Part shown: one piece after another, positions 1 to 64,000 of the stretch
Position numbering within the stretch: position 1 is the first letter of the stretch
How the letters are laid out: every line of letters starts with the position of its first letter
Source: Chloroflexota bacterium
GTDB lineage: Bacteria; Chloroflexota; UBA11872
Assembly (NCBI GenBank): GCA_022821905.1
Contig: JAJECS010000025.1
Location: 105,468-169,467 of the forward strand
Length of the DNA stretch: 64,000 bases
Direction: 5' to 3'
Notes under the pieces: generated by a model
The model's database searches: none
What the model was told of the DNA's origin: nothing
Seen by the model: the letters and a program-made list of their open reading frames with translations, nothing else
Position numbers and translations under genes: made by a program

Positions 1-988
1 TGAGCGGATCGGCGGCAAGATCGCCGTTGTAGTTGATCTCCTCGACGATGTGGGGCCGGCCGGCGGCAAGCTCGGTGATCAGTCGAACCCGGCGCTCGAA
101 CCACCCCAACCGATTGACAAGGGCGTCGTGGGGGCTGGCCTGACCAATCTCGAACATCCCGTACCAGTGCCAGGTAATGAAGTCGAGCGGCGCCCGGGCA
201 TCGACATTCGTCAGATAGGTCTGCCAATCGAAGTCGGGTCGGTCGCCGCAGACTGGCTGGCCGTCGGCCCCGGGCGTGGCGCCGGAATCAATGGCGTCGA
301 GCGACGGTCCACCCAGGGCGATCCGTCCTGCGCCGAAGCGACTGTCGGTCGCCGCGCGCGCCTGGTTGAACAGGTCCGCGTACGCCTCGCCGGATCCGCA
401 GGCGTAGGTACGCCCGGCGTTTTGATGATTATTGGGCTCGTTCCAGATGACGTAGCGCCAGTCGAGCGCCTGATCGCCGAATTGCGCGTGAAACCTGTCA
501 ACGGCCTCCGCCACGTACTCGCCGTAGGCCTGGGCGCCCTCGGGCCCCAAGGTCTCGCTCTCGTGCTGTGAGCTCGGGTGGCCGCTCGCGGCGGGAATCC
601 ACGCCGGCGGTGCCACGAAGCTGACCATGGGCTCCGCGCCGGACGCCAGGACGCGCGCGACGTAGTCGTGGAGAAACTCCCAGTCCATATCGGATTCACT
701 GGTTCCGCGCACGGCGGTCGAGAGGAACCGGTGGCCAAGCCACACCCGCACGCTATCCAGGCCAAGCTCGCGGGCGCGGTCAATGCCGCCGTCGATAAAG
801 AGGTCGTGCAGCTCGTTGGTGCCGAACTCGAAATCGACCACGGAGACCGGGCCGGCTGGCACTCCGTCGAGGTCTACCAACACGTCGGGGGGACGCGTTC
901 CGTCCGCTGCTGCAAGGAGCAGGCCAACCACGAGACTCGCCGCGATTTTGCCCGGACGCAAGAGGCGTTGGACCAAAGGCCGTGGCAT
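1..988 (-). CDS. Secreted or membrane-anchored glycoside hydrolase (clan GH-A type), 3' end beyond window
   Basis: Partial gene whose start (ATG) is inside the window and whose C-terminus runs off the left edge; about 329 residues are visible. The first 30 residues have basic residues followed by a hydrophobic stretch (AASLVVGLLLAAADG), a signal peptide or membrane anchor. The rest reads as a TIM-barrel glycosidase: DSVRVWLGHRF near residue 80, VISFVAPP-like strand, then YVIWNEPNNH, where the Glu of WNEPN is the expected acid/base of clan GH-A enzymes, and a late strand HIVEEINYNGD that could hold the nucleophile Glu. The pattern recalls GH39-like xylosidases, but substrate cannot be assigned. 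It probably cleaves plant- or algal-type oligosaccharides outside the cytoplasm and fits the sugar-oriented gene content elsewhere in the window. Confidence 0.75.
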   Translation of the reverse strand, partial: MPRPLVQRLLRPGKIAASLVVGLLLAAADGTRPPDVLVDLDGVPAGPVSVVDFEFGTNELHDLFIDGGIDRARELGLDSVRVWLGHRFLSTAVRGTSESDMDWEFLHDYVARVLASGAEPMVSFVAPPAWIPAASGHPSSQHESETLGPEGAQAYGEYVAEAVDRFHAQFGDQALDWRYVIWNEPNNHQNAGRTYACGSGEAYADLFNQARAATDSRFGAGRIALGGPSLDAIDSGATPGADGQPVCGDRPDFDWQTYLTNVDARAPLDFITWHWYGMFEIGQASPHDALVNRLGWFERRVRLITELAAGRPHIVEEINYNGDLAADPL

Positions 989-1039
989 GCGGGCGAAGAG
1001 CGCTAGGCGCGCGGGCCGGCCGCTAGCTTGATGCGGCGA

Positions 1040-1558
1040 CTATGACCGGCCAAAGTCGTCGAGGTCGAGTTGGTCGATGAACTTGCGGAAGACCTCGAGC
1101 TTCTCTTCCGACACCGGTTCCGCGTCGCCGTCCGTGGCCTCGGCGTCCTCCTGCTCCTGGTCCGGCTCGAACCCGGCCTGCCCGAGGACGTCCTCGTCGA
1201 CGAGGATCGGCACGCTCACGCGCACCGCTAGCGCAATGGCGTCGCTGGGTCGACAGTCGACCTCCAGCTCCCGGCCGTTGAAGGTCATGGCGATGTTGGC
1301 GTAGTAAATCTGATCGACCATCTTGGTGATCGAGACGTGCTGCACGCCCGCGCCGACGGTGTCAACCAGCGAGCGCAACAGGTCGTGCGTGAGCGGACGC
1401 TGGACCTGCCGATCCTGCAGCTTGACGGCAATGGCGTCCGCTTCGGCGGTGCCGATCATGATGGCCAGATAGCGAGCGCCGTTGCACTCTTTAAGGACCA
1501 CGACCCGGCTTGGGCTGACCAGATTGACGCGCACGCTGTCGACCATCATTTCGACCAT
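1040..1558 (-). CDS. Bifunctional nuclease (BFN/DUF151) family protein
   Basis: 172 residues. The N-terminal 135 residues match the DUF151/BFN family: a VRVNLVSPSRVVVLKE start, YLAIMIGTAEADAIA, LTHDLLRSLVDTVGA and the strongly conserved EVDCRPSDAIALAVR segment. A Glu/Asp-rich linker (about 140-155) precedes an EEKLEVFRKFIDQL helix resembling the UVR-type tail seen in bacterial members. Family members have reported RNase/DNase activity, but the physiological role in bacteria is unclear. The start chosen gives GGGACAGG upstream; internal Met codons 4 and 5 are alternatives. It lies 92 bases downstream of lysC on the same strand and may be co-transcribed. Confidence 0.88.
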   Translation of the reverse strand: MVEMMVDSVRVNLVSPSRVVVLKECNGARYLAIMIGTAEADAIAVKLQDRQVQRPLTHDLLRSLVDTVGAGVQHVSITKMVDQIYYANIAMTFNGRELEVDCRPSDAIALAVRVSVPILVDEDVLGQAGFEPDQEQEDAEATDGDAEPVSEEKLEVFRKFIDQLDLDDFGRS

Positions 1559-1650
1559 GTCGCGCCTGTCCCGTAAGCGACCGCGCCGGCTCCCGTGCGA
1601 GTCGGCCCGAGTTTACCAATGACCTCCGCGGCGGCTGTGTAGCTCACGCC

Positions 1651-2883
1651 TCACTGCGCCGAGTCCGCATCCAGTCCGAATGCCGTGTGGAGGGTGCGCG
1701 CCGCGTGCTCGACCTCGTCCTCGGCGACGAGGCAGGTGATGCGGATCTCGCTGGTCGTGATGCCCAGGATGTTGATGCCGGCATCCGCCAGGGCGCCAAA
1801 CGCGCGAGCGGCGATGCCGGGCGTGCTTTGAATCCCCACCCCAACGATCCCAACCTTGCCTAGGCTGTCGTCGGCCGACACGTCGCCCGCTCCGATCTCG
1901 GCGGCGACCGGCCGCACCAGGTCAACCGCGGGCGCCATGTCGGCCTTGCTCACGGTGAACGAGATATCGGTGGTCCCGGCGTCGGACACGTTCTGGACGA
2001 TGACGTCGATGTTGATGCCATGCTCGGCCAGGGGTTGAAAGATGCCGTGCGCCAGGCCCGGCCGGTCTCGAACCGCTCGCACGGTGATGCGCGCCACGTC
2101 GGTGTCGTGGGCCACGCCGCGGACCAGCGCGACGCTCTCTATCTCGACAGCTTCAGCCGCCATCATGGACGTCCCCGGTGAGTCGACGAAACTGGAACGT
2201 ACCACGACTGGCAGCCGGAAGCGCTGGGCAATGCCGACCGAGCGGTGCTGCATGACCTTGGCGCCAAGCTGCGCCATCTCCAGCATCTCCCCGTAGCCGA
2301 TGGCATCCAGCTTGTGCGCCTTCGGCACGCAGCGTGGATCGGCGGTGTAGACGCCCTCGACATCGGTGAATATTTCGCAGCGGTCGGCGCGCAGCGCCGC
2401 GGCCAGCGCCACCGCCGTCGTGTCCGACGCGCCGCGACCCAGCGTGACCATGTCCCCGCCCGGACCGAGTCCCTGAAACCCGGCGACGATCGGAATCCGG
2501 CCCGCGTCCATCTCCTGGCGCACGCGTCCCGGGTCCAGTCGCTCGATGCGACCGCGACCATATACCCCGTCGGTGACGACCCCGGCCTGGGTCCCGCTCA
2601 GCGCCACGGCCTCCGGACCATGCGCGCTGACCGCCATCGCAACGAGGGCGGCCGAGGCCGTTTCACCGGTGGACATCAACATGTCCAACTCGCGCGCGCG
2701 GGGCCGCGGGACGGTGTGCTCGGCCTCCTCGATGAGCCGGTCGGTGGCGTCGCCGCGAGCCGAGACCACGACGGCCAGCCGGTCCCCGCCCGCCGCGGCG
2801 TCGGCCACGCGCTCGGCCACGGCGGCGATGCGCTCACGCGTCGCCACGGACGTTCCGCCGAACTTACAGACCACAGTGGCCAC
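1651..2883 (-). CDS. lysC: Aspartate kinase with two ACT domains
   Basis: 410 residues, the usual length of monofunctional bacterial aspartokinases. It phosphorylates L-aspartate, the first step towards lysine, threonine and methionine. The kinase domain (1 to about 240) opens with VVCKFGGTSV (nucleotide-binding KFGGTS) and contains FTDVEGVYTADPR and the catalytic-region STGETASAALVA. The C-terminal 150 residues form two ACT domains (DRPGLAHGIFQPLAEHGINI and GIAARAFGALADAGINILG), so feedback inhibition by lysine and/or threonine is expected. It follows argH by 63 bases on the same strand, which places an aspartate-family entry step right after the arginine operon. Confidence 0.96.
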   Translation of the reverse strand: MATVVCKFGGTSVATRERIAAVAERVADAAAGGDRLAVVVSARGDATDRLIEEAEHTVPRPRARELDMLMSTGETASAALVAMAVSAHGPEAVALSGTQAGVVTDGVYGRGRIERLDPGRVRQEMDAGRIPIVAGFQGLGPGGDMVTLGRGASDTTAVALAAALRADRCEIFTDVEGVYTADPRCVPKAHKLDAIGYGEMLEMAQLGAKVMQHRSVGIAQRFRLPVVVRSSFVDSPGTSMMAAEAVEIESVALVRGVAHDTDVARITVRAVRDRPGLAHGIFQPLAEHGINIDVIVQNVSDAGTTDISFTVSKADMAPAVDLVRPVAAEIGAGDVSADDSLGKVGIVGVGIQSTPGIAARAFGALADAGINILGITTSEIRITCLVAEDEVEHAARTLHTAFGLDADSAQ

Positions 2884-2946
2884 TAGCCGGCTCCCACTCG
2901 CGATAGGCAGGCAAGCGTAGCAGCGAGAATCATTGTGCGACCCGGC

Positions 2947-4371
2947 CTATTCCCAGGGCGCTAACGCGGCGGGCAGCCCGCTGGCGGCCAATTCGCGCAG
3001 GCGTCCGCGCTCCAGCTCGATGCGCCCCTGCGCGTCGGCGACGGCGAGCCTGACCCGGCGCGGCGCCGTGCCGCCCGGCACGTCGCGCCGCGCGACCGAG
3101 CGTTCCGCGGAGAGTCGTTCCCGGAGCTCGGGGCCAAGACGCGCATCGATGGCGCATAGCTCATCATCGGTGACTTCGTGCAACTCGACGCCGGCGGCGA
3201 TCGCCGCCGAGACGACGCGGCCCGCAATCTCGTGGGCCTCGCGAAACGGCGCGCCCTGCTCGACGAGGTAGTCGGCGATTTCGGTCGCCGTGGCGTGTCC
3301 CGCCGTCGCCATTTGCGCCATGCGCTCGCGATCGAATCGCAGGGTGGCGAAGGCCTCGCGCATGATCCCGAGGGTGGGAAGCACGAGATCCTCCATGCGA
3401 AACAGCGCCTGCTTGTCCTCCTGGAGGTCCAGCCCATAGGTGAGCGGCACGCCCTTGACGGTGGCGGCCATGCCCGTGGTGATGCCGAGGGCCGTGCCCG
3501 TCCGCCCGCGGACCAGTTCGGCGATATCCGGATTCTTCTTCTGCGGCATGATGCTGCTGCCGGTGGCGTAGGCGTCGTCGAAGTCGACCATGGCGTATCC
3601 CGGCGAGGCCCATATCACCAGGTCCTCGGCCCACCGCGACAGGTGCAGCAGGATGCCCACGCCGAGATTGAGCAGGGCCATCAGGTAGTCGCGGTCGGCC
3701 ACCGCGTCCATGCTGTTGCGGGAAATCCGGCTGAAGTGCAGGGCGTGAGCCGCGTGCTCGCGATCGATGTCATAGGGCACGCCGGCCAGCGCCCCGCTCC
3801 CGAGCGGGCAGATATCGGCCAGGGCGAAGACCTGGTAGCAGCCGTCGAGGTCGCGGCTCAGCATCTCCTGAATCGCCAGCAGATAGTGACCCAGGGTGAC
3901 GGGCTGTCCGGACTGCAGGTGGGTGAAACCCGGAGCGACCGTGTCGGGCTCGGCGCGGTCCACCAGCGCGGCCATCAGATCCGTCAGCGCTCGCCCGATC
4001 CGAAGCGTCAAGCCCTTCACGTAGAGCCGCATGTCGGTGGCGACCTGATCGTTGCGGCTGCGCGCGGTGTGCAGACGGCGACCGGGATCTCCGAGTCGCT
4101 CGATCAAGACCCGCTCGACATAGCTGTGAATGTCCTCGTCGCCGACGTCGTCGGGACCGTCGGCGTCGTCAAGCTCGTCAAGCAGCCGGTCGAGCCCGGC
4201 GGTCAGCGCGTCGGCGTCGGACGCACTGACAATTCCCCGCGCGCCGAGCATGGCGGCGTGCGCCTGGCTGGCGACGATGTCTTCGCGATAGAGCCGCTGG
4301 TCCCACGGAAACGAGCGGGTGAAGTCCCTCGCCGCGCCAGCGGGCTCCGACTCGAAGCGCCCGCCCCACAT
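2947..4371 (-). CDS. argH: Argininosuccinate lyase
   Basis: 474 residues. It catalyses the last step of arginine synthesis, argininosuccinate to arginine plus fumarate, in the cytoplasm. It opens MWGGRFES as in typical ArgH, has the HTARSRNDQVATD segment, and carries the fumarase/aspartase-superfamily signature GSSIMPQKKNP at about residue 275, which contributes the catalytic Ser loop. Length and motifs are complete. The C-terminus is unusually rich in Arg and Ala. It is the last gene of argC-argJ-argB-argD-argH, 41 bases after argD. argG and argF are not in this window. Confidence 0.97.
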   Translation of the reverse strand: MWGGRFESEPAGAARDFTRSFPWDQRLYREDIVASQAHAAMLGARGIVSASDADALTAGLDRLLDELDDADGPDDVGDEDIHSYVERVLIERLGDPGRRLHTARSRNDQVATDMRLYVKGLTLRIGRALTDLMAALVDRAEPDTVAPGFTHLQSGQPVTLGHYLLAIQEMLSRDLDGCYQVFALADICPLGSGALAGVPYDIDREHAAHALHFSRISRNSMDAVADRDYLMALLNLGVGILLHLSRWAEDLVIWASPGYAMVDFDDAYATGSSIMPQKKNPDIAELVRGRTGTALGITTGMAATVKGVPLTYGLDLQEDKQALFRMEDLVLPTLGIMREAFATLRFDRERMAQMATAGHATATEIADYLVEQGAPFREAHEIAGRVVSAAIAAGVELHEVTDDELCAIDARLGPELRERLSAERSVARRDVPGGTAPRRVRLAVADAQGRIELERGRLRELAASGLPAALAPWE

Positions 4372-4412
4372 GCCGGCGAGCTCAGCCCGTGCGCGGGGTC
4401 CGGCGCCCCACG

Positions 4413-5606
4413 CTAGGCGCGCAGCGCCGCGCCAATGACTTCAAGGCCCGTGTCCAACTCGGCGTCGCTGATGGTTAGCGCCGGCACCAGGCGGATCGTC
4501 GCCGCCGCGGCCTTGATCAGCAGCACGCCGTGATCGCGCGCGTAGGCGATCACGTGATCCGCGCGCTCTGGGCCCGTGAGATCGAATCCCACCAGCAGTC
4601 CCAGCCCGCGCACGTCGGTGATCTCGCCGGTCTCGCGGCCCAACCGCCGCAACTCGGCGGCGGCATGGTCGCCCTTGCGGGCCACGTCTTCGAGGAATCC
4701 CGGGGCGGTGACATGATCGAAAACCACGCGGGCGCCGGCGCATACCAGGGGGTTGCCGCTGAACGTCGAGCCGTGGTCGCCCGGCCGGAGCACGCTGCAT
4801 CGCTCGGTGCTGAGCGCCGCGCCGATGGGCAGTCCGCCGCCCAGTCCCTTGGCCAGTGCCATCAGGTCGGGCGTGACGCCAAAGTGCTCATAGGCGAACA
4901 GCTTGCCGGTGCGTCCGATGCCGGTCTGAACCTCGTCCAGAATCAGCAGGATGCCGTGCTCGTCGCATAGCTCGCGAAGTCCGGTCACGTAGTCCGCGTC
5001 AGCCACCCACACGCCGCCCTCGGCCTGGATGAGCTCCAGCATCACCGCGGCGGTGGAGTCGTCGATGGCGTCCCGCACCGCGTCCAGGTCGTTGTAGGGA
5101 ACGTGGGTGAAACCGGCCGGCATCGGCTCGAACGGCTCGTGATAGGCCGGCGTGCCGGTGGCGGCGGTCATGGCCAGCGAACGGCCGTGGAAGCCGCGCA
5201 GCGTCGTGATGACCCCCGTCGCGCCGTCCCGATTGAGCCGGCCCCACTTGCGCGCGATCTTGACGCAGGTCTCGGTGGCCTCGCCGCCGCTGTTGACGAA
5301 GAACACCCGATCCAGCGCCGAGTGGCCGGTCAGCCGCTCGCCCAACTCGACCTGGGGCGTGGTGTAGAAGAGGTTGGATACCTGAACCAGCGTGCGCGCC
5401 TGCTCCGCCACGGCGTCGGCGATTGCGGGATTTGCGTGGCCGAGCGCGTTCACCGCGATGCCCGCGGCGAAGTCCAAGTACTCGCGGCCCGCGTCATCCC
5501 AGACCCGCATGCCGCTGCCCCGAACCAGGGTGACCGGAGCGCGGGCAAACGTCTGGTGATAGACCTGAGCTTCGCGTGCCTGCCAGTCCGTCGCTGATTG
5601 GGTCAT
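4413..5606 (-). CDS. argD: Acetylornithine aminotransferase (class III)
   Basis: 397 residues, normal for ArgD. This PLP enzyme transfers the amino group from glutamate to N-acetylglutamate semialdehyde. Visible motifs: FFVNSGGEATE and RGFHGRSLAMTAATG for the phosphate-binding region, LILDEVQTGIGRTG with the Asp contacting the PLP ring nitrogen, and LMALAKGLGGGLPIGA with the Schiff-base Lys. The position between argB and argH in an arginine operon supports ArgD over ornithine or GABA aminotransferases. It lies 58 bases downstream of argB. Confidence 0.95.
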   Translation of the reverse strand: MTQSATDWQAREAQVYHQTFARAPVTLVRGSGMRVWDDAGREYLDFAAGIAVNALGHANPAIADAVAEQARTLVQVSNLFYTTPQVELGERLTGHSALDRVFFVNSGGEATETCVKIARKWGRLNRDGATGVITTLRGFHGRSLAMTAATGTPAYHEPFEPMPAGFTHVPYNDLDAVRDAIDDSTAAVMLELIQAEGGVWVADADYVTGLRELCDEHGILLILDEVQTGIGRTGKLFAYEHFGVTPDLMALAKGLGGGLPIGAALSTERCSVLRPGDHGSTFSGNPLVCAGARVVFDHVTAPGFLEDVARKGDHAAAELRRLGRETGEITDVRGLGLLVGFDLTGPERADHVIAYARDHGVLLIKAAAATIRLVPALTISDAELDTGLEVIGAALRA

Positions 5607-5664
5607 GGATGAACTCTAGCCGTGCGGGTTGGCAGGGATTATATGGCGATCCCTACCGCGCGCG

Positions 5665-6465
5665 TCAGGCAACGATGCGCGTGCCCACGGCGCCGTCCAC
5701 CAGCGTCTGCCGTATGGCATGCGGTTGCCGGCCGTCGGTGATCCAAACGGAAGCCACGGCGTCCAACAGATCGATCGCCGCTCGGACCTTGGGCACCATG
5801 CCGTCGCGGATCACCCCGTCGGCGATCAGTTGGGTGGCGCGTCCGGCCGGCAGATCGCGGATCGGTTCGCCGTCGGCATCGAGCACCGCCGGCACGTCGG
5901 TTAGGAACAGCAGGGCAGTTGCCCGAACGGCGCGCGCCACCGCCCCGGCGATCTCGTCACCATTCACGTTGTAGAGTTGGCCGTCCGGCCCCAGGCCCAG
6001 CGGGGCGATCGTCGGCACGTGTCCGCGCGCCGTGAGGTCGTCCAGCAGCCCGCGCCGCACCTCGCGCACTCGGCCCACGAACCCCAGCGCCGGCGACTGC
6101 TGCTCGACGCGCACCACGCCGCCGTCATTGCCGGCGATGCCGACCGCTGAGACGCCGTTGGCGACGAGTTCCCCGATCAGCGCCGAAGCCACCATGCCGC
6201 GAAAGACCGTCACGGCGGCGTCGCGGGTGGCCGCGGACGTGACCCGCAAGCCGTCGATCCAGGTCGGCGTTTCGCCGCGCTGCGCCAGATAGTCGCTGAG
6301 CGCGTCGCCGCCGCCATGGGCAATGGCGACTCGGGCGCCGGCCGCGACCAGGTCCCGCACGTCGGCGCCGATCCGCCCGCGCTCAACGTCCGCCGTCCCG
6401 CCGACCTTGAGCACGACGTAGCGTCCGCGGAAGTCCTCCATGGCAGCGGACGACACGTTGGCCAC
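5665..6465 (-). CDS. argB: Acetylglutamate kinase (amino acid kinase family)
   Basis: 266 residues. It phosphorylates N-acetylglutamate, normally the feedback-controlled step. VVLKVGGTADVERG (ATP site), VAIAHGGGDAL, WIDGLRVTSAATRDAA (substrate loop) and LYNVNGDEIAGAVARA are typical of ArgB. The residues around GLRVT resemble both ArgB and the LysW-pathway homologue LysZ. No LysW-like carrier is nearby and argJ is adjacent, so ArgB is preferred. Met9 is a second possible start. Only three bases separate it from argJ, so translational coupling is likely. Confidence 0.92.
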   Translation of the reverse strand: MANVSSAAMEDFRGRYVVLKVGGTADVERGRIGADVRDLVAAGARVAIAHGGGDALSDYLAQRGETPTWIDGLRVTSAATRDAAVTVFRGMVASALIGELVANGVSAVGIAGNDGGVVRVEQQSPALGFVGRVREVRRGLLDDLTARGHVPTIAPLGLGPDGQLYNVNGDEIAGAVARAVRATALLFLTDVPAVLDADGEPIRDLPAGRATQLIADGVIRDGMVPKVRAAIDLLDAVASVWITDGRQPHAIRQTLVDGAVGTRIVA

Positions 6466-6468
6466 GAG

Positions 6469-7692
6469 CTACGTCATGTACTCCGCGTTGATGGTGACGT
6501 AGTCGTGCGAGAGGTCGCCGGTCCAGGCCGTGGCGCTGGCCGGGCCCGCGTGCAAGTGGGCCGCGATGCGGCATTCCGATTGACGCAGGTGCGCCGCAAC
6601 GTCCGGCTCGTGGTAATCGAGAATGCGCCCGCCCTGGACGGTGCAGGTGTCGCCAATCCAGATGTCCAACGCCTCGGGATCGAACTGGGCGCCGCTGTTT
6701 CCGAGCGCGCAGACGACGCGCCCCCAGTTGGGGTCACCGCCAAACACCGCCGTCTTGACCAGCAGCGACGTGGATATCCCGCGCGCGGCGCGCCGCGCGT
6801 CGGCGGCGTCCACCGCGCCCTGGACCTCGATCGTCACCAGCTTCGTGACGCCCTCGCCGTTCCGCACGATCTCCCGCGCGAGGTGCTGGCACACCGCCCG
6901 AAGCGCGCGGCTGAACCGGTCGGCGTCGGGCCCCTCCAGCGCGGGCGTATCGCTCGCGCCGTTGGCGAACAGCACCACGGTGTCGCTGGTGGACTGATCG
7001 CCGTCGATGGAGATCACGTTGAATGAATCGTCAACCGCCGCGCGGAGGGCGCTCCGGGCGAATGAAGCGTCCATGGCGGCGTCGGTTGTGACGAACGAGT
7101 GCATGGTGGCCATGTTGGGATGGATCATGCCGGCGCCCTTGGCGGCGCCGCCAAGCCGCACCGTCCCCGTCGAGAGCGGCACCTCGACCGCGATCGTCTT
7201 GGGGTAGGCGTCGGTGGTCATCATGGCCGTGGCGACGTCAATCCCGTCGACCGAGTTCAGCTTGAGCCGCCGGATGCCGTCGGCCACGCGGACCATGGGC
7301 AGCCGAAACCCGATGACGCCGGTGGACGCCATCAGGATCTCCTCCGGCTTCACGCCCTGCCTCTCGGCGAATAGCTCCGCCATGCGCGTCGCGTCGGCGC
7401 GTCCTTCGGCTCCCGTGTAGGTGTTGGCGTTGCCGCTGTTGAAGACCATGCCGCGCGCCTGGCCGCCGGCGACGCGGGCGCGGTTGATCTCCACGTTGGA
7501 GGCCTTCACGCGATTGGTGGTGAAGGTTGCAGCCACCGTGCAAGGAGCCACGGTGCTGAAAATGCCCCCAAGATCCAGAGCGCCGCTGGCCTTGATGCCG
7601 GCAGCGATCGACCCGGCCGTGAACCCGCGCGACGCCACGACGCCGCCCGGTATCACCGTGAATCCGTCAAGGGTTTCGGGAATGGCGCCCAT
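6469..7692 (-). CDS. argJ: Bifunctional ornithine acetyltransferase/N-acetylglutamate synthase
   Basis: 407 residues. It recycles the acetyl group from N-acetylornithine to glutamate, and in bifunctional forms also uses acetyl-CoA. The self-cleavage motif GAGMIHPNMATMHS is present at about residue 190; ArgJ precursors split between the Ala and Thr of this motif into alpha and beta chains. The FTTNRVKA and GNANTYTG segments are also typical. The start codon follows the argC stop with no gap (TAGATG), so the two are translationally coupled. Presence of ArgJ means the cyclic acetyl pathway is used. Mono- or bifunctionality cannot be told from sequence. Confidence 0.95.
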   Translation of the reverse strand: MGAIPETLDGFTVIPGGVVASRGFTAGSIAAGIKASGALDLGGIFSTVAPCTVAATFTTNRVKASNVEINRARVAGGQARGMVFNSGNANTYTGAEGRADATRMAELFAERQGVKPEEILMASTGVIGFRLPMVRVADGIRRLKLNSVDGIDVATAMMTTDAYPKTIAVEVPLSTGTVRLGGAAKGAGMIHPNMATMHSFVTTDAAMDASFARSALRAAVDDSFNVISIDGDQSTSDTVVLFANGASDTPALEGPDADRFSRALRAVCQHLAREIVRNGEGVTKLVTIEVQGAVDAADARRAARGISTSLLVKTAVFGGDPNWGRVVCALGNSGAQFDPEALDIWIGDTCTVQGGRILDYHEPDVAAHLRQSECRIAAHLHAGPASATAWTGDLSHDYVTINAEYMT

Positions 7693-8721
7693 CTACGGAT
7701 AGCCCGCCGGAATCCCAAGCCCCGCCTGCTCGTCCAGCCCCAACATCAAGTTGGCATTCTGCAGCGCGGCGCCCGCCGCGCCCTTGCCCAGGTTGTCGAT
7801 GGCGCTCATGGCGATCAGGGTACCGGTGGCGTCGTCGGTCACCGCCTGCACGAAGCAGTGGTTGGTGCCGGTGGTCCATTTGGTGCGGGGCGGCTCGTCG
7901 GCCAGATGCACGAACGGCTCGCCGCCGTATCGGTCCTCGTACGCCGCGTCGACATCCGCGCTCCCAACGCCGTCTCGAATCCGCGCATAGGTCGTCGAGA
8001 GGATCCCGCGCGTCATGGGCACCAGGTGCGGGACGAACGTGACCTGCACATCCGTTCCCGCGATCATGGTCAACTCCTGCGCGATCTCGGGGCCGTGCCG
8101 GTGGGCGGCGACGTTGTAGGGCGCGGCGCTCTCGTTGATTTCGGAGTAGGTGAATGCGGGTTTGGCGCTCCGGCCGGCGCCCGAAATGCCCGTTTTCGAG
8201 TCCACGATCACTGCGGGCTCCACGAGCCCCGCCGCCAGAGCGGGACCGATGGCAAGCTCTGCGGCGATGGCGTGGCAGCCGGGGTTGGCCACCAGCTTGG
8301 TGCGCCGCAGCTCGTCCCGCCGGTACTCCGTGAGGCCGTACACCGCATCGGCGATCCACTCGGACGCCGGGTGCTCGCCATACCACCACTGATAGACGTC
8401 CAGGTCGAACAGCCGGAAGTCAGCGCTGACGTCCACCACCGGCACGCCGTCGTCGAGCAGCGGCGCCAGCTGTTCCGCGGACGCATTGTGCGGCAGGCAC
8501 GACACCACGGCGTCAACCGAGCCATCTAATTCCGGTGTGAGCAGCAGGTCGGCATAGTCCGGCCGCGCCGTGGCCCGAACCCATGGCAGCACCTCGCCGA
8601 CGGTGCAGCCGGCCTGACTGCGTGCCGTAAGGCTGGTCAGCTCGAGCTCAGGGTGGCCGGCCAGATAGCGGATCATCTCGCCGCCGGTGTAGCCGGTGGC
8701 ATTGAGCAGGCCCAGGCGCAT
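7693..8721 (-). CDS. argC: N-acetyl-gamma-glutamyl-phosphate reductase
   Basis: 342 residues. It reduces N-acetylglutamyl phosphate to the semialdehyde with NADPH. LGLLNATGYTGGEMIRYL is the N-terminal nucleotide-binding loop, and LVANPGCHAIAAEL contains the catalytic Cys. The family more often reads NPGCYPT, so the His after Cys is a variant, as in the type-1 subgroup. HRHGPEIAQEL and VPMTRGILSTTYA are conserved. This is the first gene of the argCJBDH operon. A 43-base gap separates it from uppP upstream. Confidence 0.95.
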   Translation of the reverse strand: MRLGLLNATGYTGGEMIRYLAGHPELELTSLTARSQAGCTVGEVLPWVRATARPDYADLLLTPELDGSVDAVVSCLPHNASAEQLAPLLDDGVPVVDVSADFRLFDLDVYQWWYGEHPASEWIADAVYGLTEYRRDELRRTKLVANPGCHAIAAELAIGPALAAGLVEPAVIVDSKTGISGAGRSAKPAFTYSEINESAAPYNVAAHRHGPEIAQELTMIAGTDVQVTFVPHLVPMTRGILSTTYARIRDGVGSADVDAAYEDRYGGEPFVHLADEPPRTKWTTGTNHCFVQAVTDDATGTLIAMSAIDNLGKGAAGAALQNANLMLGLDEQAGLGIPAGYP

Positions 8722-8764
8722 TCAGCAGTGCCTCAGGTGGCTAAACGTGATTATACGGGCGCTC

Positions 8765-9571
8765 TCAGGGCTGAATGGCAAGAACCACAAGTGCCGCGGC
8801 GCCAAGCGCCACCCGGTAGGCGCCGAAGACGAGCAGGCTGTGAGCGGCCACGAACCAGAGCAAGACACGAATGACGACGACTCCGACCAATCCCGCCGTC
8901 AACGCGCCGACGACCAGCGCGCCCGCCACCGACTCGAAGGTCTCCGTGCCGGTGACGGAAGCCAGTTCCACAATGCCAATGGCCAGCACGATGGGCGTCA
9001 GCAGCAGCAGTGAGAATCGCGCGCCGGCGTGCCGCTCGACGCCGAGGAGGCGCGCCACGGTCATGGTGATTCCGGAACGCGACACGCCCGGGATCAGCGC
9101 CACAAGCTGACTCAGACCGACCAGAAGCCAAACCGGAAACCGCGTGCTGTCGTAGGCGGTGCGGGTGGGCGCCCAGCGATCGACCGCGGCGAGCGCCACG
9201 CCGAAGACAATCAGCGTGATCGAGGCGACCATCAGAGTCCGCGTGTCAATCAGCGCGTCACGCAGCGGGAACGCCACGGCGCCCACGAGGACTGTCGATC
9301 CCAGAATGGCCGCCGCCACGCTCCGCGACACGGCCGGATCGTCGCCGCGACCGGCGACACCGAGCGCCAGCCGCCACCAGTCCCGCCACAGCGCCACGGC
9401 CAGCGCCAGCGCGGTGCCCAGGTGCAACGCCACGCTGAGCATCAGGCCCGACAGAAACGGGTCGGTCCACCCGGCGAACTCGGGCGCCAGCAGCAGGTGC
9501 GCCGAGCTGCTCACGGGCAGAAACTCCGTGAGCGCCTGCACGGCGCCCAGCAGAGCCGCCTCGACGAGCAC
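8765..9571 (-). CDS. uppP: Undecaprenyl-diphosphatase (BacA/UppP)
   Basis: 268 residues with many membrane-spanning helices. It dephosphorylates undecaprenyl pyrophosphate to recycle the lipid carrier for cell-wall synthesis. Both family signatures are present: QALTEFLPVSSSAH near the N-terminus (catalytic Glu/Ser region) and LIPGVSRSGITMTVAR near residue 170. The start is GTG nine bases after the hppA stop, so the gene is very likely co-transcribed with hppA. Both proteins act on diphosphate bonds at the membrane, but a functional link is only conjecture. Confidence 0.95.
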   Translation of the reverse strand: MLVEAALLGAVQALTEFLPVSSSAHLLLAPEFAGWTDPFLSGLMLSVALHLGTALALAVALWRDWWRLALGVAGRGDDPAVSRSVAAAILGSTVLVGAVAFPLRDALIDTRTLMVASITLIVFGVALAAVDRWAPTRTAYDSTRFPVWLLVGLSQLVALIPGVSRSGITMTVARLLGVERHAGARFSLLLLTPIVLAIGIVELASVTGTETFESVAGALVVGALTAGLVGVVVIRVLLWFVAAHSLLVFGAYRVALGAAALVVLAIQP

Positions 9572-9580
9572 CGACCCGGT

Positions 9581-11788
9581 TTAGGCGGTCACGACAAAGA
9601 CCGGCGCGAGCACCAGCGTGATCGTGCTCAGCAGCTTCACCAGCACGTGCAGCGATGGCCCCGCCGTGTCCTTGAACGGGTCGCCAACGGTGTCGCCGAC
9701 CACGGACGCGGCATGCTCATCGGTGCCCTTGCCAATCGGGTTGCCGTCCTCGTCCTTGAGATTTCCGGCCTCGATGAATTTCTTGGCGTTGTCCCAGGCG
9801 CCGCCGCCGTTGTTCATCACCGTGGCCAGCAGCACGCCGGCGATGGTGCCCACCATCAGGAAGGCGGCTTCGGCCTCGGCGCGCAGCACCAGACCCACGA
9901 CGACCGGCATCAGAACGGCGAGCAGGCCCGGCAGGATCATCTCCCGCAGCGCCGAGCGCGTGCTGATGTCAACCGCCTGGCTGTAGCTCGGCTCGACGGT
10001 GCCTTCGAGGATGCCCGGGTTCTCGCGCCACTGCCGTCGGACTTCCTGGATCATCGTGCTCGCGGCGCGACCGACGGCGCGGATGGCCAGCGAGCTGAAC
10101 AGGAATACCAGCATGGCGCCCAGCATGGCGCCGATGAAGACTTCGACCTTGGCGAGGTCGACGCTGTGGAGGTCGGCCGTTTCCAGGTAAGCGCTGAACA
10201 GCAGGAACGCGGCCAGCGCCGCCGAGGCGATGGCGTAGCCCTTGGTGAGCGCCTTGGTCGTGTTGCCGACCGCGTCGAGCCCGTCCGTGATATCGCGAAC
10301 GTCCTCGGGCGCGTCGGCCATCTCGGTGATGCCGCCCGCGTTGTCCGAGATTGGACCGAAGGTGTCCATGGCCAGGATGTAGGCCGCGCTCATGAGCATG
10401 CCCATGGTGGCGACGGCGGTGCCGAAGACGCCGGCCTCGAACATGCCGATCGGGATTCCAAGCGCCGCGAAGCCCTCGACGCCGGTGTGGAACGAGGTCC
10501 ACAGGGCAATCGAGATGACGATGATCGGCGCGGCCGTATTCTCCAGGCCGAGCGCCATGCCCGAGATGATGTTGGTGGCGGGGCCGGTGCGAGACGCCTC
10601 GGCGATCTCGCGCACCGGTCGCCACGTGCCCGCGGTGTAGTACTGCGTGATGTAGACGAACGCGACGCTGGTGAGAATGCCGATCACTCCGGACAGGAAG
10701 AACCAGGCGGATTCCAGCATCACGAACACCGCAATCGCCATTCCAACGACCGAGAACACTGCGGTGGTCCAATAGCCGATGTCGAGCGCTTTCTGCGCGT
10801 CGCGCACTTTCTCGGGCCGGATCACGAGCAGCCCGATGACCGAGGCGATGGTGCCGAACGAGCGCACGACCAGCGGGAACAGGATCCACTCGACGCCTGC
10901 CGTCCCCGGAGCCGCGGCCTCGATGGCCTTGAACACGGCCACACCCAGGATCATCGCGCCGATGCTCTCGGCGGCGGTCGACTCGAACAGGTCCGCGCCG
11001 CGACCGGCGCAGTCGCCCACGTTGTCGCCGACCAGGTCGGCCACCACCGCGGGGTTTCGCGGGTCGTCCTCGGGCAGACCGGCCTCGACCTTGCCCACCA
11101 GGTCCGCGCCCACGTCGGCGGCCTTGGTGTAGATGCCGCCGCCCAGCTGCGCGAACAGCGCCACAAAGCTGGCGCCGAATCCGAAGCCGACGATCAATTC
11201 AGGGGCGCGCGTGGGGCTGCCGAACCCATCGAACAGGGCGAACAGCACGAACACGCCCAGCAGGCTCAGGCCGACGATGAGAATTCCGGAAACGGCCCCG
11301 CCTCGAAGGGCCACCGTCAGGGCGTCGCCCAGTGACTTGGTGGCCGCGCTGGCGGTGCGCACGTTGGACTTGACCGCCACGATCATGCCGATGATGCCGG
11401 AGAGCGCGGAGGCGGCGGCGCCCACCAGGAACGAAACCCCGGTGCGCCAGGCGATGTCGCCCGCCTCGATGCCCTTGGCCTCGTTGGCGCCGAAGAAGAA
11501 CAACAGCACCGACAATCCCGCCGCCGCGAACAGCGCGAGAAACGCGATGGTGCGGTACTGCCGCCGCAGGAAGGCCGTTGCGCCTTCATAGATGCGGTCG
11601 CCGTTGAGCTGCATGGACGCGAACAGCCTGTGCCGCTCCGCGTCGTCCAACCCCTGGACCGCTGGGATCAATTCGGCGCTGCGGCCGCTGCGGTCGATCG
11701 GCCGCGTCAGAACATCACGAACGAGGTAACCGACCACGATGACGGAAACCACGATGGCCGCCGGGACGACCCACACTAGACCTTCCAA
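9581..11788 (-). CDS. hppA: Membrane-bound H+-translocating pyrophosphatase, K+-independent type
   Basis: 735 residues with about 16 predicted membrane helices. It couples hydrolysis of pyrophosphate to proton export. The PPi-binding signature is intact: YTKAADVGADLVGKVEAGLP, then DDPRNPAVVADLVGDNVGDC. The subtype-determining motif reads GNTTKA with Lys at residue 512; K+-dependent pumps have GNTTAA, so this should be a K+-independent H+ pump. It lies directly upstream of uppP. An H+-PPase saves energy from biosynthetic PPi and is common in energy-limited bacteria. Confidence 0.96.
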   Translation of the reverse strand: MEGLVWVVPAAIVVSVIVVGYLVRDVLTRPIDRSGRSAELIPAVQGLDDAERHRLFASMQLNGDRIYEGATAFLRRQYRTIAFLALFAAAGLSVLLFFFGANEAKGIEAGDIAWRTGVSFLVGAAASALSGIIGMIVAVKSNVRTASAATKSLGDALTVALRGGAVSGILIVGLSLLGVFVLFALFDGFGSPTRAPELIVGFGFGASFVALFAQLGGGIYTKAADVGADLVGKVEAGLPEDDPRNPAVVADLVGDNVGDCAGRGADLFESTAAESIGAMILGVAVFKAIEAAAPGTAGVEWILFPLVVRSFGTIASVIGLLVIRPEKVRDAQKALDIGYWTTAVFSVVGMAIAVFVMLESAWFFLSGVIGILTSVAFVYITQYYTAGTWRPVREIAEASRTGPATNIISGMALGLENTAAPIIVISIALWTSFHTGVEGFAALGIPIGMFEAGVFGTAVATMGMLMSAAYILAMDTFGPISDNAGGITEMADAPEDVRDITDGLDAVGNTTKALTKGYAIASAALAAFLLFSAYLETADLHSVDLAKVEVFIGAMLGAMLVFLFSSLAIRAVGRAASTMIQEVRRQWRENPGILEGTVEPSYSQAVDISTRSALREMILPGLLAVLMPVVVGLVLRAEAEAAFLMVGTIAGVLLATVMNNGGGAWDNAKKFIEAGNLKDEDGNPIGKGTDEHAASVVGDTVGDPFKDTAGPSLHVLVKLLSTITLVLAPVFVVTA

Positions 11789-11828
11789 GACCTAAACCCC
11801 CCTCGACGCCCACCGGCGGTGGGCCATG

Positions 11829-12938
11829 TCACCCTGGATCGGTGTCACAAGATTGCGCCGCGCCGGCCTCGTGCCCAAGCACGTCGCCGAACGCGGCCAT
11901 GAACGACTGCATGTCTTCCGCCGAGCCGATTGAGATCCGAAGCGCATTCGCGATGCGCGGATCGCCGGCAAAACGCCGGACCACGATGCGGCGATCTTCG
12001 AGCTGGCGCTGAACATCCGCGGCATCGTACCCGTCAAGCTCGACAAATACGAAGTTTGCCTCCGAGGGATGCACCTTGAGGCCGAATTGCTCCCTCAAGG
12101 TCGCGCCCAGGGCATCCCGACGGCGACGAATCGCCGCCCAGTGGCGCTCCGCCCAGTCGAGGTCGCCCAGCGCCGCCAACCCGGCGCTCTGCGCCAGGCG
12201 ACTGACGTTGTACGAGTCCTTCACCCGCAGCAGCGCGTCGGCAAGCTCCGGGCTCGCCAGCGCATAGCCGAGCCGCAGACCCGCCAGGCCGAAGCTCTTG
12301 GAGAACGAGCGCGTCACGCACACGTTGTCGCACTCGCGCAGCAGGTCGACGTTGTCCCGGTCGGCGAACTCCACGTACGCCTCGTCGATCACCAGCAGGT
12401 TCACGCGGGACGCCAGCCAGCGCAGATCGTCGGCCCCATAGTGCGTGCCCGCCGGGTTGTTGGGACTGGCGACGAAGGTGATCTTGCCGCGCGCGGCGGC
12501 GAGTTGGCGCACCGGCAGCGCAAAATCGTCGCCGAGCGGCACCTCGCGGATGTCGCAGCCGCCGATCGCGGCCAGCACTGGATAGAGCGAATAGCTGGGC
12601 GTCGCCGCGACGACCCGGTCGCCCGGATCGCACGCCACGCGGATCAGCAGATTGAGTAGATCGTCCGACCCGTTGCCGAAGACCACCTGCTCGGGCTGGA
12701 CGCCGTGCCGGCGGGCGGCGACATCCCGCAGCTCGTGGCTGATCGGATCGGGATAGAGACGAATCGACGCAGCGGCGGCATCGCGCAACGCCGCCACCGC
12801 CGCCGGAGACGCCTCCGGGCTCTCGTTCGTGTTGAGCTTGATCCAGCTTGCGTCGCCCGGCTGCAAGCCCGGCACGTATCCGTGAATCGCCGCCATGTCG
12901 CGTCGCAGCCGCACGAGTTCGCCCACCGAGAATGACAT
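11829..12938 (-). CDS. hisC: Histidinol-phosphate aminotransferase
   Basis: 369 residues from the ATG of MSFSVGELVRL, the usual HisC length. The frame stays open for about 100 codons further upstream, but that part runs through repeat-like noncoding sequence, so the later start is chosen. This PLP enzyme converts imidazole-acetol phosphate to histidinol phosphate. IKLNTNESPEASP, VVFGNGSDDLLNLL, FVASPNNPAGTHYG and the Schiff-base segment TRSFSKSFGLAGLRLGYA are all present. No other his gene is nearby, so substrate assignment (HisC versus a broader aromatic aminotransferase) rests on family resemblance only. Confidence 0.9.
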   Translation of the reverse strand: MSFSVGELVRLRRDMAAIHGYVPGLQPGDASWIKLNTNESPEASPAAVAALRDAAAASIRLYPDPISHELRDVAARRHGVQPEQVVFGNGSDDLLNLLIRVACDPGDRVVAATPSYSLYPVLAAIGGCDIREVPLGDDFALPVRQLAAARGKITFVASPNNPAGTHYGADDLRWLASRVNLLVIDEAYVEFADRDNVDLLRECDNVCVTRSFSKSFGLAGLRLGYALASPELADALLRVKDSYNVSRLAQSAGLAALGDLDWAERHWAAIRRRRDALGATLREQFGLKVHPSEANFVFVELDGYDAADVQRQLEDRRIVVRRFAGDPRIANALRISIGSAEDMQSFMAAFGDVLGHEAGAAQSCDTDPG

Positions 12939-13138
12939 CAGGCCGCAGACGCGGACCTCGGTCACCCATGCTACCCAGTTGAAACGCGCCCCACCACGGC
13001 CGGCGCCTGCCAGCCACGCACCGGCCTTCAATGGCGAGGTGGGTGTAGGAGCGTGGCATGGCAGCACCTTTGCGAGGTGTTGCACTTCGTTTGTGAATTT
13101 AGGGAATCCATCCCCGCATGCTGCGACAGTCCGCGTAG

Positions 13139-13159
13139 GGGCAACCCTCGTGGTTGCCC
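13139..13159. repeat. Hairpin in a dispersed repeat (GGGCAACC stem)
   Basis: Perfect 8-bp inverted arms GGGCAACC/GGTTGCCC around a 5-base loop, set in GCGTAGGGGCAACCCTCGTG. This type of GTAGGGGC...GCCC hairpin is a widespread intergenic repeat in many bacteria. No T-run follows on either side, so it is not an obvious terminator. Confidence 0.6.
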
Positions 13160-13185
13160 GTTCGGGATCTCCCGGCGCCCCACTT

Positions 13186-13262
13186 GTCAGTCCGAGCCGC
13201 CCCAATCTGTCAGTCCGAGCCGCCCCACCTGTCATTCCGAGCCGCAGGCGAGGAATCTAAGG
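13186..13262. repeat. Three tandem units of a CAGTCCGAGCCGC-type dispersed repeat
   Basis: The unit TGTCAGTCCGAGCCGCCCCA occurs twice, followed by a third variant continuing as CATTCCGAGCCGCAGGCGAG and GAATCTAAGG. The last unit belongs to the same family as the half-repeat beside the IS110 transposase (CCTTAGATTCCTCGCTGCGC, reverse orientation), so it is a multi-copy element in this genome. Confidence 0.7.
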
Positions 13263-13390
13263 AGCCGGAATCATGCACCGCGCCTGTCGCCGCCTCCCAG
13301 CCGTCGGCGGCCCGGCTCCCTGCCGATTCTCGTGAAGGGCCCGCTCCTGCTCGTGGTGAGCCCGCGGCCGTTCGCCGTTTGCCCGTCCCC

Positions 13391-13445
13391 CGTTCGTGGT
13401 GAGCCCTTCGGCAAGCTCAGGACAGGCTTTGTCGAACCATGAACG
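13391..13445. repeat. Palindromic dispersed repeat (CGTTCGTGGT ... ACCATGAACG)
   Basis: Ten-base arms with one mismatch enclose a core containing CTTCGGCAAGCTCAGGACAG and GCTTTGTCGAA. A related core (CCTGAGCTTGTCGAAGGGTC) lies in the hairpin at 52043-52092, so both are members of one dispersed family. Confidence 0.7.
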
Positions 13446-13535
13446 GGGCAAGATTCCCAGGATGCTGCGGAATGCTGTCCGGGAGAGGGGTCGCAGCTTT
13501 CACGAAGCCCAATGCAACAGCCGCCACCGCACCCA

Positions 13536-13593
13536 AGACCTTATCCTTGCCCATATGAACACCCGCACCAGCGACCCCCGAGTGGCGGCATAG
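13536..13593 (+). pseudogene. Orphan 3' end of a restriction-modification gene
   Basis: The last 19 or so codons of a frame read QDLILAHMNTRTSDPRVAA then a stop, closely matching the C-terminus of the intact restriction enzyme downstream (KELILAYMNALAAGDTDTRM). In both places an MNT-type gene follows within 6 bases of the stop. This is therefore the surviving tail of a second copy of that gene whose body has been deleted. No start or functional product is expected. Confidence 0.75.
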
Positions 13594-13599
13594 CGACCC

Positions 13600-13944
13600 A
13601 TGCGCATCGTTGAAGACCCACTCAACCGGGAAACCATCCAGGCCGTCACGCAGCTCATCGTGGAGCGCTTCGAGCCGGAGCAAATCATCATGTTCGGCAG
13701 TTGCGCCCGCGGCGACACCGACGAGAACAGCGACCTGGACCTGTTGGTCGTCCTGCCGCCTGGCGTCGAACCACCCCGCCGCGGCAACCCCATCCACGCG
13801 GCCATCGCCGACCATTTCCTACTCCCCGTCGACGTCCTGATCCGCTCGGCCGACGTAGTCGCCAGATACCGCCGGGACCCCAACTCCATGATCAGCCGCA
13901 TGCTGGAAGACTCGGAAGTCCTCTATGACCGCCACGCCGCCTGA
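13600..13944 (+). CDS. Minimal nucleotidyltransferase (MNT) antitoxin-type protein
   Basis: 114 residues. It has the DNA polymerase-beta superfamily signature FGSCARGDTDENSDLDLLVV: G33-S34 and the metal-binding pair D45-x-D47. Short proteins of this kind pair with HEPN proteins; in characterised MNT-HEPN toxin-antitoxin modules the MNT protein nucleotidylates and neutralises the HEPN RNase. The next gene overlaps it by 20 bases and is a HEPN protein, so the pair should be co-translated. A decayed copy of this gene sits after the restriction enzyme, starting MRIVDAPLDR against MRIVEDPLNR here. Confidence 0.9.
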   Translation: MRIVEDPLNRETIQAVTQLIVERFEPEQIIMFGSCARGDTDENSDLDLLVVLPPGVEPPRRGNPIHAAIADHFLLPVDVLIRSADVVARYRRDPNSMISRMLEDSEVLYDRHAA

Positions 13945-14308
13945 ACAGGCCTGGTTCGCCAAAGCCGACGCCGACCTGGAGGTGGCCCGCCGCGCGCTCT
14001 GGCCGGACCAACCCCTGCCGGACATGGCCTGCTTCCACGCCCAGCAGTGCGCCGAAAAGTACCTCAAGGGCTATCTGGTCGCTCACGACGTGCCGTTCCG
14101 ATATGTCCACGACCTGCGCTATCTCCTCGGCCTGTGCACCGGCCTGAATCCGACCTTGGCGGACCTCAAATCCGCTACCGAAATCCTGAACGAGTACTTG
14201 CCGATCACACGCTATCCGACCGAGGGCGGTCACGAACCGGACATTGAAGCGGCGCAACAGGCCATTCAACTCGCCGAACAAATCGCCGCCGCGGTCGTAC
14301 GGAGCTAG
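13925..14308 (+). CDS. HEPN domain protein, partner of the MNT protein
   Basis: 127 residues, mostly helical. The segment FHAQQCAEKYLKGYLVAH (about 37-54) followed by RYVHDLRYLL is typical of HEPN proteins encoded next to MNT genes. The canonical RNase motif (Arg, four to six residues, His) is not clearly formed: the nearest is R59-Y-V-H62. It may therefore be a non-catalytic or divergent HEPN protein. The start ATG lies inside the MNT gene. By analogy it would be the toxin or the RNA-binding half of a toxin-antitoxin pair, possibly guarding the adjacent restriction-modification enzyme. Confidence 0.85.
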   Translation: MTATPPEQAWFAKADADLEVARRALWPDQPLPDMACFHAQQCAEKYLKGYLVAHDVPFRYVHDLRYLLGLCTGLNPTLADLKSATEILNEYLPITRYPTEGGHEPDIEAAQQAIQLAEQIAAAVVRS

Positions 14309-14316
14309 CTCCCCGC

Positions 14317-14365
14317 CCACTAGCCACTAACCACTAACCACTAACCACTAACCACTAACCACTAG
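14317..14365. repeat. Seven tandem copies of the heptamer CCACTAA/CCACTAG
   Basis: Five CCACTAA units flanked by one CCACTAG at each end fill almost the whole 62-base gap between the HEPN stop and the start of the restriction-modification gene, ending five bases before the ATG. Each unit carries a stop-like TAA/TAG, and no Shine-Dalgarno sequence is visible. Changes in repeat number by slippage would alter the leader or promoter spacing of the next gene. Confidence 0.9.
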
Positions 14366-14370
14366 CCGCC

Positions 14371-17300
14371 ATGCAAGGCCAACTCTTCACCCAGTACTTC
14401 CTCACCGACGGCATCACGTCCACCGCGGACTGGGATGCCACCTTCGCCCATCCCGACGCCTTCATCCGGTTCCGGGACGGCGCCCGCCGCCTGTTCGACG
14501 CTTTCGAGCAATTCAACAGCCCCAACGAAGCCACCACCGAGCAGGAGCTGATCCGTCCCCTCCTGGAGCTGCTGGGCTGGGCCGATTACCTGCCGCAGCA
14601 GGGCGCCGCGCGCAACGAGGACATCCCCGATCTCCTGCTGTTCGCCGATGCCGACGCCAAGGTCCGCGCCGCGACTCGCGCCAATCCCGATGACCGATTC
14701 CACGACGCCGCGGTCGTCGCCGAGAGCAAGCGCCGCGGCCGACCGCTCGACGCGCGCGAGGCAGGCGATCCGGCGCGATCCGGCACGCCTCACGGGCAGA
14801 CGCTGCGATATCTGCGCACGGCGGACAGCGTCACCGACGGTCGACTGCGCTGGGGCATCCTCACCGACGGCGGCGTCTGGCGGCTCTACGACCAGCGGGC
14901 CCGCCCCCGCGCCACCGGCTATTTCGAAGCCAACCTGGCGAATCTCATCGCCGCTCCGGCTCCCTCCACCTGGAAGGGGGAGGGCTGGGGAGGGGGTCAT
15001 CCGGATCCGCTATCCGGCTCCGGTCCGGCCCCCTCTCCCTCGATGGGAGAGGGCTGGGGTGAGGGTGCCCGGACCCCCGCCGCCGCTGACCCACTCCGCA
15101 CTTTCTTCCTCCTCTTCCGCCGCCGGTCCTTCGTGCTCCGACCCGGCGCCACGGCCACCTTCCTCGAAACCGCGCTGGCCGAGGGTCGGCGCTACGAGCA
15201 GCAGGTGGCGCAGGACCTTTCGGGCGTCGTCTTCGAGCGCGCCTTTCCCGACCTCATCGCGGCGCTGCTGGACGCCGGCGGCGCGAGCCTGGCCGACGCG
15301 CGGCAGGCGGCGCTGGTGCTGCTCTACCGCCTGCTCTTCGTGCTCTACGCCGAGGACCGCGGCCTGCTGCCCGTCAACGACTCCCGCTACGACGACTACG
15401 GCCTGCGCAAGCGGGTCCGAGACGACATCGCGCGGCGGATGGCCGCGGGAGACGCCTTCTCGTCCCGCGCCGGCAACTACTACGACCGCGTGATGACCCT
15501 GGCCGGTCTCATCGACACCGGCGACGACTCCATCGGCCTGCCGCCCTACAACGGCGGCCTGTTCGCCGCCGACGCCGCGCCGCTGCTGGACGCCGTGCGC
15601 CTGTCCGACGCGGCCTTCGCCCCCATCGTCCACGACCTCAGCCACGCCGAAATCGACGGCCGGCGGCAATTCGTCAACTACCGCGACATGTCGGTGCAGC
15701 AGCTGGGCTCGATCTACGAGCGGCTGCTGGAGCGGGAGCCGGTGCGCAACCGCCGGGGCGAAATCGAAACCCGCCTCAATCCCTACGCGCGCAAGGACAG
15801 CGGCAGCTTCTACACCCCGCAGGAGCTGGTGGACCTGATCCTGGACCAGACGCTCAAGCCGCTGGCCGAGGAGCGGCTCACGGCGTTCGAGGACAGGGCG
15901 CGGGAGCTTGCCGGCGACCGCCGTCCCAGGCGCCAACGGCGCGACGAGCTGCGGCGGCTGGACCCGGCCGAGGCGGTGCTGGAGCTGAAGGTGCTGGACC
16001 CGGCCATGGGCAGCGGTCACTTCCTGGTCACCGCCGTCGACTTCCTGGCCGACTACGTCGCCGACCTGATCGAATACGCCCCGGCGGTGCCGGAATGGCT
16101 GGACGGCGACGACGCCTACGAGTCGCCGCTGGTCGAGCGCGTGGCGGCTATTCGGCGCGACATCCTGCAGCGCGCCCGGGAGTCGAACTGGGCCATGGAC
16201 GCGGCGCAGCTGAGCGACCAGACCATCATCCGGCGCATGGTGCTCAAGCGCTGCATCTACGGCGTGGACAAGAACCCGCTCACCGTCGAGCTGGCCAAGG
16301 TGTCGCTCTGGCTGCACAGCTTCACCGTGGGCGCGCCGCTCTCGTTCCTGGACCACCACCTGCGCTGCGGCGACTCGCTGCTGGGCCTGCGGGTGCTGGA
16401 CGCGCACAAGGACTTCGAGCGGCTGGGCGGTCTCAGCGCCAGCACCGTCATCGCCGGGGCCGAGAACGCCACAGCGGGCATGCGGCAAATCGAGCGGCTC
16501 TCCGACGCCGACGTGGCCGAGGTGCGGCAATCGGCCGGACTGTTCCAGGACGTCGAGCAGGCCACGGCCGACCTGCGCGGCGTGTTGGACTTCCTCTGCG
16601 GCCTCCGCTGGCAGACCGCCGGCCTCAAGAAGCGCGCCCTGGCCAATGCCGAAGGCGCGGTGGTCGAGGCGCTGGGACGCGAGTCGAGCATCGCCTTTGA
16701 CCTGCTGGCGCGCGGTCCGTCCGCCGCCGGCGAGACCATCACCCACGACGGCATCTGGGAGAGCTTCGCGGACCGCTGGACGCAGTCCCGGTCCATCGCC
16801 GACCGCGAGGACTTCCTGCACTGGGAGGTCGCCTTCCCCGGCGTCTGGCGCAACTGGCAGAGCTTCCGTCCCGAAGGCGGCTTCGATGCCGTGATCGGCA
16901 ATCCGCCGTGGGACCGCATCAAGCTGCAAGAGGTCGAGTGGTTCGCCACCCGCGACCCCGCCATCGCCCGCGCCCCCACCGCCGCCGCCCGCAAAGCCGC
17001 CATCAAACACCTCCGCGACCAGGCTTCCTCTACGTCCGGCTCCCTCCACCTGGAAGGGGGAGGGCTGGGGAGGGGGTCATTCGGGTCCGTCATTCCCGCG
17101 GAGGCGGGAATCCAGTCCACCGCCCGCGCAGCCGAAAGTCCGACCCCCTCTCCCCTGGAGGGAGAGGGCTGGGGTGAGGGGGATTCCCCCGCCTCCCTCG
17201 TCGCCGCCTACGATGCCGCCAAGGACCGCGCCGACACCCTGGGCAAGCTCATCCGCGCCTCCGGTCAATTCCCCCTGCTCGGCGGCGGCGACATCAACCT

Positions 17301-18825
17301 CTACTCCCTCTTCGTCGAGCGCGCCATGGGCCTCGTCAAGCCCGACGGCTTCGTGGGCCTGCTCACGCCGTCGGGCATCTACGCCGACAAGACTGCCGCC
17401 AAGTTCTTCAAGACCGTCTCAACCAGCGGTCGCGTGGGCGGGCTCTTCGACTTCGAGAACAGGAAGATCTTCTTCAAGGACATCCACGCGTCGTTCAAGT
17501 TCTGCGCCCTGGTCTTCGGCGGCGCCAAGCGCACGTTCGACGAGACCGCGTGCGCCTTCTTCTTGCACGATGTCGAGACCATCCACGACCCCGACCGCTG
17601 CTTCCCCCTATCCCCCGACGATTTCGCGAGGGTCAACCCCAACACCGGCACCGCCCCTGTCTTCCGCACCCGCCGCGACGCCGAGATCACCCGCCGCATC
17701 TACGCCAACCACCCCGTGCTCGTGGACCGCTCCAGCGGCGACGAGTGCCGCGTCTGGCCGGTCAAATACCACACCATGTTCCACATGACCAACGACTCCA
17801 ACATCTTCCACACCGCCGCGCAGCTCGAGAACGACGGGTTCTATCCGGTGCAGGGGAACCGCTGGAAACGGGGCGCCGAGACCTACGTGCCGCTCTACGA
17901 GGGCAAGATGGTGCAGGCGTTCGACCACCGCGCCGCCAGCGTCGTCGTCAACCCCGAGAACCTGAACCGCCCCGCCCAGCCGCGCGAAACCACACCCGAG
18001 CAACACGCCGATCCCAACTGGCTGCCCGATCCGCAGTTTTGGGTGGACAAACAGGAGGTTGAGTGGACTAAGGGACTGGAGTGGGCCGTCGGGTTCAAGG
18101 ACGTTACAGCGCCGACGAACGTCCGCACCATGATCGCTTCGATCACGCCCCGTTCGGGTGTAGGCAACACGTTGCCGCTGCTCATACCCGACGCTAGTGA
18201 CGCTACGGAAGCCCTGAAGACTGCGTCCGTCATTCCGGCGAAGGCCGGAATCCAGGGGCCGCCTACCCAAGAACCTGCCTCAGAGCTCGCCACACGTCCC
18301 ACGTCTGGGCGAATTAATCACAGCTTCCTTAGCAGCTATAAGGAAAACGCCGGCCTCTGGCTAGGCTGCCTCAACTCGTTCGCGTTCGACTTTGTGGCCC
18401 GGCAGAAGGTCCAGGGGCAGCACTTGAACTGGTTCATCGTCGAACAGCTCCCCGTCATCGCCCCCGACGCCTACGACCGCCGCTTCGGCGAAGTCACCGC
18501 CGCCGAGCTGGTGCGGGATCACGTCCTGCGCCTCACCTACACCGCGCACGACATGGAGCCCTTCGCCCGCGACCTCGGCTACGGCGGCGACCCGTTCATC
18601 TGGGACGAGGAAGACCGCCGCCACCTCCGCGCCCGCCTCGACGCCCTCTACTTCCACCTCTACAACCTCGACCGCACCGACGCCGCCTACGTCCTAGACA
18701 CCTTCCCCATCGTCCGCCGCGAAGACCAAGCCCAGTTCGACGGCCGCTACCGCACGAAGGAGCTTATCCTTGCCTATATGAATGCCCTGGCCGCGGGAGA
18801 TACCGACACGCGAATGGCCCTATAG
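14371..18825 (+). CDS. Single-chain restriction-modification enzyme (type IIG/Eco57I-like, N6-adenine methyltransferase)
   Basis: 1484 residues. An N-terminal nuclease-like domain carries a PD-(D/E)XK pattern: IPDLLLF with D87, then VVAESKRRG with E118-x-K120. The methyltransferase core follows: SFYTPQELVDLILD, motif I DPAMGSGHF with D543, and motif IV IGNPPWDR with N844, typical of m6A enzymes. A C-terminal part with LWLGCLNSFAFDFV and WFIVEQLPV resembles target-recognition regions of Eco57I-type enzymes. It should methylate and cut DNA as one polypeptide. Three stretches (residues about 197-235, 889-942 and 1285-1297) are dispersed genomic repeats translated in frame. The frame is intact throughout, so the gene may still be functional. 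It sits downstream of MNT/HEPN. Confidence 0.88.
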   Translation: MQGQLFTQYFLTDGITSTADWDATFAHPDAFIRFRDGARRLFDAFEQFNSPNEATTEQELIRPLLELLGWADYLPQQGAARNEDIPDLLLFADADAKVRAATRANPDDRFHDAAVVAESKRRGRPLDAREAGDPARSGTPHGQTLRYLRTADSVTDGRLRWGILTDGGVWRLYDQRARPRATGYFEANLANLIAAPAPSTWKGEGWGGGHPDPLSGSGPAPSPSMGEGWGEGARTPAAADPLRTFFLLFRRRSFVLRPGATATFLETALAEGRRYEQQVAQDLSGVVFERAFPDLIAALLDAGGASLADARQAALVLLYRLLFVLYAEDRGLLPVNDSRYDDYGLRKRVRDDIARRMAAGDAFSSRAGNYYDRVMTLAGLIDTGDDSIGLPPYNGGLFAADAAPLLDAVRLSDAAFAPIVHDLSHAEIDGRRQFVNYRDMSVQQLGSIYERLLEREPVRNRRGEIETRLNPYARKDSGSFYTPQELVDLILDQTLKPLAEERLTAFEDRARELAGDRRPRRQRRDELRRLDPAEAVLELKVLDPAMGSGHFLVTAVDFLADYVADLIEYAPAVPEWLDGDDAYESPLVERVAAIRRDILQRARESNWAMDAAQLSDQTIIRRMVLKRCIYGVDKNPLTVELAKVSLWLHSFTVGAPLSFLDHHLRCGDSLLGLRVLDAHKDFERLGGLSASTVIAGAENATAGMRQIERLSDADVAEVRQSAGLFQDVEQATADLRGVLDFLCGLRWQTAGLKKRALANAEGAVVEALGRESSIAFDLLARGPSAAGETITHDGIWESFADRWTQSRSIADREDFLHWEVAFPGVWRNWQSFRPEGGFDAVIGNPPWDRIKLQEVEWFATRDPAIARAPTAAARKAAIKHLRDQASSTSGSLHLEGGGLGRGSFGSVIPAEAGIQSTARAAESPTPSPLEGEGWGEGDSPASLVAAYDAAKDRADTLGKLIRASGQFPLLGGGDINLYSLFVERAMGLVKPDGFVGLLTPSGIYADKTAAKFFKTVSTSGRVGGLFDFENRKIFFKDIHASFKFCALVFGGAKRTFDETACAFFLHDVETIHDPDRCFPLSPDDFARVNPNTGTAPVFRTRRDAEITRRIYANHPVLVDRSSGDECRVWPVKYHTMFHMTNDSNIFHTAAQLENDGFYPVQGNRWKRGAETYVPLYEGKMVQAFDHRAASVVVNPENLNRPAQPRETTPEQHADPNWLPDPQFWVDKQEVEWTKGLEWAVGFKDVTAPTNVRTMIASITPRSGVGNTLPLLIPDASDATEALKTASVIPAKAGIQGPPTQEPASELATRPTSGRINHSFLSSYKENAGLWLGCLNSFAFDFVARQKVQGQHLNWFIVEQLPVIAPDAYDRRFGEVTAAELVRDHVLRLTYTAHDMEPFARDLGYGGDPFIWDEEDRRHLRARLDALYFHLYNLDRTDAAYVLDTFPIVRREDQAQFDGRYRTKELILAYMNALAAGDTDTRMAL
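14960..15075 (+). repeat. Dispersed repeat inserted in frame in the restriction-modification gene (copy 1)
   Basis: The DNA reads GCTCCCTCCACCTGGAAGGG, GGAGGGCTGGGGAGGGGGTC and later CCCTCTCCCTCGATGGGAGA then GGGCTGGGGTGAGGGT. The same modules occur in copy 2 in this gene and, inverted, in the intergenic region at 26640-26690. In the protein they give low-complexity Gly/Pro/Ser residues (WKGEGWGGG, SMGEGWGEG) between two conserved segments. Confidence 0.85.
17037..17195 (+). repeat. Dispersed repeats inserted in frame in the restriction-modification gene (copy 2)
   Basis: This is a composite of the CCTCCACCTGGAAGGGGGAG module, a perfect hairpin ATTCCCGC-GGAG-GCGGGAAT at 17092-17111, and the CCCCTGGAGGGAGAGGGCTG module. 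It encodes about 54 residues (SLHLEGGGLGRGS, VIPAEAGIQS, LEGEGWGEG) with no counterpart expected in the family, just downstream of the catalytic NPPW motif. The reading frame is kept. Confidence 0.88.
18225..18258 (+). repeat. Short palindromic repeat inserted in frame in the restriction-modification gene (copy 3)
   Basis: Perfect hairpin ATTCCGGC-GAAG-GCCGGAAT within CGTCATTCCGGCGAAGGCCG, a variant of the repeat in copy 2 and at 51371-51420. It is translated as VIPAKAGIQGPP inside the C-terminal region. Confidence 0.85.
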
Positions 18826-18831
18826 ACGCCC

Positions 18832-18981
18832 ATGCGCATCGTTGACGCCCCGCTCGACAGGCACACCATCAAAGCGACTACTCGACTCATTGTGGATCGC
18901 TTCGAGTTGGAGCAAGTCGACCTCTCCGGCAACTGCGCGTCCGGCGAGACCACCGCGCGAAAGGCCGTAACCATCACATGA
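18832..18981 (+). pseudogene. Decayed second copy of the MNT antitoxin gene
   Basis: A 49-codon frame starting MRIVDAPLDRHTIKATTRLI and continuing VDRFELEQ aligns with the first 40 residues of the intact MNT protein (MRIVEDPLNRETIQAVTQLI). The catalytic signature GSCARGDTDENSDLD has degenerated to GNCASGETTAR and the frame ends soon after. It starts 6 bases after the restriction enzyme's stop, like the intact gene relative to the orphan 3' fragment at 13536-13593. No HEPN copy remains here. Confidence 0.85.
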
Positions 18982-19006
18982 TAGGCACAATACGCCAAGA
19001 AATAGC

Positions 19007-20050
19007 ATGAGCACCGATCTCTCAAAGTTCATCTCTCTTGTAGACGAGCTGGAAATTTCACACGAACTCATCGCGTCTGGCTTTGGAACTCTACAGGAGA
19101 TTGACGCTGGAAATGACCTCTATCACGTACCGCATCAGCTAATGGCGAGCGGGCTTGAGCGTCTAATGAAATGCTATATCTGCTTAGTATACGAAGGCCG
19201 CAATGGATCATATCCAAGTATGCGGTATATGAAAGGCCTTAGCCATGATCTTGAGAGAATTGTCGAAGAGCTTTGCACCGACTTTTACGGCGGCACGTCA
19301 CGACCATTGATTCAGCGAGAACTCGACTTTATCAAGACTGATCACACTTTGAAGGAATGTGTTCGCATACTGTCTTTGTTTGGCAAAAAAGGTCGGTACT
19401 ATAATATTGACATCATTGCCGGGAGCCAAGAGCCCCCAATCGACCCAAAGAGCGAATGGAAGGCTCTTGAACTGAGCATTGAGGATAGCAAGCCATTCTT
19501 GCATAATGCTGAATTGCTTTACCGGGACTACTATCCGAGAGTCCATTCTAAACTTATCTCTAAGATCGAACGTCTTGTTAGAGCGATCGCTCTACAGTTC
19601 ACTCTCGGAGATCATGCTGACAGTCGTGGCAGGATTATACAGACGTCAAGTGCATTTACAGACTTCCGCGATCTTCGTGATGAGGATCTTGGAACTGTAG
19701 ACTATAGGCGTAATGTACCGGCCATAGGACAAAAGGACTGGAAGTGGATAAAGCGGTCAGAGAAGAAGATCCTAAACGGGAAATGGCCGGCGCGGAAAGT
19801 GAGTCGTGCTGAGTTCCAAGGGGAATGGCCATTCCGCGTTGACGAGGTCATTGTCGAGTGCCAGAAGGAACTCTTGTGCATCGTCAACATCAAAGGCTAC
19901 GCCTTTGCACTCAACGGAATGGCATCGGCGCATCTAAAGATACTTTCGCCACACAGCGCAGGACTAGCAATCCTGGGTAAGTCGATTGGGCCGTTTACCG
20001 ATATGGCTTTTGGTCTGTGCGGCGGTTCCGATCGCTCAGAGGGCGTGTAG
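19007..20050 (+). CDS. Uncharacterised 347-residue protein, AT-richer than neighbours
   Basis: I do not recognise this family with confidence. The gene has visibly lower G+C and A/T-ending codons unlike its neighbours, which suggests recent transfer. The N-terminal third (HQLMASGLERLMKCYICLVY then MKGLSHDLERIVEEL) has the helix-plus-HDL pattern seen in HEPN-type helical proteins, but this is a weak resemblance. The middle is rich in charged residues. No membrane segment or signal peptide is evident. It lies between the decayed MNT copy and a convergent ATPase module, so a role in the defence island is plausible but unproven. Confidence 0.7.
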   Translation: MSTDLSKFISLVDELEISHELIASGFGTLQEIDAGNDLYHVPHQLMASGLERLMKCYICLVYEGRNGSYPSMRYMKGLSHDLERIVEELCTDFYGGTSRPLIQRELDFIKTDHTLKECVRILSLFGKKGRYYNIDIIAGSQEPPIDPKSEWKALELSIEDSKPFLHNAELLYRDYYPRVHSKLISKIERLVRAIALQFTLGDHADSRGRIIQTSSAFTDFRDLRDEDLGTVDYRRNVPAIGQKDWKWIKRSEKKILNGKWPARKVSRAEFQGEWPFRVDEVIVECQKELLCIVNIKGYAFALNGMASAHLKILSPHSAGLAILGKSIGPFTDMAFGLCGGSDRSEGV

Positions 20051-20062
20051 GCGCTGTGTTTG

Positions 20063-20536
20063 CTATTGAAGCCAGTTGGCCAATCGCATGCCACATTCCA
20101 GCAGCCGAACGGGCTGGCGCACGCCATGAAAGCTCACTCGATTGTGGTTCCGCTGCAACTTGAGCCTCTCTGCCTTATGTAATCCTCCCCCATAGACGGC
20201 GACGGGGCGGAATCTCGCTCGCGCGTTCCTTAGTACGAGTTGCTCCGCAGCTACGGCGCCCGCCCGAAGCTGCCTGACGAACTTACTGGCACTGCCCCGG
20301 CCTCGCGTCAACTCCATCGGCACCACCCATCCGGCTTCAGAGTCATCCTCGGCAACGAGCAGATAGTCGCAACGCACATCGGTTGGACCGAGCGGAGATC
20401 CAGGTTTGTCGAAGTCCACGATCAGCCGGTCCCTCGGCACACCGTTTAGGGCTACGCTACAGCCTTCCTTGCGAATCTGCTTGTCGATGCACCGGTCGTC
20501 CACGTTGGTGCGGGCTTGTGCGACGAGCCCGCTCAC
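20063..20536 (-). CDS. Small protein coupled to the upstream ATPase, possible nuclease-like partner
   Basis: 157 residues from a GTG that overlaps the ATPase stop (GTGA), so the two are translationally coupled. I do not recognise the family. The segment DRLIVDFDKPG, then VRCDYLLVAEDD (D57) and WVVPMELTRG (E75-L-T) has the spacing of a degenerate PD-(D/E)XK core with Thr in place of Lys; this is a suggestion only. The C-terminus carries basic residues (HKAERLKLQRNHNRVSFHG). An effector role beside an OLD/AAA15-like ATPase would resemble known two-gene phage defence systems. Confidence 0.72.
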   Translation of the reverse strand: MSGLVAQARTNVDDRCIDKQIRKEGCSVALNGVPRDRLIVDFDKPGSPLGPTDVRCDYLLVAEDDSEAGWVVPMELTRGRGSASKFVRQLRAGAVAAEQLVLRNARARFRPVAVYGGGLHKAERLKLQRNHNRVSFHGVRQPVRLLECGMRLANWLQ

Positions 20537-22281
20537 CCATCCTCCCCAAGCCGGCTGGAAATCTCGGCCCACTCGTTGTGCATCGCCACGGCCACGTCTT
20601 CGAAATCTGACGGATAGAGACCCGACTCGTCGAGACCAACCTCGCTCACCGTCGAGCCTTCCTCGGTCGCGTCGGGCTTGAACAGCCACGCGCCCACCTG
20701 AGTCGGATCGAGCGCGACTTCTCCTCCGGCGATTCCCGCGCGCTCGGCCTCGGGAAGCTGCGACGCACGCACCAGATTGGCAAGCTCTTGCAGCAGCCAC
20801 TCGCTATGCGTGGTGACGATCACCCGGATACCGGCCCGCACCAGCGCCGCCAACTGGCGCGTAAACGCCACCTGCATTCCCGGATGCAGGTGCGACTCCG
20901 GCTCCTCGATGATCAGCACATCGCCCGGCCGCACGAGGTGTCGCAGGTAGAGCACAACCGGCGCAAGCTCGGACACCATCGACGACGCTCGCATCAACGG
21001 CAACGTCTCTTGCCAGCCATTCGGGAGATAGTTGAAACTGGGATAGCCACTGCCTACGTCTCCCATTTCCACAGTGCCCTTGAGCACATCGTTTTCCAAG
21101 CGCTTTGCCAAGGTTTCGCTCACCCGCTCGACGTTCCGACTCGCACCTGATCGAAGCCCTTCTTTCTCCTCGCTCATTTCGACGAGTTGGCTTAGGAAGT
21201 CAGCCAAGACTCCGGATAAAATGGGAATTCTAGCGGAAGGGCGGAGCCCAGCAGTTGTAGCACTCTGCACCAACGTGCTCACAACCACCTGATGACTATG
21301 CATAACTCCCGTACGGTCAGCCGGCAGATAATACGCATAGCGGTATAGCGGTCTGAGTAAGGATCTAAATATATACTCAGCCATACGGGTAAGAGAAAAT
21401 CGCAGGTCATGATAATCCACATGGCCCCGCAGGAAAACCGGATCCAAAAAAATCGATGTGTCATCAATGCTGCCGAGGTTGATTTCATTTATAAGCGATT
21501 TGTGTCCGCCAATATGCGCTGAGCAAATTACGCCATCGTTATGCAGTCGAATCTCATATCGAACCATGCCTGCGCCAGTCACTCGGGGAATGGTCAGTTC
21601 GACTTTCGCACGCAAAACCGGGAGTGCGTGTCTGAGCAACGGGCCCATACTATCGACACCAAAGCATCGACCGATTGAGCGTTCAGGGTATCGACTGAAT
21701 CCTTCCGCATGCTCAAATACAGATCGGATATATTCATTCACATCCCCTGGCAATTCAGAATGGAACGCGGCCTCAAAGCCCTTCTGAAAATCCTGCGAGA
21801 CAAAATCGGAATCTATGCCGATTGGTAACTGAGTCTGGGATCGACTATCAGCTCGATTCGAGAGCCAATTGCGAAAGCTATCGAGCACCGCATGAGTATC
21901 TCGATCATCATCCATCAATGAGCTGGTCATCGATCCAAAAATGCTAGGTTGAAAACGAACACGGCGCCCATAAAGTGCATTATCTCCTTCGCCAAAACTC
22001 TGATGCAATGCGTACAACAAAATTGCTAGATATGACTTCCCCGTGTTGCTCGGACCAATGAACACCGTGAGGGGACGCAGATCCACGCTGGCATGAGCGA
22101 TCGGCCCGAAGTCTTTGACATCAAGGCGGTATTCGCCGGGAAAGTCTTTGACCGCCTCCTGATTACTCACGGACAGCTCCAGGTCGGCATCGAAGAACGA
22201 ATACGGGCAGAGTGACGAGTTTCGCGAGTCGCCCGGCTGTGACTCTCCTACCCATAGTCGAATATACACCGGACGCCTCAA
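20533..22281 (-). CDS. AAA ATPase of the ABC/OLD-like (AAA15) class
   Basis: 582 residues from a TTG; an in-frame GTG at codon 5 is an alternative start. The ATPase begins YRLDVKDFGPIAHASVDLRP, with Walker A IGPSNTGKS at 75-83 and, after a long helical insert, the D-loop/Walker B region VLIIEEPESHLHPGMQ followed by VIVTTHSEWLLQELANL. This arrangement is typical of OLD/RecF-like ATPases used in defence systems. No TOPRIM domain is fused, so the effector is probably the 157-residue partner translated from the overlapping GTG. Codon usage in the middle is more AT-rich, again suggesting transfer. Confidence 0.85.
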   Translation of the reverse strand: MRRPVYIRLWVGESQPGDSRNSSLCPYSFFDADLELSVSNQEAVKDFPGEYRLDVKDFGPIAHASVDLRPLTVFIGPSNTGKSYLAILLYALHQSFGEGDNALYGRRVRFQPSIFGSMTSSLMDDDRDTHAVLDSFRNWLSNRADSRSQTQLPIGIDSDFVSQDFQKGFEAAFHSELPGDVNEYIRSVFEHAEGFSRYPERSIGRCFGVDSMGPLLRHALPVLRAKVELTIPRVTGAGMVRYEIRLHNDGVICSAHIGGHKSLINEINLGSIDDTSIFLDPVFLRGHVDYHDLRFSLTRMAEYIFRSLLRPLYRYAYYLPADRTGVMHSHQVVVSTLVQSATTAGLRPSARIPILSGVLADFLSQLVEMSEEKEGLRSGASRNVERVSETLAKRLENDVLKGTVEMGDVGSGYPSFNYLPNGWQETLPLMRASSMVSELAPVVLYLRHLVRPGDVLIIEEPESHLHPGMQVAFTRQLAALVRAGIRVIVTTHSEWLLQELANLVRASQLPEAERAGIAGGEVALDPTQVGAWLFKPDATEEGSTVSEVGLDESGLYPSDFEDVAVAMHNEWAEISSRLGEDG

Positions 22282-22403
22282 GCTGTGGGGATCGACCGCC
22301 AGGTCGCTTGGGAACGCCTGAAGGCCTAGGGCTATGACCCGGCTTCCGGTTCACGGCGGCGCCGAGGCGGTGATTTGACCCCTTAGATTCCTCGCTGCGC
22401 TCG

Positions 22404-23698
22404 ACACTCCTATGTCAAGGCGAAGCAAGTCTGGCCAGTGGCGAGGTCCCGTTTGATGGTGCGGAAGATGCTGCGGGCCAGATGGCGTTTCAACGCCCGC
22501 ACGGCTTCGCGGCGGCTCTTCCCTTCGCCCATGCGACGCGCCACGTAGCGCTGCGCCTGGCTGCCGGGCATCCGCGTCTGGGTCACCACCATGCGGTGCA
22601 GCGCGGCATTCAGGGGCCGGTTGCCGCGCCGATCCAGCCGATGGCGCACCCGCGTCCCACTCGACGCTTCCCGCGGCGCCACCCCACAGAACCGCGCGTA
22701 GCGGGCCTCGGTCCCAAAGTGCTCCGGGTCCCCCGTCTCCCCAAGCAGCCGGGCCGCCGTAATCGCCTGGCAGCCCGGCCGGCTCGTGAGCGAGGTGCCG
22801 ACCTGCGCCACCAGCGCCGTCAGCTCCTGCGTCCGCTCCGCCACCGCCGCGTGCAGCTGCAGCAACCGCTGCGCCAGCCGGTGCGCCAGCGCCCGCCGCG
22901 CGCGTTGGACGGGATCGGGATCCGCCAGCGGCAGCGCCAACACCCGCCGCGCCCCCACGGGCTGCCCCAGCGCCCCCACCGCCGCACTCACCTCGGCCCC
23001 GAGCGCCTGCAACCCCGCCCGTAACTGGTTCCGCACCCGCGTCCGCTCCTGCACCAGGGCGTCGCGCTCATCCGCCAGGAGTCGCAGCACCGTCGCCCCG
23101 TCCTCGCCCCGGGCCGTCGCCCGCCCCGGCTCCCGCTGCCACGCCCGCGCCGCCGCCAAGGCGTCCTGCGCGTCGCTCTTGTCCCGCCGCCCACTCCGCT
23201 GCCGCTCCCGCGCCGTCATCCAGCCCGGGATCTCGTACACCGCTTCCCCCGCCTCCTGCAGCCGCCGCGTCATCACCCGCCCATGGCCGCCCGCCCCTTC
23301 CACCGCCCACGCCCGTGCGCCCGGCGCCGTCGCCGCCCACCGCTGCAAGCGCGCGTGCCCGGCCTGCGTGTTGGGCACCGTCCGCTCCCCCTGCGCCCGT
23401 CCCATCGCATCCACCCGGACCGCCGTCAGCGTCGCCGCATGACAGTCCACCCCGACCACCCAGCTATCCATCGCCGCCTCCTCCGCGCTACGCTCACGGG
23501 GCGGCGGCGTGGACAATCCTGTGTGGAGTGGCCGTTGCGCCACACTCTCCTATCAAGTCACACCCGCTGCCCTGAGCATTGGCCGGCGGGGGGACGCTTC
23601 GAGCGCAAGGCCTGCCATCCGGCAGCCGCTGAATGACTGAGTCACCCCCGCCGGGTGCTCGGGACCCTAGCAAGCCCCGCCCCTACCTTGGACACACA
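22404..23698 (-). mobile_element. IS110-family insertion sequence (boundaries approximate)
   Basis: A transposase of the IS110 type with a 227-base non-coding region upstream and almost none downstream. The left outside flank ends CCTTAGATTCCTCGCTGCGC then TCG, which is half of a dispersed repeat whose other half (GGAATGACAGAGG) appears at 23699 just outside the right end. The element therefore appears to have inserted into that repeat, and the boundaries are deduced from this split. IS110 elements lack terminal inverted repeats, consistent with what is seen. About 1.3 kb is normal for the family. Confidence 0.65.
22410..23471 (-). CDS. IS110-family transposase (DEDD recombinase)
   Basis: 353 residues from the ATG of MDSWVVGVDCH, which has GGAGG upstream; the frame is open 24 codons further but that part lies in the element's leader. 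Catalytic acidic residues: VVGVDCHAATLTA, WAVEGAGGHGR and GRRDKSDAQDALAAAR form the N-terminal RuvC-like DEDD set. The C-terminal Tnp20 domain (PGCQAITAARLLGETGDPEH, GVAPREASSGTR) holds the catalytic Ser region. No frameshift is seen, so it looks intact. It is foreign to the surrounding genes. Confidence 0.93.
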   Translation of the reverse strand: MDSWVVGVDCHAATLTAVRVDAMGRAQGERTVPNTQAGHARLQRWAATAPGARAWAVEGAGGHGRVMTRRLQEAGEAVYEIPGWMTARERQRSGRRDKSDAQDALAAARAWQREPGRATARGEDGATVLRLLADERDALVQERTRVRNQLRAGLQALGAEVSAAVGALGQPVGARRVLALPLADPDPVQRARRALAHRLAQRLLQLHAAVAERTQELTALVAQVGTSLTSRPGCQAITAARLLGETGDPEHFGTEARYARFCGVAPREASSGTRVRHRLDRRGNRPLNAALHRMVVTQTRMPGSQAQRYVARRMGEGKSRREAVRALKRHLARSIFRTIKRDLATGQTCFALT

Positions 23699-23782
23699 GG
23701 AATGACAGAGGGGGGCGCTCGGAGTGACAGAGGGGGCGCTCGGAATGACGGAGGGGGCGCTCGGAGTGTCGGAACGGGGCGC
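23699..23782. repeat. Four imperfect 21-bp tandem repeats (GGAATGACAGAGGGGGCGCTC)
   Basis: Units alternate between GGAATGAC and GGAGTGAC, each followed by AGAGGGGGCGCTC or a close variant; the last unit has drifted. They lie directly beside the inferred right end of the IS110 element. The first unit supplies the missing half of the dispersed repeat interrupted by that element. The spacing is continuous, without unique spacers. Confidence 0.8.
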
Positions 23783-23837
23783 GGGATGCCTGCCGGCCGC
23801 CTGGCGATCGCGGCTTGCGCCGGAAAGTTATAGCAAG

Positions 23838-23888
23838 ATTAGCGATATTAGGTGTTTCTTGTAAGATCGCTAATGTCCGTATAATCTC
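23838..23888 (+). promoter_or_regulatory. Dyad operator and leaderless promoter of the AAA ATPase gene (copy A)
   Basis: A perfect 9-bp inverted repeat ATTAGCGAT/ATCGCTAAT with a 19-base loop containing TTCTTGTAA, followed by a -10-like TATAAT. The ATG lies only 7 bases after the TATAAT, so the transcript would be leaderless. The conserved form TTAGnGAnATTAG ... TTCTTGTAA, five bases, CTAATnTCCnTATAA recurs after the gene (copy B). Confidence 0.75.
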
Positions 23889-23892
23889 GGGC

Positions 23893-25089
23893 ATGGACCC
23901 GATTCGCAATCCCTTTGCCCCGGGCGCCGGCATGCCGCCGCCGGAGTTGGCCGGCCGCGACGAGATGCTGCGCCAGGCGCATATCGCCCTGCAGCGCACG
24001 ATGATCGGGCGTCCGAGCAAGAGCCTGATCATGGTTGGCCTGCGGGGCGTGGGCAAGACCGTGCTGCTGGACCGAATTCGTGAGGACGCCGAGGGGACCG
24101 GCATCTTGGCCGTGCGAATTGAAGCGCCGGAAGATCGCTCCCTCCCCGCCATTCTGGCGCCGCTGCTGCGGACAGCCTTGCTGCAGCTCTCTCGGCGCGA
24201 GGCGGCGCGGGCCTTGGCCCAACGCGCGCTGCGGGGACTTGCCGGGTTTGTGACAGCCCTGCGGGTTACCTATCAGGACATTGCCGTGACCTGGGAGCTA
24301 GACCCCGAACCAGGACTGGCGGACAACGGGGACTTGGAGATTGATCTGCAGGATTTGCTCGAGGCTGTGGGCGATGCCGCCAAGGCGGGTGAAGGCTGCG
24401 TGGCGCTGTTCATTGATGAGATCCAATATGTGCAGGAGGACCAGCTCGCCGCGTTGATCACGGCATTGCACCGGACGTCTCAGCGGCAACTGCCCGTCAC
24501 CATGGTCGGGGCCGGCCTGCCGCAAGTGCGCGGTCGCATGGGACACGCCAAGTCGTACGCAGAGCGGCTGTTCGACTTCCCTGTCGTTGGGCCGCTGTCG
24601 CCCGAGGACGCCAAACACGCCATTGCCAAACCCGCGAATGACGAAGGCGTGGAGATCGAGGATCGCGCCTTGGACGAGATCGTATCGCAAACCAAGGGCT
24701 ACCCCTATTTCCTCCAGGAGTGGGGAAAGCATCTGTGGGATGTCGCCGAGGTCTCGCCGATTTCCGTATCGAGCGTGCACCTGGCGTCCGAAGTCGCCAT
24801 TGCCGACCTGGATGCGAGTTTCTTTCGGGTCAGATTCGACCGGCAAACTCCGCTGGAAAAGCGGTACATGCGGGCGATGGCCGAGCTTGGCGCGGGGCCT
24901 CACCGTTCCGGCGACATTGCCAACGTGCTGGACCGCCACGTGACCTCGCTGGCCCCCACGCGCAGTAAATTGATCAACAAAGGAATGATCTGGAGTCCAA
25001 GTCACGGGGACACAGCCTTTACGGTTCCGATGTTTGACGAATTCATGCGGCGCGTGATGCCGGGAGAGACCTGGAAGAGTCCGTGGTAA
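23893..25089 (+). CDS. AAA+ ATPase of the archaeal-ATPase/ORC-like type
   Basis: 398 residues from the ATG of MDPIRNPFAPGAG; the frame is open further upstream but that part is the operator/promoter. Walker A is MVGLRGVGKTVLL (about residue 46), Walker B VALFIDEIQYVQ, with the sensor-1-like TMVGAGLPQ after it. The C-terminal third (PLEKRYMRAMAELG ... PTRSKLINKGMI) is a winged-helix region, giving the AAA+ plus wHTH layout of ORC/Cdc6-like ATPases. Its function is unknown. It is bracketed by two copies of a dyad-promoter motif, suggesting autoregulation or a small mobile unit. Confidence 0.85.
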   Translation: MDPIRNPFAPGAGMPPPELAGRDEMLRQAHIALQRTMIGRPSKSLIMVGLRGVGKTVLLDRIREDAEGTGILAVRIEAPEDRSLPAILAPLLRTALLQLSRREAARALAQRALRGLAGFVTALRVTYQDIAVTWELDPEPGLADNGDLEIDLQDLLEAVGDAAKAGEGCVALFIDEIQYVQEDQLAALITALHRTSQRQLPVTMVGAGLPQVRGRMGHAKSYAERLFDFPVVGPLSPEDAKHAIAKPANDEGVEIEDRALDEIVSQTKGYPYFLQEWGKHLWDVAEVSPISVSSVHLASEVAIADLDASFFRVRFDRQTPLEKRYMRAMAELGAGPHRSGDIANVLDRHVTSLAPTRSKLINKGMIWSPSHGDTAFTVPMFDEFMRRVMPGETWKSPW

Positions 25090-25122
25090 GGCACGCTGCC
25101 CAGCGGCCCAGGCCGGGCTGAG

Positions 25123-25179
25123 TTAGGGAAATTAGCTACCTTAGATTCTTCTTGTAAACCTCCTAATTTCCCTATAACT
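25123..25179 (+). promoter_or_regulatory. Second dyad-promoter motif (copy B), after the AAA ATPase gene
   Basis: A perfect 12-bp inverted repeat TAGGGAAATTAG/CTAATTTCCCTA with a 27-base loop, again containing TTCTTGTAA and followed by TATAAC, then an ATG 6 bases later. It matches copy A at TTAGnGAnATTAG and at TTCTTGTAA-N5-CTAATnTCCnTATAA. The frame it would drive (86 codons, antisense to the HigA gene) looks non-coding, so this is either an operator without a gene or the scar of a lost one. Confidence 0.7.
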
Positions 25180-25263
25180 GCCGGATGAGCCAAGCGGCGT
25201 GCCGCCTGGGAGACTCGTCCGCGTTTGCTCCCATGCGGCACGCAGCGCGGGCCACCGGGCAGC

Positions 25264-25566
25264 CTATGCGTGGACTCGCGGTCGGACTCGTTCGGCGATG
25301 TCCTGGCCCGACCGTAGCTCGGCGACGCGCAGCTCGAACGTCTTCTGCAGGTTCAGCCAGAGTTGCGGCGTGGTGCCGAAGTAGCGCGACAGGCGCAGGG
25401 CCGTGTCGGCCGTCACGCCGCGCTGGCCGTTCAGGATGGCGGTGATCCGGTTGGTCGGGACTCCCAAAGCCTTGGCAAGGGCGTTGGCCGAGAGGCCAAG
25501 CTCTTCGAGCTCGTCGCCCAAAATCTCCCCCGGATGCACCGGTCGCATGGCATTGGTCGTCCGCAT
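25264..25566 (-). CDS. higA: HigA-family antitoxin (XRE helix-turn-helix)
   Basis: 100 residues. MRPVHPGEILGDELEELGLS is the hallmark HigA N-terminus, followed by the HTH helices SANALAKALGVPTNRITAIL and the FGTTPQLWLNLQ segment. It binds its own promoter and neutralises the HigB RNase. The start with GAGGAGGTCGGCG upstream lies 11 bases after the remnant toxin gene's stop, the usual higB-higA order. Met7 is an alternative start. The partner toxin is truncated, so this is now probably an orphan regulator. Confidence 0.93.
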   Translation of the reverse strand: MRTTNAMRPVHPGEILGDELEELGLSANALAKALGVPTNRITAILNGQRGVTADTALRLSRYFGTTPQLWLNLQKTFELRVAELRSGQDIAERVRPRVHA

Positions 25567-25577
25567 CGCCGACCTCC

Positions 25578-25748
25578 TCAGCGGTGGTAGTCCACGATCT
25601 CCACGTCGTACGGCCCATCGTCACCCCAGCGGAAGCAGATGCGCCACTGGCGATTGATCCGAATGCTGTAGGCGCCCGCCCGATCCCCGCCCAGCGCCTC
25701 CAGCCGACGGCTGGAACCCACGGGGTGCGGTTCGGCCGGCGTCGCTCG
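25578..25748 (-). pseudogene. higB: 5'-truncated HigB toxin gene
   Basis: The reading frame ends SSRRLEALGGDRAGAYSIRI then NRQWRICFRW and VEIVDYHR-stop, the C-terminal half of a RelE-superfamily HigB toxin. An in-frame TAA closes the frame about 56 codons upstream, where some 40-50 N-terminal residues should be. The only internal start is a GTG. The missing part is replaced by the upstream region of the divergent HAD gene. Complete HigB is about 92 residues, so this is non-functional or at most a fragment. Confidence 0.85.
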
Positions 25749-25761
25749 TTAGACTCGCGGC

Positions 25762-26514
25762 ATGGCGATTCGGGGTGTGCTGTTCGATCTGGGCGACACG
25801 TTGGTGACGCAGGAGCCTTTGGTCGGGTCTCCCAGCAACCGGCAGGGGGCGGCGCAGGTGGCCGAGGCGTTGGGAAAGCTGACGGAGGACGCGCCGACGG
25901 CGGAGCAGCTGACGGACCCGCTGGGCGAGACCCTGCAAGAGGCGCTGATCGAGTCATACCAGGGCGAGTGCGCCGTGCCCGACGCGCGGCGGGCTTTCCT
26001 GGAGGTCCTCGATCGCTTCGACCTGGAGCCGGCGTCCGAGCTCATCGACCTGCTGCTGCCGGTGTACTTCGCGCCGCACTACGCGGCGATGACCGTCGAT
26101 CCGCTGGCCGTCCGCACGCTGGAGCTGCTGCGCCGGGCCGGCGTGCGCACGGCTGTCGTGGGGAACCTGATCCATGGCGAGGAATTGCTAGTCGAGCGCC
26201 TGCGCGCGTTCGATCTGCTGCGGCTGGTGGACGCGCTGGTGTTGAGCACCGAATCAGGCTGGATGAAGCCGCATCCGGTGGCCTACCGCGAGGCGCTGCG
26301 CCGCCTCGACGTCCCGGGTGCCGACGCGGTCATGGTGGGCGACGACCTGGATTTCGACGTGCGCGCGCCGCAGGCGCTGGGCCTGCGGGCCATCTGGCTG
26401 CGCCGCGACACCGCGCCCGGCCTCGGGTCGGTCAAGCCGGACGCGATCATCGACGACCTGGGTCAGTTGATCCCGGCCATCGCGGAGCTGGACGCCGCCG
26501 AAGCGCCGACATAG
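25762..26514 (+). CDS. HAD-superfamily hydrolase
   Basis: 250 residues, cytoplasmic. Motif I is VLFDLGDTLVT (Asp nucleophile; Gly replaces the usual second Asp, as in many HAD variants), motif II lies in GVRTAVVGNLI, and motifs III/IV are the Lys of MKPHPVAYREAL and AVMVGDDLDFDVRAPQALG. The DLGDT form is seen in members with low or altered phosphatase activity, so the substrate is not predictable. Its promoter region has overwritten the 5' half of higB. Confidence 0.88.
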   Translation: MAIRGVLFDLGDTLVTQEPLVGSPSNRQGAAQVAEALGKLTEDAPTAEQLTDPLGETLQEALIESYQGECAVPDARRAFLEVLDRFDLEPASELIDLLLPVYFAPHYAAMTVDPLAVRTLELLRRAGVRTAVVGNLIHGEELLVERLRAFDLLRLVDALVLSTESGWMKPHPVAYREALRRLDVPGADAVMVGDDLDFDVRAPQALGLRAIWLRRDTAPGLGSVKPDAIIDDLGQLIPAIAELDAAEAPT

Positions 26515-26525
26515 GGGGCGTTACC

Positions 26526-26690
26526 CGTCACCCCGGCGAACGCAGGGGCCCAGGTCCGGCCGGCACGCCCGAGACCCCGACTGGATTCCGGCCCCGTATC
26601 GAGTACGGGGCGGGCTCTTCGTCGAAACGGCGGAGGCCGGAAGACCCCCTCCCCAGCCCTCCCCCTTTCAGGTGGAGGGGGCAGGAGCGG
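26526..26690. repeat. Composite of dispersed palindromic repeats between two convergent genes
   Basis: It contains CACCCCGGCGAACGCAGGGG, then GGATTCCGGCCCCGTATCGA with a perfect CCCCGTA-TCGAG-TACGGGG hairpin at 26592-26610, then CCCCTCCCCAGCCCTCCCCC and TTCAGGTGGAGGGGGCAGGA. The last module is the reverse complement of the one inserted in the restriction-modification gene. A degraded version of the middle module lies near 46331-46370. It may also act as a bidirectional terminator. Confidence 0.75.
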
Positions 26691-26691
26691 C

Positions 26692-28029
26692 CTAGCGCGG
26701 CAGCCAGGCGTCGTCCAGGACCTCCTCGGTCAGTCGCTTGCCGAGCAGATAGGTCGTGTTGTCGGGATACCAGAGCACCTGCTCCCCGGCGTAGTCGGTG
26801 AAGCTGCCGTAGAGCGGCATGCCGCCGCCGTGTCCGGTGACGGAGTTCACGGCGTACTCGTTGTCGGCCAGCACGTGGGGACGCCCGAACACCAGCGGCT
26901 GGCCGCCGGGGTTGTCGATCTCGCGTCCCACGCTCACGCACACCGGCCGGCGAGCCTTGCCGTCGCCGGGTCCGTCGGCGCCATGCGCGGTGCCGTCGTT
27001 GTTGTGGAAGAAGAGCAGAAAGCGACCGTCGCGCAGCTTGTGCAGCGGACAGGGTGAGGAGGGATGCGGAATGGGCGGTCCGCCGGGCTGAAACCGCAGC
27101 GGCGCCGCCTCGGACCACGACTCGCCGTAGTCCTCGGACACCGAATGCCAGATCCAGCCGGTCATGGTGCGCATCACGGCGATGATTCGGCCGTCGGAGA
27201 GATTCTGGATCGACGGCTCCATGGCGCAGCTGATGCGCGGGTCGCGCGGATGCCGGACCTGGATGCCGTGCTCGGCGTCCGGCCAGGTCGTCACCACCAG
27301 GTCCGCCGGGTCGTCGACCGTCAGCACGTTGTCGAAGCGCAGGAACCAACCCTCGTGATGGCGGGCGTTGAAGCCGATCTCCGGCGTCACCGTCTCGAAC
27401 TGGCGTTGATAGGCGTTGGACGCCCAGCGCGTCATCGGGCAGATCACCTGGCCGCGCCGGTTCACGATGGGCGCCTGCCAGCCCGTCGGCACCCAGCTGG
27501 TGAGCATGGCGGGGTCGGGATCGTCGATGGCCCCGCGACCGATCACCGCGTCGTGCCGCTCGCCCCAGGTGACGCCGTCGTCGTCCGACACGCGCCAGGA
27601 GAGCACGCCCGTCATGCCGCGGTCGAAGTCCACCGGCCCGGTGTTGCGGTGATAGAAGAGCCAGACGCGGCCGCTGTGCGGCACGACCACCGGCACCGAC
27701 CATACCGGCGTCTTGCCCGAATCGTCGGGCGGCGCCTCGACCACCGTCGGACGGCTCCACGTGCGCCCGCGGTCCTCGCTGCGCGCCGTCACCACCCGCA
27801 CATCCACGCCGTGAAAGTGGTCCCCGGCCTGCGTCCACGTGGCCAGGAATGCTCCCGTCGTCGTGACCGTGACGATGAAGTGCGTGTTGCCGTTGTCCCA
27901 CGGCCCGTCCGGCCGCGGACCCGTGTCGTGCTCCGGCGTGTCGTCGTCGGCCGGCACGTAGACGACGTAGTCGGGATTGGTGCGGAGGGCGTTGCGCCAG
28001 CGGGCGGCGGCGGTGGATTTCGGAGGCAT
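26692..28029 (-). CDS. Sialidase-fold (Asp-box) protein
   Basis: 445 residues from the ATG of MPPKSTAAARW (a GTG three codons earlier is possible). Repeated Asp-boxes mark the six-bladed propeller: SEDRGRTWSRP, SDDDGVTWGE and SEDYGESWSE. FLATWTQAGDHFHG and VWLFYHRNTG are strands between boxes. No signal peptide is visible, so it is probably cytoplasmic. Exo-alpha-sialidase is the usual database name for this fold, but members also act on other sugars. Distant from the four tandem paralogues at 35572-40503. Confidence 0.82.
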   Translation of the reverse strand: MPPKSTAAARWRNALRTNPDYVVYVPADDDTPEHDTGPRPDGPWDNGNTHFIVTVTTTGAFLATWTQAGDHFHGVDVRVVTARSEDRGRTWSRPTVVEAPPDDSGKTPVWSVPVVVPHSGRVWLFYHRNTGPVDFDRGMTGVLSWRVSDDDGVTWGERHDAVIGRGAIDDPDPAMLTSWVPTGWQAPIVNRRGQVICPMTRWASNAYQRQFETVTPEIGFNARHHEGWFLRFDNVLTVDDPADLVVTTWPDAEHGIQVRHPRDPRISCAMEPSIQNLSDGRIIAVMRTMTGWIWHSVSEDYGESWSEAAPLRFQPGGPPIPHPSSPCPLHKLRDGRFLLFFHNNDGTAHGADGPGDGKARRPVCVSVGREIDNPGGQPLVFGRPHVLADNEYAVNSVTGHGGGMPLYGSFTDYAGEQVLWYPDNTTYLLGKRLTEEVLDDAWLPR

Positions 28030-28160
28030 GGAGAGCACCCTCGAAGGCGGGACGCCGCAGCCTGCAGCGACGGTGGGCCGGTCACGGCCAACGCCATCCC
28101 GTCGGAAGCGCCCCCATCATCCCACCCTCGCGAACTCCACGCCCAACCCAGTCCTCGCGG

Positions 28161-28931
28161 GTGGTAGCTTCCGGTGTGACCACCTCGCATCCGGCGGCCG
28201 TGTTCTTCGACGCTTACGGCACGCTGATCCACTTTCCCGAAGATCCCTCGCCGTTCGACTACATGGCCGACACGCTGCGGCGGGCGGGAATCGACCTGCC
28301 GCGCGCGCGCGTCGACGACGCGCTGCACGCGGAGATGCGCTACTACAAGGCGCACTACGCCTCGGTGCGCACGGCCGACGACCTCGAACGGCTCCGCATC
28401 GAGGACGCCCGGGTGTATCTCGAAGCGCTGGGCGACACCGGTCCGGTGGACCTTGACCTGAACCACGTCGCCGACGAGCTGGCGGCGGCCTTCGAGAGCC
28501 GCGTGCTTCCCGACGCGCGTCCGGCCATTGACCTGGTGCAAGCCGCTGGCGTGCGCGCCGGCGTCCTCAGCAACTTCAGCTACCTGCTGCCGTTGGTCCT
28601 CGACGAGGTCGGACTCGGCGATGCCCTGGACCCAGTCGTCTTCTCGGCCGCCGTGGGCGCCGAGAAGCCCGACCCGCGCATCTTCGCCGCCGCCGCCGCC
28701 GCGGTCGACGCCGATCTTGCCGACTGCGTGCTCATCGGCGACGACCTGCAGAATGACGTCGCGGGGGCGCAGCGTTGCGGCATGCCCGTGGTTTGGCTCT
28801 CGCGGGATGGATCGGCGGGTCCGTCCGGGGTGGCGGTGGCGCGAAACCTGGTGGACGCCGCTCGGCTGGCCCTGGAGCCCGGCTGGCGCGACCTGTCCCT
28901 CGGCGGCCGCACGGCGGCGGCGGATGCCTGA
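28161..28931 (+). CDS. HAD-superfamily hydrolase (HAD-IA type)
   Basis: 256 residues from GTG; a second GTG five codons later (VTTSHPAAV) is equally plausible. Motif I is VFFDAYGTLIHF, the nucleophile-loop variant DAYGT common in haloacid-dehalogenase-like and HAD-IA phosphatases. Motif II is GVLSNFS, motif III the Lys of GAEKPDPRIFA, and motif IV VLIGDDLQNDVAGAQ. Its stop overlaps the next gene's start by 8 bases (ATGCCTGA), so the two are co-translated. The substrate is unknown. Confidence 0.88.
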   Translation: MVASGVTTSHPAAVFFDAYGTLIHFPEDPSPFDYMADTLRRAGIDLPRARVDDALHAEMRYYKAHYASVRTADDLERLRIEDARVYLEALGDTGPVDLDLNHVADELAAAFESRVLPDARPAIDLVQAAGVRAGVLSNFSYLLPLVLDEVGLGDALDPVVFSAAVGAEKPDPRIFAAAAAAVDADLADCVLIGDDLQNDVAGAQRCGMPVVWLSRDGSAGPSGVAVARNLVDAARLALEPGWRDLSLGGRTAAADA

Positions 28932-29334
28932 CACGCAGCTCGCCGCGCTGCGGGTCGCCACCGCCGCGCGAACGTCAGTGCACCCCATCGGACGGCAAAT
29001 CCAGGCGGCCCTCGACGCACAGGACGTCAGAGACGGGACGCTGCTGGTCAGCGTCCCGCACACGACTTGCGCCGTCACCCTGAACGAACCCGAGCGCGGC
29101 CTGCTCGATGACCTGGCGCAAGCGCTAGACCGCCTGGCGCCGTGGGACGCCGACTACGCACACAACCGGGGCTCGGAGGACAACGCCGCCGCCCACGTCC
29201 GCGCTGCCCTGCTGGGCCATCAGCTGCTCGCGCCGGTCGTCGACGGACGGCTACAGGTCGGCGTGTGGCAGGACGTGCTGCTGGTCGAGTGCGACGGCCC
29301 GCGTAGGCGGACGGTGGAGCTGCGCCTGCTCTGA
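28924..29334 (+). CDS. yjbQ: YjbQ/UPF0047 family protein
   Basis: 136 residues. Family hallmarks: LLVSVPHTTCAVTLNEPERG (His-Thr-Thr and the following Asn-Glu) and the C-terminal VGVWQDVLLVECDGPRRR, the glycine-tryptophan-glutamine segment of the family. Some members have weak thiamin phosphate synthase activity; the cellular role is not settled. The fold is a small beta-rich trimer. It overlaps the preceding HAD gene by 8 bases and is convergent with xylB, 14 bases away. Confidence 0.9.
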   Translation: MPDTQLAALRVATAARTSVHPIGRQIQAALDAQDVRDGTLLVSVPHTTCAVTLNEPERGLLDDLAQALDRLAPWDADYAHNRGSEDNAAAHVRAALLGHQLLAPVVDGRLQVGVWQDVLLVECDGPRRRTVELRLL

Positions 29335-29348
29335 GCGTCGCGGCTGGG

Positions 29349-30863
29349 CTATTCCTGCAGCGACGCGACCTCGGCAAACGACCCGGCCAGAGCCGGGTAG
29401 AGGTCCCGATAAAGTCGGTAGGTCGCCTCGTAGACGTCCCGCGTAGCCGCCCCTGGTTCGACCTCGTGGGAATGGCTCGCGGTCGCCGCGCATGCCTCCT
29501 GCACCGAGGCGTACACGCCGACCGCAACTCCCGCCAGCAGCGCCGCGCCGAAGGCGGGGCCTCGGTCCTCGGGCTCGAGGCTGATCGGGAGACCGAGCAC
29601 GTCGGCGACGATCTGGCGCCACAGCGGGCTGCGCGCGCCGCCCCCGGCGATCTTGACCCGGCGCGCCGGCAGGCCAAGCTCCTGGATGATTTCGAGTCCA
29701 TCGCGCAGGCTGAAGGCCACGCCTTCCAGCACGGCGCGGACCACGTCGCCGCGCCCGTGGGCCGTCGTGAGACCGAACAGCACGCCACGCGCAGTGGGGT
29801 CGAGGTGCGGCGTGCGCTCGCCCTGGAGATAGGGCAGCCAGATCAGCCCGCGACTGCCGGCGGGCGAGGCGGAGGCTTCGCGGGTCAGCGCGTCGTACGG
29901 ATCGCCACCCGAATCTCGCGCGCCCAGCGTGTCGCGCACCCAGCGCAGCGAGATCCCCGCGCCCTGGGTGACGCCCATGACGTGCCAGGCGTTCGGCAGC
30001 GCATGGCAAAACGTATGCACGCGCCCGCGGGGGTCGATCCGCGGCTGGTCGCCGGCCACAAACACCACGCCCGAAGACCCGATGGTCACGAGCGCGTCGC
30101 CCGCGGCGACGATTCCGGCGGCGACGCCGCCGGAAGCCTGGTCGCCCGCGCCCCCGGCGACGGGCAAGCCCGCGGGAAGGCCCAGGGCTTCCGCCGCCGC
30201 GGCCGTGAGCGCGCCGGCGGTTTCGGGAGACTCGACGACGCGCGGCAGCCACTCCAGGGAAATGTCCAGATCGCGCGCCATGGACTCGGACCATTCACGC
30301 TTGGCCACGTCGAAGAGGGCGGTGCCCGAGGCGTCGGCAACGTCGGCGGCGGCTTCGCCGGTGAGACGCAGGCGAATGAAGTCCTTGGGCAGCAGCACGC
30401 GTCGAATCCGGTCGTAGGCTTCCGGCTCGTGCTCGCGCACCCACAGCAGCTTGGGTGCGGTGAAGCCTTCCAGCGGCGGGTTGGCGGTGCGCGCGATGAC
30501 CTCGGAAAGCCCGATGTGTCGTTCGATGGCCTGACGCTGCGCGGAAGTGCGCTGGTCGCACCAGAGAATGGCCGGCCGGATGGACTGGTCGCGCTCATCC
30601 AGCAGCGTGGCGCCGTGCATCTGGCCGGTGAGCCCGATGCCGCGGATGGCCGAAGGGGCCGGCGCGGCCCGGACGCACGCGCTGAGAGCCTCGAACGCCG
30701 CCCGTTCCCAAGCGTCGGGATCCTGCTCGGCCCATCCGGGCCGCGGCGTGTCCATCGGGTAGTCCGCCGCATGGGTGGCCAGGATGCGTCCGTCGCGAGC
30801 GGTCAGCACCGCCCGCGCGCTGGTGGTGCCGAGATCGAGTCCCAGCAGCAAGTCGTCGGTCAT
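29349..30863 (-). CDS. xylB: Xylulokinase (FGGY carbohydrate kinase)
   Basis: 504 residues, the usual FGGY length. It opens LLGLDLGTTSARAVLTA (phosphate-binding loop 1), has LTGQMHGATLLDE and WCDQRTSAQRQAI of the xylulokinase subgroup, GGAGDQASGGVAAG, and the C-terminal signature VKIAGGGARSPLWRQIVADV. It would phosphorylate D-xylulose to xylulose 5-phosphate. Upstream on the same strand are an SDR and a sorbitol-dehydrogenase-like ADH, so a pentitol or pentose catabolic operon is likely, now split by the ArsR/VOC insert. Confidence 0.93.
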   Translation of the reverse strand: MTDDLLLGLDLGTTSARAVLTARDGRILATHAADYPMDTPRPGWAEQDPDAWERAAFEALSACVRAAPAPSAIRGIGLTGQMHGATLLDERDQSIRPAILWCDQRTSAQRQAIERHIGLSEVIARTANPPLEGFTAPKLLWVREHEPEAYDRIRRVLLPKDFIRLRLTGEAAADVADASGTALFDVAKREWSESMARDLDISLEWLPRVVESPETAGALTAAAAEALGLPAGLPVAGGAGDQASGGVAAGIVAAGDALVTIGSSGVVFVAGDQPRIDPRGRVHTFCHALPNAWHVMGVTQGAGISLRWVRDTLGARDSGGDPYDALTREASASPAGSRGLIWLPYLQGERTPHLDPTARGVLFGLTTAHGRGDVVRAVLEGVAFSLRDGLEIIQELGLPARRVKIAGGGARSPLWRQIVADVLGLPISLEPEDRGPAFGAALLAGVAVGVYASVQEACAATASHSHEVEPGAATRDVYEATYRLYRDLYPALAGSFAEVASLQE

Positions 30864-30880
30864 TGGGCTGTCAGGGTGGG

Positions 30881-30915
30881 CGCGGACACTTCAGCCGGAT
30901 CGGTCACCAGGCGGT
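30881..30915. repeat. Left direct repeat flanking the ArsR/VOC cassette
   Basis: CGCGGACACTTCAGCCGGAT then CGGTCACCAGGCGGT; 32 of 35 bases match the sequence at 31771-31805, in the same orientation. The right copy spans the 3' end of the SDR gene and its downstream bases, so this left copy is a duplicated relic of that end, lying downstream of the inserted pair. Confidence 0.8.
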
Positions 30916-30923
30916 TGCGAGCG

Positions 30924-31319
30924 TCACGGTTGAGCCTTCTCCTCCATGATCTGGATCAGGTTGCCGCATGTATCGTCGAAGACTGCGGTAATGACAGTCC
31001 CCAGGTCGGTTGGCGGCTGCACGAATCGCACACCCTTCGCCACGAGGCGCTCGTGCTCGGCTTCGACATCGTCGACCGCGAAGGAGGTATAGGGGATCCC
31101 GTCTTCCACGAGCGCCTTCCGGAACGGACCGACTGCGGGGTGTGCAGCAGGCTCAAGCAGAAACTCCGTCCCCTCCGGAGCTTCCTCGGATACCACGGTG
31201 ATCCACGAGTGCTCTCCGAGAGGGATGTTGTGCTTGACACGAAAACCAAGTGTTTCCGTGTAGAAACGAAGTGCCTTCTGCTGATCGTCCACGAATGCGC
31301 CGGCCAGGGTGATTCTCAT
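30924..31319 (-). CDS. VOC-family (glyoxalase/bleomycin-resistance fold) protein
   Basis: 131 residues from the ATG of MRITLAGAFVDDQQKALRFY; the frame extends upstream but only as an alternative reading of the ArsR gene. One full vicinal-oxygen-chelate unit is visible: TETLGFRVKHN, WITVVSEE, TEFLLEPAAHP, FAVDDVEAEHERLVAKGVRF and DTCGNLIQIME with a metal-ligand Glu. The substrate is unknown. The start overlaps the ArsR stop (ATGA), a common ArsR-VOC arrangement in which the regulator controls the enzyme. Confidence 0.88.
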   Translation of the reverse strand: MRITLAGAFVDDQQKALRFYTETLGFRVKHNIPLGEHSWITVVSEEAPEGTEFLLEPAAHPAVGPFRKALVEDGIPYTSFAVDDVEAEHERLVAKGVRFVQPPTDLGTVITAVFDDTCGNLIQIMEEKAQP

Positions 31320-31636
31320 TTCTCGATGTCCTCCTCCGTTGAGTGTGAAGTGTCCTCGTCTGTTGAGTCCGGCCACCGCTGCCCGATTGCCTTCAGCGGC
31401 GCCCCCACGAACCAGTGGAGCTTCGACCTCCCCTCGCGCCTTGTGCGAACGAGCCCGGCGGCTTCCAGGACTTCCAGGTGTTGCGAGATCGCCTGCCGCG
31501 AGGAGCTGATGCCGTGTTTCATGGTCAGGCGCCCACAAATCTCGAAGAGCGATTGCCCCGACCGGTCCACGAGCTCATCCAGGATGGCCCGCCTGGTTCG
31601 GTCAGCGATCGCGCGATAAACGTCCACATGACGCAT
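31316..31636 (-). CDS. ArsR-family transcriptional regulator
   Basis: 106 residues from the ATG of MRHVDVYRAIADRTRRAILD; a TTG three codons upstream falls inside the dyad operator and is less likely. This is a winged HTH: ADRTRRAILDELVDRSGQSL, then helix SRQAISQHLEVLEAAGLVR and wing TRREGRSKLHWF. No metal-binding Cys motif is present, so it is not an arsenic/cadmium sensor; this subgroup usually controls VOC or SRPBCC-like genes. It is co-translated with the VOC gene and probably represses its own promoter. Confidence 0.9.
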   Translation of the reverse strand: MRHVDVYRAIADRTRRAILDELVDRSGQSLFEICGRLTMKHGISSSRQAISQHLEVLEAAGLVRTRREGRSKLHWFVGAPLKAIGQRWPDSTDEDTSHSTEEDIEK

Positions 31637-31639
31637 GTT

Positions 31640-31659
31640 ATGCAAGCATAGACTTGCAT
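31640..31659 (-). promoter_or_regulatory. Dyad operator just upstream of the ArsR gene
   Basis: Perfect 7-bp inverted repeat ATGCAAG-6-CTTGCAT, three bases upstream of the chosen ArsR start. Position and symmetry suit an ArsR-family autorepressor site. Confidence 0.6.
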
Positions 31660-31770
31660 GTCAACTCCTGCGGGTCGATGCGCGCCGCGAAGTGCTTCTC
31701 ACGCCCGAGCAGATCGCGGCCGCAAGGATTCGACCTGTTCGGAGTGCCGCCGCTGATCCGTTTCGTACCG

Positions 31771-31805
31771 CGCGGACATTTCAGCCGGACTGGTCACCAG
31801 GCGGT
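31771..31805. repeat. Right direct repeat flanking the ArsR/VOC cassette
   Basis: CGCGGACATTTCAGCCGGAC then TGGTCACCAGGCGGT; 32 of 35 bases match the left copy 890 bases away. Its right third is the final codons of the SDR gene, showing that this is the original copy. Confidence 0.8.
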
Positions 31806-32564
31806 GACGCCGCCGTCGACGACCAGGTCGTGGCCGGTCACGAAGGCCGCGGCGTCGCTGGCGAGGAACACCACCGCGCCCTGAATCTCCTCGATTTCCG
31901 CCATGCGGCCCATGGGCGTGTCGCGCGTCCAGATCGGACGCGCCGGGATCATGTGGGGCGCATTCACCATCTCGGTGCGGGTGTAGCCGGGGCTCACCGC
32001 GTTGACGCGCACGCCGTGCTCCGCCCATTCGGCGGCCAATGCGCGCGTGAGGTGGACGACGCCGGCCTTGGACGCGCTGTAGTGCGCCTGCTGCTGCGGG
32101 CGGTTGACGATCTGCGCCGAGATCGAGGCCACGTTGACGATGGCGCCGCGACCCTGCGAAATCATCACGCGTCCGGCTTCCTGCGAGCACAGGAACACGC
32201 CCTTGAGATTGGTGTCGAGCACGCGGTCCCAGTCGTCCTCGGGCATGTCCACGGCGTCGACCCAGGTGGTGATGCCGGCGTTGTTGACGGCGATGTCGAG
32301 GCCGCCCCATTCATCGACCACGGCCCGAACGGCGGCGCGCACGTCGTCGCCGCGGGTCACGTCGGCGGATATCGCCCTGGCGCGCACGCCGAGCGATTCG
32401 ATCTCGTCAACCGTGCGCTTCAGCGTGGCCTCGGTGCGCCCGCACACGGCGACGTCGGCGCCGGCCTCGGCCAGCGCGTGCGCCAGTCCCTTGCCGATGC
32501 CGGTGCCGCCGCCGGTCACGAGCGCGCGACGGCCGTCGAGCCGGAAGCGGTCGAGGACGCTCAC
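31794..32564 (-). CDS. SDR-family NAD(P)-dependent oxidoreductase
   Basis: 256 residues from a GTG that shares its first base with the ADH stop (TAGTG). Classical SDR motifs: ALVTGGGTGIGKGLA (TGxxxGxG cofactor loop), VNNAGITTW (NNAG), a catalytic Ser in VNVASISAQ and the YSASKAGVVHL YxxxK. Ends DLVVDGGVTAW as many gluconate-5-dehydrogenase-like enzymes do. It probably oxidises or reduces a sugar or polyol in the same pathway as the ADH and xylulokinase. Confidence 0.92.
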   Translation of the reverse strand: MSVLDRFRLDGRRALVTGGGTGIGKGLAHALAEAGADVAVCGRTEATLKRTVDEIESLGVRARAISADVTRGDDVRAAVRAVVDEWGGLDIAVNNAGITTWVDAVDMPEDDWDRVLDTNLKGVFLCSQEAGRVMISQGRGAIVNVASISAQIVNRPQQQAHYSASKAGVVHLTRALAAEWAEHGVRVNAVSPGYTRTEMVNAPHMIPARPIWTRDTPMGRMAEIEEIQGAVVFLASDAAAFVTGHDLVVDGGVTAW

Positions 32565-33580
32565 TATGGCTCGACCATCACTTTGATGCACGCATCCTTG
32601 CGCGACCTTGCGAAATCCATGGCTTCCTGGACGTCGTCGAGGGGGTAGTGGGCCGACACGAGCGGCTCGAGGTCGACGCGCCCCGAGGCCACGAGCTCAA
32701 TGGCCTTCGGCCAGGTGTGGGCGTAGCGGAAGACACCAACCACGTCGAGCCCCTTGTCGATGATGTGATTGGTGTCGATGGGCGCGGTGTCGTCGGGGCT
32801 GAGCCCCACCAGGACCACGCGACCGCCGCGCGCGGCCAGGCGAATCGTCTGCACCACCGTGGCCGGGGCACCGGCGGTTTCGAAGACCACGTCGAAGCTG
32901 TCGGCCAGCTCGGAGTCCACGTCGACCTCGCGCGCATCCACGGTGCGCTCGGCGCCCAGCTCGTGGGCCTTTTGAAGGCGGAAGTCGACGACGTCGACGA
33001 CGGTGACGGCGTCGATGCCCTGGCTCTTCAGGCTCAGCAACGTCACCAGCCCGATCGGCCCGGCCCCCAGCACCACCGCCCGATCGCCCAGGACGGCTCG
33101 ACCGCGCTCCACTGCGTAGAGTCCAACCGAGAGCGGCTCGATCAGGGCCGCGGCGTCGTAGCTCATGCCGTCGGGGATCTTGAAGCAGCGCGCGGCCGGA
33201 TGCACGACGTATTCGGCGAAGGCGCCATGCACGGGCGGCGTGGCCATAAACACCACGTCCGGGCAGAGGTTGTAGCGACCGGCCTGGCAGTGCGCGCACG
33301 CATGGCAGGGGACCCCGGGCTCTATCGACACCCGGTTGCCGGGCGCGAGGTGCGAGACATCCGCACCGACAGCAACGATTTCGCCGGACGGCTCGTGGCC
33401 CAGGATCAGCGGCTGCTCCACGACAAACCGCCCGATGCGCCCGTGCTCGTAGTAGTGAATGTCGGACGCGCAGATGCCGACGGATCGAACGCGAACCAGC
33501 GCCTCATGAGCCGCCGGAGCCGGGACGGCGGCCTCGCGAACCCGAATGTCGGCGGTTCCTTCGAGATAGGCGGCCTTCAT
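32564..33580 (-). CDS. Zinc-dependent alcohol dehydrogenase (sorbitol/xylitol dehydrogenase-like)
   Basis: 338 residues from the ATG of [14 protein letters not shown]; the open frame upstream is antisense to fhs. Catalytic zinc ligands: C of [12 protein letters not shown] and GHE of [12 protein letters not shown]. The four-Cys structural zinc lobe is [15 protein letters not shown]. Cofactor loop [17 protein letters not shown]. The [10 protein letters not shown] segment is typical of the polyol dehydrogenase subgroup (sorbitol, xylitol, L-threonine DH relatives). It heads the ADH-SDR-xylB set and is divergent from fhs, with 148 bases between starts. Confidence 0.92.
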
Positions 33581-33728
33581 GCTCGGTCCCCACTCACCTG
33601 CGCCGGCCGGACTTCCTGCACGATACCGCGCGGCGGCTTCACCGGGAGCATCGTGCAGCGAATGCGGCCTGCGGTTTAATGGACTCCGCGCCGATCGTGT
33701 CGTGCCGCATGCCAGCGCGGGAGAGCGT

Positions 33729-35411
33729 ATGAGCCCTTCGCAACCGCCGGACATTGAGATCGCGCAAGCCGCAAGGCTGCGTCCCATCGAGGAAATCGCG
33801 GCGCAGGTCGGTCTAGGCGGCGATGAGATCGAGCCGTACGGCCGCACCAAGGCCAAGGTCACGCAGGCGGCGATGGCGGCGCGGCAGGACCCGCCGGACG
33901 GCGACCTGGTGCTGGTGACGGCCATCACTCCCACTCCCGCGGGAGAAGGCAAGACCACCACGACGATCGGCCTGACGCAGGCGCTGCAGCGCCTGGGGCG
34001 CCGGGCCATCAGCGCCACGCGCGAGCCATCGCTGGGCCCGGTGTTCGGCGTCAAGGGCGGCGCGGCGGGCGGCGGCTACGCGCAGGTGGTGCCGATGGAG
34101 GACATCAACTTGCACTTCACCGGCGACTTCGCGGCGGTGAGCGCGGCGCACAACCTGCTCGCGGCCATGCTGGACAACCACCTGCACCAGGGCAACGCGC
34201 TCGACATCGACGCGCGGCGCGTGCTCTGGCGGAGGGTGATGGACATGAACGACCGCGCGCTGCACGACATCGTGATCGGCCTCGGCGGTCGGACGCGCGG
34301 GGTGCCGCGACAGACGGGATTCGACATCACGCCGGCATCCGAAGTGATGGCCATCCTGTGCCTGGCGCGGGACCTGGAAGACCTCAAGGCCCGCTTCGGG
34401 CGCATTGCGGTGGCCGACCTCGGACGCGGCGCCTACGTGACGGCCGCCGAGCTGGAAGCGCAGGGCGCCATGGCGGTGGTGATGCGCGACGCGGTGCTGC
34501 CCAACCTGGTGCAGAACCTCGAAGGCGGTCCGGCGCTGATTCACGGCGGACCGTTCGGCAACATCGCGCACGGCTGCAGCACGTTAATCGCGACCAAGCT
34601 GTCACTCAAGCTGGCGGATCTGGTGGTGACGGAGGCGGGATTCGGCGCCGATCTGGGCGCGGAAAAGTTTCTCAACATCAAGTGCCCGGCGGGCGGGCTG
34701 CGACCCCGGCTGGCGGTGCTGGTGGCCACGGTGCGTGCGCTCAAGCTGCACGGCGGGGCCAATCGCCGCGAGCTCGACAGCGAGGACCTGGAGGCGCTGC
34801 GTGCGGGTCTGCCCAACCTTGAAGCGCACGCGGCGAACATGGCCAAGTTCGGATTGCCGGTGGTGGTGGCGGTGAACCGCTTCCCCAGCGACACCGACGC
34901 CGAGGTGGATCTGGTCGCACAGGCGGCCAGCGCGATGGGTGTGCCAACAGCGGTCTCGACCGTGTTCGCCGACGGCGGCGCGGGCGGCGACGAGCTGGCG
35001 CGGCAGGTGCTGCGCACGCTGGCGGCCGGCGGTGACAACTTCGCGCCGCTATACGAGCCCGAGGCCGCACTCACCGAGAAGATCGAGACCGTCGCACGGG
35101 AAGTCTACGGCGCGGATGGGGTGGACTACGCCGCGGGGGTCGAGCGGCGGCTGCGGCGCATGGATCGCGGCGTGGCGCGCGGGTTTCCCGTGTGCATGGC
35201 CAAGACGCAGTATTCGCTGTCGGACAACGCGTCGCTGCGGGGGCGGCCCGAGGGCTTCCGCATCACGGTGCGCGACGTGCGGCTGTCGGCGGGCGCCGGG
35301 TTCGTGGTGCCGCTGACCGGCGACATCCTGACGATGCCCGGCCTGCCGCGTCGACCGTTTGCCGTGGGCATGGACGTGACGCCGGACGGGACGATTTCGG
35401 GGCTGGCGTAG
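33729..35411 (+). CDS. fhs: Formate-tetrahydrofolate ligase
   Basis: 560 residues from the ATG of MSPSQPPDIEIA with GGGAGAG upstream. It activates formate with ATP to 10-formyl-THF, feeding purines and one-carbon metabolism. Signature TPAGEGKTTTTIGLTQAL is the ATP loop, and EPSLGPVFGVKGGAAGGGYA plus HGGPFGNIAHGCSTLIATK are hallmark regions. The C-terminus ends with PGLPRRPFAVGMDVTPDG as in other Fhs. It stands alone, divergent from the polyol genes. Confidence 0.96.
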   Translation: MSPSQPPDIEIAQAARLRPIEEIAAQVGLGGDEIEPYGRTKAKVTQAAMAARQDPPDGDLVLVTAITPTPAGEGKTTTTIGLTQALQRLGRRAISATREPSLGPVFGVKGGAAGGGYAQVVPMEDINLHFTGDFAAVSAAHNLLAAMLDNHLHQGNALDIDARRVLWRRVMDMNDRALHDIVIGLGGRTRGVPRQTGFDITPASEVMAILCLARDLEDLKARFGRIAVADLGRGAYVTAAELEAQGAMAVVMRDAVLPNLVQNLEGGPALIHGGPFGNIAHGCSTLIATKLSLKLADLVVTEAGFGADLGAEKFLNIKCPAGGLRPRLAVLVATVRALKLHGGANRRELDSEDLEALRAGLPNLEAHAANMAKFGLPVVVAVNRFPSDTDAEVDLVAQAASAMGVPTAVSTVFADGGAGGDELARQVLRTLAAGGDNFAPLYEPEAALTEKIETVAREVYGADGVDYAAGVERRLRRMDRGVARGFPVCMAKTQYSLSDNASLRGRPEGFRITVRDVRLSAGAGFVVPLTGDILTMPGLPRRPFAVGMDVTPDGTISGLA

Positions 35412-35571
35412 GCGTTTCCAGCCGCCGCCGACCGCCGCGCCACTCCTTCAATCGAATAGCGGATCCGCATCCCATGGCACGATTCGGCGCGCGGCGACGA
35501 ATTGAGGCATGGTAGGGCGCAGATGGGATTGGCCCGCGCTAGCGCGCGGCGGCTGACTGGAGAGCGCGCCG

Positions 35572-36777
35572 ATGATCACCGAGGCCACCTACACCCGCGA
35601 CGGGCGCACAGCGACGATCCGCGTCGAGCGCATCGACACCTGGGTCCAAGACACCGCGAGCATCGTGAACTTTCCGGGAATCCTGGAGTTGGACGGCAGG
35701 CTCATCCTCACGTTTGCGCGCTCGCGCCACGGCGCCGAGCACTCCCACCAAGAGGACCCCTCCCGCAGCATGGAGTCCTTCGACGACGGCGATACGTGGC
35801 AGCCCGGGCCGGACGAGAAGCCGCTCAACACCTATGACCCGATAACCGGCCACACGAACGACGGCTTTGGCGGCGGGTGCGGCCGTCTCCGCGACGGCAC
35901 GATCGTCCACATGAGCCACAGCACGGTGATTCACCTCGACAACGGCTATGACCGCTCTCGGGGTCACATGCACGAGCAGTTCCAGCAGGACGACCCCACG
36001 TTCCGCTTTCAGCGGGCCTCGAGCGACGGTCAGCTGCTCGAGCGGTTTCCGTTCAAGGTTGCCGGCATGCCCTGGGGGCGCCGGTCATACCAGGTCTACT
36101 CGCCGATCCTCGAGATGGACGACGGCGATCTGCTGGCGGCGATGGAGTGGGTCGAGTTGCTGCCCGAGGAGCGGTGGCGCCACGAGGCCCACGGCCGCGT
36201 TTGGAAATACCTCTTTGGCGTGTTCATCGTGCGCTCCGGCGATGGCGGGCGCAGCTGGGACTTCGTGACCCAGTTCGATCCCGGCGAGGTCAACCCGGTC
36301 TACGGCATCAGCGACCGGTCCGTCGACGAGGGCTTCGACGAAGCCCACATGGCCAAGCTGCCGAACGGCGACATCCTCTGCGTGATGCGCACCGGCTCGT
36401 ATTCGCCACTGTGGCAAGCGCGATCGCGCGACGGCGGTCGGACCTGGGACACGCCCGAGTCCTTGGGGTGGCCCGGGGCCAAGCCGCAGCTGGAGGTGCT
36501 GCCGAACGGGGTGCTCGCGTGCGCCTCGGGACGCGGGTCCTACGGCCATCCCCAGGTGACGCACGTGATGATCAGCATCGACGGCACCGGGCATCAGTGG
36601 GAAGCGCCGTTCAACTTCCACACCGGTCCGGGCTGCTCCTACACCACGACCATGCAGCGCGACGGCAAGCTGCACGTGATCTACTCGGACTCCGACTTCA
36701 CGCGCGACATGGGAACGCACGGGCTGCCGGTGCAACGCATTCGCCGCGCCGTCATCGACATCTCCACCGACGCATGA
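35572..36777 (+). CDS. Sialidase-fold Asp-box protein, tandem paralogue 1
   Basis: 401 residues. Asp-boxes at about 69-78 (SFDDGDTWQP), 220-229 (SGDGGRSWDF) and 284-292 (SRDGGRTWD) mark a six-bladed beta-propeller. No signal peptide: it begins MITEATYTRDGRTATIRVER, so it is probably cytoplasmic. FARSRHGAEHS carries an Arg where sialidases have a carboxylate-binding Arg, but the full Arg triad cannot be confirmed by eye. The last 97 residues are identical to paralogue 2. It starts 160 bases after fhs and is followed by the next copy after exactly 34 bases. Confidence 0.85.
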   Translation: MITEATYTRDGRTATIRVERIDTWVQDTASIVNFPGILELDGRLILTFARSRHGAEHSHQEDPSRSMESFDDGDTWQPGPDEKPLNTYDPITGHTNDGFGGGCGRLRDGTIVHMSHSTVIHLDNGYDRSRGHMHEQFQQDDPTFRFQRASSDGQLLERFPFKVAGMPWGRRSYQVYSPILEMDDGDLLAAMEWVELLPEERWRHEAHGRVWKYLFGVFIVRSGDGGRSWDFVTQFDPGEVNPVYGISDRSVDEGFDEAHMAKLPNGDILCVMRTGSYSPLWQARSRDGGRTWDTPESLGWPGAKPQLEVLPNGVLACASGRGSYGHPQVTHVMISIDGTGHQWEAPFNFHTGPGCSYTTTMQRDGKLHVIYSDSDFTRDMGTHGLPVQRIRRAVIDISTDA

Positions 36778-36811
36778 GCGCTGCTGGCCGCGTCCCTATC
36801 TGGGAGCACGC

Positions 36812-38020
36812 ATGATCCGCCAAGCCCGCTACAGCAACGGGACCCGCAGCGCCACCGTCACGCTCGAGCGCATCGACACTTGGGTCGAAGACGCCGAGAG
36901 CATCGTGAACTTCCCGGGAGTCCTGGAGCTGGACGATCGGCTGGTGCTGTACCACGCGCGCTCGCGCCACGGCGCCGAGGACTCCCACAAAGAGGACCCC
37001 AACCGCATCCTGGAGTCCTATGACGACGGGGAGACCTGGCAGCCCAGACCGGACGACGACCCTCTCGTCACCTACGACCGTTTCAGCGGCCACAAGAATG
37101 ACGACTTCGGCGTCGTCGGGTCCGGCCGTCTTCGCGACGGCACGATCGTCCACATGAGCCACAACACGATGATGCACTTCGAGAATGGCTATGACCGCGC
37201 GAAGGGTCACATGCACGAGCAGTTCCAGCAGGACGACCCCACGTTCCGCTTTCAGCGGGCCTCAAGCGATGGTCAGCTTCTCGAGAGGTTTCCGTTCAAG
37301 GTTGCCGGCATGCCCTGGGGGCGCCGGGCGTATCAGGTCTACTCGCCCATCCTCGAAATGGACGACGGCGATCTATTGGCGGCGATGGAGTGGGTCAAGC
37401 TGCTCCCGGAGGAACGCTGGCGCCACGAGGCCCACGGCCGCGTCTGGAAATATCTCATCGGCACATTTATCGTGCGCTCCGGCGACGGCGGGCGAACCTG
37501 GGATTACGTGACCCAATTCGATCCCGAGGAGATCAGGCCGGTCTACGGGATCACCGACCGGCCGATCGACGATGGCATCGACGAAGCCCACATGGCCAAG
37601 CTGCCGAACGGCGACATCCTCTGCGTGATGCGCACCGGCGCGTATTCGCCCCTGTGTCAAGCTCGATCGCGCGACGGCGGTCGGACCTGGGACGCGCCCG
37701 AGTCCATGGGGTGGCCCGGGGTCAAGCCGCAGCTGGAGGTCCTGCCGAACGGCGTGCTCGCGTGCGCCTCGGGACGCGGGTCCTACGGCCACCCGCAGGT
37801 GACCCACGTGATGATCAGCATCGACGGCACCGGGCATCAGTGGGAAGCGCCCTTCAACTTCCACACCGGGCCGGGCTGCTCCTACACCACGACCATGCAG
37901 CGCGACGGCAAGCTGCACGTGATCTACTCGGACTCCGACTTCACGCGCGACATGGGGACGCACGGGCTGCCCGTGCAACGCATTCGCCGCGCCGTCATCG
38001 ACATCTCCACCGACGCGTGA
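36812..38020 (+). CDS. Sialidase-fold Asp-box protein, tandem paralogue 2
   Basis: 402 residues, closest to paralogue 1: the stretch HMHEQFQQDDPTFRFQRASS is shared and the C-terminal 97 residues are identical. Asp-boxes ESYDDGETWQP, SGDGGRTWDYV and SRDGGRTWDAP. RBS GGGAGC precedes the ATG. Identity of the 3' third against a more divergent 5' third points to recent duplication or gene conversion. Probably cytoplasmic, same caveats on substrate as paralogue 1. Confidence 0.85.
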   Translation: MIRQARYSNGTRSATVTLERIDTWVEDAESIVNFPGVLELDDRLVLYHARSRHGAEDSHKEDPNRILESYDDGETWQPRPDDDPLVTYDRFSGHKNDDFGVVGSGRLRDGTIVHMSHNTMMHFENGYDRAKGHMHEQFQQDDPTFRFQRASSDGQLLERFPFKVAGMPWGRRAYQVYSPILEMDDGDLLAAMEWVKLLPEERWRHEAHGRVWKYLIGTFIVRSGDGGRTWDYVTQFDPEEIRPVYGITDRPIDDGIDEAHMAKLPNGDILCVMRTGAYSPLCQARSRDGGRTWDAPESMGWPGVKPQLEVLPNGVLACASGRGSYGHPQVTHVMISIDGTGHQWEAPFNFHTGPGCSYTTTMQRDGKLHVIYSDSDFTRDMGTHGLPVQRIRRAVIDISTDA

Positions 38021-38054
38021 GCGCCGCCCGCCACGTCCCACACAGGGAGCGCGC

Positions 38055-39257
38055 ATGATTCGCCAAGCCCGGTACAGCGACGGGACCCGCACCGCCACCG
38101 TCACGCTCGAGCGCATCGACACCTGGGTCGAAGACACCGAGAGCATCGTGAACTTTCCGGGAATCCTGGAGCTGGACGACCGGCTGGTGCTCTACCACGC
38201 GCGCTCGCGCCACGGCGCCGAGCACACCGCCGACGAGGACCCCAACCGCATCCTGGAGTCCTATGACGACGGCGAGACCTGGCAGCCCGCCCCGGACGAC
38301 TTCCCGCTCTCGTTCAAGGATCCGATGACGGGCCGCCAGATCGACGCCTTCGGCGGATCCATCGGCTATCTCCGCGACGGAACCATCGTGCACATCGGCC
38401 ACAACACGCAGTTGCAGCATGACGTGGGCTACGAGGGGTCCCGCATGCACGACCGGTTCCAGCAGGACGACCCCACCTTTCGCTTTCAGCGGGCCTCGGG
38501 CGACGGCCAACTGCTCGAGACGATCAAGTTCAAGGTTCCCGGCATGCCGTGGGGACGCAGGTCGTACCAGGTCTATTCGCCCATCGTCGAGCTCGACGAC
38601 GGCGACCTGCTGGCGGCCATGGAGTGGGTCAAGATGCTGCCGGAGGAGCGGTGGCGCCATGAGGCGCACGGACGCGTCTGGAAATATCTCTTCGGCGTCT
38701 TCATCGTGCGCTCCGGCGACGGCGGCCGCACCTGGGACTACGTGACCCAGTTCGACCCCGACGAGGTCAAGCCGGTCTACGGGATCAGCGACAGGGGCGT
38801 CGACGAGGGGTTCGATGAAGCCCACATGACCAAGCTGCCCAACGGCGACATCCTCTGCATGCTCCGCACCGGCTCCTATTCGCCCCTGTGGCAGGCGCGG
38901 TCGCGCGATGGCGGCCGGACCTGGGACGCGCCCGAGTCGACCGGGTGGCAGGCGGTGAAGCCGCAGTTGCAGGTGTTGCCGAACGGCGTGCTGGCATGCT
39001 CCTCGGGGCGCGGGGCCTATGGCCATCCGCAGGTGACGCACGTGATGATCAGCATCGACGGCACAGGGAATCGCTGGGAGGCGCCGTTCTGCTTCCACAC
39101 CGGCCCCGGCTGCTCGTACACGACTACCATGCAGCGCGACGGCAAGCTGCACGTGATCTTCTCGGACTCCGACTTCACCCGCGACATGGGGACGCACGGG
39201 CTGCCCGTGCAACGCATTCGCCGGGCCGTCATCGATATCTCGACCGACGCCGCATGA
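38055..39257 (+). CDS. Sialidase-fold Asp-box protein, tandem paralogue 3
   Basis: 400 residues. Its N-terminus is close to paralogue 2 (MIRQARYSDGTRTATVTLER) while the middle (FPLSFKDPMTGRQIDAFGGS) has diverged. Three Asp-boxes are kept (ESYDDGETWQP, SGDGGRTWDYV, SRDGGRTWDAP). C-terminus HTGPGCSYTTTMQRDGKLHV is shared by all four copies. It is preceded by GGGAGCGCGC and spaced 34 bases from the previous copy. Confidence 0.85.
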   Translation: MIRQARYSDGTRTATVTLERIDTWVEDTESIVNFPGILELDDRLVLYHARSRHGAEHTADEDPNRILESYDDGETWQPAPDDFPLSFKDPMTGRQIDAFGGSIGYLRDGTIVHIGHNTQLQHDVGYEGSRMHDRFQQDDPTFRFQRASGDGQLLETIKFKVPGMPWGRRSYQVYSPIVELDDGDLLAAMEWVKMLPEERWRHEAHGRVWKYLFGVFIVRSGDGGRTWDYVTQFDPDEVKPVYGISDRGVDEGFDEAHMTKLPNGDILCMLRTGSYSPLWQARSRDGGRTWDAPESTGWQAVKPQLQVLPNGVLACSSGRGAYGHPQVTHVMISIDGTGNRWEAPFCFHTGPGCSYTTTMQRDGKLHVIFSDSDFTRDMGTHGLPVQRIRRAVIDISTDAA

Positions 39258-39291
39258 GCACCGCTCATTCAGCCCCAGGCAAGGAGCACCC

Positions 39292-40503
39292 ATGATCAAC
39301 CAGGCCAGCTACAGCGACGGGACCCGCACGGCCACCGTCACCCTCGAGCGCATTGACACGTGGCTCGAAGAAGACCAGACGGTGATCAACTTTCCCGGCG
39401 TCGTCCCGCTCGACGGCGACCGGCTGTTCATGACGATCCACTGGTCGCGCCACGGCGACGAGGGCAAGTTTGGCGACCCCACTCGCGCCTACCTTTCCGA
39501 TGACGCCGGCGAGACGTGGTCCGAAGCCCCGCGCGACTTCCCCATGGTCACCCGCGACCCCCGCACCGGTTGGATGACCGAGAACTGGGACTCGGGGGCG
39601 TGGGGCTTTCTGCGCGACGGCTCGATCGCCCGCGTCGATCACAACACCCACAAGCAGCACACGCTGGGCCACGACCGCTCGCAGGGACACATGCACGAGC
39701 GCTTCCAGCAGGAGGACCCGGAATTCCGCTGGCACCGCTACGCCCGCGACGGCTCGAAGCTGGAGCACTGGACGTTCAAGGTCCCCGAGTTGCCGCGCGA
39801 GCGGGCGTCGTACCAGTGCTATTCCCGCATCCTGGAGCTGGATGACGGCGACATCCTGGTGGCGCTGGAGTGGGTCGACCAGCTGTCCGAGTCTGAGCAG
39901 CACATGGACGGGAGCGGGCGGGTGCGCAAGTTCCGTTTCGGAACGTTCATCGTGCGCTCCAGCGACCGCGGGAAGACGTGGAAGTCCGTCGCGACGTTCG
40001 ATCCGGCGGTGGTCAACCCGGTCTACGGCATTTTCGACCGCGGGGTCGACGAGGGCCTGGACGAGGCCGACCTCGCCGTGCTGCCGAACGGCGACATCCT
40101 CTGCGTGATGCGAACGGACTCCTACGCGCCGATGTTTCAGGCACGCTCTCGCGACGGCGGCCACACCTGGAGCGAGCCGGAGTCGACCGGCTGGCAGGGC
40201 GTCAAGCCGCGGCTGGAAGTGCTGCCGAACGGTGTGCTGGCCTGCGCGGCAGGGCGTGGCGCCTACGGCAACCCCCAGGTGACCCACGTGATGCTGAGCC
40301 TCGACGGCACGGGCAACCATTGGGAAGCGCCGTTCTACTTCCACACCGGCCCCGGCTGCTCCTACACGACGACCATGCAGCGCGACAGCAAGCTGCACGT
40401 GATGTTCTCGCACTCCGACTTCACCCGAGAGATGGGCACTCACGCCCTGCCGAATCAGAAGATCCGGCGGGCGGTGCTGGACGTCCAGGTGAGCGATACG
40501 TAG
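39292..40503 (+). CDS. Sialidase-fold Asp-box protein, tandem paralogue 4 (most divergent)
   Basis: 403 residues. It keeps the family start (MINQASYSDGTRTATVTLER) and end (HTGPGCSYTTTMQRDSKLHV) but differs across the middle, with FMTIHWSRHGDEGKFGDPTR in place of the FARSRHGAEHSH region and boxes LSDDAGETWSE, SSDRGKTWKSV and SRDGGHTWSEP. The divergence suggests a different substrate. AAGGAG precedes the ATG; it is 34 bases after paralogue 3. It closes the array, followed by a restriction-modification pair. Confidence 0.85.
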   Translation: MINQASYSDGTRTATVTLERIDTWLEEDQTVINFPGVVPLDGDRLFMTIHWSRHGDEGKFGDPTRAYLSDDAGETWSEAPRDFPMVTRDPRTGWMTENWDSGAWGFLRDGSIARVDHNTHKQHTLGHDRSQGHMHERFQQEDPEFRWHRYARDGSKLEHWTFKVPELPRERASYQCYSRILELDDGDILVALEWVDQLSESEQHMDGSGRVRKFRFGTFIVRSSDRGKTWKSVATFDPAVVNPVYGIFDRGVDEGLDEADLAVLPNGDILCVMRTDSYAPMFQARSRDGGHTWSEPESTGWQGVKPRLEVLPNGVLACAAGRGAYGNPQVTHVMLSLDGTGNHWEAPFYFHTGPGCSYTTTMQRDSKLHVMFSHSDFTREMGTHALPNQKIRRAVLDVQVSDT

Positions 40504-40647
40504 CCGGCGATCAACCCGGGCCAGAATGGAGCACTCCGGCGAGCTCGCACGATCCACGCCAGGCCATGGACATTCGGTCCTAGCTGTAACGCATCCCATG
40601 GCGGTGCTTCGATATCTTGAATCCGTTGCCAGGACGTCCAAGATGCG

Positions 40648-41253
40648 ATGTCAATAACCCGGAATACAGTCGATCATGGTCAATTCAACAGCAGTCTCAG
40701 TCTGCCGTTTGAGTTGCGCCTACAGGATTTTCAGATAGCTATTCAAGACGTCTACGACTTTTTCTTCGATGTTAATTCCCACCTTACAAGCCGAGGCCTC
40801 CAGCGGCTCGACGATATGCTGCGGCCCGCGATCATGTCCGGCGTCTTGTCGGACATGTTGACAGCAAGTCTGGCAAAGCACTCACGTACGCTTACCGAGA
40901 ATCAATATCACAATGGGCATCCCGATCTAATCGTTCAAGGAATCTACCCTGACAACGCCGTCAAATCTGGCAGCGAAGGCGTCGAGGTCAAGACAACGCG
41001 AAAGGCTGGCGGAGCCGTCGATACTCATGGCGCTCGCGACCAATGGATGTGCGTATTCGTGTATCAGGTGGATACTAAGTCCGAACCTGCGCGTGATCGG
41101 GCGCCGATGAGCTTCACCGAGGTCTACCTTGGTCAGGTCACACTTGCTGACTTTCGCAAGAACCCTCGTAGCGAGCTGGGCACACGCACCGCCACCCTGC
41201 ACAAGGATGGAATCCGGAGATTCCGCGAGAGCTGGGTCTACCGGCTCGCCTGA
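40648..41253 (+). CDS. PD-(D/E)XK type II restriction endonuclease (probable)
   Basis: 201 residues, AT-richer than neighbours. The core YHNGHPDLIVQGIY then GVEVKTTRKAGG gives P92-D93 and E113-x-K115, the PD-(D/E)XK catalytic pattern. It is convergent with, and overlaps by 16 bases, a DNA methyltransferase gene, so the two should form a type II restriction-modification system. The target sequence cannot be predicted. The family name is not recognised. Confidence 0.8.
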   Translation: MSITRNTVDHGQFNSSLSLPFELRLQDFQIAIQDVYDFFFDVNSHLTSRGLQRLDDMLRPAIMSGVLSDMLTASLAKHSRTLTENQYHNGHPDLIVQGIYPDNAVKSGSEGVEVKTTRKAGGAVDTHGARDQWMCVFVYQVDTKSEPARDRAPMSFTEVYLGQVTLADFRKNPRSELGTRTATLHKDGIRRFRESWVYRLA

Positions 41254-42404
41254 TTTGCGTCAACGGGAAGTCGGGTCAGCTTCGGGATGGCGTCTTTGGC
41301 AATCTCGAAATACCGATCGTCCTTTTCTAGGCCAATGCTCTGATAGCCCAAGGACTCCGCGGCAGCCAGCGTCGAGCCGGCGCCCGCAAATGGATCGAGC
41401 ACGACGCCCTCGCCAAGCGGTAACGCCGACCGCACAAGCTGCCGTAAGAATGCCTGAGGCTTGAGGCTCGGATGCGGCGCCAGGTCTCGCTCGGCTTTTC
41501 GTGTTGGCGACGACGGGATTACATCGCCGAATGGCTTCTCCTCAATAGGGCGCCGGAATCCGCCGGTTTTCCACGCTCGCAGATTGTCCTGCACCCGTCC
41601 TTCAATGGGACTTCGGTAAACAACCCAGGGTTCCCACATCGAGCGCGGCATGACGCTGACGGCGGGAAACTCGTCATGCGCGCCCTTGGGTCGGTCGCCG
41701 CCGCGCATGGTCATGGTCAGACGCACGATCTCGCCGCGGCGCTCCAGTCCGGCGTCCGCCAGGGCCGCCGATACCAGGTAGGAAACCAACGGATTCGACG
41801 CCACGATCACATGGGCGCCCGGAACGAGTTTGGGAAGAAGCAGACGAGCCCACACGAAGAAAAACGAACGAAGTTGCTCGAGTTGCTCCGGCGTAAGCGT
41901 CGTGAAGCGGGGCAGCGGCGACCGAAGATGTCCATCGAATGACGGGGGAATCCGCCAAACGCCGCCCCTCCCGCTGCGGAGCTTGGCCTGTTGCTCATGC
42001 GAGTACTCATGCAGGCCATACGGCGGGTCCGTCACTACCGCATGAATGCTCATATCGTCCTGCTGCCGCAGCCAGTCGAAGCAGTCCGCGTGGTGAAGTG
42101 TGGCCCGGCCGAACGCAAAGGGCTCCCGCCACTGCTGGTCCATGAGGCCGTCGTGCTGGACGCCCGCCGAATTAGCCGAACGCAGGGCGTAAACGCCGCG
42201 CTCTTCGCGTGCGAATACGTTCGGCGTATTCAGCCGCAGGTAGGAGCGAACCGAGGACCCGGGCGTCGGTCCGATGACTTGGGCCACCCGGTCTTCAATT
42301 TCCTTGACTGGCAGGGCCTGCGAGGTCAGCGACATGACCTGCAAGATGCCGTCCCTCACCTGCCCTGGGGCGTAACGCACCTGCCGCTTTGCTGCACTCG
42401 CCAT
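41238..42404 (-). CDS. DNA methyltransferase (beta-class N6/N4) with N-terminal HARE-HTH domain
   Basis: 388 residues from the ATG of MASAAKRQVRYAPG; the open frame upstream is antisense to the next gene. Motif IV VVTDPPYGLHEY (D126-PPY) precedes motif I LDPFAGAGSTLAAAE (D337), the beta-class order; DPPY fits m6A or m4C. The first 75 residues (RDGILQVMSLTSQALPVKEI, SSVRSYLRLNTPNVF, ERGVYAL) resemble the HARE-HTH winged helix found at the ends of several restriction and methylation proteins. It should protect host DNA from the adjacent endonuclease. Confidence 0.9.
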   Translation of the reverse strand: MASAAKRQVRYAPGQVRDGILQVMSLTSQALPVKEIEDRVAQVIGPTPGSSVRSYLRLNTPNVFAREERGVYALRSANSAGVQHDGLMDQQWREPFAFGRATLHHADCFDWLRQQDDMSIHAVVTDPPYGLHEYSHEQQAKLRSGRGGVWRIPPSFDGHLRSPLPRFTTLTPEQLEQLRSFFFVWARLLLPKLVPGAHVIVASNPLVSYLVSAALADAGLERRGEIVRLTMTMRGGDRPKGAHDEFPAVSVMPRSMWEPWVVYRSPIEGRVQDNLRAWKTGGFRRPIEEKPFGDVIPSSPTRKAERDLAPHPSLKPQAFLRQLVRSALPLGEGVVLDPFAGAGSTLAAAESLGYQSIGLEKDDRYFEIAKDAIPKLTRLPVDANQASR

Positions 42405-42486
42405 GCTGGTGCAAAGGGTAGACGTCCAGACGTCTATGGTCAAGAACTCACCGATCCGTAGCGGACGTTCGGCCTCGGGGCTTTGC

Positions 42487-43482
42487 CTAGTGCCCAACTC
42501 CGGCCAGCGCCGTCCCGAAGTACCCCGGAAAGTACTCCGCGCAATTCTCCGCCAGCCATTCGATGCTGAGCCGCACCCATAGCTGCGGGTCGCGGTCGGG
42601 GAGGCAGGGTGGTTCCAGGCAGACGGGGATCGCGTGGGGATCCGGGGCGCCGGCTTGCAGGATCGCGAAGATCTCGGCGATCTCGACGCTGCCGTGGCCC
42701 ACGGGGGCGTGGAAGAACTTGGGCTCGCCGGTGGTGGTGATGGATTGCACGCGCATGTCGCGCAGGTGCGCCATGGCGACGTAGGGCGCTGCGAGCCGGG
42801 CCGCCTCGACCTGATCCTCGACGACCGCGAGGCTGTTGGAGAAGTCGTAGTTGATCCGCAGCCAGGGCGACGCAACGCCTTGGACCACCGGCACGATTTC
42901 GCTGATGCGGTAGTCCATGTGATTCTCGAACGCCAGGACGATCCCCAGGTCCTCCGCGACGCGGACGAGGTCGCGCAGGTTCTCGATCATGCAGTCGATC
43001 TGGACGGCGATCGGCACTTCGCGGCTGAAGTGCCCGAAGCGCAACCCGCCGTTGGGCACCGGCTGGCCGGGCGGCCCCGGCGGATCGGCGTTGACGATCT
43101 CGGTGAGTCGACAGCCGCCGGCGTGCAGAATCTCGAGGCTGCGGACGGCCTCTGCGCGAACGGCCGGCCATTCGTGACTCTCGACCGCCCAGGCGCCGCT
43201 GACCGACCCGACCCACTCGATTCCGAGCCCAGCCATGCGGCGGCCGGTGGCCGCGCTGGCCTCGGCGTCGGCAAACCAGCTGCTGCCCATGTGCAGCGCC
43301 TCGAACCGGTGCTCCACGCAGCGGTCGATCCACCAATCCACGTGGTCGTCGGGACCTTCCGGACCCAGCGTGGTGGTGCCGTAGGGATAGCGCATGCCGC
43401 GGAAGCCGAACTCGGGCCGGTCGATGCGCAGCCCCGGATAGGACACCCAGCGGTACGCGGCCTGCGACCCGCCGAGCCTCAC
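42487..43482 (-). CDS. Sugar phosphate isomerase/epimerase-like TIM-barrel protein
   Basis: 331 residues from a GTG (VRLGGSQAAYRW); the ATG of MRYPYGTTTLG at 43395 is an alternative start that would trim 29 residues. AP-endonuclease-2/xylose-isomerase-like features: HRFEALHMGSS, IVLAFENHMDYRISEIV (metal-ligand Glu), LRINYDFSN (Asp), MAHLRDMRV (His) and HAPVGHGSVEIAEIF. Members isomerise or epimerise sugars or dehydrate inositol derivatives. It lies 16 bases after a Gfo/Idh oxidoreductase gene, a common catabolic pairing. Confidence 0.82.
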   Translation of the reverse strand: MRLGGSQAAYRWVSYPGLRIDRPEFGFRGMRYPYGTTTLGPEGPDDHVDWWIDRCVEHRFEALHMGSSWFADAEASAATGRRMAGLGIEWVGSVSGAWAVESHEWPAVRAEAVRSLEILHAGGCRLTEIVNADPPGPPGQPVPNGGLRFGHFSREVPIAVQIDCMIENLRDLVRVAEDLGIVLAFENHMDYRISEIVPVVQGVASPWLRINYDFSNSLAVVEDQVEAARLAAPYVAMAHLRDMRVQSITTTGEPKFFHAPVGHGSVEIAEIFAILQAGAPDPHAIPVCLEPPCLPDRDPQLWVRLSIEWLAENCAEYFPGYFGTALAGVGH

Positions 43483-43498
43483 GGCGCCGCTGTCTTCG

Positions 43499-44545
43499 CT
43501 AGACCCACCCGTGGTCGGGGTGGATCGGCGTGCCGCTGGTTTGGTGGGTCCACTCCGTGCCGCCTTCCAGCAGGACCTCACGGCCCGTGATGGCCGACTG
43601 CTCCGCGGCGAACAGGATCTCCATGATGTGCCGCGCATACGGCCCGTGCGTCGGCGGTTCGATGTCGCGCGCAATGCTCTCGGCGAATGCGCGCCACTCG
43701 TCGGTGAACTCGGCCGGCGGTCGCGTGAACGGCACGTCCTCCCACACGTCGCCCTTGCCGACGCGGACGTATTCCTCGTAGTGGTGGCTGAATTTCAGCG
43801 TGCCGTTGGCGCAGATGACCTGGCCCGAGTAGTCCGACGCGCCGTCGGCGAAGCCCACGGCCACAGCCACGCCCGCGCGCCCGTTCTTGTAGCGCACGAA
43901 AATCACGTCCGAGTCGTCGCTGGCCTGGTAGTGCGCGTGGGTGCCGATGGCCGCCGAAACGGAGACGGCCTGTGAGCCCATCAGCCACGTCAGGCGGTCG
44001 ACGACGTGCACGCCGTTGGCCAGCAACATGCCACCGCCGTGGAAGCGGCTGCGGTACTGCGGCCGCCGGTCCGCGTGATTCCAGTTCTTGGACATGTAGC
44101 AGACTGCCGTGATCACCGGGCCCAGCTCGCCCGAATCGAGGATCGACTTGGCGGTGATGCTGGTGGGGTAGAAGTGCTGCGTCAGCCCGACCATGAGCTT
44201 GCGGTTGTTGGCGTCGGCCGCGGCGATCATGGCGTCGCAATGCTCCAGGCTGAGCGCCATGGGCTTCTCGACCAGCACGTGCTTGCCGGCGTTGAGTGAG
44301 TCGATGGTGAGGCGATGGTGCAGTTGATGCCCCAGCACCACCGCGACGGCATCGACGTCGTCGTCCTGCAGCAGCTCGGTGTGTGAGGCGTAGCCGCGGG
44401 GGATGTCGTACTGGCGCATATAGCGCTGCCGCGGCTCTTCCAGCAGGTCGGCCACGGCGAGAACCCGCACGTCGTCCAGCGTGGCGATCGCCTCACAGTG
44501 CGAGCGCGCAATGCCGCCCAGACCGATGATCCCGACGTTCAGCAT
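43499..44545 (-). CDS. Gfo/Idh/MocA-family oxidoreductase
   Basis: 348 residues. N-terminal Rossmann fold VGIIGLGGIARSHCEA, cofactor-site segment LVEKPMALSLEHCDAMI (EKP motif), then HVVDRLTWLMGS with the family His-x-x-Asp. It probably oxidises a hydroxyl of a sugar or inositol using NAD(P). It directly precedes the TIM-barrel gene on the same strand. No signal peptide, so cytoplasmic. The substrate is not predictable. Confidence 0.92.
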   Translation of the reverse strand: MLNVGIIGLGGIARSHCEAIATLDDVRVLAVADLLEEPRQRYMRQYDIPRGYASHTELLQDDDVDAVAVVLGHQLHHRLTIDSLNAGKHVLVEKPMALSLEHCDAMIAAADANNRKLMVGLTQHFYPTSITAKSILDSGELGPVITAVCYMSKNWNHADRRPQYRSRFHGGGMLLANGVHVVDRLTWLMGSQAVSVSAAIGTHAHYQASDDSDVIFVRYKNGRAGVAVAVGFADGASDYSGQVICANGTLKFSHHYEEYVRVGKGDVWEDVPFTRPPAEFTDEWRAFAESIARDIEPPTHGPYARHIMEILFAAEQSAITGREVLLEGGTEWTHQTSGTPIHPDHGWV

Positions 44546-44638
44546 TGGGCCACCATTCCTAACCGCCCGGCCAACGTGCCGGACCGTTCAAGGATGCCCT
44601 CTCGCCCACTCCGCGTACCACCCCGACCCGATACGTGC

Positions 44639-44773
44639 CTACTCGAACCTCACGAATCGACCTTGGACCCAGTTCCCGTCCTCAATCTCCCACCAGACCC
44701 CCAGGTTCGCGCCGGTCAGCTTGAGCCCCGATCCCTCGGGAGCGACGTAGGCAACCTCGGCATCGGAACGCGA
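44639..44773 (-). pseudogene. In-frame coding-like tail after the stop of the triple-Cache gene
   Basis: Directly after the TAA of the Cache gene the same frame continues for 44 codons (SRSDAEVAYVAPEGSGLKLT, GANLGVWWEIEDGNW, VQGRFVRFE) to a TAG. It reads like a small beta-rich domain with normal composition, so the TAA may be a recent truncation of a longer protein, or this may be a chance or decayed extension. Confidence 0.5.
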
Positions 44774-46186
44774 TTAGGTTCGCACGTTTGGCCCGCCTGC
44801 CGGCACGACCACCGCCGCAAACTGGTCCTCGCCTGAGATCGGAAGCTGGTCCTCGCCTGAGACGGACTCGTACCACCCCGACCCGAAGAGGAGACCGTCG
44901 TGCCGCACGACCCAGGAGTGTTTGACCTGGGGCTGCCCGTTTGCTGGGTTCACGAATACGTAGCTCACCCAGATACCGTCCTCGTCGGCCTGCAGCATCT
45001 CGAGACCGAACACACGCCCCGTGATATCCGTTCCCAGCGGACCCTTCAAGTCGTCGCCGAGCAGACTCGGGTCGGGATGCGTGAGCAGTCGATCGGCTTC
45101 GTCGAAAATGAAGACGTACCACTGGCCCTCGAGACTCTCGGGCGTGTTGTAGTGCGTCACGGTCGCGTCCAGTCCCTCCGCGTTGTAGCGGCTGACGGCA
45201 CGGGCGACGAACGCTTGAGTGAACGTCGCGGGATCGTCCGCACGCGAGATGGGTTCGTACCAGCCGGAAGCGAAGGACAAGCCGTCGTGCTTGATGACCC
45301 AGGTGTGCTTTCGCTCCGGCTCGCCGGTCGCCGGGTTCACGAAGACGTAGTCCACCCAGCGCCCGTCTTCGTCCGCCGCCACCACCTCGAGTCCGTAGGG
45401 CTTGCCGGTGATGTCGGATCGCACGGCGGGCGTGGTGCCCACGAAGTCCGGGCGCGCGGGGTTCGCCAGCACGTAACCGTTCTCGTCGAGCAGGAAGACA
45501 TACCACTGACCGTCGATGCTCTCCTCTGACTGCTGATAGGCAATCGACGCGTCGCGTCCTTCGGCCTCATAGCGGCTGATGGCGGAGGCCACCACGGCCT
45601 GCGTGTAGGTCGCGGGATCATCCTCACGCGAGATGGGCTCGTACCAGCCCGAGGCGAACGACAGGCCGTCATGCTTGATGACCCAGGTGTGCTTGCGCTC
45701 GGGCTCGCCGGTCGCCGGGTTCACGAAGACGTAGTCCACCCAGCGCCCGTGCTCGTCCGCCGCCACCACCTCGAGTCCATAGGGCTTGCCGGTGATGTCG
45801 GATCGCACGGCGGGCGTGGTGCCCACGAAGTCCGGGCGCGCGGGGTTCGCCAGCACGAAGCCGTTTTCGTCGAGCAGGAAGACGTACCACTGGCCGTCGA
45901 TGCTCTCCGTGGACTGGTGATAGGCAATGGAGGCTTCACGCCCCTCGGCGTCGTACCGATCGATGGCCTCCTGCACCACTCGCTGGGTGTAGCCGGCCGG
46001 ATCGGCCACGCGCACGACGGCGTCGTCGACCATCTCCTGGGCTTCCTCGCGCGTGACTCCCGTAGTTCCGGCGATCGCGATGATGAGCGCGATGATCGCG
46101 AGGATGCCGGCGACCGTCGCCATGATTGAGTCGGCGTTTTTCTTGGTCCGTTCCCAAATCTCCTGCATCGCCCGTTCCTCACTCAC
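44774..46186 (-). CDS. Membrane-anchored protein with three tandem single-Cache domains
   Basis: 470 residues. A hydrophobic helix near residues 20-40 (ATVAGILAIIALIIAIAG) anchors the protein, and the rest should face outside. Three copies of about 126 residues follow; the first two are nearly identical at both DNA and protein level (GQWYVFLLDENG, LANPARPDFVGTTPAVRSDI, WVIKHDGLSFASGWYEPISR), the third is diverged (FIFDEADRLLTHPDP). This is the sCache_2/Cache sensor pattern normally followed by a signalling domain, but none is present. It may be a ligand-binding component of another receptor, or a truncated sensor. A repeat of SGEDQLPISGEDQF is near the end. Confidence 0.85.
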   Translation of the reverse strand: MSEERAMQEIWERTKKNADSIMATVAGILAIIALIIAIAGTTGVTREEAQEMVDDAVVRVADPAGYTQRVVQEAIDRYDAEGREASIAYHQSTESIDGQWYVFLLDENGFVLANPARPDFVGTTPAVRSDITGKPYGLEVVAADEHGRWVDYVFVNPATGEPERKHTWVIKHDGLSFASGWYEPISREDDPATYTQAVVASAISRYEAEGRDASIAYQQSEESIDGQWYVFLLDENGYVLANPARPDFVGTTPAVRSDITGKPYGLEVVAADEDGRWVDYVFVNPATGEPERKHTWVIKHDGLSFASGWYEPISRADDPATFTQAFVARAVSRYNAEGLDATVTHYNTPESLEGQWYVFIFDEADRLLTHPDPSLLGDDLKGPLGTDITGRVFGLEMLQADEDGIWVSYVFVNPANGQPQVKHSWVVRHDGLLFGSGWYESVSGEDQLPISGEDQFAAVVVPAGGPNVRT

Positions 46187-46471
46187 TGGCCGGTCGCCGT
46201 CGACCGGAAGCCGAGTCGTTCCACCTATCTTGCCACCGATTGTCAGCAGGTAAACGGGTTGAAGATCGCGAAGCTTGCATCCGACGCGGAAACTCCAGTC
46301 GCTTCGACTCGTGGGCTATCGGGTTGAGCGGCCGCTGGATTGCCGCTCCGTATCGACGATGGGGCAGGCTCATCCCGGAAATGACGGATTTGAGTCCCAA
46401 GGGTCTCCGTAGGCGGGAGGTGGGAATCCCGTCCCAACTCGTTTGCCGACCCAGAGCCCCCGCCGCCGCGT
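46187..46471. repeat. Intergenic region with a degraded dispersed repeat
   Basis: It contains CTGGATTGCCGCTCCGTATC then GACGATGGGGCAGGCTCATC, a decayed version of the repeat at 26581-26620, followed by CGGGAGGTGGGAATCCCGTC. I see no gene in it. Confidence 0.55.
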
Positions 46472-47083
46472 CTACGCCCAGCGGTGCTCGTCGGCGGGGG
46501 CTTCGATCACGCCCAGCGCCTGCAACATGCGGTCCACCAGCGCGTCCACGATGTCGCTGACGCTCGAGGGCCGCAGGTAGAACGCCGGTTCCGGCGGCAG
46601 CACCGCGGCGCCGGCCTCGGCCAACGTCAGCAGATTGCGCAGGTGGATGATCGAGAGCGGCGTCTCCCGCGGCACGACCACCAGGCGGCGCTTTTCCTTG
46701 AGCGTCACGTCGGCTGCCCGATGGAGCAGATTCGTCCCGGCGCCGCTGGCCAGCGCGCCCAGCGTGGCCATGCTGCACGGGACGATGAGCATGCCGCGCA
46801 CCGGATAGCTGCCGCTGGAAATCGGCGCCGCCACGTCTTGCGGCCGATGCACCGTCACGTCGCCATGGGTCAACCAGCGCGCGGTCGCGTCCCGAAAACG
46901 CTCGTGCATCTCGTGGTGCCACATCAGCTCGCCGTAGTCGCTGCACACCACGTCGAGCCGCTCGCCTCGGCGCAGCAGCGCCCTGGCCGCCGCGTCCGCC
47001 AGCACGGCGCCGGTCGCCCCGGAAATCCCCAGGATCAGACTGGGGCGCGCCCCTCCGTGCTCAGGCAACCCACACGCCGGCAA
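46472..47083 (-). CDS. ubiX: Flavin prenyltransferase UbiX
   Basis: 203 residues. It makes prenylated FMN, the cofactor of UbiD-type decarboxylases. LILGISGATGAVLADAAARA is the flavin-binding loop, MLIVPCSMATLGALASGAG the conserved middle, and LVVVPRETPLSIIHLRNLL the LVxxPRETP signature. The start overlaps the ubiA stop by 23 bases; later starts would also be possible. Together with ubiD and ubiA it forms a quinone-biosynthesis cluster. Confidence 0.95.
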   Translation of the reverse strand: MPACGLPEHGGARPSLILGISGATGAVLADAAARALLRRGERLDVVCSDYGELMWHHEMHERFRDATARWLTHGDVTVHRPQDVAAPISSGSYPVRGMLIVPCSMATLGALASGAGTNLLHRAADVTLKEKRRLVVVPRETPLSIIHLRNLLTLAEAGAAVLPPEPAFYLRPSSVSDIVDALVDRMLQALGVIEAPADEHRWA

Positions 47084-47942
47084 TGGTGAACACCAGCGCG
47101 GTGATCGCCACGTAGCCGTTCATGTTGAAGAAGGCCAGGTTGAGCCGCGACAGGTCGTTGCGCAGCAGCGCGTGCTCATAGATGAGCAGCGCGCCGATCA
47201 GGCCAACGCCCACCCAATAGGGCCACGACAGCGGTGCGATCAGACCCAAAACGATCAGCACGACCACCGTGAGCGCGTGTGACCCCCGCGCGATCTGCAG
47301 CGCGCGCCGCGTGCCGAATCGCGCCGGCACGGAATGCAGCCCCCGCTTGCGGTCGAACCCCAGGTCCTGGAGGGAGTACAGAACGTCGAATCCCGCAATC
47401 CAGAACATCACCACCAGCGCCAGCACGATGGCCTCCGCGCCGATGTCGCCGCGCACCGCAATCCAGCCGCCGACGGGCGCGATGCCGTCGGCCAGGCCCA
47501 ACATCCAATGGCTCAGCCAGGTGAAGCGCTTCGTGAAGGAGTAGAGCGTGACCGTGACCATCGCCACCGGCGCCAGCGCCAGGGCCAGCAGGTTGAGCTG
47601 CCACGCGGCGATGTGCAGAAGGGCGAAACCCGCCGACGCCAGCCCGAGCATCTCGACGCGGGACATGCGCCCGGCGGGCAGCGCGCGCTCGGCGGTGCGC
47701 GGGTTCGCCGCGTCGATTTGTGCGTCGATCAGGCGGTTCGCCGCCATGGCGCCCGTGCGCGCACCGGCCATGGCGACCGTGATCCACAAGAATGTGCGCC
47801 ACCCGGGCCAGCCGTCCTGCGCCAGCACCATCCCCAGAAAGGCGAACGGCAACGCGAAGATCGTGTGCTCGAACTTGATCGCGTCGAGATACAAGCGAAG
47901 ACGCATCGCGGCGGCGGCCGGGTTCATTCGCGGCTCGTGCAA
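47061..47942 (-). CDS. ubiA: UbiA-family aromatic prenyltransferase
   Basis: 293 residues, about eight membrane helices. It attaches a prenyl chain to an aromatic acid. Asp-rich prenyl-diphosphate motif NRLIDAQIDAANPRTAERAL and the second motif FDVLYSLQDLGFDRKRG are present. With UbiX and UbiD alongside, the substrate could be 4-hydroxybenzoate (ubiquinone) or the futalosine-derived naphthoate (MqnP type, menaquinone). The latter is more likely if the host lacks ubiquinone, but cannot be decided from this window. Met6 is another start. Confidence 0.92.
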   Translation of the reverse strand: MHEPRMNPAAAAMRLRLYLDAIKFEHTIFALPFAFLGMVLAQDGWPGWRTFLWITVAMAGARTGAMAANRLIDAQIDAANPRTAERALPAGRMSRVEMLGLASAGFALLHIAAWQLNLLALALAPVAMVTVTLYSFTKRFTWLSHWMLGLADGIAPVGGWIAVRGDIGAEAIVLALVVMFWIAGFDVLYSLQDLGFDRKRGLHSVPARFGTRRALQIARGSHALTVVVLIVLGLIAPLSWPYWVGVGLIGALLIYEHALLRNDLSRLNLAFFNMNGYVAITALVFTIAGVWVA

Positions 47943-48002
47943 TCGGGTGCGGATTCCCAGAGCCTAGCGCGTCGCGCGACGATGCACATCCCAGTTTTCT
48001 TC

Positions 48003-49454
48003 CTAGATGCCAAAGCTGCTCCACCGTTCGTCGACCCGCCGCACGATGTCTTCGTCCATGACGATGTCCGGCGGCCACTCGCGCGGAAAGCCCTCCTCCG
48101 GCAGCTTGCGCGTGGCGTCGATGCCGAGCTTGCCGCCCACGTTTGGCTGCGTGGTGGCGAATTCCAGCGCGTCCATCACGCCCTGGGCGTGCTCGGTGTC
48201 TCTCCCGGGTTCCGTGTTGGCCCCGACGCGCCAGAGGACCTCGCTCAGATCGTGCACGTCAACGTCGGCGTCGACCACAATCACGTACTTGGTGAACATG
48301 AGCTGACCCGTGCCCCATATGGCGTGCATCACCTTGCGCGCCTGTCCCGGATAGCGCTTGCGAATCGACACGATGGCGAAGTTGTGGAACACGCCGTGTA
48401 CGGGCAGATTCATGTCCACGATCTCGGGGATGACGAGCCGCACCAGTGGCAGGAACAGCCGCTCGGTGGCTTTCCCGATCCATCCGTCCTCCATGGGCGG
48501 TCGTCCGACGATGGTGGAAACGAATATCGGATCGCGCCGCCGCGTCACCGCCGTCAGGTGGAACACCGGGTAGGGCTCGGCAAGCGAGTAGTAGCCGACG
48601 TGGTCGCCGAACGGGCCCTCCATGCGACTCTCGGCCGGATCGACGTAGCCTTCCAGCACAATCTCGGCGCGCGCCGGGACCAGGATGTCCACCGTCTGTG
48701 CCGGTACCATCTCGACCGACGAACCCCGCAGGAATCCGGCGAACACGAGCTCATCCACGTCCGGCGGCAACGGGGCCGTTGCGGAGTAGAGCAGCACCGG
48801 GTCGGCGCCGATGGCGATGGCCACCTCCATGCGCGTGCTCGACTCGCCGCTGCGCCGCCAGTGCTCCGCCCCGCCTTTGTGCAGCTGCCAATGCATGCCC
48901 AGCGTCTGTGAGTCGTAGACCTGCAAGCGGTACATGCCCATGTTTCGCTTGCCGCTCGCCGGGTCGTGGGTGAATACGAGCGGCATGGTGATGTAGGGGC
49001 CGCCGTCGTCCGGCCAGCAGGTGGGTATGGGCAGGCCGTCCAGCGTCGGTGCCGCCGTCTCGACGATGTCTTGCACGGGGCCGCCGCGCACGGTCCGCGG
49101 GCCGATGCGGCCGATGTGCACGATCTCACCCAGCGTCCGCAGCTTGCCCCAGATGCCGGCGGGCGGCGGGCTCATGGCGAGGTTCAGCAGGTGCTCGATG
49201 CGGGTTTCCAACTCGGACCAATCGTCCACCCCCAGCGCCCAGGCCATCCGCTGCTGGGTGCCGAGCAGGTTGATCGCCAGCGGCACGTCGGAACCCTTCA
49301 CGTTTTCGAACAGCAGCGCCGGGCCGTCCGCCTTCATCACCCGGTCGGCGATCTCGGTGATTTCGAGATGCGGGTCAACCTCGGGCTGGATCCGGCGCAG
49401 CTGCCCCTGTTGCTCGATGTGGGCGATGAAGGCGCGCAGGTCTTTGAAGGCCAT
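48003..49454 (-). CDS. ubiD: UbiD-family decarboxylase
   Basis: 483 residues, full length. It decarboxylates an aromatic or prenylated aromatic acid using prenyl-FMN from UbiX. MAFKDLRAFIAHIEQQGQLR is the typical start, with PALLFENVKGSD, DGGPYITMPLVFTHDP, RMEGPFGDHVGYYSL (ligand Glu region) and HAIWGTGQLMFTKYVIVVD. The functional UbiD E-R-E triad appears consistent with these segments. In clusters with ubiA/ubiX it acts in ubiquinone or futalosine-menaquinone synthesis. Confidence 0.95.
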   Translation of the reverse strand: MAFKDLRAFIAHIEQQGQLRRIQPEVDPHLEITEIADRVMKADGPALLFENVKGSDVPLAINLLGTQQRMAWALGVDDWSELETRIEHLLNLAMSPPPAGIWGKLRTLGEIVHIGRIGPRTVRGGPVQDIVETAAPTLDGLPIPTCWPDDGGPYITMPLVFTHDPASGKRNMGMYRLQVYDSQTLGMHWQLHKGGAEHWRRSGESSTRMEVAIAIGADPVLLYSATAPLPPDVDELVFAGFLRGSSVEMVPAQTVDILVPARAEIVLEGYVDPAESRMEGPFGDHVGYYSLAEPYPVFHLTAVTRRRDPIFVSTIVGRPPMEDGWIGKATERLFLPLVRLVIPEIVDMNLPVHGVFHNFAIVSIRKRYPGQARKVMHAIWGTGQLMFTKYVIVVDADVDVHDLSEVLWRVGANTEPGRDTEHAQGVMDALEFATTQPNVGGKLGIDATRKLPEEGFPREWPPDIVMDEDIVRRVDERWSSFGI

Positions 49455-49460
49455 CGGTCT

Positions 49461-50315
49461 CTACGTCCCAACCAGCGCGGGCAGCGGCAGGTCGTAGAGC
49501 GATTCGATCACATGGTCCGGCCGCTGGTCGGCCGGTGCCGCCGCCGCCTCGGCGGCCGACGTGGTCCCGGTGAGGACTAGCACCGACTCGGCGCCGATGG
49601 CGCGCGCCCCGGCAATGTCCGCGGTCAGCATGTCGCCCAGCACCACCAAGTCGGCGGCGCCCACCCCCGCGCGCTCCATGATGACCTGAAACATGTGGGC
49701 GGAGGGCTTGCCCACGATAACCGGATCCTGCCCGGTGACGGCCGCCACGGCGGCCGTCATTGCGCCGGCGCCCGGAATGGGACCGCTGGGCGTGGGGTAT
49801 TGCGGGTCGGTGTTCACGGCCAGGTACTCAGCGCCGTCCAGCATGATGGCGCGGGTGGCGCGCCGCAGCCGGTCGTAGGTCAGCCCAAAATCCACGCCGA
49901 CCACAACGACCTTCGGAACGTCGTCGCCGTCCCAGGTCGCCAGGTCGTAGCCGGCGGCCGCAATCTGCGTCGCCAGACTGTCGCCGCCCAGCACGAGCAC
50001 TCGGCACGGCGTTGGATGGTGCGCCCGCAGGTAGGACACGCTGGCGACCACCGCCGACACAATGTTCTCGGGTCCGGCGTTGATGCCGAGCCCCTGCAGC
50101 TTGGCCGCCAGCTCCACCGGCGTCTGGCGCGAGTTGTTGGTGATGAAAAGCGTCGGGAGCCCCAGGTGCTGCACCGAGGCGACGGCTTCGGCCGCGCCCG
50201 GGATCAGCTCGGGGCCGCGGTAGATCACGCCGTCCATGTCGAACGCGAAGGCGCGCCGCCGGATCGGAACGAGCGCCGGCCCGTGATCGTGCCGGTGCGG
50301 CGCGGCCGATTGCAT
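49461..50315 (-). CDS. HAD-IIA (NagD/phosphoglycolate phosphatase-like) hydrolase
   Basis: 284 residues from the ATG that overlaps the preceding stop (ATGA). Motif I FAFDMDGVIYRGPELI (DxDG), motif II LPTLFITNNSRQTP, motif III near PVIVGKPSAHMFQV (Lys) and motif IV VVLGDMLTADIAGARAIG. The motif II TNNS and the cap between II and III are HAD-IIA hallmarks. Substrates in the family include nucleotide, glycolate and sugar phosphates. It is co-translated with the 2-hydroxyacid dehydrogenase upstream. Confidence 0.9.
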   Translation of the reverse strand: MQSAAPHRHDHGPALVPIRRRAFAFDMDGVIYRGPELIPGAAEAVASVQHLGLPTLFITNNSRQTPVELAAKLQGLGINAGPENIVSAVVASVSYLRAHHPTPCRVLVLGGDSLATQIAAAGYDLATWDGDDVPKVVVVGVDFGLTYDRLRRATRAIMLDGAEYLAVNTDPQYPTPSGPIPGAGAMTAAVAAVTGQDPVIVGKPSAHMFQVIMERAGVGAADLVVLGDMLTADIAGARAIGAESVLVLTGTTSAAEAAAAPADQRPDHVIESLYDLPLPALVGT

Positions 50316-51295
50316 CAGTCCGAGTACAGGCCGTTCACGACCATCTCGCGCCGCCACGACCCCTGCAGGACGTCGACGATGTTCTGCGCGGCCATGTCGG
50401 CCATGCGCACCACACAGTCGGTGGAAATGCCGGCCACGTGGGGCGTGGCGATCACGTTCGGCAGCTGCGCCAGCCGGTGGTCCGACGGCGGCTCTTGCGC
50501 GCGCACGTCCAGCGCCGCGCCCGCGATGACGCCCTGCGTCAACGCCGTGTAGAGCGCGTCCTCGTCCACCAGGCCGCCTCGCGCGGTATTCACGAGATAG
50601 GCCGACGGCTTCATCAGCCCCAGCCGTCGCTCGTTCACCAGCTTGGTCGTCTCCGGCGTCGTGTTCACGTGCAAGGTCACGTAGTCCGCGCGCCGGAATA
50701 GATCGTCGATCTCCACCAGCTCGATGCCGTACTGCTCCACGAATTCCAGGTCGGGATAGGGCTCTGCGGCGATGAGCACCGGATCGAAACCGGCCAGGCG
50801 CCGCACCACGCTCTTGCCGATGCGGCCCAATCCCACCACGCCGATGGTCTTGTCGCGGATTTCGTTCATCAGGCCGCGCGACCAGTCGCCCTCGGCGGTG
50901 TTGGTGACGTAGGCGTACAGCTCGCGAGCCAGGGCCAGGATCATGGCCACCGCCGACTCGGCCACGGTGGTGTCGTTCGAGCCGGCCGCGATCATGGCCA
51001 CAACGTCGTGATCGGCGGCAGCGGCGGCGTCGATGGCGTCGTAGCCCACGCCCACGCGCGAGACCACGCGCAGCTCGGGTGCGCTTTCGAATACCGCACG
51101 GGTATACGACTCGCTGCTCGCCACCGTGGCCGTGATGCCTTGCAGCAGGTCCTTGAGTTGATCCTCCCTGGGATACATCTGGTCCTGGGGAACCTGGGCG
51201 ATGACCACTTCGTGGCCGGCCTGCTCCAGGATGTCGCGCCAGGTGGTGTCGGGAGATTTGACGGCGAGCCGAGAGGTCACGAGGACGCGGGCCAC
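50315..51295 (-). CDS. D-isomer-specific 2-hydroxyacid dehydrogenase
   Basis: 326 residues. NAD-binding loop IGVVGLGRIGKSVVRRLAGF (GxGxxG), catalytic Arg in LVNTARGGLVDEDAL, Glu in GAALDVRAQEPP and His in NVIATPHVAGIS are all visible. It lacks the C-terminal ACT domain of classic SerA, so it is not clearly phosphoglycerate dehydrogenase; glyoxylate/hydroxypyruvate reductase or a similar enzyme is as likely. Pairing with a phosphoglycolate-phosphatase-like HAD enzyme would fit glyoxylate metabolism, but that is inference. Confidence 0.9.
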   Translation of the reverse strand: MARVLVTSRLAVKSPDTTWRDILEQAGHEVVIAQVPQDQMYPREDQLKDLLQGITATVASSESYTRAVFESAPELRVVSRVGVGYDAIDAAAAADHDVVAMIAAGSNDTTVAESAVAMILALARELYAYVTNTAEGDWSRGLMNEIRDKTIGVVGLGRIGKSVVRRLAGFDPVLIAAEPYPDLEFVEQYGIELVEIDDLFRRADYVTLHVNTTPETTKLVNERRLGLMKPSAYLVNTARGGLVDEDALYTALTQGVIAGAALDVRAQEPPSDHRLAQLPNVIATPHVAGISTDCVVRMADMAAQNIVDVLQGSWRREMVVNGLYSD

Positions 51296-51370
51296 AGGGT
51301 GCTCCTAACGCAAGGGCGTGTGAGCGCCCATTCTAGCGGCGCACACGGCAAAAGACCCTTGCAGATTCAG

Positions 51371-51420
51371 TCCGTCATTCCCGCGAAGCCTGTCCCCGCG
51401 CAGGCGGGGAGCGGGAATCC
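51371..51420. repeat. Nested-hairpin dispersed repeat (GTCATTCCCGCG family)
   Basis: Outer arms ATTCCCGC/GCGGGAAT enclose an inner hairpin TCCCCGC-GCAG-GCGGGGA. The outer unit is the same family as the copies inside the restriction-modification gene (17092-17111, 18232-18251). It lies just downstream of the fabZ gene and upstream of the dehydrogenase on the same strand. Confidence 0.75.
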
Positions 51421-51451
51421 GTCCGGACCACGTCGCCGAAGCGCGCGGTCG

Positions 51452-51916
51452 CTATCGGCCAAACTCCGCGGGCCGGTCCACGATGGCGAAGCTGATCTCG
51501 CCCTCCGCGACGAGTTGATCGCCGATGGTCGCCCGCCCGCGTCCGCGCCCGAAGTTGGCCCGCACCCGCAGCAGCTCCGTCTCCAGCCGCACCTTGTCGC
51601 CCGGACGCGCCGGCGTGCGGAACTTCCACTTGTCCAGCCCGGTGAGCATGGCGATCTTTTCGCTGTTATCGGGCAGCCCGAGCGCCGCCACCCCGCCCAC
51701 CTGGGCCAAAGCCTCGACGATGATCACGCCCGGCATCACCGGAAACCCCGGAAAGTGCCCCCGCAACACGTTGTCCTGCAGCGACCCAATGTCGTCGATG
51801 TACCCCACCGCGCGCCGCCCATACTCGATCTCGACGATGCGGTCGACGAACAGAAACGGCTCCCGGTGGGGAATAACCGCCTCAATCGCGGCACGGTCCA
51901 GCGGCGGCTCGGTCAT
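51452..51916 (-). CDS. fabZ: 3-hydroxyacyl-ACP dehydratase FabZ
   Basis: 154 residues from MTEPPLDRAAIEAV (a Met three codons upstream is possible); longer open frame upstream runs into repeats. Hot-dog fold with the active-site segment NVLRGHFPGFPVMPGVIIVE (His) and Glu within EALAQVGG. IPHREPFLFVDRIVE is the typical N-terminal strand. It dehydrates 3-hydroxyacyl-ACP in fatty-acid elongation. It stands alone here; other fab genes are not nearby. Confidence 0.93.
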   Translation of the reverse strand: MTEPPLDRAAIEAVIPHREPFLFVDRIVEIEYGRRAVGYIDDIGSLQDNVLRGHFPGFPVMPGVIIVEALAQVGGVAALGLPDNSEKIAMLTGLDKWKFRTPARPGDKVRLETELLRVRANFGRGRGRATIGDQLVAEGEISFAIVDRPAEFGR

Positions 51917-52042
51917 AAAGAGCATCTCGGCGATTTGGCCGGCGGCATTGTGGCATGTGCCCGGCGTCTGGATCCCTGTACGCGACAAATCGCCCGCATC
52001 CAGAGAACCTGTGAACAAGGGCGAAACTACTGCCTGTACGCC

Positions 52043-52092
52043 CTCGATCCGTTCGCCCTGAGCTTGTCGAAGGGTCCATCGAACGGATCGAG
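52043..52092. repeat. Large perfect inverted repeat of the TTCGACAAGCTCAGG family
   Basis: Thirteen-base perfect arms CTCGATCCGTTCG/CGAACGGATCGAG around a loop with CCTGAGCTTGTCGAAGGGTC. The core resembles the one at 13391-13445. It sits between fabZ and the SMC-like ATPase gene. Confidence 0.8.
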
Positions 52093-52215
52093 GCACAGCC
52101 TACGGACGTATTCGGAGCACACCCAGGTCTCGGCTAACCTGGGACCGGCGCGAATCCATCGGGACGCAACGCGCCTGAAGAGGCTGTGCAGAGGTCGCTG
52201 GCGACGGGAGGCGGC

Positions 52216-54789
52216 ATGGCGGACAGCATCGTAGACCTCGTTCTCGAGCGCATCGAAAGGGACAAGCTTGAGAAGAAGGTGGCTGACTACGTTCTGGAGG
52301 CGCTGGAAGGCTCGCTCGACCAGTTCATCGATGGCGAGTCCGAACGAGAATCACCCGAGCGGCCGGCGGCCGAATCCGCGGCACCCGCTAAGGCGTTTCT
52401 GAAGCGCTTATCTGTCACGGGATTCCGAGGCATTGGCCCGCAAGCGGATATGGAGGTCGTTCCTGGCCCTGGGTTGACCCTGGTCGTTGGCGCGAACGGG
52501 ACGGGGAAGTCCAGCTTTGCCGAGGGGTTGGAGTTCCTGCTCACCGGGGAGAACTCACGCTGGAAAGGCAGGGACAGGGAGTGGCAAAAGGGCTGGCGCA
52601 ATCTGCACAGTGAGGAGGCGCCCCGGCTGCAGGCCCAATTCGCCGTTGAGGGCGAGTCTGGACCCGCCGCAGTCTCGCGCCGTTGGCTTCCCAATGCCAC
52701 CGAGCCGGACGAAGACTCGACGGAAGTTGCGATTGCTGGTGAGTGCCGGGAAGGCCTAACGGATCTGGGCTGGAAATCGGCGCTCGACACGCACCGTCCT
52801 TTCCTCTCCTACAACCAGCTCAGCGAGGTCGTGGAGAATCGCCCGACGGCGCGGTTCGACGCGATGGCAGCCGGGCTAGGCCTCGAAAGGCTTACTGATG
52901 CCCGCGAGCAACTGCGGCGGCGGCGTCTCGACGACGAACGCACGCTGAGGGCGGCGCGCGACGAGCGTGATTTCCTTTTTGGCGAGTCGGAATCATTAGA
53001 CGACGAGCGCGCGCACGCGGTCCACGCGGCGCTGGCGAACGAGCCCTGGGACCTCAACGCGATCCGTCTGATCCTCGAAGGCGTGCTCGACGACGACGCT
53101 GATCGTCCTCTCGATCTGCTGCAGCGAATGGCCGCGATCGAGTTCCCATCGGCTGAGGAGGTCAAAGACTGCCACGACGAGTTGCACGACGCCTACGCGT
53201 GGCTGGACGCAATTGAGGGCAGCAATGCGGCGCGCGCCGCGCGCTTGGCTCAGGTGATGCAGGCCATGCTGGGCGTTCACGAACACGATGGAGACCAGAC
53301 TTGTCCCGTGTGCGAGACAGGGCAGATTGACGGCCGATGGAGGGCCACTGCCCTAGAGCGCCTAGAGAGCCTCATGGAAGAGGCTGAGGAAGCGAACCGA
53401 GCCACTGCGCTCTTGCACGACTTAATTGAGAAGTGCGAGATGCTCATACGGGAACCGCCGGACTGGCTCGCGGACGCCGGGAGGGTCGGCATTGATGCGT
53501 CGGAGGTTCGTCGAGCCTGGGATTGGTGGGAACGCTCACTCGATGATGAGCCGCGGCTGCCAGACCCCGACAAGCTATGGCAAGCCGTTGAGCCTCCGTC
53601 CAATCAAGACCACGCGATACCAGTGCTCTATGGGACTGCGAGCAGCCCTACGCCAAGCGAATCAACACTCACGCTGAGCGCTCAGGGGCTGCTCGAAGTC
53701 GCCGGACGGCCGATTGAGCGCGGGGCGGGCGTGCGCGCCGCCTTGGAGCCGCTGCGCGAGCAGGCGCAGGCGGAGTTTGACCGCCGGGAGGACCTGTGGC
53801 GCCCACTATCGCGGCGGTTGCGGGATTGGCTGCAGTCCGGAAGGCGCGGGCAACAGGCGGCGAAGCGAGTTGACGCGGTCCAGGCGGCTGAGAACTGGCT
53901 TGCTCGCGAAGAAGTCGATATCCGCGCCGAGCGCTTCCGGCCAATCGCGCAGCGGGCGCGGGGCAACTGGTCGCTGCTCGGCCGGGGTAGCAGTGTCTCG
54001 CTAGACGACCTGGAGTTGACGGGCCGGGCGAATTCCCGCCGCCTCAACCTTGCCACGAGCATCGACGGCCAGGACGGCGCAGCCCTTGCGGTGATGAGCC
54101 AGGGGGAGTTGAACGCGCTCTCGCTCAGTTTGTTCTTGGCGCGGGCGGTGCTGCCGGAGAGCCCGTTCGGCTTCCTGGTGATCGACGACCCGGTGCAGGC
54201 GATGGATCCGGTGAAGGTGGAAGGGCTGGCGTGTGTGCTTGCGGAAGCCGCACGCGAACGCCAGGTGATCGTCTTTACTCACGACCAACGCCTGCCCGAT
54301 ACGGTGCGCCGGCTGCGCATCGAGCACCGGGTGCTCGCGGTACGACGGCGCGAGCGCTCCGTGGTCACCTGCACGCCCGAAGTGGAGCCTGTGCGGCAGC
54401 ATCTCGACAACGCCCGCGCCGTGTTGCAGACCGACGACCTCGACGAGACGACACGCCGCAGGGTGCTCCCCAACTTCTGTCGGCAGGCCATTGAGGCCGC
54501 CTGTATCGAGGCTGTTTGGCGTCGTCGTGCGGAGGCGGGGTGCGACCAGGCCGAGACGGAGCGAGACGTCAGCCGCGCCCGGACGTTGAACCAAAAGCTC
54601 ATTCTCGCGCTGCTTGACGATGTGGAAGGCCGCTACGAGGACATGCAGGAGGCACTCTTCCAGAGATTCGGGACGCGCGCTCGCAACGCGGTCGCGGACT
54701 GCAACCGGGGTGCACACGAACTCGTCGAAGGCGACCTAAACGTGCTGATCCATGATGCTGAGAATCTGGCGAATTGGTTGCGGGACTAG
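52216..54789 (+). CDS. SMC/RecF-like ATPase with Cys pair in the coiled-coil region
   Basis: 857 residues from the ATG of MADSIVDLVLERIER (a Met ten codons upstream is possible). Walker A VVGANGTGKSSFAEGLEF at 92-99, a long alpha-helical middle with TCPVCETGQID (C363-x-x-C366) that resembles a half zinc-hook, the signature MSQGELNALSLSLFLARA near 628 and Walker B FLVIDDPVQAMDPVKVEG followed by VIVFTHDQRLPDTV. This is the head-coil-head layout of SbcC/RecN/DndD-like proteins. With a small helical gene 7 bases downstream and toxin-antitoxin genes nearby, a DNA-surveillance or defence role is plausible. Confidence 0.85.
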   Translation: MADSIVDLVLERIERDKLEKKVADYVLEALEGSLDQFIDGESERESPERPAAESAAPAKAFLKRLSVTGFRGIGPQADMEVVPGPGLTLVVGANGTGKSSFAEGLEFLLTGENSRWKGRDREWQKGWRNLHSEEAPRLQAQFAVEGESGPAAVSRRWLPNATEPDEDSTEVAIAGECREGLTDLGWKSALDTHRPFLSYNQLSEVVENRPTARFDAMAAGLGLERLTDAREQLRRRRLDDERTLRAARDERDFLFGESESLDDERAHAVHAALANEPWDLNAIRLILEGVLDDDADRPLDLLQRMAAIEFPSAEEVKDCHDELHDAYAWLDAIEGSNAARAARLAQVMQAMLGVHEHDGDQTCPVCETGQIDGRWRATALERLESLMEEAEEANRATALLHDLIEKCEMLIREPPDWLADAGRVGIDASEVRRAWDWWERSLDDEPRLPDPDKLWQAVEPPSNQDHAIPVLYGTASSPTPSESTLTLSAQGLLEVAGRPIERGAGVRAALEPLREQAQAEFDRREDLWRPLSRRLRDWLQSGRRGQQAAKRVDAVQAAENWLAREEVDIRAERFRPIAQRARGNWSLLGRGSSVSLDDLELTGRANSRRLNLATSIDGQDGAALAVMSQGELNALSLSLFLARAVLPESPFGFLVIDDPVQAMDPVKVEGLACVLAEAARERQVIVFTHDQRLPDTVRRLRIEHRVLAVRRRERSVVTCTPEVEPVRQHLDNARAVLQTDDLDETTRRRVLPNFCRQAIEAACIEAVWRRRAEAGCDQAETERDVSRARTLNQKLILALLDDVEGRYEDMQEALFQRFGTRARNAVADCNRGAHELVEGDLNVLIHDAENLANWLRD

Positions 54790-54796
54790 AGACCAG

Positions 54797-55198
54797 ATGA
54801 CGGCGAACTTGCTTTGCGACGCGCGCGCCCTGCTCGAACAGCCGCCGTCGTCGGCGCCAGATCTCTGGGAGCGGGCCGCCGTGTTGCTGGCGCGCCAGGC
54901 GCTTGAGGAAGCGCTGGACCGCTTTTGGGATAGCCGCTCGCCCGATCTGTTACCAGCCTCAATGCGGGCGCAGCTGCTCTGCCTGGGAGTCCTCATGAAC
55001 AACGAGCGCGACGCCGCCGACGTGGATCAACTCTGGGGTGCGCTCTCGGACGCCTGCCACTTCGATGCCTGCGCTCCCGCGCCGAGCGCCGCGGAGATTC
55101 ACGTTTGGCTTGATGAGGCCGCGCGGCTCTGTGCCATTCTCGAGCGCCGGGCCGGGCGTCCATCAGCCGGAGCGAACGCCACGCGGGCTGGGCCCTGA
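54797..55198 (+). CDS. Small helical protein after the SMC-like ATPase
   Basis: 133 residues from the ATG of MTANLLCDARALLEQPP, 7 bases after the ATPase stop, so co-transcribed and probably coupled. I do not recognise it. It is helical and acidic, with AAVLLARQALEEALDRFW and VDQLWGALSDACHFD. The overall pattern is HEPN-like but no RX4-6H motif is present. Likely a partner or subunit of the ATPase; no catalytic site can be named. Confidence 0.7.
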   Translation: MTANLLCDARALLEQPPSSAPDLWERAAVLLARQALEEALDRFWDSRSPDLLPASMRAQLLCLGVLMNNERDAADVDQLWGALSDACHFDACAPAPSAAEIHVWLDEAARLCAILERRAGRPSAGANATRAGP

Positions 55199-55252
55199 TC
55201 ACACGTCCGCCACGATCAGTCGTTTCACGCGGTGTTCAGAGTGCGGCGCGCG

Positions 55253-55633
55253 TCAAACCTGAAAGCCGAGCGCCGCGGCCGCTGCCTGCTGTCGCTCGTC
55301 GCGTGTGACGAACGCGATCTGGCCGGGCTCCGGCGCGGCATATAGGGCTATCGCGACGTGCCACAGGTCGGCGCCGTGCAATTGACCGGATTCGAGGACG
55401 GCTGACATCTCGGGAGCCAGCGGCCGGTCCGGCAGGACCCAGTCGATGCCGGCGACCAGATTGGTCGCGAAGTCGAGGCGCTCGCGCGCGAACACCGCGC
55501 GCAGCTCGGCCTCGAGCAGATTAGAGGCGAGTAGGCGCGAGCACTCATCGAGACGCCCGGCGATCGCCGATCCGGACCGATCGTCGAATGCGACGGCGAC
55601 CAGTGCCGACGTGTCGACGTAGGCGACGCTCAC
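55253..55633 (-). CDS. vapC: VapC-family PIN-domain toxin
   Basis: 126 residues from GTG sharing a base with the antitoxin stop (TAGTG). PIN residues: AYVDTSALVAVAFDD (Asp), LLEAELRAVFARE (Glu), LHGADLWHVA (Asp) and IAFVTRDERQ (Asp). It should be an RNA endonuclease toxin, neutralised by the upstream Phd/YefM-type protein. The pair is convergent with the SMC-associated gene. Confidence 0.92.
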   Translation of the reverse strand: MSVAYVDTSALVAVAFDDRSGSAIAGRLDECSRLLASNLLEAELRAVFARERLDFATNLVAGIDWVLPDRPLAPEMSAVLESGQLHGADLWHVAIALYAAPEPGQIAFVTRDERQQAAAAALGFQV

Positions 55634-55905
55634 TAGTCGCGCTCGGTGAGGAATCGCTCCACGGCGCCGGCGCGACGCTCCACCACTTGGAGCGGTCGAC
55701 GCGCCAGGCTCGATCGAACCAGGACGCCACGCCGCTCCAGGTCTTCCAGCCGTTCGTCGATCGTGGCCGGTTCCGGCTGGAGCGGCCGGATCTCGGCTAC
55801 CGGCTCGTCGCGATAGGACACCGTGACGGTCTTCCCCTCGCGCACCTGACGCATGACCTCGGCGAAGCGCGCCTTCGCTTCATAGGTTGAATAGGTGATG
55901 CCCAT
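55633..55905 (-). CDS. Phd/YefM-family antitoxin
   Basis: 90 residues. It starts ITYSTYEAKARFAEVMRQVR with the family core VTVSYRDEPVAEIRPL, a Phd/YefM DNA-binding domain, and ends with the usual flexible toxin-binding tail. It would repress its own promoter and block the VapC toxin. TATACT lies about 9 bases upstream of the start, suggesting a short or leaderless transcript. Confidence 0.92.
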   Translation of the reverse strand: MGITYSTYEAKARFAEVMRQVREGKTVTVSYRDEPVAEIRPLQPEPATIDERLEDLERRGVLVRSSLARRPLQVVERRAGAVERFLTERD

Positions 55906-56088
55906 GCGCGGCAGTATAACCAGTCAGACTAGTCAAATACCAATACGAGCCGCGAACTGATAGGAGGCATGCGGTCGTAATCTCGGCCACCGACCGAGGC
56001 GTCGGCCTGCACGATTAGCACGGGACGCGGGAGTCCGGGTCCTATGCCTCGGCTAGGTCGGCCCGCCAAGCCTCGCCTCGCTCGACGA
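55906..56088. other. Intergenic region upstream of phd and downstream of hicA
   Basis: It contains a palindromic GACTAGTC and an AGTCAGACT dyad close to the phd start (about 55924-55935), possible Phd operator sites. Otherwise I see no gene in it. Confidence 0.4.
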
Positions 56089-56412
56089 CTACTTGTCAGC
56101 GGCGAGACTGCGGCCTTGGGCCTGTCTGAGCTCGGACGCGAGCCCGCTCGGCTGCTCGCTGAGGACCCGATTTAGGCGCGACGTAATGTGTTCGTCCCAA
56201 TGCTTGGTGAACTCCCCGCGCGTCAGACCGGCATCGGGGATCAGCGCCCGCAGCAAGCCTCGACCCAGCTCCCGGTGTCGGGGGACCGTGAGGCGGCGAC
56301 CGGCCGGGCCGATGAGAATCATGTGGCTGCCGCGCGTACGGTCCCGAGTAAAGCCGATCTGGGCCACTGCCTTGACAAACTCGTCGCCTGAGATGACGGG
56401 AAGACGCGCCAC
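56089..56412 (-). CDS. hicA: HicA mRNA-interferase toxin with C-terminal extension
   Basis: 107 residues from GTG, sharing a base with the hicB stop (TAGTG). The double-stranded-RNA-binding-like HicA core is VSGDEFVKAV-like (VISGDEFVKAVAQIGF) with the catalytic His in TRGSHMILIG and RRLTVPRHRELGRGLLRAL. HicA proteins are usually 60-80 residues; here about 30 extra C-terminal residues (SRLNRVLSEQPSGL onward) have no known role. The order hicB-hicA is the reverse of the classic order. Confidence 0.9.
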   Translation of the reverse strand: MARLPVISGDEFVKAVAQIGFTRDRTRGSHMILIGPAGRRLTVPRHRELGRGLLRALIPDAGLTRGEFTKHWDEHITSRLNRVLSEQPSGLASELRQAQGRSLAADK

Positions 56413-56987
56413 TACGCCGGGACTTGCAAGACCTGAAACTCCGACGATGAAGGCAGGGGGTCCCCATGCTCACGCATGCTTGCCAGGTAGCCGCGAATGG
56501 CCTCTCGAATGTTGGTCAGCGCCTCGTCCCTCGTTCGCCCCTGGCTGTGGCATCCCGGGAGCGTGGGACAGCTGGCCACCACCCAGCCATCCTCGTCGCG
56601 ATCGAACACCACCAGCAGATTCAGGATGTCCTGGCCGTCCGTCGGAGCGTCTAGCGGGGCTATGGTCGCTTCCGGCGACGGCTCGGCCGCATAAACCGCG
56701 GCATTCCGCCCCGGTGCCGGGACGCCATAGATCACTTCATCCCGACGACGCTCTGATATCTCGAATCCCAACTTGCTGAGAATTCGGAAGGCGTCCTGTG
56801 AAGTGAATCCTGGAGAGGTCAGCCCGGTGACCAGCTGCAGCACTTGCCTGATCGGAAACTGACGCCCGTGAAGATCGATGAAGTATTTGTGGCGCCCGTC
56901 GGCAGCGTTGGGCTCCACGCCCCGCGTGACATCCTGGACGCTCTCCGGCGTGATCGCATAGAGCGCGCCACGAATCCGAAAATCCAT
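56412..56987 (-). CDS. hicB: HicB antitoxin fused to an extra N-terminal domain
   Basis: 191 residues. The C-terminal part is the HicB fold: LVVFDRDEDGWVVASCPTLP, GCHSQGRTRDEALTNIREA then IRGYLASM. The N-terminal 100 residues are unusual: GRHKYFIDLHGRQFPIRQVL, LTSPGFTSQDAFRILSKLGF, a segment of a type also seen in some restriction/modification proteins, whose function I cannot name. The fusion may replace the HTH or RHH DNA-binding domain that many HicB proteins carry at their C-terminus. It precedes hicA on the same strand. Confidence 0.88.
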   Translation of the reverse strand: MDFRIRGALYAITPESVQDVTRGVEPNAADGRHKYFIDLHGRQFPIRQVLQLVTGLTSPGFTSQDAFRILSKLGFEISERRRDEVIYGVPAPGRNAAVYAAEPSPEATIAPLDAPTDGQDILNLLVVFDRDEDGWVVASCPTLPGCHSQGRTRDEALTNIREAIRGYLASMREHGDPLPSSSEFQVLQVPA

Positions 56988-57188
56988 TCAGTACCCTTGG
57001 GGTTCTTTCTTCTTTCTCTTACTTCCCCGACCATAGCAGGCCCGGCCGGGGGTGTAGGGCCATCGCAATTCAGTCCGTCGCGCTAAACGTTGGCGCGAGG
57101 CAATCGCCCGGACTCTGGGGCATGCGTCAAAAGAGGGCCTGCGACGTGTGGTAGAAATGCGCTCCATGTTTCTACCCCGAGGATGCCG

Positions 57189-57446
57189 ATGAGCCTCAAC
57201 ATCAAGAACGAGGAAACCTGCCGGCTGGCGCGCGAGTTGGCGCAGTTGACCGGCGAGACCATGACCGGGGCAGTCACCATTGCGCTAGAGGAGCGCTTGG
57301 AGCGGGAGCGGCGTCAGCGCAGCGTGGACGAGCGCCTGCGGGATATGCGGGCTATCTCCGAGCGCTGCGCCAAGCTGCTTGGCCCAGGCCCTTCCGCCGC
57401 CGACCACGGCGATCTGCTCTATGACGAGCGAGGCCTGCCGAAGTGA
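57189..57446 (+). CDS. vapB: VapB-family antitoxin (ribbon-helix-helix)
   Basis: 85 residues from the ATG of MSLNIKNEETCRLARELAQL with GAGG upstream; an ATG two codons earlier is an alternative. The N-terminal LNIKNEETCRLARELAQLTG is the VapB/Rv0623-type antitoxin start; the tail ends DLLYDERGLPK, the usual toxin-binding end. The vapC GTG overlaps its stop. Confidence 0.92.
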   Translation: MSLNIKNEETCRLARELAQLTGETMTGAVTIALEERLERERRQRSVDERLRDMRAISERCAKLLGPGPSAADHGDLLYDERGLPK

Positions 57447-57829
57447 TCGTGGACTCCTCCGCGTTGCTGGCGGTGCTTTTTGGTGAGCCGGACGCGGACC
57501 AATTCGACGAGGCAATGGCCAAGTCCCTGCGCTGCCGCATGTCGGCCGTGAGTTTCTTAGAGGCCGCCATCGTCTTGGAGAGTCGTAGCGGCCCCGCGGC
57601 CGGGCATCAACTCGATGCGTTCTTGGAAGCGGCGGAGATTGAGTTGGCGCCGGTCACGCCCGACCAGGCGCGGGCCGCCCGACAGGCCTGGCGGCGGTTC
57701 GGCAAGGGCAACCACCCGGCGGGACTGAACTTCGGCGACTGCTTCAGCTATGCGCTGGCGGAATCCGCGCGCGAGCCGCTGCTATTCAAGGGCGAGGACT
57801 TTGCTCGAACCGACATCGAGGCGGCCTGA
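57443..57829 (+). CDS. vapC: VapC-family PIN-domain toxin
   Basis: 128 residues from GTG overlapping the vapB stop (GTGA). PIN residues: MIVDSSALLAVLFGEPD (Asp), SFLEAAIVLE (Glu), GLNFGDCFSYALA (Asp) and LLFKGEDFARTD (Asp). The FGDCFSYALA segment is typical of the group paired with Rv0623-type VapB. It would cleave tRNA or rRNA when free. A hairpin follows the stop and may terminate the transcript. Confidence 0.93.
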   Translation: MIVDSSALLAVLFGEPDADQFDEAMAKSLRCRMSAVSFLEAAIVLESRSGPAAGHQLDAFLEAAEIELAPVTPDQARAARQAWRRFGKGNHPAGLNFGDCFSYALAESAREPLLFKGEDFARTDIEAA

Positions 57830-57830
57830 C

Positions 57831-57893
57831 CGGACCCTGTAGGGTCCGCGCCGTCAGCAAGTGAGGGGACCGGACCTCTCCGCAGTGCGGAGA
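57831..57893 (+). terminator. Two perfect hairpins after vapC
   Basis: CGGACCCT-GT-AGGGTCCG immediately after the stop and TCTCCGCA-G-TGCGGAGA about 30 bases on. No T-run follows either one, so rho-independent termination is uncertain. The rest of the 352-base gap to the MarR gene shows no credible gene. Confidence 0.45.
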
Positions 57894-58060
57894 TCAAGTT
57901 CCGTCTTTCTTGGACTTGACCCGGGGCCCAATCACACCCGCCGTGACCGCATCGCCAGCCTGGAGCAAATCCTCTCGCTCTTTCTCTAGCAGGACTGGGC
58001 CGGGAATCGCCACAGGGCATGCCGATCTCCAATATTCCTCACCATCCGGCCCTTTCGTGT

Positions 58061-58089
58061 TGTGTGAAATTGTCAGATGCCGTATAACA
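58061..58089 (+). promoter_or_regulatory. Candidate promoter of the MarR-family gene
   Basis: TTGTGT and TATAAC separated by 17 bases, about 90 bases upstream of the MarR-family start. A palindrome-like GGCCCGAAGGCC follows and could be an operator. The assignment is by eye. Confidence 0.4.
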
Positions 58090-58181
58090 AAAACGTCACG
58101 GCCCGAAGGCCGTATACACAATCCCCGCGCGCGACCATGCGATAGCTACGCGCCGGTGCACCAAAGGAGAGACCTGCGGGT

Positions 58182-58640
58182 ATGAGCACGCCAAGCCAAA
58201 GCAACGGAAAAACGGACCTCGTCATCCACCGGGTATTGATTGGGTCCCACCAGGTTTCCGAGTACCTCAACTCGGCCTGCGAGCGGGCGGGCGTGTCGCT
58301 GCCGCTGGCGCGTGCATTGCAGTTTCTGGCCGAGGCCGAAGGCCCGGTCACGCCCACCGAGCTCTCGCGCGAGCTCGGTCGCAGCCCGGCGGCCACCTCC
58401 GAGCTGGTGAAGCGGCTCGTGAACAGCGAGCAGATCACCGCGGACATCGATCCCAACGACCGCCGCTCGTTTCAGCTGGTGCTCACGAGCCGAGGGCACT
58501 CCAAGTGGCAGGGCGTGCGCGCGGAGCTTGAGGCCGCGGAGGCGTACATTACTCGCCGCTATGGCAAACGACAGTTGACCGAGCTTGCCGGTGCCATCGA
58601 CGACCTGGCCGCCGCGCTCAACGGCGCTGCCGCAGGCTAG
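58182..58640 (+). CDS. MarR-family transcriptional regulator
   Basis: 152 residues with AAGGAGA upstream of the ATG. Winged-HTH core: VTPTELSRELGRSPAATSEL then VKRLVNSEQI and the wing DIDPNDRRSFQLVLTSRG. Helical dimerisation arms flank it. The ligand is unknown. Its stop codon overlaps the convergent pafA stop (both on CTAG). No neighbouring gene on the same strand suggests a target. Confidence 0.9.
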   Translation: MSTPSQSNGKTDLVIHRVLIGSHQVSEYLNSACERAGVSLPLARALQFLAEAEGPVTPTELSRELGRSPAATSELVKRLVNSEQITADIDPNDRRSFQLVLTSRGHSKWQGVRAELEAAEAYITRRYGKRQLTELAGAIDDLAAALNGAAAG

Positions 58641-60130
58641 GGGCGCAGATACCCGCCGAGCTTGTCGGCGAACTCCTCGGCGACGGCGGTATAGCTCTCA
58701 AACGGATTGGGCAACTCGCAGAGCTTTCCGCGTACCCCGACGCCGGTCCAGTCGATCAGGTAGGGGATGACGTCCCAGCCGCCGTAGGCGTCGAGTTCAT
58801 GCCAGTCCTCGATGTACTGGTAGACGAGGAAGAGCTGATCGTTCCAGTTCGTCAGCGCGCCGAGGTTCCGGTGGACGTCTTTCCAGTCGATCAGCGAGTC
58901 GGCCTGCGCTTCGACCAGCGCCCGCACGATGCGGCCCCGGGCGCGCGCCCGCGTGCCGGAGGGCACGGCCAGCGGATTCACATCCCCCTGCGTGCGGCGC
59001 GGGGCTACGCCCCGCCGCTGCAGCTCGGCAAAGATGCTCACCGTGGGGTCGATGTGGTGGTAGGCCAGATCCACTTTCACGAGCTCGGAGTCTGCCCAGC
59101 CATCCGGTGAGTCCTCGGCGAATCGGCGCAACTGCTCGAGCTTGGTGATCCAGTCGACCTTGCCGACCAATACCGTCGGATCGCGCTCGAGGCCGTCCAG
59201 ACACTCCGTCCACGCGTCCAGGGTCCAGTCGGTGTCACTGTCGCGGCCGCGGAAGGCGCGCTCGGCGGCATCCCAATACATGCGCTGGACGTCGAGAGCC
59301 GGCAGGGTTCGGCCGTTCGCCAGCTCGACCGACCAGGGGCCGGCCGGATTGCTTGAAATCTCCTTGAGCGTCTGCACCGGCGCCCGCAGCACCAGGTCCG
59401 GACTCCAGCCGCTCTCCAAGAGCTGCGCCACCAGCGCGGTGGAGCCGATCTTGAGTGCGGTGGCGAACTCGCTTCGGTTGGCGTCGCCCACGATCACGTG
59501 CAGCCGTCGCAGCCCGGCGTCCTCGGCCAGCGGCTCGTCGCGCAGATTGACGATCGGTCGACCGCCAAAGCGCACGCGCTGGCTCATATCGATGCTCACG
59601 AACGCCGCGCGCTGCGAGATGTGGAACGGCAGGCCGCCGTCGTCCCGGTCGCTGATCGTCATCCCGGCGCCGGCGTAGAGCTGCCGCGTGGTCAGGAAGG
59701 GCATCAGGCCGGCGGCCATGTCGAGACTGCGGGGACTGCGCCGCACGGCATAGTTCTCGTGGTAGCCGAAGGTGTTTCCCAGGTAGTCGGTGTTGTTCTT
59801 GATGAAGAACAGGCGACGATTCAGCTCCTGGCTCTCCACCGCGTCCAGCAGCACGGCGTCCGCCGCGTTCTCCTGCTCCACGATGTCGTCCAGCGTGCGG
59901 CACTCGGCCGTGGCGTATTCGACGTGGCCGGAATCGAGGTAGAGCCGCGCGCCGTTGAACAGGAAGCCGCCATTCCCCGGCGCTTCGTCCCACTCCCGGG
60001 GCGCCGGGTCGATGATGCCGAAGCGGCGCTCGGCGAAGATCACGTTCTTGACCAGCGTTGCGGCCCGCGCCGGCGGAAACTCACCGGCGCTGGCGTACTC
60101 GATCTCCGTGCCGAACAGCGCGTCCTTCAT
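58637..60130 (-). CDS. pafA: Pup ligase PafA
   Basis: 497 residues. A carboxylate-amine-ligase fold protein that attaches Pup's C-terminal Glu to lysines of target proteins, using ATP. ALFGTEIEYA holds the metal-binding Glu residues, NGARLYLDSGHVEYATAEC carries the catalytic Asp (D66), and KNNTDYLGNTFGYHENYA, LRDEPLAEDAGLRRLHVIVG and GDANRSEFATALKIGS are shared with PafA/Dop. It lacks the extended loop seen in the upstream gene, which is why it is called PafA rather than Dop. It is about 45 residues longer than actinobacterial PafA. It follows pup after 12 bases. Confidence 0.9.
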   Translation of the reverse strand: MKDALFGTEIEYASAGEFPPARAATLVKNVIFAERRFGIIDPAPREWDEAPGNGGFLFNGARLYLDSGHVEYATAECRTLDDIVEQENAADAVLLDAVESQELNRRLFFIKNNTDYLGNTFGYHENYAVRRSPRSLDMAAGLMPFLTTRQLYAGAGMTISDRDDGGLPFHISQRAAFVSIDMSQRVRFGGRPIVNLRDEPLAEDAGLRRLHVIVGDANRSEFATALKIGSTALVAQLLESGWSPDLVLRAPVQTLKEISSNPAGPWSVELANGRTLPALDVQRMYWDAAERAFRGRDSDTDWTLDAWTECLDGLERDPTVLVGKVDWITKLEQLRRFAEDSPDGWADSELVKVDLAYHHIDPTVSIFAELQRRGVAPRRTQGDVNPLAVPSGTRARARGRIVRALVEAQADSLIDWKDVHRNLGALTNWNDQLFLVYQYIEDWHELDAYGGWDVIPYLIDWTGVGVRGKLCELPNPFESYTAVAEEFADKLGGYLRP

Positions 60131-60142
60131 CGGCCGCGGGGG

Positions 60143-60316
60143 CTACTCCCCGCCGGGCTGCGGCGTCGGATCCGGGATTTCACGAATGATCCGCCGGACG
60201 TGCTCACCCAGGTCGTCGTCCTCGGCCGGCGCGGTTTCTTCGTCCGGTGCCGTCTTGGCCGGTTCGGGCGGCGCCTCGACCTCGCCCGCCGGCACAGCCC
60301 GCCACGTGATGCTCAT
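60143..60316 (-). CDS. pup: Prokaryotic ubiquitin-like protein Pup
   Basis: 57 residues. It starts MSITWRAVPAGEVEAPP, has an acidic middle (PDEETAPAEDDDLGEH) and ends HVRRIIREIPDPTPQPGGE. The C-terminal Gly-Gly-Glu is the Pup hallmark; ending in Glu means it could be conjugated without prior Dop deamidation. A strong AGAGGAGG lies 7 bases before the ATG, within the last codons of dop, and 3 bases separate the dop stop from this start. The gene lies exactly between dop and pafA. The recognition of the family is by position, length, acidity and the GGE end. Confidence 0.93.
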   Translation of the reverse strand: MSITWRAVPAGEVEAPPEPAKTAPDEETAPAEDDDLGEHVRRIIREIPDPTPQPGGE

Positions 60317-60319
60317 CGC

Positions 60320-61804
60320 TCATCCTCCTCTGGCGCTAAGCGCGGCTACTACATCATCGATGGTTACAGATTGCTCAACCAGGGTTTGGAGTCGGTCGAT
60401 GTCGGGTCCCGCCACCTCGTCCAACCGCAGAGTGACGTCCACGCCGTTGTGGCGCAGGTGGACGCGGTCCCACTCCATGGCGGTGATCGACGGTCCAAAC
60501 CTGGCCAGCAACGTGCCCCGCACGGCGGCCCTGGTGCCTGACGGCGGCGTCGTGCGCGCTCCCTCAACCTGCTCCGGCGTCACCAGCGTGCGCATGCGTC
60601 CCCGATCCGTGAGCCACTGGTGCACGCTGAGGTTCGGGTCCAGCAGGTGATAGGCGAAGTCGAGGCGTCGCGCCGCCTCCGGCGCCGGGCCGAGCTCCCG
60701 CAGCAGCGACAGCTTGGCCGCCCAGTCGACTCGGTCCGCCACGGATGCCGCATCGCTCCGCAAATCGGCCAGCACCTGCCCCCACTCGTCCAGCACCCAA
60801 TCCGTCTCGGCGTCGCGTCCGCGGAAGCGTTCGCAGGCACTCAGCCACCACCGTTGGATGTCGAGCGGCGAAACATTGAGACCGTCGTCGAGTTCGATGC
60901 TCTCGCTCAGCGTGAGGTCGTGGGAGACCTGCTGGACCGCAGCCACGGGATCGCGCAGCCGGATAGGCGCCCGCCATCCGCCCTCGACCGCATCGAGCAC
61001 CAGCGCGGTTGTCGCCGCCTTCATCCCCGTCGCCCACTCGCTGCGGTTGGCGTCGCCGGCGATCACGTGCAGCCGCCGGTAGCGGGTCCGATCGGCGTGC
61101 GGCTCGTCGCGCGTGTTGAAGATGGGCCGGCGCGCCGTCGTGTTGATTCCCACCACCGTTTCGAAGAAGTCGGCGCGCTGGGATAGTTGCAACGCGCCGG
61201 AATCGCCGCCCTCGATGCCCACGCGACCCGCGCCGGCGAAAACCTGGCGCGTCGCCAGGAAGGGCACCAGCGCGTCAACGAGATCGTCGAGCGGCACCTC
61301 GCGCAGCGTCAGGAAGTTCTCGTGGCAGCCGTAGCTGCGCCCGTGATAGTCCGTGTTGTTCTTGACCAGCCGCACCCGGCCGCCGTCCAGGCGGGCGTTA
61401 TGCGCCTGCTCGGCCTCGTGCATCAGCGCCTCGCCGGCGCGGTCCTGCGCCACCAAGTCGAGCACCGTGCGGCAGGCGTCGGTGCAGTACTCGGGGTGAT
61501 TGTGGTCGTTGTAGAGCCGCGCGCCGTTCAGCAGCACCGTGTCGGCCAGCAGCTCCTCCCGCGTCATGCGGGAGCTCTGTTCGGTCGAGCCCAGATGGTC
61601 GTTGGCGTCGCGCGCCAGCGCGTCGACCCGCGTGCCGCGCAGGTCGCGCCGCGGGTCCTCGTCGGTGTAGTCCCAACCGCGAAACGCGACCGGCAGCGGC
61701 GCCGCGTGAATCAACATCGCCGACTCGAAGGCGAAGTCGGGCGGTCCCGCAAACCCTTCGCAATTGAGGCCGTATTCCGTCTCGATTCCGACCGGGCGAT
61801 TCAT
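60320..61804 (-). CDS. dop: Depupylase/deamidase Dop
   Basis: 494 residues. It opens PVGIETEYGLNCEG (metal Glu residues) and has, before the catalytic segment LLNGARLYNDHNHPEYCTDA (D100), an extended region (FRGWDYTDEDPRRDLRGTRV ...) of the Dop-loop kind that distinguishes Dop from PafA. LVKNNTDYHGRSYGCHENFL and NTRDEPHADRTRYRRLHVIA are shared family segments. Dop removes Pup from substrates and, where Pup ends in Gln, deamidates it. Here Pup ends in Glu, so depupylation would be the main role. First gene of dop-pup-pafA. Confidence 0.93.
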   Translation of the reverse strand: MNRPVGIETEYGLNCEGFAGPPDFAFESAMLIHAAPLPVAFRGWDYTDEDPRRDLRGTRVDALARDANDHLGSTEQSSRMTREELLADTVLLNGARLYNDHNHPEYCTDACRTVLDLVAQDRAGEALMHEAEQAHNARLDGGRVRLVKNNTDYHGRSYGCHENFLTLREVPLDDLVDALVPFLATRQVFAGAGRVGIEGGDSGALQLSQRADFFETVVGINTTARRPIFNTRDEPHADRTRYRRLHVIAGDANRSEWATGMKAATTALVLDAVEGGWRAPIRLRDPVAAVQQVSHDLTLSESIELDDGLNVSPLDIQRWWLSACERFRGRDAETDWVLDEWGQVLADLRSDAASVADRVDWAAKLSLLRELGPAPEAARRLDFAYHLLDPNLSVHQWLTDRGRMRTLVTPEQVEGARTTPPSGTRAAVRGTLLARFGPSITAMEWDRVHLRHNGVDVTLRLDEVAGPDIDRLQTLVEQSVTIDDVVAALSARGG

Positions 61805-61823
61805 ACGGCGGCTCCGCTGTGCG

Positions 61824-62780
61824 CTATTCCCCGATGGGGATTCCGATGTCCGCGGTCACGGCGCCTTCGAGCACGACCTTCCCCAGTGCGATGTCCCACA
61901 GCGCGATGCCCTGCGACTCGAACAGGGTGATCTCGTCCGGGCTGGTGCGACCGGGCGCGCGACCGGCCACGACCTGGCCGAACTCGACCGCCTCGCCCCA
62001 TTGGAAGGCCCCATCCTCGACGGCGCAGATCAGGTCGCCGCACTCAATCATCGCGCCTTCCAGATCGTCCACGAAGACCCGGTCGGCGCGGGCAACCGCG
62101 GCGCTGTCGAGCTCTCGATGCTGCGGGTGGTTGGTGCCCATGGCGACGACGTGGGCGCCGCGCTCGATCCAGTCGGCCTCGACGACGGGATCGGCGGCAT
62201 TGGTGGCCGTGATCACGACCTGCGCGCCGCGCACCGCCGCCTCGGCCGTGGCCGCGGGTTCCAGGTCGGCATCCAGCTGAGGCGACATCTCGTCCACGAA
62301 ATGTTGGACGTTCTCCGGGTTGCGCGAGAACACCCGCACCCGCGCCGACGGCCGCACGGCGCAGACGGCCTCTAGCTGCGTTCGCGCCTGCCGGCCTGTG
62401 CCGATGATCCCAATGGCGTCAACTTCCGGCTGCGCCAGGTATTTCACCGAGACCCCGCTCGCGGCGCCGGTGCGAAGACCGCTGAGGCGCCCGGCTTCGA
62501 TGACGGCGCTCAGGGCCCCGCTGGCCGCGTCGAACAGCACAACGACGAAGCTGATGCGCCCGCCGGGAACGCTCGGATAGAGCTTGGCGCCCATGACGCC
62601 CACGCCGGGATCGGCCGCGCCCATGAGCTGCAGCGCGCCCTTTGCCGTGCGCGCCCGGCGCCGCCCCACGTTCGCCGACACTCCGAATCCCTGCCGCTCG
62701 AAGGACCCCTCGACGACGCGCAGCGCCAGGTCCATGTCGGCCAGGCGGTCCACGTCCGCTTCGGTCAAATATCGGGCCAT
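61824..62780 (-). CDS. Ornithine cyclodeaminase/mu-crystallin family protein
   Basis: 318 residues. Rossmann-type NAD domain with IGIIGTGRQARTQLEAVCAV, and the mu-crystallin/OCD layout: GALSAVIEAGRLSGLRTGAA, VISTATNA-like VVITATNAADPVVEAD and HVVAMGTNHPQHREL. Members include ornithine cyclodeaminase, alanine dehydrogenase and ketimine reductases; the substrate cannot be chosen. It lies 19 bases upstream of dop on the same strand and is probably co-transcribed, but a functional link to pupylation is not evident. Confidence 0.9.
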   Translation of the reverse strand: MARYLTEADVDRLADMDLALRVVEGSFERQGFGVSANVGRRRARTAKGALQLMGAADPGVGVMGAKLYPSVPGGRISFVVVLFDAASGALSAVIEAGRLSGLRTGAASGVSVKYLAQPEVDAIGIIGTGRQARTQLEAVCAVRPSARVRVFSRNPENVQHFVDEMSPQLDADLEPAATAEAAVRGAQVVITATNAADPVVEADWIERGAHVVAMGTNHPQHRELDSAAVARADRVFVDDLEGAMIECGDLICAVEDGAFQWGEAVEFGQVVAGRAPGRTSPDEITLFESQGIALWDIALGKVVLEGAVTADIGIPIGE

Positions 62781-62846
62781 GTCACTCCGTTCGTCTCACA
62801 TGGGTTTGCCACCCGCGGTGCCGCAGCCGACCATGCCGCGAACGCC

Positions 62847-63746
62847 ATGGGCTTTCTCGTCGCGCACATTCTATTCGTGGTGGGCTTTGCGCTCGCCCTG
62901 CGCCGGGCGCAGACCCGCGGCTACGACTTCTTCCTCATGACCGGGACGAACTACGCCACCGGCTTGGTCATCGGCGTCGTCTGGCTCGCCGTGGCCGGCA
63001 CCGCGACCGTGGACGCCCCGACCGTTCTGCTGGGGATCGTGCAGGGCGCGCGCTTCTCGCTGGCCGTCGTGGCCATTTACCTCTTGCTGGTGCGCACGGG
63101 CGTCGGCATCACCTTCGTGCTATTGCGCATGTCCGTCATCGTGCCCACCGTGGCCTCGATCGTGTGGTTCAACGAACGCCCGGACCCACCCACGCTGATC
63201 GGCATTGCGCTGCTGCTCGCCGCGCTGCCGTTGCTCACGCGCAGCGGCCGCAGCGAGGACGCCCAGCTGCGGGTGTGGTGGTATTGGCCGGTGGTCATCG
63301 GCACGCTCGCCGTCACGGGAGCGGGCCTGATTGCCGCCAAGGCGTTCGTCGAGGTCGCTCCGATCGAGAATCTGCCGCTCTACGCCACGTCGACCTTCGC
63401 CGCGGCGACGGCGATTGCGCTGGCGACCTACGTCATGCGGCGGCGCATCCAGCCGGCGCCGCGTCCTGCGGTCGACGATTCCATGTCATTGGGATTCGGG
63501 CGCGGCTTCTTCCGCGAACCGCTGGCCCTTGGGGTAGTCACCGGCGTCGTCAACATGGGCCAGCTGGTCCTCATCCTGTTTGCGCTGCGCGACGTGCCCG
63601 GCACGATCGTGTTCCCCGCGCAAAGCGCCGGGTCGGCGCTCTTGACCATCGCCGCGGGCTACCTGCTGTGGCACGAGCGCCACAGCCGTGGGACGTTGGC
63701 GGGAGCTGGGTTGGCGGCGGCCGGACTGGTGCTCGTCAGCATCTGA
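62847..63746 (+). CDS. DMT-superfamily (EamA-like) membrane transporter
   Basis: 299 residues with about ten hydrophobic helices and short charged loops, for example MGFLVAHILFVVGFALALRR at the start and LLTIAAGYLLWHERHSRGTL near the end, typical of drug/metabolite transporters. The two-repeat EamA pattern (helix bundles around residue 140 and 290) is plausible by eye. It would export or import a small metabolite. It is divergent from the ornithine cyclodeaminase family gene, 66 bases between starts. Confidence 0.82.
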   Translation: MGFLVAHILFVVGFALALRRAQTRGYDFFLMTGTNYATGLVIGVVWLAVAGTATVDAPTVLLGIVQGARFSLAVVAIYLLLVRTGVGITFVLLRMSVIVPTVASIVWFNERPDPPTLIGIALLLAALPLLTRSGRSEDAQLRVWWYWPVVIGTLAVTGAGLIAAKAFVEVAPIENLPLYATSTFAAATAIALATYVMRRRIQPAPRPAVDDSMSLGFGRGFFREPLALGVVTGVVNMGQLVLILFALRDVPGTIVFPAQSAGSALLTIAAGYLLWHERHSRGTLAGAGLAAAGLVLVSI

Positions 63747-63818
63747 GTCCCGCCGGGTCTGGCCGCCGTGCGGTTCGGGCGGCTAGCCTACGCCCATCGG
63801 CACTCCGGGAAGCAGCGC

Positions 63819-64000
63819 ATGAAGATCACCAAGCTGCAATGCGATTACATCTGGACCGGCAGCCGCAACTGGCTCATCGTGCGCGTGCGCACCGACGCGG
63901 GCATCACCGGCATCGGCGAGGCGTTTCCCATCGGTCCCGATCGCGCGATTGCCGAGACGGTGTCCTACTTCCAATCCTGGATCGAGGGCTGGGATCCCTT
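63819..64000 (+). CDS. Enolase-superfamily (mandelate racemase/muconate lactonizing-type) protein, 5' part only
   Basis: Only the first 60 codons are inside the window. MKITKLQCDYIWTGSRNWLI then VRVRTDAGITGIGEAF is the typical N-terminal capping domain, with VRTDAG and GIGEA hallmarks. The following text GPDRAIAETVSYFQSWIEG is also usual. Members are sugar-acid dehydratases or racemases; the catalytic barrel lies beyond the edge. It fits the sugar-metabolism theme of the window. Confidence 0.82.
   Translation, partial: MKITKLQCDYIWTGSRNWLIVRVRTDAGITGIGEAFPIGPDRAIAETVSYFQSWIEGWDP

Follow-up and report, generated by a model that had tools for sequence, protein, structure and literature searches.

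Pupylation has been discussed for Actinobacteria and Nitrospirae, mostly as a system coupled to the proteasome, with sporadic draft-genome matches in other phyla. A hallmark of Pup is a Glu or Gln as its last residue, and Pup of C. glutamicum ends in GGE. A Pup-like tag, UBact, occurs in other Gram-negative phyla; it is short, has a Glu/Gln-type end and is accompanied by PafA/Dop-family enzymes, and UBact gene sets include proteasome and ATPase. In C. glutamicum, according to passages of PMC8223512 and PMC12288473, Pup, PafA, Dop and ARC are present without prcBA, pupylation is in use and ARC is proposed to unfold pupylated ferritin. Chloroflexi are not mentioned in the parts of the phylogenetic study PMC7947786 consulted here. 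The titles and abstract beginnings of the open-licence literature revealed no study of pupylation in Chloroflexota, 'Pup ligase' together with 'Chloroflexota' was not found in that literature, and the portion searched of text in which 'pupylation' and 'Chloroflexi' co-occur gave no relevant passage.

The Chloroflexota DNA analysed here, a stretch of 64,000 nucleotides (the window), had been proposed in an earlier sequence-only reading to carry a dop-pup-pafA operon at 58637-61804. Open reading frames lie exactly there on the minus strand, with PF03136 in both flanking genes. The first, dop (60320..61804; PF03136 4.8e-141), encodes a depupylase/deamidase of 494 aa. It is followed after 3 bases by pup (60143..60316), which encodes a divergent ubiquitin-like tag of 57 aa ending in IIREIPDPTPQPGGE, and after another 12 bases by pafA (58637..60130; PF03136 3.8e-105), which encodes a Pup ligase of 497 aa. 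The strong ribosome-binding site and the Gly-Gly-Glu end claimed for the 57-codon gene are both present: an exact GGAGGA (60323..60328, minus strand; 6/6 match) sits inside the final two dop codons, directly preceding the dop stop codon, and the frame ends GGE*. The gene identities, their order and the GGE end stood up to the tests made. Upstream of dop, on the same minus strand, lies an ornithine cyclodeaminase-family gene (61824..62780; PF02423 1.2e-59). It is not thought to be part of the Pup module, since apart from dop and pafA no neighbour cluster exceeds 3/5 families.

The operon is widespread in one class of the phylum. Our class sample comprises 41 genomes, 24 of them with a completeness of 90% or more and a contamination of 5% or less. 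Both dop and pafA are found in 39/41, and pup lies between them in 38 of these 39; in the remaining one, G229, the dop end and the gap to pafA read as a run of N. Neither enzyme gene was found in the other 264 Chloroflexota genomes searched. The tag was not found in the two class genomes without dop/pafA, G197 (93% complete) and G273 (76%). Pupylation is therefore a near-fixed trait of a single Chloroflexota class. The class is uncultured, and one of its member records bears the name UBA2235. No viral copy was confirmed in viral_contigs, and the one match in a phage collection is record MT835496.1.

All 38 readable operons of the 39 encode, together with dop and pafA, a short protein with a GGE or GGQ end. 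Its C-terminus is nearly invariant across the class operons, RIIREIPDPTPQPGG[E/Q], and the final residue is Glu in 24 and Gln in 14 of the 38, never another. For comparison, of the 2234 stops counted over all six frames of the 64-kb window, 2 are preceded by GG[EQ]. A quick Dop tree (37 rows) implies at least three switches between the Glu and Gln ends, and the Gln end in 14/38 operons suggests that Dop-type deamidation is probably still used in those relatives, the sister genus among them. Pairwise codon differences over the 15 C-terminal tag codons are 5111 synonymous versus 367 non-synonymous, which points to strong protein-level selection on pup. The sequence-only reading would have fallen had relatives lacked the frame or its Pup C-terminal motif; both are kept. 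Codon selection and class-wide conservation also rule out the frame as a chance ORF.

The description of the tag as an unannotated Pup holds as well: no model in Pfam or NCBIfam, as searched, recognises it as Pup. PF05639 gives 1e-29, 1.5e-30 and 4.1e-18 on three canonical Pups, no match at E≤1 on the window's own tag and none at E≤10 in the 18 of the 38 class Pups scanned. A profile of the class tag found no Pup chain among PDB sequences. Besides GG-x, the tail agrees with canonical Pup at 5/22 positions, a level reached by 81 of 10000 shuffles. Prolines sit 9, 7, 5 and 3 residues before the final residue. Set against the limits of Pup docking helix 2 as given in section 6 of PMC8599861, in the part consulted, they speak against the second half of that helix, and may stand in for much of the second docking helix of actinobacterial Pup. 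The N-terminal half of the tag is low-complexity and rich in Pro, Thr and Glu. A receptor motif in this half was considered and rejected: selection is weak there, and the pattern fits 31/38 rows and is missing from the window's own genus (6 rows) and from the row L068. The lack of any matching Pup model and a tail mostly unlike Pup are what a chance frame, or a tag of some other chemistry between two ligase-family enzymes, would show. We nevertheless judge this very improbable given the 5111:367 codon ratio, the 38/39 occurrence, the GG[E/Q] end in 38/38 and neighbours whose folds are closest to Dop and PafA.

The 494-aa product scores 403 bits with TIGR03688, under the 492-bit cut-off, and its residues 1-461 align to A. 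cellulolyticus Dop with E 4.9e-99. Its AlphaFold model (pLDDT 83.4) has Dop 7oxv as the closest PDB match (TM 0.85). Trp44 of the Dop-loop, the catalytic Asp100 and His101 are invariant in 37 rows, and the alpha-loop threonines Thr222 and Thr223 are present in at least 90% of them. By its PF03136 fold, Dop-loop, catalytic Asp and alpha-loop Thr, the predicted protein is a Dop.

For the 497-aa product, TIGR03686 gives 284 bits versus 251 bits for TIGR03688, both under cut-off. Its structure model (pLDDT 76.2) is closest in the PDB to the PafA-Pup complex 4bjr (TM 0.74). Residue types were judged by Table 1 of PMC7947786 and section 6 of PMC8599861, in the parts consulted. Asp66 aligns to D64, and Leu65, Gly68, Ala73 and Ala75 are PafA-type; Asp66, Gly68, Ala73 and Arg191 are invariant in 37 rows. 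One residue is absent beside the catalytic Asp, and the alpha-loop has a pattern of its own, unlike that of PafA or of Dop. With its PF03136 fold, catalytic Asp66, PafA-type neighbouring residues and no Dop-loop, the predicted protein is a PafA. Grouping of the class PafA with canonical PafA is neither supported nor rejected by the tree test (p-AU 0.455), and the tree gives no support to an independent PafA/Dop duplication in the class, nor does it exclude one.

PafA had been described as about 45 residues longer than actinobacterial forms, and it does exceed the 452-aa actinobacterial (Nonomuraea) PafA by 45 aa; relative to the PafA of MT835496.1 (467 aa) the surplus is 30 aa. Alignment, which had been put forward as a check, places the extra length in two inserts, one of 16 residues before strand β-2 and one of about 42 residues in the C-terminal domain; deletions cancel part of this gain. 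Both are gaps in two actinobacterial-type PafA sequences. Insert 1, residues 40-55 (IDPAPREWDEAPGNGG; 59966..60013, minus strand), lies just before strand β-2 at the site taken by the Dop-loop in Dop. Its residues Pro42, Pro44, Arg45, Glu46, Trp47, Glu49 and Pro51-Gly55 are invariant in 30 rows, and residues 39-58 are modelled with low confidence (pLDDT<50). In insert 2, residues 429-468 (58727..58846, minus strand), Tyr439, Tyr457 and Trp461 are invariant in 30 rows, and Tyr437, Trp443, Trp452, Pro456 and Asp460 are found in at least 90% of them. Two more inserted residues lie at about 420-421. Judged from these alignments, both inserts are conserved in the class.

The proteasome subunits had been noted as missing from the window, and this extends to the whole source genome, a draft of 2.95 Mb in 31 contigs that is 93% complete. 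Its contigs gave no match to PF00227 or PF16450, and with TIGR03689 only AAA-core matches, all under cut-off; the proposed search for prcA/prcB and mpa/arc thus detected neither proteasome nor ARC. In the class, 20S subunits were sought with TIGR03690 (beta) and PF00227. TIGR03690 is passed by 0/41 class genomes and also by 0/14 controls, so that this model is without a positive control. PF00227 matches in 3/41. In G085 the match is a 246-aa hydrolase, of which G205 has a near-identical copy; in G294 the match is a PrcA-like fragment of 147 aa at a contig end, either contamination or a real proteasome piece. Mpa/ARC above the TIGR03689 cut-off was found in 0/41. Sub-cut-off AAA-core matches occur alike in 41/41 class genomes and 14/14 controls, so this search would overlook an unfoldase that has diverged very far. 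The ARC OB domain PF16450 matches in 2/41, and neither protein was accepted as ARC, one being a DUF58 protein (Pfam 8.6e-20) and the second nearly the same protein. ARC, a point that the sequence-only reading had left open, is therefore missing too.

That a normal Pup-proteasome system is present, with prcBA and arc missed through drafts or divergence, could draw on the 93% completeness of the source genome and the contig-end fragment in G294. We hold it improbable: 20S-beta and above-cut-off ARC are at 0/41 each, 24/41 genomes reach the quality given above, the single-contig genome G023 has the operon with neither 20S nor ARC, and the Pfam controls pick up the real Nonomuraea PrcB (PF00227, 5.6e-38), PrcA (2.5e-14) and ARC (PF16450, 3.7e-22). 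Between proteasome genes lying elsewhere and pupylation working without a proteasome, the two options first offered, the same two zero counts and G023 favour the second. An inactive pupylation relic would also fit the missing partner machinery, but the catalytic residues do not vary across 37 rows each of PafA and Dop and codon selection on the tag is strong, which leaves it extremely improbable. We conclude that this is probably a genuine, reversible, class-wide Pup module operating without proteasome and without ARC.

Candidate partners were also considered. A 414-aa AAA ATPase of the source genome (C17:33895-35136), followed by a DUF6414 gene, was rejected as a substitute unfoldase: among the matches listed, a near relative (63%) occurs only in G157, and the best listed matches of the other 39 class genomes are partial and weaker. 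An AAA frame of 505-524 aa was set aside as it is found, among the matches listed, in 8/9 genomes of family f4 only and is not class-wide. Neighbours were clustered over 40 loci with 512 non-overlapping frames, an earlier clustering having been blurred by antisense frames; this filter, which retains the longest frame, can lose real genes, and several contigs break off near the operon. No conserved neighbour emerged as a missing partner, since only dop and pafA reach 5/5 families; what we read as an aldo-keto-reductase-like cluster reaches 3, and no other more than 2.

With no 20S and no Mpa/ARC found, conjugation is most likely a reversible modification, or substrates go to a general AAA+ protease. 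Canonical Pup threading begins at a disordered end. If conjugates were degraded by Clp, Lon or FtsH, the protease would have been swapped and initiation would take place at the tag's disordered, P/T/E-rich beginning, its low-complexity N-terminal half. Clp-type ATPase frames (AAA_2 with ClpB_D2-small) do occur in loci of families f2 and f3, at a distance of about 5-6 kb from the operon. However, these are 2/5 families, with differing sides and strands; a Clp_N domain is present only in the f3 frame examined, other ordinary genes are common to two families equally often, and the loci examined showed neither an adaptor nor a fusion. We regard such degradation as rather unlikely.

In the reversible-modification reading, homology suggests that PafA would use ATP to activate Pup (57 aa) at its C-terminal Glu and then join it to protein lysines through a predicted isopeptide bond; Dop would take Pup off, acting mainly as depupylase, and the Gln-ended Pup of relatives would be deamidated first. 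The tag would offer one amphipathic helix (about DLDERIRRIIREI), after which a PDPTPQP arm would reach in extended form into the active sites, whereas actinobacterial Pup docks with two helices. On the ligase side, the likely counterparts of the altered tag are the two PafA inserts. A tryptic remnant on a pupylated lysine is predicted to end ...EIPDPTPQPGGE. The modification might alter activity, assembly or localisation of its targets, and tagging may serve for reversible signalling, not as a death mark. A fuller version, in which a class-wide non-degradative, proteasome- and ARC-free system combines the docking helix and polyproline arm with a recurring N-terminal E-A-P-T-K-P-A-E-x-P-T-E-type stretch that a receptor may read and a ligase insert, at the Dop-loop position, gating the active site, is tentative, and we give it somewhat less than an even chance.

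The class allows the question of whether pupylation is useful by itself to be tested, as the known degrader and unfoldase are both undetected, and its tag helps to narrow down the Pup features on which the enzymes depend. Because the tag is unseen by the family models searched, a search with PF05639 alone may overlook Pup genes in other phyla.

Compared with known systems, the class would differ from UBact, as generally described, in that no proteasome and no Mpa/ARC-type ATPase was detected. It resembles the actinobacterial system of Nonomuraea (L137/L139) in having dop then pup, the same enzyme fold, catalytic Asp and Dop-loop, and the GG[E/Q] end. Unlike the class, Nonomuraea encodes ARC and two proteasome subunits no more than 19 kb from dop-pup, its best PafA match among the places examined in the record is about 6 Mb from dop-pup, and its Pup matches PF05639 (1.5e-30) and ends ENAEEFVRSYVQKGGE. 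MT835496.1 (L138) shares the tandem dop-pup-pafA order, whereas it has one ORF combining ARC-type domains with Dop, and a canonical Pup with a GGQ end. Like C. glutamicum, the class has Pup, PafA and Dop without 20S subunits; unlike C. glutamicum, which keeps ARC, it has no ARC found, and both its tag and its PafA are redesigned.

The sequence-only reading had proposed a dop-pup-pafA operon, and this is borne out by three minus-strand genes in the order dop (61804–60320), pup (60316–60143) and pafA (60130–58637), separated by gaps of 3 and 12 bases. The Shine-Dalgarno site of pup, GGAGGA, lies within the last two dop codons. Both enzymes match Pfam Pup_ligase. In NCBIfam the Dop model comes first for the upstream gene (403 versus 331 bits) and the PafA model for the downstream gene (284 versus 251 bits), all of these scores being under the curated cut-offs. 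The small protein encoded between them has no match in the Pfam and NCBIfam scans. Beyond the pafA end, at 55253–57829, lie three closely spaced toxin-antitoxin-like pairs: PIN/Phd-like (its antitoxin scoring under the cut-off), HicA/HicB-like and Rv0623-like/PIN.

The 57-codon frame with its Gly-Gly-Glu end had been taken for Pup, and it is kept in all 38 readable operons of the class to which this genome belongs. The C-terminal end reads RI[I/V]RE[I/V/M]P[D/G]PTPQPGG[E/Q] throughout. At the DNA level no two of the 38 share the same last 17 codons, and pairwise comparison over 15 codons of the tail gives 5111 synonymous versus 367 non-synonymous differences. The last residue is Glu in 24 operons and Gln in 14, requiring at least three switches on a quick Dop tree (37 rows). 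The last position thus varies in amide state only, which fits a substrate whose Glu form is required by PafA and can be produced from Gln by Dop. The module is best read as functionally a Pup module, even with a tag that the family model misses.

Canonical, actinobacterial-type Pup of Nonomuraea (locus L137) ends ENAEEFVRSYVQKGGE. In an ungapped comparison with the class consensus, 5 of 22 further positions are identical, a value equalled by 81 of 10000 shuffles. Canonical Pup bound to Dop has helices D44–V53 and N57–S64 in a total of 71 residues, according to an excerpt of PMC8599861. Counting back from the final residue, the class tag has prolines at distances of 9, 7, 5 and 3, which makes a helical second half of helix 2 unlikely; what we infer is a single amphipathic helix running from roughly 23 to 10 residues ahead of the C-terminus. 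Upstream of the tail the tag is rich in Pro, Thr and Glu, and a [E/D/Q][A/T]P-x-[K/E/R]P motif recurs there, found in 31 of 38 tag rows and fitting neither the six rows of the window's own genus nor locus L068. Constraint on this stretch is far weaker than on the tail (1362 synonymous versus 896 non-synonymous differences in 25 rows, those of family f3 being left out, and 1701 versus 2169 in all 31), and the motif might possibly serve as a receptor motif. One class Pup is lysine-free, so Pup-on-Pup chains cannot be the general rule.

Class Dop aligns with A. cellulolyticus Dop over residues 1–461 (4.9e-99), Dop-loop included, and its predicted model fits Dop structures with a TM of 0.85. Asp100, His101 and Dop-loop Trp44 are invariant, and alpha-loop Thr222/223 is present in at least 90% of 30 rows. 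Class PafA aligns with C. glutamicum PafA over 54–417 (4e-62); its predicted model is less confident (pLDDT 76) and has its best fit to the PafA-Pup complex (TM 0.74). Asp66, Gly68, Ala73 and Arg191 correspond to D64, G66, A72 and R201. Compared with Table 1 of PMC7947786, PafA has mainly PafA-like residues around its catalytic Asp, one residue being absent, and Dop shows the absent insertion and the His typical of Dop. The PafA alpha-loop fits neither pattern, except for Ser183 (S194). The claim that PafA is about 45 residues longer than actinobacterial forms holds at 497 aa against 452 in Nonomuraea, and 467 in record MT835496.1. By alignment, the surplus consists of two inserts, both with invariant residues, offset by deletions: 16 residues before strand beta-2, the site of the Dop-loop in Dop, and about 42 in the C-terminal domain. 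Class Dop, class PafA, canonical Dop and canonical PafA form four well-supported clades without a resolved branching order; grouping the two PafA clades is not the best tree and is not rejected (p-AU 0.455). MT835496.1 itself (36856–48349), deposited as 'Bacteriophage sp.', encodes a 1021-aa ORF with ARC OB and AAA domains and then Dop, followed downstream by a canonical Pup (GGQ) and PafA; it is perhaps a piece of actinobacterial chromosome with an ARC-Dop fusion. To the observed gene set, selection, catalytic residues and predicted folds, homology would add the chemistry: PafA would ligate the Glu end of the tag to lysine in an ATP-dependent manner, and Dop would remove the tag and, in Gln-ended relatives, deamidate it. 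More tentatively, the polyproline arm may stand in for helix 2 and have the PafA inserts as partners.

Within a phylum-wide draw of 301 genomes, the module is confined to this class: PF03136 (Pup_ligase) occurs in 35, each of them one of the 37 class members of that draw, and in none of the 264 others. After six more checks, 39 of 41 class genomes carry dop and pafA, the two without being G273 (76% complete) and G197 (93% complete, 1.9 Mb). A tag profile finds a single copy in 38 of the 41 and none in these two or in G229, whose site is masked by a run of N. The source genome (2.95 Mb, 31 contigs, 93% complete) carries the window on contig C4, and another class genome, G023, is a single 3.0-Mb contig (94% complete) that includes the operon. 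A scan of genome contigs with the Pup alignment gave 175 matching stretches, and 30 loci were confirmed: 28 come from records with the title Chloroflexi or Chloroflexota bacterium and two (L107, L108) from Thermoflexus-titled MAGs. One record is named UBA2235, a name that suggests the UBA2235 lineage for the class. In excerpts of PMC10608941, UBA2235/UBA11872 is ranked at class level within Chloroflexota, and those of PMC8163846 include UBA2235 among sponge-associated groups. Genome G302 has a third Pup_ligase-family protein on its own contig (L091:7652–9091, minus; 479 aa, 4.1e-62) with a very long branch in the tree, and its sole tag copy found sits in a normal operon.

Proteasome subunits had been reported as out of view, and the genome-wide searches agree. 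PF00227 (proteasome-type) has no match in the source genome and three in the 41 class genomes. Two of these, in G085 and G205 (L038:1243–1983, minus, and L039:1501–2010), are a 246-aa hydrolase starting MTLIVA, the copies being 99% identical over 170 aa, without a match to the 20S-beta model. The third, in G294 (L129:10510–10953, minus), is a 147-aa PrcA-like fragment cut by the contig end, either contamination or a remnant. TIGR03690 (bacterial 20S beta) is passed by none of the 41, a cut-off that no control genome passes either. TIGR03689 (Mpa/ARC) gives AAA-core matches in all 41 and in 14 of 14 controls; none of the 41 is above cut-off and one control is, C. glutamicum's match being consistent with that one. 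PF16450 (ARC OB domain) matches in two class genomes, both times a DUF58 protein. As positive controls, PF00227 and PF16450 strongly match Nonomuraea PrcB, PrcA and ARC, and PF16450 also matches C. glutamicum; PF00227, which matches in E. coli, should cover HslV as well. As far as these models see, the known readers, 20S proteasome and ARC, are missing. Conjugates might instead be handed over to a general AAA+ protease, a reading we favour less than that of the tag as a reversible modification.

Several other ATPases were noted. Contig C17 of the source genome encodes a 414-aa AAA ATPase and then a DUF6414 protein (L002:1096–2340 and 2130–3614), perhaps an accessory or defence pair; among the matches listed, the ATPase has a near relative (63%) in one other class genome. 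Family f4 has a 508-aa single-AAA protein (L125:1270–2796, minus) whose N-terminal half is without assignment, and among the matches listed, frames of 505–524 aa occur in at least 8 of 9 f4 genomes. In families f2 and f3, Clp-type ATPase frames (L068, L069, L071, L072–L074) lie about 5–6 kb away from the operon, on differing sides and strands; Clp_N is present in the f3 frame checked and absent from the f2 frame checked.

Overall, the observation made from sequence is confirmed and its interpretation supported. In C. glutamicum, according to excerpts of PMC8223512 and PMC12288473, pupylation is useful without a 20S proteasome, but through ARC. The class is likewise without a detected 20S, and ARC, which serves in C. 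glutamicum, is not found here either. A tag that fails the Pup family model, combined with neither a proteasome nor an unfoldase found, is what sets this module apart from known Pup systems.
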